From: a virus
Virus record (IMG/VR): IMGVR_UViG_3300046009_000681
Coordinates: 1 to 34,107 of that record
Direction: 5' to 3' (one strand)
Length of the DNA: 34,107 bases
Part shown: positions 1 to 34,107 of the stretch, piece after piece
Layout of the letters: every line of letters starts with the position of its first letter
Numbering within the stretch: position 1 is the stretch's first letter
Translations under genes and position numbers: made by a program
The notes under the pieces: generated by a model
What the model saw: the letters and a program-made list of their open reading frames with translations, nothing else
Told to the model about the DNA's origin: nothing
Database searches by the model: none

Positions 1-2
1 GA

Positions 3-848
3 GAGTATGCTCGTTACGGCGAAGAGCATAAAGAGATTTTCGAAACTGAAACCTCTGAGCGTTCCTTCGAAGAAGAAACCAAACTGTCCGGCTTCTCAGC
101 CGCTCCTGTCAAAAACGAAGGTTCTGCCATCGCTTATGACAATGCACAGGAAGCGTTTTCTGCTCGATACAACCACGAAACCATTGCTCTTGGCTTCTCG
201 CTGACAGAAGAGGCAATTGAGGACAACCTCTATGACTCCCTGTCCAGCCGGTACACCAAGGCTTTAGCCCGTGCTATGGCTTACACCAAGCAGACTAAGG
301 CTGCTGCGATCCTGAATAACGGCTTTGACACAGACTACCCCGGTGGTGATGGTCAGCCTTTGTTTAGTACCACGCACCCCTTGGTTTCTGGTGGCGTCAA
401 CAGCAACGAACCCGCAACTCCTGCCGACCTGTCTGAGACCTCCCTTGAGGCTGCTGTTATTCAGATCGCTGCTTGGACGGACGAGCGTGGACTGCTGATC
501 GCTGCAAAGCCACGTAAGTTGGTTGTTCCTCCGTCGCTGATGTTTATCGCAACCCGCATCCTTGAGACGGAACTGCGTGTTGGTACGGCGGATAACGACA
601 TCAACGCTCTGAAGAGCAATGGTTCAATCCCAGAGGGTTACACAGTTAACCACTATCTGACCGATCCAGATGCTTGGTTCTTGTGTACTGACGTTCCCAA
701 CGGCCTGAAGCACTTCGTTCGTACTCCGATGGCTCAGTCGATGGACGGTGACTTCGATACCGGTAACGTCCGTTACAAGTCCCGTGAGCGTTATTCGTTC
801 GGATTCTCGGATCCGTTAGGCGTCTTCGGTTCACCCGGATCGCCTTGA
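3..848 (+). CDS. Major capsid protein, Mu gpT-like (5' partial)
   Basis: The reading frame is open from the left edge (first full codon at 3), so the N-terminus is missing; 281 residues are visible. The text around AIAYDNAQEAFSARYNHETI, then GFSLTEEAIEDN and the GGDGQPLF-STTHP stretch, matches what I know of Mu gpT-like major head proteins (HK97 fold). Such proteins assemble as hexamers and pentamers into the capsid shell. The gene is followed at once by a strong terminator and then by likely decoration genes, the usual place for a capsid gene. The first in-frame ATG (276) lies deep inside the conserved part and is not the start. The family is confident; whether the N-terminus is processed cannot be seen. 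Confidence 0.88.
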   Translation, partial: EYARYGEEHKEIFETETSERSFEEETKLSGFSAAPVKNEGSAIAYDNAQEAFSARYNHETIALGFSLTEEAIEDNLYDSLSSRYTKALARAMAYTKQTKAAAILNNGFDTDYPGGDGQPLFSTTHPLVSGGVNSNEPATPADLSETSLEAAVIQIAAWTDERGLLIAAKPRKLVVPPSLMFIATRILETELRVGTADNDINALKSNGSIPEGYTVNHYLTDPDAWFLCTDVPNGLKHFVRTPMAQSMDGDFDTGNVRYKSRERYSFGFSDPLGVFGSPGSP

Positions 849-860
849 TGTTGTGAGAGA

Positions 861-884
861 GGGGGGTTGCAAAACCCCCCTTTT
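861..884 (+). terminator. Rho-independent terminator after the capsid gene
   Basis: A perfect 8-bp stem, GGGGGGTT / AACCCCCC, closes a GCAA tetraloop (869-872) and is followed by TTTT and a T-rich stretch. It starts 12 bases after the capsid stop codon. It should end or attenuate transcripts, giving the capsid gene a higher mRNA level than the genes downstream. Confidence 0.9.
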
Positions 885-913
885 GTTGTATTCTTTAGTT
901 ACTAGGATTTTTA

Positions 914-956
914 CTCTTATCGACTGACCTAGCAGACTTAGTAGAGACGATAAGAG
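914..956 (+). promoter_or_regulatory. Inverted repeat in the leader of the next gene
   Basis: A perfect 9-base inverted repeat, CTCTTATCG at 914-922 and CGATAAGAG at 948-956, encloses 25 bases that themselves hold CTAG and TTAG elements. It lies between the capsid terminator and the start at 984. It could be an RNA stem in a 5' leader, an operator, or a processing site. No convincing -35/-10 pair was found nearby, so the promoter for the downstream operon is not placed. Confidence 0.45.
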
Positions 957-983
957 GAAGTGCTACTACACGAAAGGTCTATC

Positions 984-1712
984 ATGGCACGTACTACTTT
1001 TTCAGGCCCAGTTCGGGCTGGTTATCAGGGTGGAGACGCAAGCGCACAACAGCCGCTAACTCCTACTACTATCAATTCAGGAACCGTAATTCCGGTTGAT
1101 GAAGGAACCGCCGCTTCGGGCTTTTATGCTCGGGTTATGCCAACCACAGGTTTTGGTTCAAGCGATTATACAGTTCCCGGCGAGGCTTTCTCTGTATTTG
1201 GGCGTGTTCAAACTGGCGCACCATTTGCAACCGTTCCTAGCACCACGTTCAACCATATGGCTGGTACTGTGGGTGAGTTCGCAGTTATTGGTACCTATAA
1301 CAACAACGGTCTGATGGCTGGTGTAATGGGCACTATTAATACCAACACTTTGTCTGGTGATGCCGCTGTTATGGCATTCATGGATGGCGATTCTGGTTTA
1401 ACTACCGCTCGTTGCGCTTTTGGTGTTGCGATGGCTCAAACTACCGGTGGTTCAGGTTTTGAATATGGTATTGACTTGAAGATGCAAGATCCTGTTGCTG
1501 ATGCTGGCGGCCCTTCTGGCGTCATTCCTTACAAGACTGCTGAAATCCGCTTGGCTAATGACGGCGCAGCGGCCCCTGTTGTCATTAAAGTTGGTAACTT
1601 TACAGACGGTGCTGCATCAGGTGTAGGCAAAGGTTCTTTAGGTATTGATTCTACTGACGGGCTATTGTTTGTGTCTGACTCCGCAGGTCTCTGGCAACAA
1701 GTTCAAGTCTAA
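984..1712 (+). CDS. Putative head decoration / virion surface protein
   Basis: 242 residues, rich in Gly, Ala, Ser and Thr, with no charged or coiled segments and no membrane segment, as expected of a beta-rich virion protein. The start at 984 is chosen over an in-frame GTG at 960 because GAAAGG lies seven bases upstream and the protein then opens MARTTFSGPVRAGYQGGD, an opening I remember from phage proteins encoded beside capsid genes. The C-terminus (GSLGIDSTDGLLFVSDSAGL) is typical of small beta-sandwich domains. Its position directly after the capsid gene suggests decoration or head-fibre function. That is inference from context and composition; no catalytic motif is seen. Confidence 0.6.
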   Translation: MARTTFSGPVRAGYQGGDASAQQPLTPTTINSGTVIPVDEGTAASGFYARVMPTTGFGSSDYTVPGEAFSVFGRVQTGAPFATVPSTTFNHMAGTVGEFAVIGTYNNNGLMAGVMGTINTNTLSGDAAVMAFMDGDSGLTTARCAFGVAMAQTTGGSGFEYGIDLKMQDPVADAGGPSGVIPYKTAEIRLANDGAAAPVVIKVGNFTDGAASGVGKGSLGIDSTDGLLFVSDSAGLWQQVQV

Positions 1713-1888
1713 TGCTGACTCATAAAGAGCCAGAGGTTCAGGCAATGCTTGGACTTCTGGAATCCCAACGAGATCATGTTATGGGCCTAGTGGCTGTTCA
1801 AACAAAGCAAATTTTAGAATTAAAATCCAAACTTGCTAAGTTAGAAACCACAGAAACGGAGAACCAAAATGGCAACAATGCAATATGA
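1712..1888 (+). CDS. Small coiled-coil protein, 58 aa
   Basis: This short ORF starts in a TAATG overlap with the stop of the preceding gene and ends 20 bases inside the next gene, so both neighbours are translationally linked to it. The product opens MLTHKEPEVQAMLGLL and has a heptad-like region (QTKQILELKSKLAKLE) that should form a helix or coiled coil. No family is recognised. The tight fit between two structural genes supports a real gene. It may be a small virion or assembly partner of the flanking proteins. Confidence 0.55.
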   Translation: MLTHKEPEVQAMLGLLESQRDHVMGLVAVQTKQILELKSKLAKLETTETENQNGNNAI

Positions 1889-2183
1889 TGTATTTGCAAC
1901 GCAGCCGCTAACGACTACTGGAGATTTCCAAGATCAAGGTGGTAACGATATTAATCGGACTCGTATCAAGACCGTATACGCGGTAAATGGTTCAAGTGCT
2001 GGTTCTGTCGTTATTCGCGAAGGTGGTTCTGGTGGCAACGTTGTACTTACTGTAAATACCGCCGCAAGCGGTACGGCTGGATACACCATCATCCCATTAC
2101 CGGGTGAAGGCATTCTAGTCAAAACCGGTACGCTACATGGTACCGTTACTAACACAACCTCAATGGTACTTTTCTTCGGATAA
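1869..2183 (+). CDS. Small beta-rich virion protein (decoration candidate)
   Basis: 104 residues beginning MATMQYDVFATQPLTTTG. GGAG lies about eight bases upstream of the ATG. Alternating hydrophobic and Ser/Thr/Gly residues (SAGSVVIREGGSGGNVVL) suggest a single beta-sandwich. No cysteines, membrane segment or catalytic residues are visible. It sits in the capsid block between the probable decoration protein and the glycosyltransferase, so a capsid-decorating or stabilising role is plausible but unproven. Confidence 0.55.
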   Translation: MATMQYDVFATQPLTTTGDFQDQGGNDINRTRIKTVYAVNGSSAGSVVIREGGSGGNVVLTVNTAASGTAGYTIIPLPGEGILVKTGTLHGTVTNTTSMVLFFG

Positions 2184-2191
2184 CCAAACAA

Positions 2192-2929
2192 ATGCAAAAT
2201 CAAAAAGGTTACACGTTGGCAGGCCGCAAGGTGTTTTTTGGCATACCTGCTTACGACCACAAAGTTTCACTCAAACAAGCCATCTCGCTAATGCGGTTTG
2301 CTCAAATTGCTCCGCAGCATGGGATCGAAATTACGATTGGAAGTATTTGTGGGTGTTCCGTGGTATCACGGGCACGTAACCTTTTGGTTCAGGACTTTCT
2401 AGAGTCTGATGCAACGGAGTTGATGTTTATTGATGCTGACATTAACTTTCAGCCAGAAGACGTTATCCGTTTGATGGCATGGATTTCTGAACCAAACATT
2501 GATATTGCTGCTGGTATCCCGTGCGCCCGTAAGACAGAAAAGACCTACATTGTTACGCTAGATGAAGATGGGAACGGCGTCACAATGAATGGTATGGGGC
2601 TAGTACGCGCCAAACGTGTGGCTACTGCCTTTATGATGATTAAGCGTGAAGTCATTGAGAAGTTGGTCAAAGACAACCCTCAGTGGAATTACTGGGATGA
2701 CAAGACCCAGCGCACACTATCGGCAATCTTTGACTTTGCCGTAAAAGACAACTCTTACGTAGGTGAAGACTACCTATTTTGTGACCGTGCCCGTGCAGAT
2801 GGATTCCAAGTCTGGGTAGACCCAACGATCAAACTAGGCCATATGGGCGTACAAGAGTACGAAGGGGACTTTGGAAACGAAGCCTTCTACCCACGGCTTG
2901 TTAAAGACGAGAAGATTGCAAATGGCTAA
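2192..2929 (+). CDS. GT-A fold glycosyltransferase
   Basis: 245 residues. The segment FIDADINF supplies a DxD-type motif (D81, D83) that in GT-A enzymes binds the nucleotide-sugar diphosphate through a metal. It follows an N-terminal nucleotide-binding stretch (KVFFGIPAYDH and later SRARNLLVQDFL). A later GEDYLFCDRARADG segment fits the acceptor-side acidic motif, and GHMG near residue 218 fits a metal-ligand His. Similar enzymes are common in phages and may glycosylate virion proteins or host molecules. The position next to the capsid genes makes virion modification an attractive guess. Sugar donor and acceptor are unknown. Confidence 0.8.
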   Translation: MQNQKGYTLAGRKVFFGIPAYDHKVSLKQAISLMRFAQIAPQHGIEITIGSICGCSVVSRARNLLVQDFLESDATELMFIDADINFQPEDVIRLMAWISEPNIDIAAGIPCARKTEKTYIVTLDEDGNGVTMNGMGLVRAKRVATAFMMIKREVIEKLVKDNPQWNYWDDKTQRTLSAIFDFAVKDNSYVGEDYLFCDRARADGFQVWVDPTIKLGHMGVQEYEGDFGNEAFYPRLVKDEKIANG

Positions 2930-3176
2930 GACTCCTGCGTGGCAACGCAAAGAGGGCAAGAACCCAAAAGGTGGGCTAAACGCTAAGGGGAGGGCATCGT
3001 ACAACGCTGCTAACCCCGGTAAGCCCGGCTTGAAGGCTCCGCAACCCGAAGGCGGCTCACGTAAGAAATCATTCTGTGCTCGCATGACAGGTATGAAAAA
3101 GAAGTTAACTAGCGCCAAAACCGCTAACGATCCAAACAGCCGTATTAATAAGAGCCTACGGGCATGGAAGTGCTGA
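2922..3176 (+). CDS. DUF6321-like small basic protein
   Basis: 84 residues starting at an ATG eight bases before the stop of the glycosyltransferase gene, with GAGAAG upstream. The frame extends further up to a TTG, but the opening MAKTPAWQRKEGKNP is the conserved one. The sequence GGLNAKGRASYNAA, the run KSFCARMTGMKKK and the end INKSLRAWKC match the pattern I remember as DUF6321, a short family widespread in phages. Function is unknown. It is strongly basic with Cys near residue 50 and at the C-terminus. It begins the cluster of small basic proteins that runs to 8155. Confidence 0.75.
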   Translation: MAKTPAWQRKEGKNPKGGLNAKGRASYNAANPGKPGLKAPQPEGGSRKKSFCARMTGMKKKLTSAKTANDPNSRINKSLRAWKC

Positions 3177-3177
3177 C

Positions 3178-3420
3178 ATGGAACAGTTGATTTTATTTTC
3201 TTGGTCTGGTGTTCTATCTGCCCTAGTAGCAGTGGCAGGTTTTGTTGCTCGTGAAAAGATTAGCAAACTAAATACTTTAGAACAATTGTTAAACAACACT
3301 AAATTGGAGGTGACTCGTGAAAACGTCACTAAAGCAGAAATTGAAAAACTTGAGCGCTACATTGATGGGCGTTTTAACAAGTTTGAAGAAAAAATTGACC
3401 GACTTATTGAAGCGAGGTAA
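3178..3420 (+). CDS. Small membrane-anchored coiled-coil protein
   Basis: 80 residues. Residues 4-24 form one hydrophobic segment (LILFSWSGVLSALVAVAGFV), and the rest is charged and helical, ending FNKFEEKIDRLIEAR. It starts two bases after the upstream stop (TGACATG). The topology, one N-terminal anchor followed by a coiled coil, resembles small spanin-like or holin-accessory proteins, but the gene is not next to the lysis cassette at 15.4-17.3 kb. No family is recognised. Confidence 0.6.
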   Translation: MEQLILFSWSGVLSALVAVAGFVAREKISKLNTLEQLLNNTKLEVTRENVTKAEIEKLERYIDGRFNKFEEKIDRLIEAR

Positions 3421-3423
3421 GAA

Positions 3424-3942
3424 ATGAAGAAGATAAAACGGTTTCAAGAAGGTGGCTACGAAGACACCGACGATTATAAAAATCTTACGTTAGCCGCTGA
3501 CCGTGAGGCGGTTGAGTACGAAGGTGAAAAAATTGCCAAGCCCTTGAGAGAGGCTGCTGAGGCAAAAAAAGCAAAAGTTGAAACAAAAGCAGCAAAAAGA
3601 ATTGTTACTAAAGAAGAGTTGGCTAAATCTGGATTTGATAATCTTAGAGATTTCTTAAACGCAGAACGTGGTTTAAAACGTAGAGACACAATGCGTACTC
3701 CTGCTCAAGAAGCCGCCGATGATGCAAAAATTGCCGCCGCAATGCGTAAAAGTGATCGCTCTGTTGCAAAAGCAGAAGGTTCGTTTTCAGATAGGCAAGC
3801 CTATAAACGTGCTACTCAAACAGCACAAGCCGAAGAAAAACGTAAAGCAATGGGTATGAAAAAAGGAGGCATGATTGGTTCGGCTTCTAAGCGTGCTGAT
3901 GGGATTGCTGCTCGCGGCAAAACCCGTGGACGGATGGTGTAG
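3424..3942 (+). CDS. Lys/Ala-rich protein with SASKRADG C-terminal tag (copy 1)
   Basis: 172 residues. GAGG and AAG lie just before the ATG. The N-terminus (MKKIKRFQEGGYEDTDDY) is followed by a long charged, Ala-rich, probably helical region. The last 27 residues carry the linker MKKGGMIG and the tag SASKRADGIAARGKTRGR, shared with four nearby genes. The body is unrelated to the other tagged proteins, so the tag behaves as a portable C-terminal module. Function is unknown. Its place in the late structural operon suggests a virion or assembly role. Confidence 0.7.
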   Translation: MKKIKRFQEGGYEDTDDYKNLTLAADREAVEYEGEKIAKPLREAAEAKKAKVETKAAKRIVTKEELAKSGFDNLRDFLNAERGLKRRDTMRTPAQEAADDAKIAAAMRKSDRSVAKAEGSFSDRQAYKRATQTAQAEEKRKAMGMKKGGMIGSASKRADGIAARGKTRGRMV

Positions 3943-3943
3943 C

Positions 3944-4162
3944 GTGGATCCTATTAAGGCTCTTAGCATTTTGTCTACTTTGATACCCAAGCCTGTAAAG
4001 CAACCTTCGCCTTTTGCAAAAGAGGAAGATAAGAAGGAAGACAAAAAGGAAGAGAAGAAAGAAGAACCAGAAAAGAAACGCTCTGGTGGGGTAGTTGGTT
4101 CGGCTTCTAAACGGGCTGATGGTATTGCTCAACGGGGTAAGACTAAGGGAAGGATTGTGTGA
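3944..4162 (+). CDS. Small Lys/Glu-rich protein with SASKRADG tag (copy 2)
   Basis: 72 residues. The frame is open further upstream inside the preceding gene, but the GTG at 3944 lies one base after that gene's stop and gives a compact product with translational coupling. An N-terminal DPIKALSILSTLIPKP helix is followed by an almost pure Lys/Glu stretch (EEDKKEDKKEEKKEEPEKK) and the tag SASKRADGIAQRGKTKGR. The low-complexity middle looks like a spacer between the N-terminal helix and the tag. Function is unknown; the start is moderately certain. Confidence 0.65.
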   Translation: MDPIKALSILSTLIPKPVKQPSPFAKEEDKKEDKKEEKKEEPEKKRSGGVVGSASKRADGIAQRGKTKGRIV

Positions 4163-4410
4163 TGGAATTAAAAGATATTGTTAATTACGGCCCTTTTGGG
4201 GTTTTGCCACGTCTTGCCGTTAAAGAGTACGAAGGCAGGAAGCAAGACAAAATGGAAGCCGAAGAAAAACGCCGAATGGAAGAACAAGCCGCTGCTGAAC
4301 AAGCCGCTGCTCAGGGTATGAAAAAAGGCGGTAGAGTAAAAGCATCATCCGCTTCTAAACGTGCTGATGGGTGTGCAACCAAAGGTAAAACTCGCGGAAG
4401 GATGGTGTGA
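4162..4410 (+). CDS. Small protein with SASKRADG tag (copy 3)
   Basis: 82 residues, starting at the ATG of a TGATG overlap with the previous stop; a GTG one codon earlier is a less likely start. The N-terminal part (MELKDIVNYGPFGVLPRLAV) differs from the other copies. It is followed by a charged Glu/Ala helix (EEKRRMEEQAAAEQAAA), the linker MKKGGRVKA and the tag, here with Cys in place of Ile (ADGCATKGKTRGR). The same plan as its neighbours, unique head, helical spacer, GG linker, tag, argues for a common destination or partner. Confidence 0.68.
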   Translation: MELKDIVNYGPFGVLPRLAVKEYEGRKQDKMEAEEKRRMEEQAAAEQAAAQGMKKGGRVKASSASKRADGCATKGKTRGRMV

Positions 4411-4411
4411 T

Positions 4412-4672
4412 ATGGGACGTAAATCTGGAACCATGACAGCAGAACCGGGCGCGGCGCCGTCTGGTGGTAGTGGAGCGATGGGTAGTCTACTTTCTAGTAT
4501 GCAATCTTCTGGGGTCGATATGACTGGTGGAACCGCCCCAGACGAAGAAACAAAACAAAGACTTCGTGAGATGGGTATTGAAGTTTATAAAAAGGGCGGC
4601 AAAGTATCGTCCGCCTCTAAGCGTGCCGACGGTATTGCTATGAAAGGTAAAACGAAAGGCCGGATCGTTTAA
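4412..4672 (+). CDS. Small Gly/Ser-rich protein with SASKRADG tag (copy 4)
   Basis: 86 residues. The ATG at 4412 is one base after the upstream stop, with GGAAGGATGG just before it. A Gly/Ser/Met-rich, probably disordered first half (MGRKSGTMTAEPGAAPSGG) leads to a short helix (DEETKQRLREMGIEVY) and then KKGGKVS plus SASKRADGIAMKGKTKGR. An upstream in-frame start at 4361 would run through the previous gene's tag and is rejected. Function is unknown. Confidence 0.65.
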   Translation: MGRKSGTMTAEPGAAPSGGSGAMGSLLSSMQSSGVDMTGGTAPDEETKQRLREMGIEVYKKGGKVSSASKRADGIAMKGKTKGRIV

Positions 4673-5346
4673 TGTATTTAACAAGCAACATTCCGTATTT
4701 CAAATGTTGGGTTAGAAAAGAGTTTACAAATGGGCATCAGGGGTATCACGGGGAGTATGTACACGCATTAGCAGTAGCAGTAACGACCATTCCTGATAGG
4801 TGTCTTAGTTTTCAAGTCATATTTACTGGGTGTGAAGCAGATGATGGCAGTCAATCAAATGTACATGGCGGTGCGATGTGGGCAAGGATGCCGATTACCG
4901 CTTTGGTTGGGGACATACCGCTTGAGCAATGGCCTGAGCGTATGCAAACCCATCTGGCACAGCCTTGGGACTGTAGTTCGTATAACCACGGGGTTGTTAA
5001 AATTGATCGGGCGCAACCCTCTCCGTGGCTTTGTAAGATCAATAACGAGTTTCACACCGGGCGGTATCTGTTCACGGTTGATTATGCTGAGAGTGAGGTT
5101 TCAGAAGACCCGTCCCAGCATAAACAAAGCCATGTGCTTATAATGACTGATGCAGGAAAATGGACAGGAAACATAGTGGCGCTACCGAATAATCGAGTGC
5201 GAGTTACCAGCCCAGCGTATTGGGTTACTGGGCAAGGAGCGCCTGATTTTAAACCCAGCCAATGGATTCATTGTGCAGAGCAGGATGATTCGTACATGGA
5301 TCCAGAGGTTACTTTCAACAACCTGTATAAGGAGTCTAAGAAATGA
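4672..5346 (+). CDS. Conserved phage protein of unknown function
   Basis: 224 residues, starting in a TAATG overlap with the previous gene. The product begins MYLTSNIPYFKCWVRKEF and contains GGAMWARMPITAL, QPWDCSSYNHGV and TGRYLFTVDYAES. It has several Trp, Cys and His residues, a mixed alpha/beta look, and no membrane segment. I recall related hypothetical proteins from aquatic phages but no function. The stop overlaps the start of the next small gene, so it belongs to the same translational unit as the tagged proteins and may act with them. Confidence 0.65.
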   Translation: MYLTSNIPYFKCWVRKEFTNGHQGYHGEYVHALAVAVTTIPDRCLSFQVIFTGCEADDGSQSNVHGGAMWARMPITALVGDIPLEQWPERMQTHLAQPWDCSSYNHGVVKIDRAQPSPWLCKINNEFHTGRYLFTVDYAESEVSEDPSQHKQSHVLIMTDAGKWTGNIVALPNNRVRVTSPAYWVTGQGAPDFKPSQWIHCAEQDDSYMDPEVTFNNLYKESKK

Positions 5347-5555
5347 TGAAGTCCAAGATGATGGCTGGTGGCGGAATGACGAAAAAGATGGCTGCTGGCG
5401 GTGGCATGATGTCTAAGATGAAGGCCGGTGGCGGTGTTATGTCCAAGATGAAAGCAGGCGGCGGTGCTTCTAGCGCCTCTAAGCGGGCCGACGGTGTTGC
5501 TATTAAAGGCAAAACCAAGGGCAAACTGCTTGCTAAGGGCGGCATGACCAAATGA
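5343..5555 (+). CDS. Met/Lys/Gly repeat protein with SASKRADG tag (copy 5)
   Basis: 70 residues. The first 41 are four near-identical ten-residue units of the form xxSKMKAGGG, and then comes ASSASKRADGVAIKGKTKGK. Unlike copies 1-4 the tag is not terminal; it is followed by LLAKGGMTK. The ATG overlaps the upstream stop (AAATGA). The protein is extremely basic and Met/Gly-rich, so it is likely disordered when free and able to bind nucleic acid or an acidic partner. No enzyme motif is present. Confidence 0.68.
   Translation: MMKSKMMAGGGMTKKMAAGGGMMSKMKAGGGVMSKMKAGGGASSASKRADGVAIKGKTKGKLLAKGGMTK
5346..5465 (+). repeat. Four 30-base repeats encoding KM-x-AGGG units
   Basis: Tandem 30-base units encode the series KSKMMAGGG, MTKKMAAGGG, MMSKMKAGGG and VMSKMKAGGG. 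The third and fourth units are the closest. This looks like slippage-driven expansion inside the small tagged gene. Confidence 0.8.
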
Positions 5556-5833
5556 GACCCAGCCGTGGGATGGGGGCGATTAGCCCCTCTAAGATGCCGA
5601 AGGCCAAGACGATCACCCGTAAGGATGATCCGAACAAGGTCAAGATGTATGCCAAGGGCGGTGAATCCAAGGTAAACGAGGCTGGTAATTACACCAAACC
5701 CGGTATGCGTAAGTCTATATTTGAGCGGATTAAGGCTGGCGGCAAGGGTGGTGCTCCGGGTCAATGGAGTGCCCGCAAGGCTCAGATGCTGGCTATGCAG
5801 TATAAGAAAGCAGGCGGTGGGTACAAGGATTAG
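5552..5833 (+). CDS. DUF5872-like small basic protein
   Basis: 93 residues. The ATGA overlaps the previous stop. The C-terminal half (GNYTKPGMRKSIFERIKAG, then KGGAPGQWSARKAQML and the end YKKAGGGYKD) has the pattern I remember as DUF5872, found in phages and large eukaryotic viruses with unknown function. The N-terminal half (TRKDDPNKVKMYAKGGES) is a basic linker. Strong positive charge and conserved Trp/Ser/Arg around QWSARK suggest a nucleic-acid or packaging-related role, which is inference. The family name is from memory. Confidence 0.72.
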   Translation: MRPSRGMGAISPSKMPKAKTITRKDDPNKVKMYAKGGESKVNEAGNYTKPGMRKSIFERIKAGGKGGAPGQWSARKAQMLAMQYKKAGGGYKD

Positions 5834-5840
5834 GTTTCCG

Positions 5841-5993
5841 GTGTACGACTCCGCAATAGATGGGAACGTATTTGACTGGTTAATTAGTACAGCCCAAGAC
5901 TTTAGGAAGATTAGGCAGAGAGAACGAGATGTCGAACTTGAAAAAGCCGCAGCAAAGTCTGAAAGCGTGGACTCAACAAAAGTGGAGAACTAA
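5841..5993 (+). CDS. Small acidic/charged protein, 50 aa
   Basis: A GTG start seven bases after the preceding stop gives YDSAIDGNVFDWLISTAQD followed by a charged helix (RKIRQRERDVELEKAAAK). The frame is open further upstream, but only through the previous gene. The 3' part overlaps the next gene by 65 bases in another frame. No family is recognised. The coupling and lack of a better start support a real small gene, with moderate confidence. Confidence 0.5.
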   Translation: MYDSAIDGNVFDWLISTAQDFRKIRQRERDVELEKAAAKSESVDSTKVEN

Positions 5994-6192
5994 GAGTGGC
6001 AAACCTTCTACGCAAGGATCGCAGGCTACAGGGGAAAGATACCTCCCAAGCAGCGCCATCAAAGCGCTCTCCCCGCAAGAGTACGCCGCGACCACCAAAG
6101 CCAAGCGAGCCGGAAAAGCCGCAGGAAAGCAGTTCGTCGCCCAGCCTAAAGGGGTGGCTAAAAAAGTTGCTCCGCATAGAAAGGTAGGATGA
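5929..6192 (+). CDS. Small basic conserved phage protein (KWRTKSGKPS family)
   Basis: 87 residues. GAGAGAACGAG directly precedes the ATG. The motif SLKAWTQQKWRTKSGKPSTQ, then GERYLPSSAIKALSPQEYAA and KQFVAQPKGVAKKVA, is one I remember from short proteins in cyanophages and other aquatic phages and in some giant viruses, with no assigned function. The conserved Trp residues and basic charge suggest nucleic-acid contact. It starts inside the upstream gene and ends two bases before the next start. Confidence 0.7.
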   Translation: MSNLKKPQQSLKAWTQQKWRTKSGKPSTQGSQATGERYLPSSAIKALSPQEYAATTKAKRAGKAAGKQFVAQPKGVAKKVAPHRKVG

Positions 6193-6193
6193 T

Positions 6194-6460
6194 ATGGCTA
6201 GTAAATTTCCTGATTTAACCGGTGACGGTGAAGTGACCAAAAAAGACATCCTCAAGGCTCGTGGAGTTGAGGGGTTCAAAAAGGGTGGGAGCGCTAAGTG
6301 GATTCAGTCCGCTATCAAGAAGCCCGGTGCCTTAAAGAAGTCTTTGGGAGTCAAGGCTGGCGAGAAGATCCCGGCTAAAAAATTAGCCAAGGCGGCTAAA
6401 GCCCCGGGTAAACTGGGCCAACGTGCCCGTTTGGCGCAAACACTTAAGAAGATGAAATGA
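6194..6460 (+). CDS. EF-hand/dockerin-like N-terminus fused to a KKPGAL basic module
   Basis: 88 residues. Residues 5-20 (FPDLTGDGEVTKKDIL) form a dockerin/EF-hand loop with D7, T9, D11, E13 and D18 in the calcium-ligand spacing. After FKKGG comes a second module (WIQSAIKKPGALKKSLGV, GEKIPAKKLAKAAKAPGKLG, RARLAQTL), a basic helical domain I recall as a stand-alone short ORF in many phages. GGTAGGATGAT precedes the ATG. A calcium-stabilised structural role is likely; DNA or capsid binding by the basic half is inference. Confidence 0.68.
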   Translation: MASKFPDLTGDGEVTKKDILKARGVEGFKKGGSAKWIQSAIKKPGALKKSLGVKAGEKIPAKKLAKAAKAPGKLGQRARLAQTLKKMK

Positions 6461-7368
6461 GCACAACCGGGACGACCACCTTTAACCTAGACCTCAATAA
6501 CCTCGTAGAAGAGGCTTTTGAGCGTTGCGGTGCCGAGTTACGCTCGGGCTACGATATGCGTACTGCACGTCGTTCCCTTAACTTATTAACGATTGAGTGG
6601 GCTAATCGGGGTATCAACCTATGGACTATCGAACAGGGTTCCATCCCCATAAATCAGGCACAGATTTGTTATGCCCTGCCCAGCGACACAATTGATTTGA
6701 TGGACATGGTGATCCGTACCCAGACCGGTATTAACCAGTCGGACATCAATATCAACCGGATTTCTAGCAGCACCTACTCTACGATCCCTAATAAGAACGC
6801 CCAAGGCCGACCCATTCAGGTGTGGATTGACCGTCAGAGTGGGTATGAGAACGTCACAACCAAGACCCTAGCCACTACGATTACCGCGACTTCTAACACG
6901 ATTACCCTAAGTTCTGTGGATGGATTGAACTACGTTGGGTTCATCAAATTGGGTAACGAGACCATTGGTTATAACGAAATATCAGGGAATACCCTACAAA
7001 ACTGTGTTCGTGGTGTAGATAACAGCACGGCTACTGCACATACCGCCGGGGCTATTGTGACGGTGCGAAACCTGCCCAATATCTGTGTGTGGCCTGCCCC
7101 AGACCAGTCTAATTTTTATTCCTTTGTTTACTGGCGTTTGCGCCGTATCCAAGACGCTGGTAACGGTATTAACACCGAGGACATCCCTTTCCGTATGATC
7201 CCTTGTATGGCGGCTGGATTGGCCTACTACCTGTCCCTGAAGATACCTGACGCCATGAATAGGATTGAGATGCTGAAGGCGTCCTACGAAGAGCAGTGGG
7301 CGTTAGGGTCGAGCGAGGATCGGGAAAAGGCGTCTTTGAGGTTGGCCCCACGGCAGTATTTCTACTAA
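6457..7368 (+). CDS. P22 gp4-like head-tail adaptor / tail accessory protein
   Basis: 303 residues, starting in an ATGA overlap. The helical N-terminus (NLVEEAFERCGAELRSGYD, RRSLNLLTIEWANRG) and the pattern ALPSDTIDLMDMVIR are typical of podovirus tail adaptors related to P22 gp4, which form a ring under the portal and seal the DNA-filled head. A beta-rich insert around residues 130-205 (TITATSNTITLSSVDGL) looks like an Ig-like or decoration domain. The helical C-terminus (MIPCMAAGLAYYLSLKIPDA) completes the ring subunit. The gp4-like assignment rests on recalled patterns. Confidence 0.68.
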   Translation: MSTTGTTTFNLDLNNLVEEAFERCGAELRSGYDMRTARRSLNLLTIEWANRGINLWTIEQGSIPINQAQICYALPSDTIDLMDMVIRTQTGINQSDININRISSSTYSTIPNKNAQGRPIQVWIDRQSGYENVTTKTLATTITATSNTITLSSVDGLNYVGFIKLGNETIGYNEISGNTLQNCVRGVDNSTATAHTAGAIVTVRNLPNICVWPAPDQSNFYSFVYWRLRRIQDAGNGINTEDIPFRMIPCMAAGLAYYLSLKIPDAMNRIEMLKASYEEQWALGSSEDREKASLRLAPRQYFY

Positions 7369-7376
7369 GGTAAGCC

Positions 7377-7814
7377 ATGTCCGGCCCAAAGTTTGCTTCT
7401 GGCAAAAAAGCAATAGCGGAGTGCGATAGATGCGGATTTCGTTACAAACTGAAAGAATTGAAAAAGTTGGTCATCAAGACCAAAAACATCAATTTGCTAG
7501 TTTGTCCAACTTGTTGGGAACCAGATCAGCCGCAGTTGCAGTTAGGGATGTACCCGGTTTATGACCCACAGGCTTTACAGAACCCGAGAAACGATAAAAG
7601 TTATATACAGGCAGGTCTTACAGGTATTCAGACCAACCCATTAAACTTGCCGAATGAGGATGTAGACGCTTTTGGAACGCCGTCTGGCGGTAGTAGACAG
7701 ATACAATGGGGGTGGAACCCTGTTGGCTTGAATGACCCCTTGCAGTTATCCGGGTTACTGAATAACCTAGTGGCTGGCGGGGAAGTAGGAACCGTAACAG
7801 TAACAATTACTTAG
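7377..7814 (+). CDS. Zinc-ribbon virion-operon protein
   Basis: 145 residues. An N-terminal four-cysteine zinc ribbon is clear (C16-x2-C19 and C43-x2-C46), followed by a proline-rich conserved segment (GMYPVYDPQALQNPRND). The C-terminus, AGGEVGTVTVTIT, matches the repeat unit of the 673-aa repeat protein and the end of the 259-aa virion protein at 20.7 kb. It lies between the tail adaptor and the small basic genes. The zinc site is probably structural; the C-terminal element may be a shared virion-attachment strand. Confidence 0.65.
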   Translation: MSGPKFASGKKAIAECDRCGFRYKLKELKKLVIKTKNINLLVCPTCWEPDQPQLQLGMYPVYDPQALQNPRNDKSYIQAGLTGIQTNPLNLPNEDVDAFGTPSGGSRQIQWGWNPVGLNDPLQLSGLLNNLVAGGEVGTVTVTIT

Positions 7815-7824
7815 GAGCAAAAAC

Positions 7825-8013
7825 ATGGATATGAAAGCAGCATTGAAGGCACACATGAAAAAGAAGGGCGCTAAGGCTCACCCGGACGCCAATGTGAAGA
7901 AACTAGCCAAGGGCGGCAAGACCAATCTTCAGATGAAACAATTAGGCCGGGGGCTGGCAAAAGTTGCCAACCAGAAAAAAGCCATGTCAATGGTTCGTAA
8001 AACGGGGATCTAA
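7825..8013 (+). CDS. Small basic GG-motif protein, 62 aa
   Basis: AGGAG lies eight bases before the ATG. The product is very Lys-rich (MDMKAALKAHMKKKGAK), with the motif KGGKTNLQMKQLGRGLAKVA that I remember as recurring in small phage proteins. It has no membrane segment and no cysteines. It forms a coupled pair with the next 46-aa gene. Function is unknown; the charge again suggests nucleic acid or capsid-interior binding. Confidence 0.62.
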   Translation: MDMKAALKAHMKKKGAKAHPDANVKKLAKGGKTNLQMKQLGRGLAKVANQKKAMSMVRKTGI

Positions 8014-8014
8014 T

Positions 8015-8155
8015 ATGGATAAGCCAGTCAAACAAATACCTATTGTGCCCAATAACAACGGGTACCCAAATAATGTACCTAACACGCAAACCCAGAAGAC
8101 TCGTGGTACTGGGGCGGCGACTAAAGGTACGGGCCATAGCAAAAAGATGGGGTAA
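8015..8155 (+). CDS. Small phage protein with RGTGAATKGT motif, 46 aa
   Basis: The ATG at 8015 is one base after the previous stop, with GGGGATC upstream; starts further up would lie inside the previous gene. An Asn/Pro-rich, probably disordered N-terminus is followed by TRGTGAATKGTGHSKKMG, a motif I recall at the ends of small proteins in many phages. Function is unknown. Confidence 0.58.
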   Translation: MDKPVKQIPIVPNNNGYPNNVPNTQTQKTRGTGAATKGTGHSKKMG

Positions 8156-8158
8156 GTT

Positions 8159-8836
8159 GTGAACTACTCGACGCTGTTTCAGACCATACAAGCCTACGCT
8201 GAGAATAACTTCCCAGATACGGTGGTCGCAACTACCACTGCTACGACGACATCTTTTCTCACAAAAGATCAGGTGGACACGTTTATTCGTCAGGCCGAGC
8301 AGAGGATCTATAACAGCGTCAACCTCCCAGTAATGCGGGAGAACGTAACAGGTAATTGCACAAGTGGTAATAGGTTTTTAAGTACACCTTTAGACTGGCT
8401 TTCCACATTTTCATTGGCCCGAATTAACGCTGATGGAAGTTACGATTACCTGCTAAATAAAGACGTTGAGTTCATTCGGGAGTCTTTTCCCGCCCCTGCT
8501 ACTATAGGCGCCCCCACTCATTACGCTATTTTTGATGAGAATACGTTCATTTTAGGGCCGACTCCAGACGCGGACTACACTATGGAGTTGCTCTACTACG
8601 CTTATCCAGCGTCTATTGTTACATCGAGTACAACTTGGCTCGGTAATAACTTTGATTCCGCTCTTCTCTATGGCTCATTGCTAGAAGCCTATGCGTTTAT
8701 GAAGGGTGAGAAAGATGTTAACGATAACTACGTAGCCCGGTATAATGAAGCACTTGCCATGTTGAAACAACTTGGCGAAGGCAAAGACCGTCAAGATACA
8801 TACCGTACAACTCAAGCAAGGGTTTCAGTCCGATGA
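8159..8836 (+). CDS. SU10-type phage adaptor protein
   Basis: 225 residues from a GTG start three bases after the previous stop. The helical N-terminus with FIRQAEQRIYNSVNLP, the central beta part (PLDWLSTFSLA, PTHYAIFDENTFILGP) and the C-terminus LLYGSLLEAYAFMKGEKD followed by YNEALAMLKQLGEGKDRQD match the short-tailed-phage adaptor family named after phage SU10. The protein forms a ring joining portal and tail. It and the gp4-like gene are strong evidence for a short tail. Confidence 0.75.
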   Translation: MNYSTLFQTIQAYAENNFPDTVVATTTATTTSFLTKDQVDTFIRQAEQRIYNSVNLPVMRENVTGNCTSGNRFLSTPLDWLSTFSLARINADGSYDYLLNKDVEFIRESFPAPATIGAPTHYAIFDENTFILGPTPDADYTMELLYYAYPASIVTSSTTWLGNNFDSALLYGSLLEAYAFMKGEKDVNDNYVARYNEALAMLKQLGEGKDRQDTYRTTQARVSVR

Positions 8837-9129
8837 GCACAATGAGCGAAGTAGCCTTCCTTTTAGGGGGCGCAAACGTCAAAGTATTAACAACTTCTGG
8901 TCGTGGTTTTACGCCAGAAGAAGTTGCTGAACGGGCCTTGGATAAAATTATTTCTGTAGGTTCGCAAACACATCCTGCCATTCGAGATCAGGCAGAGGTG
9001 TTTAAAGATCAAATCCGTCAGGTTTTGGTGTTTTATATGAAGGAAGCCATTAAGTCGCACCATACGACATTGGCTGTTAAGTTCAGGAAAGCAGGACATC
9101 CTGAGTTTGTTAAACTTTTAGATGAATAA
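8833..9129 (+). CDS. Conserved helical phage protein, 98 aa
   Basis: The ATGA overlaps the adaptor stop. The sequence GRGFTPEEVAERALDKII, then PAIRDQAEVFKDQIRQVL and KAGHPEFVKLLDE, is a pattern I remember from a small all-helical protein encoded after adaptor genes in many phages. It has no cysteines or membrane segment. Function is unknown; a virion or assembly helper is likely from position. Confidence 0.65.
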   Translation: MSTMSEVAFLLGGANVKVLTTSGRGFTPEEVAERALDKIISVGSQTHPAIRDQAEVFKDQIRQVLVFYMKEAIKSHHTTLAVKFRKAGHPEFVKLLDE

Positions 9130-9140
9130 AGGAGCCTAAC

Positions 9141-9629
9141 ATGGCTATTACGCAAGCAATGACCACCTCGTTTAAAGCAGAACTTCTGCTTGGAGTGCAC
9201 GATTTCCGTCCGTCGGCTGATACTGGCGCAGACGTTTTTAAACTGGCTCTGTATACATCCTCAGCAACACTGGATGCAAATACAACTGCTTATACCGCTT
9301 CCAACGAAGTTGGTACTTCTGGTACTAACTATTCTGCTGGTGGTCAGGCTTTGACCAACACAGGTGTAACGGCAACCAACATCAACGCTAACACCGGTAC
9401 AGGCTTTACTGACTTCTCTGATGAGACTTTTGTAAACGCTAACTTTACTGCTCGTGGCGCTCTGATTTATAACACCACACCTTCAGCAAACAGCAATGCT
9501 AATACCACGTTGACCAATGCATCGGTTTGTGTGTTGGACTTTGGTGCTGACAAAACCGCTTCGGACGGTGACTTCACCATCATTTTCCCGACTAACGACG
9601 CATCAAACGCAATTATTCGTATTGCTTAA
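9141..9629 (+). CDS. Virion structural protein, beta-rich (phage tail region)
   Basis: 162 residues with GGAG before the ATG. The opening MAITQAMTTSFKAELLLGVH, KLALYTSSATLDANT, the run FTARGALIYNTTP and the end VLDFGADKTASDGDFTI are strongly reminiscent of a common phage family of unknown exact role found near tail-fibre genes. It is rich in Asn and Thr and probably a beta-sandwich. Its place before the fibre genes suggests a tail or fibre-attachment protein. Confidence 0.65.
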   Translation: MAITQAMTTSFKAELLLGVHDFRPSADTGADVFKLALYTSSATLDANTTAYTASNEVGTSGTNYSAGGQALTNTGVTATNINANTGTGFTDFSDETFVNANFTARGALIYNTTPSANSNANTTLTNASVCVLDFGADKTASDGDFTIIFPTNDASNAIIRIA

Positions 9630-9657
9630 GTGATCAACCTCCCCTAAAGGACAAATC

Positions 9658-11580
9658 ATGCCGGGTTGGAGCATAGGGCCTTATGGGGAGGGTGACTTTG
9701 GTGTAGGTAATCCAAACGCTTTAGTAAGTGTTACTGGAGTAGTTGGTAGTGCGTTATTTGACCCTGTGGGTGTTGCTGCTGGGGGTGAAGTTGAGCCTGC
9801 TGGTGAGCAAGCGGTAATAGCACTTGGTCAAGAAACTGTAACCGCCGGTGCTAATGCATTTCCGGCAGGTGTTGAAGGTTTAGGTGAAGTTGGTGTAGTT
9901 ACGTTTAACCAAGTTGCTAATGTATTTTCGGTTGGCGTTGAAGGAGTTGGAGAAACTGGGGATGAATTTGTTAGTGTAGGTGTAGAAGTAGGTTTAACTG
10001 GAGTTCAAGCAAGTGGTGAGTTAGGTCAACTTCCAAGACTTCTTGGGTGGGGTATCGGCCCTTGGGGTGAAGGCGCTTGGGGTATAGGTAACGCCAATAT
10101 TTTTGTTAGCGTTACTGGAGTAGATGCTTCTGCATTACTCGATCCGGTAGGAGTGGCTGCTGGGGGTGAGGTAGAACCTGCTGGACTCCAAGCCGAAGTA
10201 GAACTTGGACAAGAATTAGTTTCTGCCGCCGCTAATGCACCTGTGTTTGGTGTTGAAGCAACAGGTGAGGTTGGGACTGTAGTTGCTACGGCTGGGGCTA
10301 ATGTTCAGCCTACAGGTGTAGAAGGGGTTGGAGAAACTGGAGTTCTTGCAGTTGCTCTAGCAGCAAATGTATACCTAACTGGAGTACAAGGTGATGGTGC
10401 AATAGGCGAAGAAGACGAAGAATTTGCCTATTACGTTACTGGAGTTGAAGGTTCTGGTGACGTTGGTTCTTTAAAAGTAAGTACGGATGTAAATTATATT
10501 GGCTGGGGGTCTGGGCCGTGGGGTCGTGGCGCTTGGGGCGCTGATTTCCGTGGGACAAACGTAGATCCCGTAATTGCTACCGGTCAAGTAGGTTCTGTTT
10601 CGTTACAAATTGCTGCAAACATATATGCAGTAGGTGTTGAAGCCACGGGTGAAATTGGAACCGAAACTATAGTTGGTAAGGTAAATGTTTATTTAGTAGG
10701 TCTTGAGGGTATAAGTCAGTTAGGTGAAACTGATGAAAGTGGTGCTGCTAATGTATTAGTAACTGGAGTTGAGGGAACTTCAGAACTTGGACAGGCTAAT
10801 ACCCAGATAATTAAATATGTACCGGTTTTAGGAGTTGAAGGCTCTACTGAAATAGGGTCTATGAATGGATGGGGACTAGATACATGGGGTGAATTTGGGT
10901 GGGGTCTTGGAGGTGCAACACCTGTTACAGTAGTTACTAGCGCTAATGTTCAAGTTATTGGAGTTGAAGGTGTAGGTGAGTTAGGTGAAACTGACGAGAG
11001 TGGCGCCGTCAATGTTCAAGTTACTGGAGTTGAAGGAACTTCGGAACTCGGGCAGGTTACTACTAAGACGATTAATTTTATACCACTTGTAGGTGTAGAT
11101 GCTTCTGCGTTATTAGATCCTGTAGGGGTTGCCGCAGGGGGTGAAGTTGAGCCAGCAGGGGTTCAGGCTGAAGTAGAACTTGGGCAAGATCTTGTATCTA
11201 CCGCCGCTAACGTATTCCTAATAGGAGTTGAAGGAGTTGGAGAAACCGGCTCTGTAACAGTAAGTGCTAAAGCAAATGTATATCCAATAGGGGTTGAAGC
11301 CTCTGGAGAAGTTGGTCAGGTAGTAGTAGTTGGCAAAGCAAATGTTTACCCAATAGGGATTGTTGGGACTACGCAATTAGGTGAAACTGACGAAAGTGGT
11401 GCGGCTAATGTTCAGGTAACAGGGGTTGAAGCCACTGGAGAACTTGGAGAAACGGATGAAAGTGGTGGTGCCAATGTTCAGGTCACGGGTCAGCAGGCAA
11501 CAGGTTCAGTAGGTAGTGTTGTAGTAAGAATTTCTAAAGATGTAGTTGTAACGGGGGTTCAAGGGCAAGGTCGTGTTGGA
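9658..11580 (+). repeat. Coding repeat array (TGVEG-type units)
   Basis: Degenerate repeats encode the core TGVEGxGExG throughout. The most alike longer units are the three 87-base copies at 9748-9834, 10129-10215 and 11104-11190, which encode SAL[FL]DPVGVAAGGEVEPAG and its flank. Codon differences between copies show they are not identical duplicates. Confidence 0.85.
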
Positions 11581-11679
11581 AAAGTGCTGATTTGGAGTAA
11601 AATTAATCCTAATCAGAACCCCAACTGGATACCTGTTAATGATGTACAAACACCAAATTGGTTGCCGATAGCGGCTTAA
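9658..11679 (+). CDS. Repetitive tail-fibre-like protein, 673 aa
   Basis: AAAGGAC precedes the ATG. Almost the whole protein is built of beta-type repeats of about 20-25 residues with the core ANVxxTGVEGxGExG. They are interrupted by four Trp/Gly modules of the form GWGxGPWGxGxWG (about residues 3-17, 130-144, 281-295 and 403-418). A 29-residue unit (SALLDPVGVAAGGEVEPAG, then QAEVELGQ) occurs three times. The C-terminus holds NPNW-IPV and TPNWLPI, a motif I recall from other aquatic phage fibres. No catalytic motif is seen. It most likely forms an elongated fibre or a surface-exposed virion decoration. Confidence 0.65.
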   Translation: MPGWSIGPYGEGDFGVGNPNALVSVTGVVGSALFDPVGVAAGGEVEPAGEQAVIALGQETVTAGANAFPAGVEGLGEVGVVTFNQVANVFSVGVEGVGETGDEFVSVGVEVGLTGVQASGELGQLPRLLGWGIGPWGEGAWGIGNANIFVSVTGVDASALLDPVGVAAGGEVEPAGLQAEVELGQELVSAAANAPVFGVEATGEVGTVVATAGANVQPTGVEGVGETGVLAVALAANVYLTGVQGDGAIGEEDEEFAYYVTGVEGSGDVGSLKVSTDVNYIGWGSGPWGRGAWGADFRGTNVDPVIATGQVGSVSLQIAANIYAVGVEATGEIGTETIVGKVNVYLVGLEGISQLGETDESGAANVLVTGVEGTSELGQANTQIIKYVPVLGVEGSTEIGSMNGWGLDTWGEFGWGLGGATPVTVVTSANVQVIGVEGVGELGETDESGAVNVQVTGVEGTSELGQVTTKTINFIPLVGVDASALLDPVGVAAGGEVEPAGVQAEVELGQDLVSTAANVFLIGVEGVGETGSVTVSAKANVYPIGVEASGEVGQVVVVGKANVYPIGIVGTTQLGETDESGAANVQVTGVEATGELGETDESGGANVQVTGQQATGSVGSVVVRISKDVVVTGVQGQGRVGKVLIWSKINPNQNPNWIPVNDVQTPNWLPIAA

Positions 11680-11694
11680 TTTAAGGAGTAAATA

Positions 11695-12699
11695 ATGGCA
11701 AGTACGTACAGTAATTTAAAAATTCAACTTATGGCTACCGGGGAAAACTCGGGGACATGGGGTAACGTCACCAACGACAATCTAGGGGTAGCATTAGAAG
11801 AGGCGATTGTTGGCTCGGCTGATGTAACTTTTGCTAGTGGGACAGTTACCTTAACCTTAACTAATACAAACGCAACCCAAACGGCACGTAACCTCCGGTT
11901 AAATCTGGTGGGTACTTCCGGTGGCGCTCAAGATCTTGTTGTGCCAGCAATTGAAAAGTTATATATAGTTAACAACGGTTGTGCCGATACCATCACAATC
12001 AAAGTAACAGGGCAAACCGGGGTTGCAGTACCCGCCGGTAAGACTATGTTTGTATATAACACCGGGGTGGATTGTACAGATGCAATCACTCACTTACGTA
12101 ACCTAACCCTTGCTACCCCACTCCCTGTTGCTTCAGGTGGTACCGGGTCAAATACAGCAACTTTCTCTGGCGCAAATATAACTTCTTTAAATGCTTCTTC
12201 CATATCGTCTGGAACTATAGATAACGCAAGAACTACAGCATCTAGTGCTAACGGCGCTTCTACAATTGTAGCCAGAGACGCTTCTGGAAACTTTGTGGGT
12301 TGGGATGTTCAAGTTGATTCTTTAGGAGTGGCTACAGCGGCTTCTGGAACATCTGGTGAGATTAGAGCCACTAACAACGTCACAGCGTTTTATTCGTCAG
12401 ACCGTAAATTTAAAGAAAATATTAAACCAATTGAAGACGCTCTTAATAAGGTTACGGCTATTGGTGGAAAAACCTTTGATTGGACTGATGCATATATCGC
12501 AGAACACGGTGGTGAGGACGGGTATTTTGTGAGTAAGTCTGACTTTGGTGTAATTGCTCAGGACGTACAAACCGTATTCCCGCAAGCAGTAAGAACTCGT
12601 GATGATGGGTCTTTGGCTGTGGATTACGAAAAGTTAAGCGCACTTGCTTTTGCGGCTATTGTCGAACTTAAATCCCGAGTAGAAAAATTGGAGGGCTAA
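11695..12699 (+). CDS. Tail fibre with C-terminal peptidase S74 self-cleaving chaperone
   Basis: 334 residues with AAGGAG before the ATG. The N-terminal part (MASTYSNLKIQLMATGENSG, TWGNVTNDNLG) and the beta-rich middle, including PLPVASGGTGSNTATFSG, are typical phage fibre sequence. Residues 235-334 form an S74 intramolecular chaperone domain with the Ser-Lys pair S235 and K240 in SDRKFKENI, then DFGVIAQDVQTVFPQAV and a C-terminal helix (ELKSRVEKLEG). This domain trimerises the fibre and then cuts itself off before S235. It supports a trimeric receptor-binding fibre. Confidence 0.85.
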   Translation: MASTYSNLKIQLMATGENSGTWGNVTNDNLGVALEEAIVGSADVTFASGTVTLTLTNTNATQTARNLRLNLVGTSGGAQDLVVPAIEKLYIVNNGCADTITIKVTGQTGVAVPAGKTMFVYNTGVDCTDAITHLRNLTLATPLPVASGGTGSNTATFSGANITSLNASSISSGTIDNARTTASSANGASTIVARDASGNFVGWDVQVDSLGVATAASGTSGEIRATNNVTAFYSSDRKFKENIKPIEDALNKVTAIGGKTFDWTDAYIAEHGGEDGYFVSKSDFGVIAQDVQTVFPQAVRTRDDGSLAVDYEKLSALAFAAIVELKSRVEKLEG

Positions 12700-12702
12700 A
12701 AA

Positions 12703-13578
12703 ATGGCTCTTAATAACTCAGGCCCGATTAGTCTTGCCGGGAGTACGTCTGGTCAGTCCATTGCTCTTGAGTTAGGGCTTGGCGCTACCACACAAATTAG
12801 TTTAAATGATGCGGCTGTCCGTGGCCTTGCCGGTAAAGCCTCTGGTGCCATTGTTATGCCTACTGATTTTTATGGTAAATCAGGCCCGTTTACATTGACA
12901 TATTTAGTTTCTGGTGGCGGCGGTGGCGGCGGTTGGGATATTCCGGGGACAACATATAGAGGCGGTGGTGGGGGTTCACAAGTCTTAAATACTACGGTTT
13001 CTATAACACCGGGCACATCGTATTCAGTGTCAATTGGCGGTGCTGGCGGAAACGGTGGAAGTAATCAAGGTGGTAACGGAACTGCTTCTAATTTTAGTAA
13101 TTTTAGCGCCACAGGTGGTTATGGTGCAGGTAATTTTGGGGAACCAAGAGCCACGGGTGGGCGCAGTGGAAGTGGCAACCCCGGGGGTGCACGTAATGGG
13201 CCGGATGGCGGTGGCGGCGGTGGCGCTACTGGAAATGGTCAGGCTGGCCCCGGAAATCACGGAGGAGGAACGGGGGGCGCTGGATTAACATCATCTATTT
13301 CTGGATCTAGTCTTGGTTATGGTGGTGGTGGCGGTGGTGGAAATAATGGTAGTGGTGTGGATGGCGGTGCAAATGCACAGGGAGGTTCAGCCCCCGCTAA
13401 CAGAGGTGGCGGCGGCGGTGCAAATACCGGAGCGGGAACAGGTGTTGTTATTCTTAGGTATCCCAATACGTTTACTATTTCTAATCCCGGTGGAGGTTTA
13501 TCATTAAGCACAACCACATCTGGCTCTGACAAAATTACAACTATTACCAGCGGCTCTGGTAATGTATCATGGAGTTAA
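12703..13578 (+). CDS. Glycine-rich tail fibre / adhesin
   Basis: 291 residues. GAGG precedes the ATG. The N-terminus (MALNNSGPISLAGSTSGQSI, then TDFYGKSGPF) is a recurrent phage fibre head. The middle, about residues 67-245, is dominated by poly-Gly stretches (GGGGGGG and many GGxGG), like the glycine-rich domains of phage receptor-binding adhesins, which can pack as poly-Gly helices. A Ser/Thr end (STTTSGSDKITTITSGSG) closes the protein. It directly follows the S74 fibre and is likely a tail adhesin. Confidence 0.72.
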   Translation: MALNNSGPISLAGSTSGQSIALELGLGATTQISLNDAAVRGLAGKASGAIVMPTDFYGKSGPFTLTYLVSGGGGGGGWDIPGTTYRGGGGGSQVLNTTVSITPGTSYSVSIGGAGGNGGSNQGGNGTASNFSNFSATGGYGAGNFGEPRATGGRSGSGNPGGARNGPDGGGGGGATGNGQAGPGNHGGGTGGAGLTSSISGSSLGYGGGGGGGNNGSGVDGGANAQGGSAPANRGGGGGANTGAGTGVVILRYPNTFTISNPGGGLSLSTTTSGSDKITTITSGSGNVSWS

Positions 13579-13583
13579 TCTAA

Positions 13584-14015
13584 ATGGCACACTATGCATT
13601 TCTAGATGAACAAAACATTGTTACCAGTATTATTGTCGGGTTGGAAGAAACAGACGGAGACTGGGAAACTTTTTACGGATCTCAAGTAAACAAAGTTTGC
13701 AAACGAACTTCACGTAATACATATGGGGGAGTTCATTATGATCCAAACACGGGGCAGCCATCTTTAGACCAAAGTAAATCTTTTCGTAAAAATTACGCTG
13801 TCATCGGCGGTGTGTATGATTTTACTAAAGACGCTTTCGTATCGCCAAAACCGTTTAAATCTTGGGTTTTAGATGAAACAACTTGTATTTGGTTACCCCC
13901 AATACCTATGCCACCAATTGTTTTAAATCCAGACGGAACTGTTACTGGAAATGGGTATGAATGGGATGATGATTTATACATTTCTGACAACACAAAAGGT
14001 TGGGTTGCAGTTTGA
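13584..14015 (+). CDS. Tail-fibre-associated conserved protein
   Basis: 143 residues. The opening MAHYAFLDEQNIVTSIIVG, the centre YGGVHYDPNTG and KNYAVIGGVYDFTKDAF, and PKPFKSWVLDETTCIWLPP match a family I recall from marine phages, encoded next to fibre genes, with no proven function. The Trp-rich C-terminus (NGYEWDDDLY) is typical. It is probably a fibre attachment or capping protein. Its stop overlaps the TTG start of the oxygenase gene. Confidence 0.65.
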   Translation: MAHYAFLDEQNIVTSIIVGLEETDGDWETFYGSQVNKVCKRTSRNTYGGVHYDPNTGQPSLDQSKSFRKNYAVIGGVYDFTKDAFVSPKPFKSWVLDETTCIWLPPIPMPPIVLNPDGTVTGNGYEWDDDLYISDNTKGWVAV

Positions 14016-14608
14016 TAATAAACACTTCTTGGCCTTTTGTTGTAAATGAAAATACAGCGCAGTGGGCTTTTTGGGATACCGCTTTTTCAAAAGAAGAGTG
14101 CGAAAAAATAATAAAACTTGGTAAAAAACAAGTTTTAGAAAAGGGGTTTGTTAATTCTGATGGTAAAAATATAGTAGATGAGCATATACGAATTTCAAAT
14201 GTTTCTTGGTTGTTTCCTTCCAATGATACAGAGTGGATTTATAAAAGACTAACAGACATTATTGTTGAGTTAAATAAAAGATTTTTTAATTATGATTTGT
14301 ATGGAATTATAGAAGGTTTACAATTTACTGAATATTTTGGCGATAGAAGTGGTATGTACACAAAGCACATTGATTCTACGTCCAATGGAGTAATTAGAAA
14401 AATTTCTGTTTCAGTTCAACTTAGTGAATTAAATTCATATGAGGGCGGGAGTTTGTTATTACATACAAGTTCTAACCCTCAAGAAATGGCTAAAGATGTA
14501 GGCAAATTAATTATGTTCCCTAGTTTTGTGCTACATGAAGTAACTCCAGTGGAAAAAGGAACAAGATATAGTCTAGTTGCATGGGTTACTGGCCCTCCAC
14601 TTAAATAA
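14012..14608 (+). CDS. Fe(II)/2-oxoglutarate oxygenase, prolyl hydroxylase-like
   Basis: 198 residues from a TTG that overlaps the previous stop (TTGA); an earlier in-frame TTG at 14000 is less likely. The double-stranded beta-helix ligands are visible: H119-x-D121 in YTKHIDST, H175 in FVLHEV, and R185 in GTRYSLVAWV, which binds 2-oxoglutarate. SLLLHTSS and FPSFVLHEVTP have the usual spacing. Such enzymes hydroxylate proteins (for example proline) or small molecules. The coding DNA is unusually AT-rich (12 of 60 G/C at 14281-14340), suggesting separate acquisition. The substrate is unknown; the fibre proteins next door are candidates. Confidence 0.8.
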   Translation: MIINTSWPFVVNENTAQWAFWDTAFSKEECEKIIKLGKKQVLEKGFVNSDGKNIVDEHIRISNVSWLFPSNDTEWIYKRLTDIIVELNKRFFNYDLYGIIEGLQFTEYFGDRSGMYTKHIDSTSNGVIRKISVSVQLSELNSYEGGSLLLHTSSNPQEMAKDVGKLIMFPSFVLHEVTPVEKGTRYSLVAWVTGPPLK

Positions 14609-14619
14609 GGATTAAGAGA

Positions 14620-14835
14620 ATGAAAACAATAATTGAAGCGCATAAGGTAGACGGGGTAAAAGTCTGCCGCTCGGAAGAAGTCCATGTTTGTGCCGCTTGT
14701 GGGTATGACTTGGATGAGGCTGAGTTGGCTGCTGATACGTGCTCCGATTGTGGCGCACCCTTGAAGTTAAGAAAGTCCGTATCGGTCTGGGCTACATCCA
14801 TACCCAAAGCCGGTGCTAAAACTTGGGGTCAGTAA
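14620..14835 (+). CDS. Small zinc-ribbon protein, 71 aa
   Basis: AAGGATTAAGAG precedes the ATG. Four cysteines in two pairs (C24-x2-C27 and C41-x2-C44) form a rubredoxin-like zinc ribbon of the pattern CAACGYDL and CSDCGAPL. There is a basic C-terminal tail. It lies between two oxygenase genes and shares a TAATG overlap with the second. The role is unknown; it could be a small partner or adaptor for the oxygenases. Confidence 0.68.
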   Translation: MKTIIEAHKVDGVKVCRSEEVHVCAACGYDLDEAELAADTCSDCGAPLKLRKSVSVWATSIPKAGAKTWGQ

Positions 14836-15413
14836 TGGACAATTTTATTGTCTCTTACCATAACGCCTATCCTAAAGAGTATTGCAACCAAGTTATAAAT
14901 TGGTTTGATCAGGCAGTTGCGTCAGGGCTTGGTTTAACTAGACAAGAAATAGACAAAGTCCCAAAATATGCAAAGGACGATATTACTGTATTTCCATTTA
15001 CTGAAAGCACTCTAAGATTGGGAACATCTGGTAATTTATATGCTGAATTTATAAATCCATTTTTTAATAAATATTATTCTAATTATGTATCTAGATTTTC
15101 AATATTAGAAACCTTTGCTAGTCAAACAGTTTATGAATTAAAAGTCCAAAAGACAGTCCCCGGTGGTGGGTACCATGTATGGCACTCCGAAACTGACGAT
15201 AGAAACACTGCAAGTAGGCTACTTGCTTTTACTCTTTATCTAAATGATATTGAAGAAGGTGGGGAAACTGAATATCTTTATCAGGGGCTTCGGATAAAAC
15301 CAGAACAAAGTACTTTAGTTATTTGGCCTGCTGGCTTTACTCATACACATAGAGGTAATCCACCACTAAAAGAAACTAAATATATAGTTACTGGTTGGGT
15401 TGAATATAGATAG
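14835..15413 (+). CDS. Fe(II)/2-oxoglutarate oxygenase, PKHD-type
   Basis: 192 residues starting in the TAATG overlap. The ligand set is H117-x-E119 in YHVWHSET (Glu in place of the usual Asp), H172 in FTHTHRGNPP, and K182 near the C-terminus in ETKYIVTGWV in the 2-oxoglutarate position. FTLYLNDIEEGGETEYLYQG is the classic core of the family. The N-terminus (YPKEYCNQVINWFDQA) is helical as in prolyl-hydroxylase-like phage enzymes. The likely role is oxidative modification of a protein or other macromolecule during virion maturation; the substrate is unknown. Confidence 0.82.
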   Translation: MDNFIVSYHNAYPKEYCNQVINWFDQAVASGLGLTRQEIDKVPKYAKDDITVFPFTESTLRLGTSGNLYAEFINPFFNKYYSNYVSRFSILETFASQTVYELKVQKTVPGGGYHVWHSETDDRNTASRLLAFTLYLNDIEEGGETEYLYQGLRIKPEQSTLVIWPAGFTHTHRGNPPLKETKYIVTGWVEYR

Positions 15414-15422
15414 GGATGGATC

Positions 15423-15881
15423 TTGTCAGATTTAGACCCGATTATTGGAACCGCAAAGGCGGCAACTAAGAGCATTAAATCTGCTATTGAGTCGGGCAGA
15501 GAGGTCAGTTCAGCAGTCGAGTCGATTCAGAACTTTGGGATGGCGGAGGTAAAAGCCCGTCATGCTTTTAAGAATGTACGCAAGAGTAGTGAAGGCGAGA
15601 TAACTATCATGACCGCTATGGCGGAGTGGCGCAGACTAGACCAGATACGCCGCATGGAGTTGGAAGTAAAGGACTTTCTGATCCAGCAGTTTGGGCAGTT
15701 CAAGGGTGAGGAAGAGTTTGAGAAGGTCAAGAAGATTAAAGAGGACATGATTGCCCGTCATGCCAAGAATAAAGATGCACTGGGTAGGGATGTAGAGAAG
15801 TTACGTGAGTTGCAGATTATTTGCGTGACGCTGGCGTTTCTGGTTGTCACTATTTATTACATCATGAAGGGTCACCTGTAA
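15423..15881 (+). CDS. C-terminally anchored coiled-coil protein (lysis cassette)
   Basis: 152 residues from a TTG start with GGGATGG upstream. A long helical, charged body (FKNVRKSSEGEITIMTAMAE, RRMELEVKDFLIQQFGQF) ends in one hydrophobic segment at about residues 130-147 (IICVTLAFLVVTIYYIM). It is followed by a second membrane protein, a holin and an endolysin, so a lysis role (holin partner or spanin-like) is likely. No family is recognised. The C-terminal anchor with a cytoplasmic body would differ from a classical i-spanin. Confidence 0.62.
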   Translation: MSDLDPIIGTAKAATKSIKSAIESGREVSSAVESIQNFGMAEVKARHAFKNVRKSSEGEITIMTAMAEWRRLDQIRRMELEVKDFLIQQFGQFKGEEEFEKVKKIKEDMIARHAKNKDALGRDVEKLRELQIICVTLAFLVVTIYYIMKGHL

Positions 15882-16495
15882 TGGCTGAGAAACTAAACGC
15901 TAATGACACGCTCTCTAAGGTGCTGGCGTATGTTGACTCACCGTTTAAACTCTTTGCCATGATCATGATGGCGGTGCTGGCCTTCGGTGGCTGGATGCTA
16001 TACGACAACAAAGACCTGATCGTAGGCACCTACAAAGAGCATCAGAAGTTGCCGGACATTGTGGAAGACCGGGTTGAGGACGCTGTAGCCCATCTGTTTA
16101 AAACCACGGGTGCGACTACCGTGGCAGTGTTTAAGGTAAACCCCCTGCTTGGAACCCGGGTGCAGTATCGGGCGTATACCAAGGAAGGTAGAGACAAGAC
16201 TAATGACGGGCTGGACGTAGGACTCTTTACGGCTAATCAAACCAACAATCAGGACGTAGTGTCGCTCATGGCTGGCACCGTACCTTGCGGGGAGTATAAG
16301 GCGGCGCAGTCAGAGATTGGCCTGTGGTACATCGAAAAGGGTATGCGGTTTGGGTGCAGAATCAGTGTGCCTCCTGAACCCAGTAGGTTTGTAGGGCAGA
16401 TTACTGTTGGTTGGGCTACACCCCCGGCTGACTTAGAGCAAACAAAGGCCATGCTAAACATTGCCGCAACTATGCTTGCAAGGAGTAAAAAATGA
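15881..16495 (+). CDS. Single-TM protein with globular C-terminal domain (lysis cassette)
   Basis: 204 residues, starting in a TAATG overlap. One hydrophobic segment at about residues 22-41 (LFAMIMMAVLAFGGWMLY) follows a short polar N-terminus. About 160 residues remain, probably outside the cytoplasm, with a mixed alpha/beta pattern reminiscent of a GAF-like fold (TTVAVFKVNPLLGTR, RISVPPEPSRFVGQITVG). The topology recalls T4-type holins or a sensor of lysis timing. I cannot prove homology. Cysteines (near residues 131 and 153) could form a disulphide. Confidence 0.6.
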   Translation: MAEKLNANDTLSKVLAYVDSPFKLFAMIMMAVLAFGGWMLYDNKDLIVGTYKEHQKLPDIVEDRVEDAVAHLFKTTGATTVAVFKVNPLLGTRVQYRAYTKEGRDKTNDGLDVGLFTANQTNNQDVVSLMAGTVPCGEYKAAQSEIGLWYIEKGMRFGCRISVPPEPSRFVGQITVGWATPPADLEQTKAMLNIAATMLARSKK

Positions 16496-16905
16496 TTCCT
16501 ATTGGTATATTGTTAGAAGTCGGGGGAAAGATTCTTGACAAGGTTTTGCCTGATCCAGAGGCCAAAGCCAAGGCCCAGATTGCTTTGATGGAGATGCAGC
16601 AAAAGGGTGAACTAGCCCAGATTCAGGCTGACATAAACGAACAAGACAACCTGACCAAACGTGCCGAAGCCGACATGAAGTCGGACTCTTGGCTATCTAA
16701 GAACATCCGCCCAATGACCCTCATCTTTATTCTCCTGACCTACACCGTCTTTGGGATGATGAGCGCTTGGGAGATTGAGGTTAACAATAACTACGTAGAA
16801 CTCTTGGGCCAGTGGGGGATGCTAATTATGTCCTTCTACTTCGGAGGACGTACCCTTGAGAAGATCATGGACATGAAGGCAAAGAAAGATGCAACTAACA
16901 AATAA
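16492..16905 (+). CDS. Holin, gene-transfer-agent 3-TM type
   Basis: 137 residues, starting in an ATGA overlap. The helical N-terminus (DPEAKAKAQIALMEMQQKGE) and the segment ADMKSDSWLSKNIRPMTLIF, followed by two hydrophobic stretches (about residues 75-93 and 104-120, FILLTYTVFGMMSA and WGMLIMSFYFGGRTLEK), match the holin family of GTA-like phages (holin, 3 TMs). It would form membrane lesions that release the endolysin. It overlaps the endolysin start by 17 bases, the classical holin-endolysin order. Confidence 0.82.
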   Translation: MIPIGILLEVGGKILDKVLPDPEAKAKAQIALMEMQQKGELAQIQADINEQDNLTKRAEADMKSDSWLSKNIRPMTLIFILLTYTVFGMMSAWEIEVNNNYVELLGQWGMLIMSFYFGGRTLEKIMDMKAKKDATNK

Positions 16906-17353
16906 TTTTTCTCTTGCCGAGATGGTGAAGTCTGATACTGCACTGCGGCATGACATGGACAACACACCCGGGGAGACTGAGATTGCTAATCTTAAAACAC
17001 TCTGTGAGAAGGTACTCCAGCCCATCCGTGACCACTTCCAAACCGGAGTTAAGGTCAACTCCGGGTACCGCAGCCCAGACGTTAATGCCAAAGTTGGGGG
17101 ATCACGCACATCAGACCATTGTAAAGGACAAGCAAGCGACATCGAGATTCCCGGTATTGCCAACGCAGACTTAGCCGTGTGGATTATGGACAACCTTGAC
17201 TACACCCAGTTAATCCTTGAGTTCTACACCCCCGGGGTGCCAGATTCGGGGTGGGTGCACGTCTCCTACGACCCTGCTAACCTCAAGAAAGAGAACTTGA
17301 CGGCTACTAAGCAGAACGGTAAAACGGTGTATCTAAAAGGACTTGTTGCCTGA
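16889..17353 (+). CDS. Endolysin, peptidase M15A
   Basis: 154 residues. Zinc ligands H77 and D84 in SDHCKGQASDIEI and H124 in WVHVSY match M15A murein peptidases (D-Ala-D-Ala carboxypeptidase-like / endopeptidase lysins). The N-terminal helix with LQPIRDHFQTGVKVNSGYRS is typical. There is no signal peptide, so export depends on the holin just upstream. It cleaves peptide cross-links of peptidoglycan at the end of infection. Confidence 0.88.
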   Translation: MQLTNNFSLAEMVKSDTALRHDMDNTPGETEIANLKTLCEKVLQPIRDHFQTGVKVNSGYRSPDVNAKVGGSRTSDHCKGQASDIEIPGIANADLAVWIMDNLDYTQLILEFYTPGVPDSGWVHVSYDPANLKKENLTATKQNGKTVYLKGLVA

Positions 17354-18024
17354 TGAAAACTGTGCACTTTCCAGTTACAGTAGTTGACGATTTTTTTGAC
17401 TATCCAGATTCGGTTAGAGATTTTGCTTTGTCTCAAGAATACAATTTTGGGGAAAATACAAGGTGGCCCGGTAAACGCTCAAAGCATTTGCATGAATTAA
17501 ATTTTAATTTATATCATTCGTTAACCTGCAAAATTATGTCGTTGTTTTATGATTTGCGGCGTGTAAATATGAACTGGAGTGTAGACGCATTTTTTCAAAC
17601 AGTTGATTCTGTTTATGAAAACGGTTGGATACATTCAGATTTAAATTTGGTTTCTGGTGTTATATATTTATCTAAAGAAAGTAATAATTCTGGAACTACC
17701 ATATATAGACCAATAAATCCAATAGATGCTAAATTTAAAAATGAAGAACATAAAAATAAAAGTTATGAAAATATAGAAGCAATAAAAAATTTTGATAGTT
17801 TTAAAGAAGAAAATAACAAACAATTTAAACCATCAATAACAGTAGAATCTGAATACAACAGGTTAGTAATGTTTGATGGGCATATGTTTCACGGCGGGAA
17901 TAATTTTTACGGTGAAAGTTTAGAAGAAAGTCGATTGACTTTGGTATTTTTTGTCAAGCAAATTAATTTTGATAGTCCAATTGGGCATCAATATCCAATC
18001 CCTCGTTTAAAAACATATTTTTAA
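17353..18024 (+). CDS. 2OG-Fe(II) oxygenase-like protein, DUF6445-type
   Basis: 223 residues, starting in a TGATG overlap with the endolysin stop. The ligand pattern is H94-x-D96 in WIHSDLNLVSGVIYLS, a distal His (H177 or H180) in MFDGHMFHGGNN, and R194 in SRLTLVFFV. This is the oxygenase-fold arrangement I remember for DUF6445 proteins. The N-terminus (VVDDFFDYPDSVRDFAL) also fits. The gene is very AT-rich (11 of 60 G/C at 17701-17760), unlike the endolysin before it and the tail gene after it. This suggests a moron-like insertion. Substrate unknown. Confidence 0.72.
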   Translation: MKTVHFPVTVVDDFFDYPDSVRDFALSQEYNFGENTRWPGKRSKHLHELNFNLYHSLTCKIMSLFYDLRRVNMNWSVDAFFQTVDSVYENGWIHSDLNLVSGVIYLSKESNNSGTTIYRPINPIDAKFKNEEHKNKSYENIEAIKNFDSFKEENNKQFKPSITVESEYNRLVMFDGHMFHGGNNFYGESLEESRLTLVFFVKQINFDSPIGHQYPIPRLKTYF

Positions 18025-18026
18025 TC

Positions 18027-19934
18027 ATGCCATTTATAGCACTTAGATTTAAACCGGGGGTAAACCGGGATCAGACCAACTACTCTAACGAAGGTGGCTG
18101 GTACGAGTGCGACAAAGTTCGCTTCCTTTCGGGTTTTCCCCAAAAGATTGGTGGCTGGCTTAAGCAGACGCCTAATACCTTCCTTGGCACTTGCCGACAA
18201 CTATTTAACTATGTAACAACTTATGGGGACAACCTATTAGCCGTTGGGACAAATTTAAAGTTGTATTTAGAGGCAGGTGGATACTTTTATGACATCACCC
18301 CTCTTCAAGCCACAACTACTGCTGGGGACGTAACGTTTGCTGCTGTTAACGGATCTTCTACCGTAACAGTTTCAGATACCAGCAACCCAGCGCAAGTAGG
18401 TAATTATGTTCAGTTTACTGGCGCTGCTTCATTGGGTGGAAACATTACTGCTGCGATTTTAAATATCAACCAAGGCTTTGAGATTGCCACCGTAATTAAT
18501 GCCAACGCCTACACCATAGAAGTTCCAGTAACGGCTAATGCATCTGATTCTGGTAACGGTGGCTCTGCAACAATTGGTAAGTATCAAATAGCCGTTGGTA
18601 CTCCCGGTGGTACGTTTGGTTATGGCTGGGGCACGGACACTTGGGGTCGCCTTGAGTGGGGCCTTGGTGGCACAATACCGGTTGCTTTAAGCGGCACTGA
18701 TTGGTGGTATGACAACTTTGATAATGATTTAGTTGCCAATATACGAGATGGCGCTGTTTATTATTGGGCAAGAGGTTCTTCACCTAACCCGGGAACGGCA
18801 CTTGAAACTAACGCCATCCTTCTTTCAGAAAAGGCTACCGCAGATGGATACAGCGCAAATGCAGTACCAACCAAGGTTATGCAGGTTCTTGTATCGCAAA
18901 ACGACAAGCATCTTCTCGCTTTTGGGAGTGTGCCTTTTGGTTCTACTAATGTGGCTACTTTTGACCCCCTTCTTATTAGGTGGGCTGATCAGGATAATCC
19001 GAGCCAATGGACTCCGACGCCTACCAACTCTGCGGGATTTATAAGGGTTTCTAGGGGTTCAAGAATTGTCCGTGCCCTACCAACAAGGCAGGAGATCTTG
19101 GTGTGGACAGAGTCGCACCTTTATTCTTTCCAATACCTTGGAACTACAGACGTATTTGGCCTACAAGAACTAGCGGATAACATCTCTATCCTTAGTCCAC
19201 GGGCTACTGTAACCGTAAATAACGTCACTTATTGGATGGGGCACGATAAGTTCTATGTCTATTCAGGGCGTGTCGAAACGCTCCCTTGCACCCTGCGGCA
19301 GTTTGTTTATCAGGATATTAACTACGGTCAGGCCGACACTATTATTTCTGGCACGAACGAGGGTTGGAACGAAGTTTGGTGGATATACCCAAGTTCTAAT
19401 TCTTCATACCCCAACCGTTATGTAATCTATAACTACCTTGAGCGTATCTGGTATTACGGAAATATTGACCGCACTGCTTGGTTAGATAGCCCTCTGCGTG
19501 AATATCCTATGGCAGTCAATACACCCGGTGGGACTAGCACTGGGGTTCTCTATGATCAAGAAAATGGTTTAGATGACGATGGCGCTCCTATAACGGCCTA
19601 CATTCAGTCGTCCGACTTTGATATTGCTGATGGTGAGCAGTTTATGCTGACTCGTCGTATGTTGCCTGATATTAACTTTGCTAAGTCTACTGCCGCACAA
19701 CCAGAGATAACACTACAGATTCGCCCCCGCAACTTTCCCGGGTCAGGCTTTCAACCTGTAGGTACAACGGACTCTAAGCCGGTAATCGAGACTGCGGTGG
19801 ATGTTTATACGGAGCAGGTGTTTATTCGTGCCCGCGCCCGTCAGATGGCATTAAAGATTAGTTCAGAGGATTTAGGGGTTAACTGGCAATTAGGTGTGCC
19901 TAGACTAGATGCTCGTGTGGATGGTAAACGCTAA
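18027..19934 (+). CDS. P22 gp10-like tail hub / DNA stabilisation protein
   Basis: 635 residues. The opening MPFIALRFKPGVNRDQTNY followed by GGWYECDKVRFLSGFPQKIG is a frequent opening of podovirus tail hub (nozzle) proteins. The rest is beta-propeller-like with repeated Trp motifs (LIRWADQDNPSQWTP, WTESHLYSFQYLG, EVWWIYPSS). An insert near residue 198 (GYGWGTDTWGRLEWGLGG) is the same Trp/Gly module seen in the 673-aa repeat protein. It would sit below the gp4-like adaptor and plug packaged DNA. The gp10-like name is from pattern memory and order. Confidence 0.65.
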   Translation: MPFIALRFKPGVNRDQTNYSNEGGWYECDKVRFLSGFPQKIGGWLKQTPNTFLGTCRQLFNYVTTYGDNLLAVGTNLKLYLEAGGYFYDITPLQATTTAGDVTFAAVNGSSTVTVSDTSNPAQVGNYVQFTGAASLGGNITAAILNINQGFEIATVINANAYTIEVPVTANASDSGNGGSATIGKYQIAVGTPGGTFGYGWGTDTWGRLEWGLGGTIPVALSGTDWWYDNFDNDLVANIRDGAVYYWARGSSPNPGTALETNAILLSEKATADGYSANAVPTKVMQVLVSQNDKHLLAFGSVPFGSTNVATFDPLLIRWADQDNPSQWTPTPTNSAGFIRVSRGSRIVRALPTRQEILVWTESHLYSFQYLGTTDVFGLQELADNISILSPRATVTVNNVTYWMGHDKFYVYSGRVETLPCTLRQFVYQDINYGQADTIISGTNEGWNEVWWIYPSSNSSYPNRYVIYNYLERIWYYGNIDRTAWLDSPLREYPMAVNTPGGTSTGVLYDQENGLDDDGAPITAYIQSSDFDIADGEQFMLTRRMLPDINFAKSTAAQPEITLQIRPRNFPGSGFQPVGTTDSKPVIETAVDVYTEQVFIRARARQMALKISSEDLGVNWQLGVPRLDARVDGKR

Positions 19935-20713
19935 TGGCACTTGAGAAGTTTCAGGCGCCAGCATTACCGGTACCGCCTGTTGAATACGACCAGAGATACC
20001 ACACGGATCTGATTCGTATACTTCGCCTCTACTTTAACCAACTAGACTCTCTTACCCCCAACCAAGCCAACTCGTACCGTGCTGATAACTTTTATGGTGG
20101 GGATTTTGTTGGGTATGGTCAAAACTTAGTCTTTCCTCATATTGCCGCATCTGACTCAACAGACCAGATTGCTACAGGTAATAACACCGCCACTCAGGTT
20201 AAATTTAATACGCTTGACTCTGAGTATGGATGGACACTTAATCCTCCCGGATCGGCAACGGCTACCTATGACGGGGTTTATAAAATTACTTTTAGCCTTC
20301 AGTTTATCAATACGGCAAACGCTATTCATTACGCCACGGTTTGGCTTAAAGCCAATAATATAGACGTAGACAACTCAACCACAATCTTTACCATCCCAGC
20401 CCGTAAAAGTGCTAGTCCGGGGGAAGAAGGCTATATTTGCGGGTATTCCGAGGCTACTTTTACTGCTATCGCTGGAGATGAGATTGAGTTGTATTGGGCT
20501 ACAGATTTGGCTGGCAACCCCACCACCCCAACTAATGGTGTTTATATTTACCACGACGGCCCCCAAGTCTCGCCCTTTGTCAGACCTGCCATCCCTTCGG
20601 TTATAGGGTCAATCACGTTTGTTTCCTCACTCCTATATAAGACTGTAGTACGCCTTTCTTCGGTATCCGCTTCCGGTTCTGTAGGGACAGTCACAGTTAC
20701 CATAGCCCCATAG
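19934..20713 (+). CDS. C1q/jelly-roll-like virion protein
   Basis: 259 residues; the ATG overlaps the previous stop. The N-terminal helix (YDQRYHTDLIRILRLYFNQL) is followed by a C1q/TNF-like beta-sandwich at about residues 70-190 (ATYDGVYKITFSLQFINT, HYATVWLKANN, EGYICGYSEATFTAIAGDEI, ELYWAT). The C-terminus SASGSVGTVTVTIAP matches the end of the zinc-ribbon protein at 7377-7814. It is likely a trimeric tail or fibre component with a carbohydrate- or protein-binding face. Confidence 0.68.
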   Translation: MALEKFQAPALPVPPVEYDQRYHTDLIRILRLYFNQLDSLTPNQANSYRADNFYGGDFVGYGQNLVFPHIAASDSTDQIATGNNTATQVKFNTLDSEYGWTLNPPGSATATYDGVYKITFSLQFINTANAIHYATVWLKANNIDVDNSTTIFTIPARKSASPGEEGYICGYSEATFTAIAGDEIELYWATDLAGNPTTPTNGVYIYHDGPQVSPFVRPAIPSVIGSITFVSSLLYKTVVRLSSVSASGSVGTVTVTIAP

Positions 20714-20745
20714 ACTTCACTTGACAAATTCAGGATAATCACATC

Positions 20746-23292
20746 ATGCAATATCCCACCATAGGCCAACCCCAATACGGATTCGCTCCCACCATGCCCG
20801 GTATGGCTGGTGGTGGTTTAGCGGCTTTAGCCAACCAGTATCGTAGAGGTGGCGGAGTTAGGTATTACGAAGAAGGTGGTGATACCGGTACAGGTGGAGC
20901 CGATTCTAGTGCTGAAGGTGGCGCTGGTGCAGCATTTGGGGGTGGTAATGATCCCGGCCCCGGTAGTAGCGACCCCGGTGTTGGAGGTGGGGGTGGTACT
21001 GATCCCGGTGCTGCTGCTCAAGCCGCCGCTCAAGCCGTAGATAACGCAGTTGATTTTGGTCAAGATGTCGCTGCCGCAGAAGCCACTCTGGGGGCACAGA
21101 TAGCCGCCGAAGCCGACGAGGCTGAAGCAGAGAACGCCGCAAATACCGCCGCCGCTTTAGGAGCGCAAGCAAACGCTATAGCCGCAGAAGCAATCGCTAA
21201 CGCAGAAGAAGACTCTAAGAATGCCGAAATGGCTGCGGTCATGAGCGGTCAGGTTGCAGGGTTTCCGGGGCCGTCACAAGCAACACCGGGGTTTGGGATT
21301 AGTTTTCAGAACCCTTTTAATACAGACATTTCAAAAGGATTTGGTATGTTTAGTCCTTTTGCGACAGTTCAAACCCCATTTGGAAACGTTCCAGTTAGTC
21401 CTATGGATGTTGCTGCTCCTGCTATGGGTAGGGGTGCATCGGCAGTAAATACCGCCGTTAACGTAGGCAGTATGATGGGTTTAAAAGAAGGTGGAGAAAT
21501 TTCGGGTAGGTATCAATATACTTACAATCCTGAAAATCAAACATACACTCAAATTTCAGGCCCGGGTATGGCTTCTGGGGTTTCTGGGGCTTCTGGAATG
21601 ACTAATTTTGGGTCGGGTTTAGGGGCGTTAGTAAAAGGACACAACATAAATGAAAACCCCACCCAAGAAGATTTAGACAAATTTTTATCGGCTCTTATGA
21701 ATAAATACTCCCAAGGCGGTATTGCCGCAGCGCAACAAGCACAAAGTAAAGGCCGTGGTCAGGACACGATGCTTGTTCACATGACTCCCGGTGAGGTCAA
21801 AGGACTTCAGGCTTTGGCTATGTCCCAAGGTGGCTCGCTCACTATTAACCCCCAAACTGGACTGCCAGAGGCAGGGTTCTTAAGCGCCATTCTCCCAATG
21901 GTGGCTGGCTTTGCTCTTGGCCCAGCAGGGTTTCAAATGATGTCCGCGCTTCAGGCTGGCCTAACTGTAGGTGCCTTGACAGGTGTGGCTACAGGAAGCC
22001 TTAAGAAGGGCTTGATGGCGGGTCTAGGGGCTTATGGTGGCGCTGGTTTAGGTGAAGGCCTACAGGCTGCGGCTGGAACACCTGAGAATTTAATTTCTGC
22101 AAATCCACCTTATAACCCAGACTTGCTAACTACTTACGGGTCACCACCAACAACACCTTTAGGGATAGGTTCTGAAGGGGCATCAGTGTCCGCAGGGGCT
22201 TATACCCCCACACCCGGTATGGCACCAAATGTAATGCCCCCAGACGTAGCCAGTGGTCGTTTTGTTGACGAGGGAATTGCAAAAGCCGGTTATACATACG
22301 ACCCCGCAGGTAAGTCTTTAATTAAAATGACACCAGATGCAATGCCCCCAGACGTAGCCAGTGGTCGTTTTGTTGATGAAGGAATTGCAAAAGCCGGTTA
22401 TACATACGACCCCGCAGGTAAGTCTTTGATTAAAACACCCGTTACTGGGTCGGTACCCGGTAGCGGCGGTCAAGCACTTGGAAGTGTGGCTAAAGATACG
22501 ACTTATGCTCAGTTACCACCTCCACCCCCAGTGCAGGCTACAGGTATAGACGCAATTACTGGCGGCACTAAAGCCATGATCCAACCGGGAGCAGAAGGTG
22601 CCGCTGCTCGGGCTAGGTTTGGTGCGGCTCTTCCATACGGTACAACTATAGCCGCAGGTGTGCCTTTGGCTTCGGCGGCAGCAGAACCTCCAAAAGGCCC
22701 CGAGCCATCAAAATCCCACATCCGTGGCTACGATTTAGACATTACTAACCCATCGGGCACGCCTCAGTACACCCCGCAAGACACAAGGGAACGGGAGCAG
22801 GTACGTTATGCATTCAGCCCACGGCCTATCTACGAGGCCGCTCAAGGTGGTCTAGCCGCCCTCAACGGGCAAACCTACGATGACGAGTATGGTCGGGATG
22901 AGTACGAGGAGGGTGGCTCTGTAAAGAAACGCAAATCTAGGTCTCTTAAGGGTGACCCCTACTATGCATTTGCTGATAGCCGCCGTAATCAGTCTATGGA
23001 AGCCGCTATCGAGCAAAACTTTGCCAAAGGTGGCCTACCTCCACGGTTTTTATCAGGTGGTGGCGACGGTATGAGTGACTCAATCAAGGCGCGTATTGGT
23101 GGGGTGCAGGAGGCTCGACTGGCTGATGGTGAGTTTGTAGTTCCAGCAGATGTGGTATCCCATCTTGGTAATGGGTCAAGTAAGGCTGGCGCTAAGAAGT
23201 TGTATGCGATGATGGATAAAATTAGAAAAGCAAGGACAGGGCGCACAAGACAAGCACCTGAAGTCAACGCACAAAAATATATGCCCGCATGA
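20746..23292 (+). CDS. Large glycine-motif virion/internal protein, 848 aa
   Basis: AGGA lies about 10 bases before the ATG. The protein is rich in Gly, Ala and Gln, with an Ala/Glu-rich helical stretch at about residues 85-170 and a hydrophobic Gly/Ala region near 380-450 (SAILPMVAGFALGPAG) that could enter a membrane during ejection. Short GG motifs recur (GGGLAAL, YEEGG, KEGG, QGGLAAL, YEEGGSVKK). The C-terminal domain (GGVQEARLADGEFVVPADVV, then SKAGAKKLYAMMDKIRKA) is one I recall at the ends of large phage proteins. It carries a 36-residue tandem duplication. It is probably an ejected or internal virion protein. Confidence 0.6.
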   Translation: MQYPTIGQPQYGFAPTMPGMAGGGLAALANQYRRGGGVRYYEEGGDTGTGGADSSAEGGAGAAFGGGNDPGPGSSDPGVGGGGGTDPGAAAQAAAQAVDNAVDFGQDVAAAEATLGAQIAAEADEAEAENAANTAAALGAQANAIAAEAIANAEEDSKNAEMAAVMSGQVAGFPGPSQATPGFGISFQNPFNTDISKGFGMFSPFATVQTPFGNVPVSPMDVAAPAMGRGASAVNTAVNVGSMMGLKEGGEISGRYQYTYNPENQTYTQISGPGMASGVSGASGMTNFGSGLGALVKGHNINENPTQEDLDKFLSALMNKYSQGGIAAAQQAQSKGRGQDTMLVHMTPGEVKGLQALAMSQGGSLTINPQTGLPEAGFLSAILPMVAGFALGPAGFQMMSALQAGLTVGALTGVATGSLKKGLMAGLGAYGGAGLGEGLQAAAGTPENLISANPPYNPDLLTTYGSPPTTPLGIGSEGASVSAGAYTPTPGMAPNVMPPDVASGRFVDEGIAKAGYTYDPAGKSLIKMTPDAMPPDVASGRFVDEGIAKAGYTYDPAGKSLIKTPVTGSVPGSGGQALGSVAKDTTYAQLPPPPPVQATGIDAITGGTKAMIQPGAEGAAARARFGAALPYGTTIAAGVPLASAAAEPPKGPEPSKSHIRGYDLDITNPSGTPQYTPQDTREREQVRYAFSPRPIYEAAQGGLAALNGQTYDDEYGRDEYEEGGSVKKRKSRSLKGDPYYAFADSRRNQSMEAAIEQNFAKGGLPPRFLSGGGDGMSDSIKARIGGVQEARLADGEFVVPADVVSHLGNGSSKAGAKKLYAMMDKIRKARTGRTRQAPEVNAQKYMPA
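22233..22436 (+). repeat. 108-base tandem duplication inside a virion gene
   Basis: Two copies (22233-22340 and 22341-22436) encode MPPDVASGRFVDEGIAKAGY followed by TYDPAGKSLIK. They differ at only a few bases, for example GACGAGG versus GATGAAG and TTTAATT versus TTTGATT. The frame is kept (36 residues). The near identity points to a recent duplication. Confidence 0.9.
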
Positions 23293-23750
23293 ACTACGAG
23301 ATAAGATTAGAGAAATTTAAAGAAACGTATTCAGAATTAGAGCCTTTATATAGGCAGCATTACTCAGAGATGGTTGAGCGGTTGGCAGAACAGGGGGTAA
23401 GTTACTCTCCCTATAACCCAAGACTTGACGAGTACATAAGGGCTAGTGATGGTGGGTGGTTATTGACTTTTGTTTTACGGCTAGATGGTAAGGCGGTTGG
23501 CTATAGCAATGTTTACGTAACGAATGATATGCATAACCAAGACCTAATAGCCCAAGAAGATACCGTTTTTGTTCTAAAAGAGCATCGAACAGGTTGGGGG
23601 CGAAAGTTAATTAAAGCAGTCCATGAAGAATTAGAGAAACGTGGTGTTAAAAGATTAAACATTACGACAGCAACAGATTTGAGAGTATCAAAACTTTTAT
23701 CTCGTATGGGGTACCAGCATACAGCCCATGCAATGACTGTAACTTTTTGA
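23289..23750 (+). CDS. GNAT family N-acetyltransferase
   Basis: 153 residues, starting in an ATGA overlap. Motif A of the acetyl-CoA binding site is visible in the segment FVLKEHRTGWGRKLIKAV (R-x-G-x-G-type turn). It is preceded by a beta strand with AVGYSNVYVTND and followed by KLLSRMGYQHTAHAMTVTF, the usual motif B end. It transfers an acetyl group from acetyl-CoA to an amine. The place between two virion protein genes is notable; the substrate may be a virion or host protein. Confidence 0.8.
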   Translation: MNYEIRLEKFKETYSELEPLYRQHYSEMVERLAEQGVSYSPYNPRLDEYIRASDGGWLLTFVLRLDGKAVGYSNVYVTNDMHNQDLIAQEDTVFVLKEHRTGWGRKLIKAVHEELEKRGVKRLNITTATDLRVSKLLSRMGYQHTAHAMTVTF

Positions 23751-23761
23751 GGTAACAAATT

Positions 23762-24667
23762 ATGTGTTCACCATCAGCGCCACCAGCACCAACCAGTACG
23801 TCGCAAACGACGATACCTGAATACGCTAAACCATATGCGGAGAAGATGCTTGGTAAAGCCGAGGCTATTACTGAAAGTCCGTATCAAACTTATGGTGGGC
23901 AGCGTATGGCTACTGCCACCCCAGAGCAACAAGCCGTTCGGCAAAACGTGGCTGGTATGCAACAACCCGGTCAATTTGCTGCTGGTACTGGGTTAGCCGC
24001 CGCTGGTGGTTTAAATGCTCTTGGCGCAGGGCAACAGTATATGCAAATGGCTACCGACCCCGGTGCGCAGCAAGCCTTTATGTCCCCTTATATGCAGAAC
24101 GTGGTTGACCTGCAAAAACAAGAAGCCATCCGTGATGCTCAGAAAGGGCAGTTGGCTCAGAATTTAGGGGCGGCTCGTCAAGGTACATATGGAGGTGCAC
24201 GTCAACTTCTTGCTGGTACTGAACGTGAGCGCAACCTACAACAAAATCTGGCAAACATTCAGGCAACAGGCGCCCAGAAAGCCTACGAAGATGCAATGCG
24301 TGGTATGCAGTTTGGCACTACGGCTGGTATACAAGGCGCTCAAGCCGCCACCCAAGCAGGTGCTACATTGGGTCAGTTGGGTATTGGGCAGCAACAGGCT
24401 GGTATTGACTTGGCTAAAGCGCAAGAAGCCTTTGGTGCAATGGGTCAGGCCGAGCAACAGAAAGCCCTTGACCTCCAGTATCAGGACTTCTTACAGCAAC
24501 AACAGTATCCGTACAAGCAACTTGGCTTTATGTCTGACATTCTGCGTGGTAGCGCAAACCTTGCGGCTACTGGAGGTAAGACTGTTTATGAGCCGCCTCC
24601 ATCCGTAGCATCACAGATCGGTGGTTTGGGTTTGGCTGGTCTTGGCGTATATAACCTTCTGAAGTGA
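23762..24667 (+). CDS. Internal virion / ejection protein
   Basis: 301 residues with GAGGT upstream. The opening MCSPSAPPAP, IPEYAKPYAEKML, FMSPYMQNVVDLQKQEAIRD and the Gln/Ala/Gly-rich helical repeats (GAARQGTYGGARQLLAGTER) are typical of podovirus ejection-protein genes placed next to the largest internal protein. A Gly/Leu-rich C-terminus (IGGLGLAGLGVYNLL) could insert into a membrane. It likely leaves the head with the DNA and helps form the trans-envelope channel. Confidence 0.7.
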   Translation: MCSPSAPPAPTSTSQTTIPEYAKPYAEKMLGKAEAITESPYQTYGGQRMATATPEQQAVRQNVAGMQQPGQFAAGTGLAAAGGLNALGAGQQYMQMATDPGAQQAFMSPYMQNVVDLQKQEAIRDAQKGQLAQNLGAARQGTYGGARQLLAGTERERNLQQNLANIQATGAQKAYEDAMRGMQFGTTAGIQGAQAATQAGATLGQLGIGQQQAGIDLAKAQEAFGAMGQAEQQKALDLQYQDFLQQQQYPYKQLGFMSDILRGSANLAATGGKTVYEPPPSVASQIGGLGLAGLGVYNLLK

Positions 24668-24674
24668 GATAAAG

Positions 24675-26045
24675 ATGGACGACATGGATAACTTTGACTT
24701 GCTATCAGCCGAAAAGGTCGCCGCTAAATACGGTGGGGACAAGCGCAAGATTGGTCAAGCCGCTCAAATGGGGTTGGTTAACCCAACTGTTGCCGTTATG
24801 GCTGGGATGTTTATTGACCGGATGCGCGGTGCCGCAGTCCAAGAGCAACAGCCTAGTACTACTGTAGCCCAAGATGTTATGGCTCCGGCTACGCAAATGG
24901 CTGGTCTTGGTGCCACACCCCAAGCAAATACTCAAATGGCTGCGGTTCCTACAGGAACTAGAACTCTGGCTGAGGGTGGGCTGGCTGCGTTACCTGTAAA
25001 TGAAGATATGTTCCCTGATGAGTATGCAGGTGGTGGGATTGTGGCTTTCCAAAATGAAGGGTTTGTTGATCCTATATTTAGTGCGCCTGATATGGGAGAC
25101 CCATATGCTAGAGAACGCACCCCTTCTCAGTATGAGATGTTTACAAAAGAACTTACACTTCCAGAACTTCAAGAGTACTACCGTTCCGGTAAGGTTCCAG
25201 ATAGATTAGCAGGGCAAGAACCCAGAGGACTTGGTTCTCGTGGTGCTCCTTTGTTTGGTGGGTACACGGGGTATGACTTGCCTAAAGCCCCATCTAAAGC
25301 AAAAGATGAGGTTGATAAACCTACTGCCGCAGCCGCCACTGCCACTGCTAGGGGCCAAGGTGAAAAAGAAAGTAGGGGGGAAGGACGTGGCGCATCTAAA
25401 GCCGCTGCCGCACCTACCGACTATGCTGAATATCTAAAGAGTTTAAAGACTAAATTTGGCGTTTCTGATGCACCAGATGCTAAGGCTCGGGAGGCTCTGG
25501 ATAAGTACAAAGAAAAACTTAATAAAGATTTGGACAAGGCCGGTGCCCTTGGTTTAGTAAGTGCGGGTCTTGGTATCGCTGGTGGTAAATCCAGATACGC
25601 TTTACAAAACCTTCAAGGCGCTATGCCTGCAATTGAGCAATACAGTAAGGCAATGGATAAGATCCGTGAAGGTGAAAAAGGTATTCTTGATAGTGAAGCC
25701 AGAATGGAGCAAGCCGCCGATGCGCGTCGTCGTGGTGACATGGCAACCGCGATTTCGCTTGAGAAAGATGCTAGAGACTTTGCACTAAGGGAGAAGACCG
25801 CAGCCGCACAAATTGCTCAGGCTGGTCGAATGGGTGCGGAGGCTGAGGTAATTGATAGGTATGCTAAGGCTAAAGGTATTTCGTTTGACAAAGCAGCACG
25901 TGAGATTGCTGAAATGCGGGGCGAAGCACGTGATCCCCAGAGAACACAAATGGCAGAAATTTTGAAAAGGGTAAAACCGGGGCAAACAACAATAGATATT
26001 AAGGATTTATTAACTCAATATCCCGGTCTCGCACCTACAAGATAA
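24675..26045 (+). CDS. Internal virion protein with GG motifs, 456 aa
   Basis: The start is an ATG eight bases after the previous stop; GAGATAAAG is a weak ribosome site. The N-terminus is helical (LLSAEKVAAKYGGDKRKIG). The centre carries LAEGGLAALPVNEDMFPDEY and AGGGIVAFQNEGF, a conserved pattern I recall in phage internal proteins. An Ala/Lys/Gly linker follows, then a long C-terminal coiled-coil region (residues about 250-410). The gene precedes the giant polyvalent gene by two bases. It is likely packaged and ejected with it. Confidence 0.65.
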   Translation: MDDMDNFDLLSAEKVAAKYGGDKRKIGQAAQMGLVNPTVAVMAGMFIDRMRGAAVQEQQPSTTVAQDVMAPATQMAGLGATPQANTQMAAVPTGTRTLAEGGLAALPVNEDMFPDEYAGGGIVAFQNEGFVDPIFSAPDMGDPYARERTPSQYEMFTKELTLPELQEYYRSGKVPDRLAGQEPRGLGSRGAPLFGGYTGYDLPKAPSKAKDEVDKPTAAAATATARGQGEKESRGEGRGASKAAAAPTDYAEYLKSLKTKFGVSDAPDAKAREALDKYKEKLNKDLDKAGALGLVSAGLGIAGGKSRYALQNLQGAMPAIEQYSKAMDKIREGEKGILDSEARMEQAADARRRGDMATAISLEKDARDFALREKTAAAQIAQAGRMGAEAEVIDRYAKAKGISFDKAAREIAEMRGEARDPQRTQMAEILKRVKPGQTTIDIKDLLTQYPGLAPTR

Positions 26046-26047
26046 GT

Positions 26048-29000
26048 ATGGCGACACGTTCCGAGCAGATTATTTCCAATGTCCGCAAGATGGCGGACGC
26101 GGGTGCGCCTAATGAAGATCTGCTTCGTTATCTGGCCTATGAGGGTGTTTCTGGTAAACAGTTTAAAGAACTTTTAGAAGGCCCTACGGTTTTTGGTCAA
26201 GCCAAAGAGTTTGTAAAAGGCATCCCCGCTGGTTTTGTTGGAACTCTTGGAACTGCCGTTGAAGGTGCCGCCGCTCTACTACCCGAAGAAGCAGAACAGG
26301 CTGTTGTTGGTCGTACCCGCAAGATTGTAGAGGGGCTAACTCCTGAAGCCGCCTTGGGTTATGAAGACACGGTTGGGCGCAATTTAGGTCAAGCCGTAGG
26401 TTCTATTGGATCGTTTCTTATCCCCGGTGGCGTTGCAGGTAAAGCCTTAAGTGCGGCTGGTGTGGGCGCTCGTACCGCTGGTACGGTGGTTGGTGGTGGT
26501 ATAGGTGCCGCTGCTGGTGCAGGTGAAGCCCGTCAAAGAGCAGAAGCCGAAGAAGCCACACCAGAAGAAAAGTCTAGGGCTACACTTTTTGGGGTACTGC
26601 CCGGTGCACTAGAAGCACTCCCCACCGCCCGTTTGTTGCGCTTCCTTGAGCCTGCCGAGGATGTAGTTACTAAGTTACCCAAAGCACTCCAATCAGACAT
26701 AATAAAGCGGGGTAAGGATGTTCTTACTACCGCAGGTGTTGAAGGGCTACAAGAATTTGCACAGGGGTTAGGGCAAAACTTTATTGCTCAAGGTATCTAT
26801 AAACCTGACCAAGAGTTACTTGAAGGGTTAGGAGAGCAAGCCGCCTACGGTGCGGGGGCTGGTGCGATTGCTGAAGTAGTGATGAATATGGTGCTAGGAC
26901 GCAAAGCGTCGGCTACCCGTGATAAGTTGTTAGAGCAAGAGAAAACAGAAGGCACTACTGAAAAACCTCTGGCTTTGGGCTATAGCCCCCTAGCAGGTGT
27001 ACCAACGGTGTTCCCTGACGGTACGGTTGCACTTAATTCCGAGCAAGAACTTGCCCAACGGTATGCAGAACAAAGTGCTTTGCCCCCCGAACTCCGACAA
27101 ATGGATATGTTCCAAGGTGATTTGGAGCGGGAAGAAATATCCAAACGGTTTAGGCAACGCTATAACGAACCTGATCCGGGCGTTTCTACTGAGTTGGCTG
27201 GCCCTGAATTTGAAGCGCAGTTCCCCACCGTGCTTACATCTGATGTTTTAGACCAGACCGGTTTAAGTAAGCGTTCCTCTTTCTATAAAGAACTTGAGGG
27301 TAAAGATTTAACTGACCCAGAAGATCAAGTCGCTGTTGGGCAGATTCTTAATCGTGTACGGGCTAACCCTAACATAAGCGAGTCTACCAAGTCTGGTGTT
27401 GAAAGCATCGCTATGCAGGGGTTTGGTGCCGCAGCCAAGCAGCAAGAGTTGTTTGGTAAACGTCGTGTTAAGGGCCAACTTCCTGTTAGACCAGAGGCTA
27501 TGCGTACTGGCGCTGTTGAAGAGGAAGTTACAGAAGAAGCGATACCAGTTGCTGAAGGCCGTACTGTTAAAGAAGAAGATCTTAAAGCAATGGGCATAGG
27601 CCCATCTAATAAGAAAATAAGAGAACAGATTCTTGGTAAGAATTTAGATGACCCTGCTCAAGCACAAACAGTAAAAGAAGTGCTAGATGAGTTTGGTAGC
27701 GACCCCAACCGAAGCCCGAGGGTAGCCAAAGGAGTTGAAGACTTTCTTACTGGACTGGGCTTTAGGAAGGCAAAAGATGAACTCACTGGACAACCTGTCG
27801 CCGGAGCAACTGAGCCGAGCGTTTCTGTTTCTGACAAACAACGCAGCAGAGCCGCCAAAGGAGTTAAAACACCTGACAGTGGATCAATGGCAAACGCTGG
27901 CGAAACTCCTAGACCTGCTGATGTTGGAGCGGCAACTACACAACCTGCACTAGATGCAAACGCCTTAACAGACGAAGAACAATCCGCTCTACAGGATGAA
28001 CTCCAAACCGAATTGTTTGGTGAGGAACAGGCCCCCGCTCAAAACTTGCCAGTGGCTAGTGATAAGAAAGTAACTCGCAAACGCCCAGCGCCTCAAAACG
28101 AGATTGATGAAGCCAATACATACTTAAAGCAATATGTTGAAAAAGCAGGCTCCGTTGAGGGGGCGCTTAAACAGATTGCCGCAGAATTCGCTTTTGAGAA
28201 AAAAGTAAACCGTATGGCTAAAATGTCATACAACGCTCTTAGTGGCAAACACAAAGAATTTGTAGATCGAGAAATACAACAACAGCGCACTTTAAATACA
28301 GCAGGTGCTATGTACCTTTCCCGGTATAACGAAGCCTTACGGGCTAAACGGGAGTCTAAGGCCGAACAAAAACGCCTAGAAGAAGAAGCACTCAGCAAAC
28401 AAAACGAACAGTTACGTAAACAGCGTGCTGAAGAGCGTAAGAAAGATGAAGAAGTTAAGAAGCGTGTTGAAGAGCAAATATTCCAGAATACTGCTGGAAT
28501 TCAAGATTTACTATCAGGCCGCAAAGTTCGCTATCGTAAGGCTGAAAAGGGTGCCAAGAGTACCAAAGCCGCTGTAGATAAGTTTGTAGCCGGATTTACT
28601 AAAAATTGGAAAAACGCACCACCAATTGTTGTAGTGCAAAGCGTAGATGGTTTGCCACCAAATATGCAAGCCCAATTGTTAAGAGATCGTGCTGGGGATG
28701 TTCCGGGCGCATTTAATCCTAACGATGAAACGGTCTACTTGATTGCAGACAACATAAAAAACCCGCATCAGGTTGCTCTAACCATAGTGCATGAGTCTAT
28801 TGGGCATTACGGTCTACAAGCCATATTAGGTGCTGAATACCGTAAGGTAATGCATCGTCTGTATAACACCAATCATCAGGTACGCGCCAAAGCCAATATG
28901 AAGATGGCTGAAGGCATGGATTTAAGTGTGGCTGTTGAAGAGGTGCTGGCTGAAGCCGTTGAATCACGGTATGTAAAATCCGATACCTTGAAAGGATACG

Positions 29001-32000
29001 CTTTACATCAGTTAAAGAAACTTATCCGTAACTTCTTACAGTTTATTGGTGTTAAGACTCTGCGTGATAAAGAAGTTACCGACCTTCTTGATTCTTTCCG
29101 TGACTATGTAATAGAAGGTAAAGGCACCCGGGGTGTAGGTAAGGCTTCAAAGAATATAGTCTACAGAGATGATGGTAGTCCGTTTGACGGAACCACTGTA
29201 GAAATTGGTGGGATTAGCCGTTCTGTTTATGACTCTCGTGGGCGTCCGATTGCTCCTACTTTAGAAGGGGTTCGTAATTTCTGGAAATGGTTTGGCGACA
29301 GTAAAGCCGTTGATGAGACGGGACGCCCCATTTTGATGTTCCACGGCACGGCTAGGGATATTTCAGAATTTATCCCCAAACAAGCGAACGCTATATTCTT
29401 AACCTCTGACCCCAAATTTGCTGAAGATTTTAGCACTTCATCTCGCGAGTTTATAGAAAACGAGATTGTGGGGAAAATGACCCCTGAGCAGATGAATGTT
29501 TTTACTAACCGGATACTTGAAATTGCTGAACGGGATGGGGTGTTTACCGCATTAGCAAAAGATGGGGACACGTATGGCCCAACCACTAAAGAAGACTTTA
29601 AGAAACTAAGTACTATAGACTTGTTTGATTATTTACCTGAACAATACAGCGATGCTATTAGAGAGTTGAACCCCACAGGGGAAAACATCATGCCCTTGTA
29701 TGTTCGGGCAGAAAATCCGTTCGACTATCAGAATGATAAACAGGTACGCGCAATTATTCAGAAATTATTAGATCAAGGCTATCTCGACCCCAAATCTAAT
29801 AAAAGTTTAGTATTCACAAAATATTTAACCAAAGCAGAAGTTAACGATTTAGCGACTTCAGATAATTTAAGTCTTACGGACATTATTTACGGAAACGCTT
29901 CAAATGGTAATTGGGGTGTTATTGAACAAAAGCCATTCCAAGAAGCCATTAAAGAACTTGGGCATGATGGGTTCTATGTGTCTGAGGGTGGGCGTAAAAA
30001 CCTTGGAATCTACAAATCTGAGCAGGTAAAGTCTGCTACAGGTAATCTTGAGGGGACGTTTGACCGTGCCTCTGGAGATATTAGATACCGCCGTGTAACC
30101 CCTGTACTTACACCCGCAGGACAACAGGCACAGGCTGTAATCCAGTCTATGGGCAATATTAGCAACGCCCAGCCAAAGCAACCGCAGATGAGCACCATGC
30201 AGAAAGTTGGTGCGTTCTTCTTTGACCCAAGTTTGCGTGAACGAGCAGTGCGTAGACTAAGGGTAGAAGTTGCTTCTAAGGGTGCAAGTATAGAAGATAA
30301 GTTACAGAAAGCATGGAATGGGGCTATAAGAAACGCCCTTGGAGAAACTCGGCCTGACTTCTTTGCCCTGTCTGCCGAGCACGCAGATGTTATGACTGTA
30401 GAAGCCATGAAGCGTGGTAAGTTGGTTCTTGATAAGGACATAGGATGGCTTGCCAAAGATGGCCCTGCGTCGCTTCAGGGTGTAATGGATACGATTAAAG
30501 GACTAGGCGTCAAACTTGGGGATGTAGATCTAGCGTTCAAACTGGCTAACGACGCTTTCATTGCACGTCGTGCTAACTCCTTAAGGAATGATCCTAACTC
30601 CCCGGTAGACCCAGCATTGTTGCCAAGCCCTGCGCAAATCAAAGCGGGTATGGATGCGTTTAACCAATTCCCTGAATTAAACGCCGCTTTTAAAGAGTTT
30701 ACGGAATTTAAGAATGGCTTAATCGACGCTATGGTAGAGGGTGATCGGTTAAGTAAACAACAAGCACAGCAGTGGAAAGATGTTATTGATTACGTGCCTT
30801 GGAACCGTATCAAGGACTTTGAAGAGGCTATCCAGAATAGCCCTAAGATGTACATGAAAGGTCTAGTCAACCTTGGCACCATGAAGCAACTAAAAGGTGG
30901 GGTAGACCCCATCAACAACATTTTTGACAATATGGTTGGCCTGTCGTTTTGGATGGGTAACAGCGCCATTCGTAACCACGCTGGTCTTAAGATAGTAGAT
31001 GCTTTTGTAAATAACAATCTTGGGGCTAAGAAAATACCAAACCCACAGGCCCCCGGTGTTAACCCTAATAATGTTATTTTTATTTATCGAGATGGCAAGC
31101 CTGAAGCATACGAATTTGATGACATCCTAGACGTATATGCTTTCAAGGGTCTGGAAAGTTCTACTGGGCCGCTCTTAAACGCTTTTGCAGGGTTGGCAAA
31201 CGTATTGCGTAAGGCTACTACGGCTACCCCGCAGTTTGCTTTAAGTCAGGTTTTCCAAGACGCTTATCGGGCTACGACCAACTCCGGTGTTAAAAACCCG
31301 TTTAGTGTCCCCGGCAAAGTTATCAAAAACTTTATAAAAGAACTTGGAAACGACCCGCTCACAAGAGAACTTAGGGCTATGGGGATCGCTGGTGCCTATG
31401 ACTTTATGCCGGGTCGAGCACAGGATGCGATTGAGAAAGAGTTTGGAGTAAAGCAACGTAGCATATTTGATAGGGTGTTTTCCTTTGCAGAAGCCCCATC
31501 AATTGCGTCTGACGCCGCTACCCGTAAGGCTGTGTTTGAGCAAACTCTTGCAGAGACTAAGTCAGCCCAGTTTCCTGATGGGGACGTGTTGCTTGCCCGT
31601 TATCGAGCACAGGAAATTATTAACTTTAAACGCCAAGGTAAGAATAAGTTTATAGGTGTATTGCGTCAGGTTATTCCGTTTATGAACGCATACATTCAGG
31701 GTATGGACGTTTACTACCGATCCATGACGGGGCGTGGTATTTCTGCCCAAGAGAAAAAACTCGCGGCAATGTTGTTTTGGAAAACCGGAGTTAAATTGAT
31801 GGCGTTGTCTAGTGTCTACGCCATGCTAGTTGGTGGGGACGACGAATATCAAGGACTACGGGATTACGAAAAAGACAAGAACTTTATCGTTCCGGGTTTA
31901 CCTGAGTGGGCACCAAATAAGATCCCGGTTGCGCCTGAAGTAGGCTTCTTGTTTAAAGTACTGCCGGAGCGTATGTGGAATTACATATCCAGTCAGGGGA

Positions 32001-32725
32001 CTGCACGCCCCGAGGATGCTACAGCCTTACGAAAAGCAATTGGTTCGGCTTTAGTAGATTCCTTTGCCACGCCCAACATGACGCCGCAGTTTCTTAAACC
32101 AAGCCTTGAGGTAGCGGTTAACTATTCTTTCTTTACCCAATCTCAAATCGTAGGACGTGGATTAGAGAAAGTAGAACCATCACAGCAGTACACCGACAGC
32201 ACTTCTGAACTGGCTAAAATGCTTGGGGGACTAATAAATTACTCTCCGATGAAACTTGACTACCTTATCCGTGGGTACACGGGTATTGCAGGGGGTACGG
32301 CTTTAGACATAACCAACGTATTAGCGGCAGATAGAATTGATAAAAGATTGTACGAGTTGCCCGGATTTAAGACTTTTATGTATGACCGTATCCCGGGTGG
32401 TTACAAAGAGCAGTACTACAATTTTCGTGAGGATATTGATCGGGTAGTTAGCACCGTTAATACATTCCGTGCTCGGGGGCAGATAGAGGAACTTGTTAAT
32501 TACCTAGACAAAGACAAGAATCTTATGCTCTATTCGCTAGGTAGTATGATAAGTACTACAGATCAACAGTTTGAAAATATACGGGCGCTTAAGAAAGTTG
32601 TATCCAACGATCCAAAAATTAGCGGTGCAGACAAGAAACAAGTATTGGAAGACCTAGAGCGTGTTGAAAACAGTCTGATAGAAGAACTTAACGTGCCGTT
32701 TATGAGAAAGGCTTCGGGGTATTAA
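26048..32725 (+). CDS. Giant polyvalent ejection-type protein (metallopeptidase + ADP-ribosyltransferase-like)
   Basis: 2225 residues. The N-terminus has Gly/Ala-rich hydrophobic stretches (GTLGTAVEGAAALL; VGGGIGAAAGAG). Two related modules of about 50 residues follow (near 405-455 and 516-566), then a charged coiled coil (about 768-815). HESIGHYG gives zinc ligands H915, E916, H920 of a polyvalent-protein metallopeptidase. ILMFHGTARD with H1099 and later PLYVRAENPFDYQ fit the ADP-ribosyltransferase domain of polyvalent proteins. A long helical C-terminus (INFKRQGKNKFIG, IPFMNAYIQGMDVYY, hydrophobic near 1910-1930) resembles large polyvalent protein associated domains. Junctions carry RYR-type motifs. 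It is probably ejected with DNA to disarm host defences or modify host proteins (inference). Confidence 0.78.
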   Translation: MATRSEQIISNVRKMADAGAPNEDLLRYLAYEGVSGKQFKELLEGPTVFGQAKEFVKGIPAGFVGTLGTAVEGAAALLPEEAEQAVVGRTRKIVEGLTPEAALGYEDTVGRNLGQAVGSIGSFLIPGGVAGKALSAAGVGARTAGTVVGGGIGAAAGAGEARQRAEAEEATPEEKSRATLFGVLPGALEALPTARLLRFLEPAEDVVTKLPKALQSDIIKRGKDVLTTAGVEGLQEFAQGLGQNFIAQGIYKPDQELLEGLGEQAAYGAGAGAIAEVVMNMVLGRKASATRDKLLEQEKTEGTTEKPLALGYSPLAGVPTVFPDGTVALNSEQELAQRYAEQSALPPELRQMDMFQGDLEREEISKRFRQRYNEPDPGVSTELAGPEFEAQFPTVLTSDVLDQTGLSKRSSFYKELEGKDLTDPEDQVAVGQILNRVRANPNISESTKSGVESIAMQGFGAAAKQQELFGKRRVKGQLPVRPEAMRTGAVEEEVTEEAIPVAEGRTVKEEDLKAMGIGPSNKKIREQILGKNLDDPAQAQTVKEVLDEFGSDPNRSPRVAKGVEDFLTGLGFRKAKDELTGQPVAGATEPSVSVSDKQRSRAAKGVKTPDSGSMANAGETPRPADVGAATTQPALDANALTDEEQSALQDELQTELFGEEQAPAQNLPVASDKKVTRKRPAPQNEIDEANTYLKQYVEKAGSVEGALKQIAAEFAFEKKVNRMAKMSYNALSGKHKEFVDREIQQQRTLNTAGAMYLSRYNEALRAKRESKAEQKRLEEEALSKQNEQLRKQRAEERKKDEEVKKRVEEQIFQNTAGIQDLLSGRKVRYRKAEKGAKSTKAAVDKFVAGFTKNWKNAPPIVVVQSVDGLPPNMQAQLLRDRAGDVPGAFNPNDETVYLIADNIKNPHQVALTIVHESIGHYGLQAILGAEYRKVMHRLYNTNHQVRAKANMKMAEGMDLSVAVEEVLAEAVESRYVKSDTLKGYALHQLKKLIRNFLQFIGVKTLRDKEVTDLLDSFRDYVIEGKGTRGVGKASKNIVYRDDGSPFDGTTVEIGGISRSVYDSRGRPIAPTLEGVRNFWKWFGDSKAVDETGRPILMFHGTARDISEFIPKQANAIFLTSDPKFAEDFSTSSREFIENEIVGKMTPEQMNVFTNRILEIAERDGVFTALAKDGDTYGPTTKEDFKKLSTIDLFDYLPEQYSDAIRELNPTGENIMPLYVRAENPFDYQNDKQVRAIIQKLLDQGYLDPKSNKSLVFTKYLTKAEVNDLATSDNLSLTDIIYGNASNGNWGVIEQKPFQEAIKELGHDGFYVSEGGRKNLGIYKSEQVKSATGNLEGTFDRASGDIRYRRVTPVLTPAGQQAQAVIQSMGNISNAQPKQPQMSTMQKVGAFFFDPSLRERAVRRLRVEVASKGASIEDKLQKAWNGAIRNALGETRPDFFALSAEHADVMTVEAMKRGKLVLDKDIGWLAKDGPASLQGVMDTIKGLGVKLGDVDLAFKLANDAFIARRANSLRNDPNSPVDPALLPSPAQIKAGMDAFNQFPELNAAFKEFTEFKNGLIDAMVEGDRLSKQQAQQWKDVIDYVPWNRIKDFEEAIQNSPKMYMKGLVNLGTMKQLKGGVDPINNIFDNMVGLSFWMGNSAIRNHAGLKIVDAFVNNNLGAKKIPNPQAPGVNPNNVIFIYRDGKPEAYEFDDILDVYAFKGLESSTGPLLNAFAGLANVLRKATTATPQFALSQVFQDAYRATTNSGVKNPFSVPGKVIKNFIKELGNDPLTRELRAMGIAGAYDFMPGRAQDAIEKEFGVKQRSIFDRVFSFAEAPSIASDAATRKAVFEQTLAETKSAQFPDGDVLLARYRAQEIINFKRQGKNKFIGVLRQVIPFMNAYIQGMDVYYRSMTGRGISAQEKKLAAMLFWKTGVKLMALSSVYAMLVGGDDEYQGLRDYEKDKNFIVPGLPEWAPNKIPVAPEVGFLFKVLPERMWNYISSQGTARPEDATALRKAIGSALVDSFATPNMTPQFLKPSLEVAVNYSFFTQSQIVGRGLEKVEPSQQYTDSTSELAKMLGGLINYSPMKLDYLIRGYTGIAGGTALDITNVLAADRIDKRLYELPGFKTFMYDRIPGGYKEQYYNFREDIDRVVSTVNTFRARGQIEELVNYLDKDKNLMLYSLGSMISTTDQQFENIRALKKVVSNDPKISGADKKQVLEDLERVENSLIEELNVPFMRKASGY

Positions 32726-32760
32726 AAAAAACCCCCGACTGGGAGTTTTAGCCGGGGGTT
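32723..32760 (-). terminator. Terminator between convergent transcription units
   Basis: The stem AACCCCCG (32730-32737) / CGGGGGTT (32753-32760) is flanked on its left by a run of A (32723-32731). Read on the minus strand this gives a hairpin followed by a U-tract, so it should stop the replication-module transcript. On the plus strand the hairpin has no good T-run after it but may still slow or protect the late mRNA. Confidence 0.8.
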
Positions 32761-32762
32761 AA

Positions 32763-32780
32763 TCCTATCTGAGGATAGGA
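32763..32780. other. Second small hairpin beside the terminator
   Basis: A perfect 7-base inverted repeat TCCTATC / GATAGGA encloses a TGAG loop, directly right of the terminator stem. No T-run is adjacent on either strand. It may strengthen termination or stabilise the 3' end of the late transcript. Confidence 0.45.
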
Positions 32781-32798
32781 GAGTGAGGCCCAAGAATA

Positions 32799-32996
32799 TC
32801 ACTCAACCCTCCAGCAGCGCAACCCGTATCTATCACCTTCAATAACTTGTTTACAGATAACTCTATACCTAAACCGGCCCGCTTCCCACGTAAGTTGCTT
32901 AACAGCGTTATCAGTATCTAGGCAGGGTATAAAAAACGACATACCGGGTTCAATCGACTCCCAAGGTATCTGCACCTTCAGGTTTAATATCTGCAT
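32799..32996 (-). CDS. Small conserved phage protein in replication module
   Basis: 65 residues. The start lies inside the end of the upstream gene (47-base overlap), with GAGGA a little over ten bases before the ATG. The sequence IEPGMSFFIPCLDTDNAV, then RYRVICKQVIEGDRYGLRCW, is a pattern I recall from short phage proteins encoded near primase/helicase genes. Function is unknown; it may bind DNA or modulate the ATPase encoded upstream. It is the last gene before the terminator. Confidence 0.62.
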   Translation of the reverse strand: MQILNLKVQIPWESIEPGMSFFIPCLDTDNAVKQLTWEAGRFRYRVICKQVIEGDRYGLRCWRVE

Positions 32997-34107
32997 TTAC
33001 AATCGCGTCCTCAGCAAAAAAGTCTAGTTTCGATGTATCAAATGTCAAAGCCATAACCCCATCAGATGCCCCCATTGCCGTACCTGCAAGCATCCGTTTC
33101 TTCTTCAGACCTATATAAGCCTTGCTCTTGCGGTAGGGGTTCAGGGTGTCCTCGTAGCCCATAAAGGTTTTGGCACAGTCATCCCGCCATTCCTTGTTGA
33201 CCACAAACAGCATCTTTGTATCCGGTTCGTAGCGGACTACCACCTTGCCACGGGGTTCACGGATCGGTGCTTGCTCTAGTCCCGTCCGGCTGTGGGTCTT
33301 GCCATTTATGACCAAAATATCCTGATAGTGACGCTGTAGGAAGCCGCCAAGGTAATCAGCCACGCTTGAAAACTCTTCGTTATTCTTGTTGCGGGTGTTG
33401 TTAACTAGGTTTACAGCATGGTCAAACACGGGTTCGATTGGGATGTTATGCAGCCCCAAGTTACGAGCGATGATGCCCCCCGTTATATCAATAGCAATAC
33501 CTGCTGACCAAAAGCGTTCGGTGTTCGTGATGTTCGCGGCGCGGTCTAATTTCCTATTTACGCGCCCCAGTAGTTCAATAACCGTAGGCAGGTTGCTTGC
33601 TACGTACTTAATGTAGGGGTCTATAGCGTGCCCGTAGTTGCTAATGATTCGCCCAAAATGAGACTTTGACCACGTAGGATCGTCTTGGGTATCGGGCAGA
33701 ATCTCGTCCTCTAGTATCCGTAGCAGTTCCGCATCGGGGAAGGATTTGAGGGTCATCAGGGCGTCTTTAACACGGCGGTTAGATGAGGAAACCACCGGGA
33801 TTTGCCAAGTCGTGAGGTTAATCCGCTCGACGTTAGCCTTACCGCTCATGCGGTTCTTGCCCTTGCCGGAAGTTATGTCATACACAAGGTTCGACATGAT
33901 CTTGACTTCTAAGTTAGTTAACTCGTCAATCGTAGGAGTCATTGACTGCATCGTGCCCATCCGTTGCATACGATGGTTATGTGTATCTTTATAAGATAGC
34001 ATCAACTGCTTGGGGTTGCCGTAGATTGAATTGATGGCGTGTAGCAGGGTAGTTTTGCCTGATCCACCACGTTGACTGACTAGATTAAGAAGGAATCCTT
34101 CCCTTTT
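32950..34107 (-). CDS. Primase/helicase-type P-loop ATPase (N-terminus beyond window)
   Basis: The frame is open through the right edge, giving 385 visible residues; an internal ATG at 34002 would drop the nucleotide-binding loop and is not the true start. RGGSGKTTLLHAINSIYG (about residues 13-30 of the visible part) is a Walker A region. TIDELTN (D61, E62) is Walker B and PVVSSSNRR (N110) fits sensor 1. This is the ATPase half of the phage/plasmid primase-helicase type (DUF927-like). The loop has Gln where the first Gly or Ala of the P-loop is usual. It would unwind DNA at replication. The N-terminal primase part, if any, is outside. Confidence 0.75.
   Translation of the reverse strand, partial: KREGFLLNLVSQRGGSGKTTLLHAINSIYGNPKQLMLSYKDTHNHRMQRMGTMQSMTPTIDELTNLEVKIMSNLVYDITSGKGKNRMSGKANVERINLTTWQIPVVSSSNRRVKDALMTLKSFPDAELLRILEDEILPDTQDDPTWSKSHFGRIISNYGHAIDPYIKYVASNLPTVIELLGRVNRKLDRAANITNTERFWSAGIAIDITGGIIARNLGLHNIPIEPVFDHAVNLVNNTRNKNNEEFSSVADYLGGFLQRHYQDILVINGKTHSRTGLEQAPIREPRGKVVVRYEPDTKMLFVVNKEWRDDCAKTFMGYEDTLNPYRKSKAYIGLKKKRMLAGTAMGASDGVMALTFDTSKLDFFAEDAIVNADIKPEGADTLGVD

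Follow-up and report, generated by a model that had tools for sequence, protein, structure and literature searches.

What a single short peptide does on several different proteins is the question raised by a late locus in a virus record from IMG/VR (34,107 bases; the whole stretch analysed is called the window here), in which five + strand open reading frames (ORFs) bear one basic 17-residue tag with the consensus SASKRADG-[IVC]-A-x-[KR]-GKT-[KR]-G-[KR]. The tagged cluster spans positions 3424-5555. Start codons of the window ORFs were picked from the ORF list, and the resulting lengths match those given in an earlier note on this DNA.

3424..3942, + strand: tagged gene 1, 172 aa; tag at 3880-3942 (SASKRADGIAARGKTRGRMV); homologues found
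3944..4162, + strand: tagged gene 2, 72 aa, GTG start; tag at 4100-4162 (SASKRADGIAQRGKTKGRIV)
4162..4410, + strand: tagged gene 3, 82 aa; tag at 4348-4410 (SASKRADGCATKGKTRGRMV)
4412..4672, + strand: tagged gene 4, 86 aa; tag at 4610-4672 (SASKRADGIAMKGKTKGRIV); homologues found
4672..5346, + strand: untagged gene within the cluster, phrog_3704 family ('ferredoxin' in PHROGs)
5343..5555, + strand: tagged gene 5, 70 aa, with KMxAGGG repeats; tag at 5472-5531 (SASKRADGVAIKGKTKGKLL), followed by AKGGMTK

The earlier note had described five adjacent small ORFs with a common tag at or near the C-terminus, preceded by a GG linker. A degenerate DNA pattern of the tag recovered exactly these five copies and no further ones in the 34-kb record, where shuffling leads one to expect 0.05 copies and five were reached in 0 of 100 shuffles, and a GG lies a few residues upstream of the tag in all five. 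Genes 1-4 end three residues past GKTxG; in gene 5, KLLAKGGMTK follows GKTKG, so that the tag is near but short of the C-terminus. The description was thus accurate except as to adjacency, which holds for genes 1-4, as they abut, and not for gene 5, which is parted from them by the phrog_3704 gene. None of the 39 homologues of this intervening gene carries the tag. A scan for promoters and terminators over the tag cluster gave nothing above shuffles.

To assess the spread of the tag, IMG/VR was scanned at the protein level with gene 5 and by pattern with the core of the tag, and together the two scans retrieved at least about 200 contigs. Regular-expression and HMM searches found at least 544 tags, at least 469 of them distinct, in 201 contigs, a number that takes in three MAG contigs and the window itself; because these contigs are fragments, and some are near-duplicates, the counts differ from numbers of independent events. 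The tag HMM was trained on pattern-selected tags, and a sample of loci chosen by connector gene rather than by tag agrees with it: 56 of 58 such loci, a few of which overlap contigs already retrieved via the tag, carry tags, 141 in all and every one on the + strand. DGx4GKT is kept in 134 of these 141, the remainder having R, H or L in place of K, or N in place of D. When only connector-selected loci with 2 kb or more of upstream sequence are counted, 43 of 45 are tagged, with a mean of 2.2 tags and 0 control matches on the minus strand.

Searches beyond this set returned little. The C-terminal and N-terminal forms of the tag gave no tblastn match in 50,697 GenBank phage records, a set outside which very near records possibly lie; since the same queries, run in a local control on a database of equal size, recovered more than 450 C-terminal hits (and 66 N-terminal ones), this negative is meaningful rather than a filtering artefact. 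The mention, in the earlier note, of similar tags in other aquatic phages accordingly found no backing in these records, and the tag was found in a single large uncultured phage lineage, probably aquatic to judge from the sources of relatives, of which no cultured member and no virion or prohead proteome was found. In 84,980 prokaryote genomes the pattern occurred on three contigs, of which two (L204 and L206) are phage-like MAG contigs with several tags and the third looks like a chance match; apart from the two phage-like contigs these genomes are without the tag, in keeping with the supposition that it does not belong mainly to non-viral proteins. No model covering the tag was found in Pfam, NCBIfam or PHROG, and 85 tagged proteins had nearly no matches in the three collections, although seven of them have an N-terminal module in common with PHROG 'virion structural protein' families. 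A text search of 5.39 million papers for the tag sequence gave no relevant match.

The tagged genes occupy a constant genomic niche, which in the window is bounded by the following genes.

276..848, + strand: major capsid protein (MCP), C-terminal part, the gene being truncated at the window's left end; full-length homologue at L221:9524-10441
2922..3176, + strand: DUF6321 gene, untagged in the window; homologues at the same position elsewhere are tagged after the final Cys
6457..7368, + strand: connector-type gene; it lies directly after the tag cluster and served as the synteny anchor
7825..8013, + strand: small gene before the SU10 adaptor, untagged in the window; relatives are N-terminally tagged (MAYTKSADGIAKKGKTEGKNLGDSGP)
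8159..8836, + strand: SU10-type head-tail adaptor (PF24175, E 1.3e-23)

All tags share the strand of the structural genes, with the MCP gene at a median of 3.3 kb upstream and the connector gene at a median of 1.1 kb downstream. At the 109 loci that reach from DUF6321 to the connector, 296 tags fall within the interval and another 30 lie at most about 0.9 kb beyond it; on 20 contigs measuring 23-87 kb, the tags are gathered in a single cluster adjoining the connector, save for two stray matches that look like chance. Among the matches listed from an unbiased IMG/VR pattern scan, a module marker was present at 119 of 119 tag loci and an MCP or connector-type gene at 117 of 119; over all tag loci, an MCP or connector-type gene was present at 197 of 200. 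No tag was found in any homologue of the MCP, connector or adaptor, as expected if the tag marks cargo.

The gene order of the late module could be read in L221, a 62-kb relative: TerL, portal, GroES, a scaffold-like protein, MCP and a cement-like protein are followed by DUF6321, a p3178-like gene, the tagged genes, ph17747, ph14910, the connector and an SU10 adaptor-like gene. The scaffold-like protein (L221:7379-8440, net charge -12) belongs to a PHROG without an assigned function, and we infer its role from position and charge. No prohead protease family was detected in this late module, in which several proteins have no assigned function. Phage DSL-LC04 (OR003939), the nearest GenBank relative by tail protein, has the same late order of capsid, cement, DUF6321-like, p3178-like, small GG-rich proteins and Pam1-type adaptor, and phages of the HMO-2011 type have small genes in common with the tagged lineage; the regions examined in both contained no tag.

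Within the tag, the relaxed profile has the core D-G-x-x-x-[KR]-G-[KR]-T-[KR]-[GA] with fixed spacing, and the residue ahead of the core D varies (RADG, RGDG, KSADG, PSRDG). In an alignment of 85 tagged proteins of low similarity the only invariant residues are M1, one G of the GG, and the D, G, G and T of the tag; K and R swap freely at tag positions 6, 10 and 12. Compared between contigs, tags on bodies without homology have 72.5% identity, and at identical tag residues the same codon is used in 42% of cases between contigs and 47% within a contig. In the window, where codons had been said to differ between copies, the same codon indeed stands in only 65 of 137 pairs at identical residues, and the copies are 63-82% identical in nucleotides. 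Since residues match while codons differ, selection acts on the protein sequence of the tag and the matches do not stem from DNA copying. Rapid gene turnover in the interval and the position of tags at gene ends would suit a repeat kept at the DNA level, whether a product of recent duplication or gene conversion or an anchor for recombination that shuffles genes, but the codon and nucleotide figures make this extremely improbable, and codon divergence largely refutes recent duplication and recombination anchors. In homologous pairs dN/dS did not differ between tag and body (0.18 vs 0.19). Tags are more similar within a genome than between genomes (0.760 vs 0.725; 0 of 500 permutations), an excess that is small and may owe something to shared ancestry, and that is what co-evolution with a genome-specific partner would give.

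In the AlphaFold model of the window's gene 1 the helices are loose and the tag is coil, with a pLDDT of about 50 or lower, and the model of a tagged DUF6321 protein has a helical domain at weak confidence, with a pLDDT of 35-43 over the tag; the DUF6321 fold prediction, with a pTM of 0.41, is too weak for structure-based search. The tag is thus predicted to be a disordered flexible tail. These models bear on the likeness of its G-x4-G-K-T to the Walker A pattern, G-x4-GK[ST] fitting 560 of 567 relaxed tag matches, which might point to a free-standing P-loop that binds phosphate or nucleotides. A low-confidence coil with no folded domain around it, together with natural variants that have R, H or L at the key lysine position in connector-selected loci, leaves that reading next to no probability, and a P-loop enzyme was rejected, as no strand-loop-helix in a folded domain is predicted and the lysine is not invariant.

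The tag has a net charge of about +4 to +5, the window tags one of about +5 (+7 for gene 5 with its extra tail), and the bodies are basic too. Such charges, and the free exchange of K and R, would suit a nucleic-acid-binding tail that holds small basic proteins on phage DNA for condensation, protection or ejection with no specific receptor in the head; T4 internal proteins touch DNA phosphates by way of lysine (PMC3012670). We regard this as the main rival to a head address, unlikely though a serious contender. It is D, G, G and T that are most constrained and the charged residues less so, which favours specific recognition over bulk charge; a generic DNA tail would hardly be expected to keep an acidic residue nearly invariant, and DNA binding would not require linkage to the capsid-connector interval.

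The tag is carried by many unrelated bodies. These fell into 108 clusters, 78 of them singletons, and as low-complexity sequence links the members of the largest cluster into a chain, the cluster count is an estimate (about 100). The DUF6321 family allows gain and loss to be followed on one body. Among 132 homologous ORFs, most of which end in SLRAWNC or AWKC, 12 have GG and the tag joined directly after the terminal Cys and three (in L199, L043 and L048) have a half-tag (GGGCEVRGKTKGK) that is without the ADG part and looks like an intermediate or a degraded tag. Mapped onto a tree built from 65 connector proteins, the tag state of DUF6321 switches at least five times, and near neighbours on the tree differ in it (L109 tagged vs L182 untagged; L073 tagged vs L084 untagged).

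The tag lies near the C-terminus in about 91% of distinct instances, at a distance to the stop that varies (12, 15 or 21-40 residues). The N-terminal form is limited to one family, p7825, relatives of which start with MAYTKSADGIAKKGKTEGKNLGDSGP. The earlier note had proposed a portable C-terminal tag as a common address, and a profile search to see whether it is always C-terminal and always beside capsid genes. The idea of a portable address holds up against this search: portability and a place by capsid or connector genes (197 of 200) came out as proposed, and the restriction to the C-terminus did not.

Position also bears on a degradation or processing signal, either a C-degron of the ClpX type or a protease site. 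In most cases the tag closes the protein, and its end is basic and hydrophobic (GRMV, GRIV); MuA has a basic C-terminal ClpX signal that loosely resembles this end. We consider such a signal very improbable, because the distance to the stop is variable, an N-terminal form exists, the invariant residues are internal and no phage protease family was found in the late module examined. A free C-terminus at a fixed distance from the tag was not found, and the ClpX-type C-degron was rejected on that ground.

In 17 tagged bodies (in L077, L094, L118, L126, L141, L160, L164, L181, L191 and others) we observed a module of about 30 residues, AFxxARxxGxxxFx[WF]xGKxYxT, for which tblastn returned weak matches among crAss-like phages (in one case under a 'tail lysozyme'), Roseobacter phages and ssDNA microviruses.

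The tag is conserved at the protein level, portable, lineage-wide and confined to the capsid-connector interval. The reading that we favour, quite possible though short of probable, takes the tag for a short linear docking peptide by which small proteins, a hypervariable set, are loaded into the prohead. The tag would recruit unrelated small late proteins to the head under assembly, where its receptor would most likely be the scaffold or the inner capsid surface, and the tagged proteins would end up in the virion, from which they could pass into the next host. Recognition would fall on the near-invariant D-G-x3-[KR]-G-K-T-[KR]-G, carried on a flexible tail behind the GG hinge, and the bodies would be fast-evolving, exchangeable cargo on which the address alone is conserved.

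Docking to some other late partner, such as the connector or tail vestibule, the GroES-like co-chaperonin of the phage or a host factor, is distinctly unlikely, although a tag that binds a late non-structural protein, or DNA, would leave the same genomic pattern. The cluster lies just upstream of the connector gene, its adjacency to the connector is as constant as that to the capsid, and the phage encodes a GroES homologue; on the other side, no co-varying partner was identified, and the many unrelated bodies suit a cargo compartment better than a stoichiometric part of the tail.

Loading into the prohead by a docking peptide has parallels in known systems. The capsid targeting sequence (CTS) of T4 is N-terminal and is cut off by the gp21 prohead protease; the title of reference 48 in PMC9024508 speaks of proteolytic processing. 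No prohead protease was found in the L221 late module, where several proteins have no assigned function, so that a cleaved signal of the T4 kind may be less likely here. The internal proteins of T-even phages are a diverse set whose only common feature is the CTS (PMC3012670), and the tag resembles the CTS in being a short terminal peptide common to otherwise unrelated late proteins, with the address alone conserved (PMC3012670); it differs in being mainly C-terminal and unrelated in sequence. The best reading is that the tag would work like a capsid-targeting sequence outside the T4 family, mostly at the other terminus.

Cargo-loading peptides of encapsulins are usually C-terminal, sometimes N-terminal, and sit on unrelated cargo beside an HK97-fold shell gene (PMC7355545). 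The tag is likewise short, found at either end and joined to unrelated cargo candidates near such a gene, here the MCP (PF25209, PF10124) upstream on the same strand, the HK97 fold of which is taken from family assignment. An encapsulin peptide is about 10 residues long and lies in a hydrophobic luminal pocket, whereas the tag has about 17 residues, is basic and rich in Gly and Ala, and has neither a hydrophobic core nor the residues to fill such a pocket; the shell, too, would be a phage capsid in place of an encapsulin. In P22, a short-tailed phage, the ejection proteins gp7, gp16 and gp20 need scaffold for entry into the procapsid (PMC8402733), and as late proteins drawn into procapsids by scaffold they resemble the proposed role of the tag bearers; PMC8402733 describes no tag shared among them, and gp7 and gp20 are thought to be recruited via their N-terminal portions. 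A terminal segment of phage P1 DarB steers a reporter protein into the capsid (PMC9024508), DarB being one antirestriction protein and the tag a feature of many small proteins.

More tentatively, the uncultured lineage may run a modular form of cargo delivery that arose independently of T4, with one address peptide usable at either end, small effector-like proteins swapped by gain and loss of the tag, and the capsid-connector interval as a cargo island of fast turnover. If the tag is an address, it would allow virion cargo to be predicted from a sequence signature in uncultured phages, whose functions are almost unreadable, would mark out a hypervariable island of possible host-facing proteins, and would be a further solution, unrelated to the T4 CTS, to the problem that the CTS solves. 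The natural pairs of DUF6321 proteins with and without the tag make the question of an address directly testable.

Several observations concern other features of the tagged proteins and of the window. Gene 1, the body of which is mostly helical or disordered, begins with MKKIKRFQEGG, and the N-terminal motif K-[KR]-[FY]-x-GG is present in 33 of 465 tagged proteins (gene 1 and examples in L037, L089, L161 and L181), so that some bear marks at both ends. Motifs of the form [KRYF]-x-[KASETR]-GG are enriched relative to shuffles in small late proteins (window 5343-6460) and in an 848-aa protein (20746-23292), as if a single short GG motif were used across several late proteins. The connector protein is without its middle stretch (about window residues 132-205) in G001, G012 and G013 (L056, L134 and L135), as if an inserted domain came and went among relatives. 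A 673-aa protein (9658-11679) consists almost wholly of repeats like VTGVEGxxELGQ and is probably a fibre or surface repeat. Three late-region proteins (14000-14608, 14823-15413 and 17353-18024) resemble 2OG-Fe(II) oxygenases by eye, and at the end of the late region a 2225-aa protein of the polyvalent-protein type (26048-32725) has LPD38 and ART-PolyVal (ADP-ribosyltransferase) domains.
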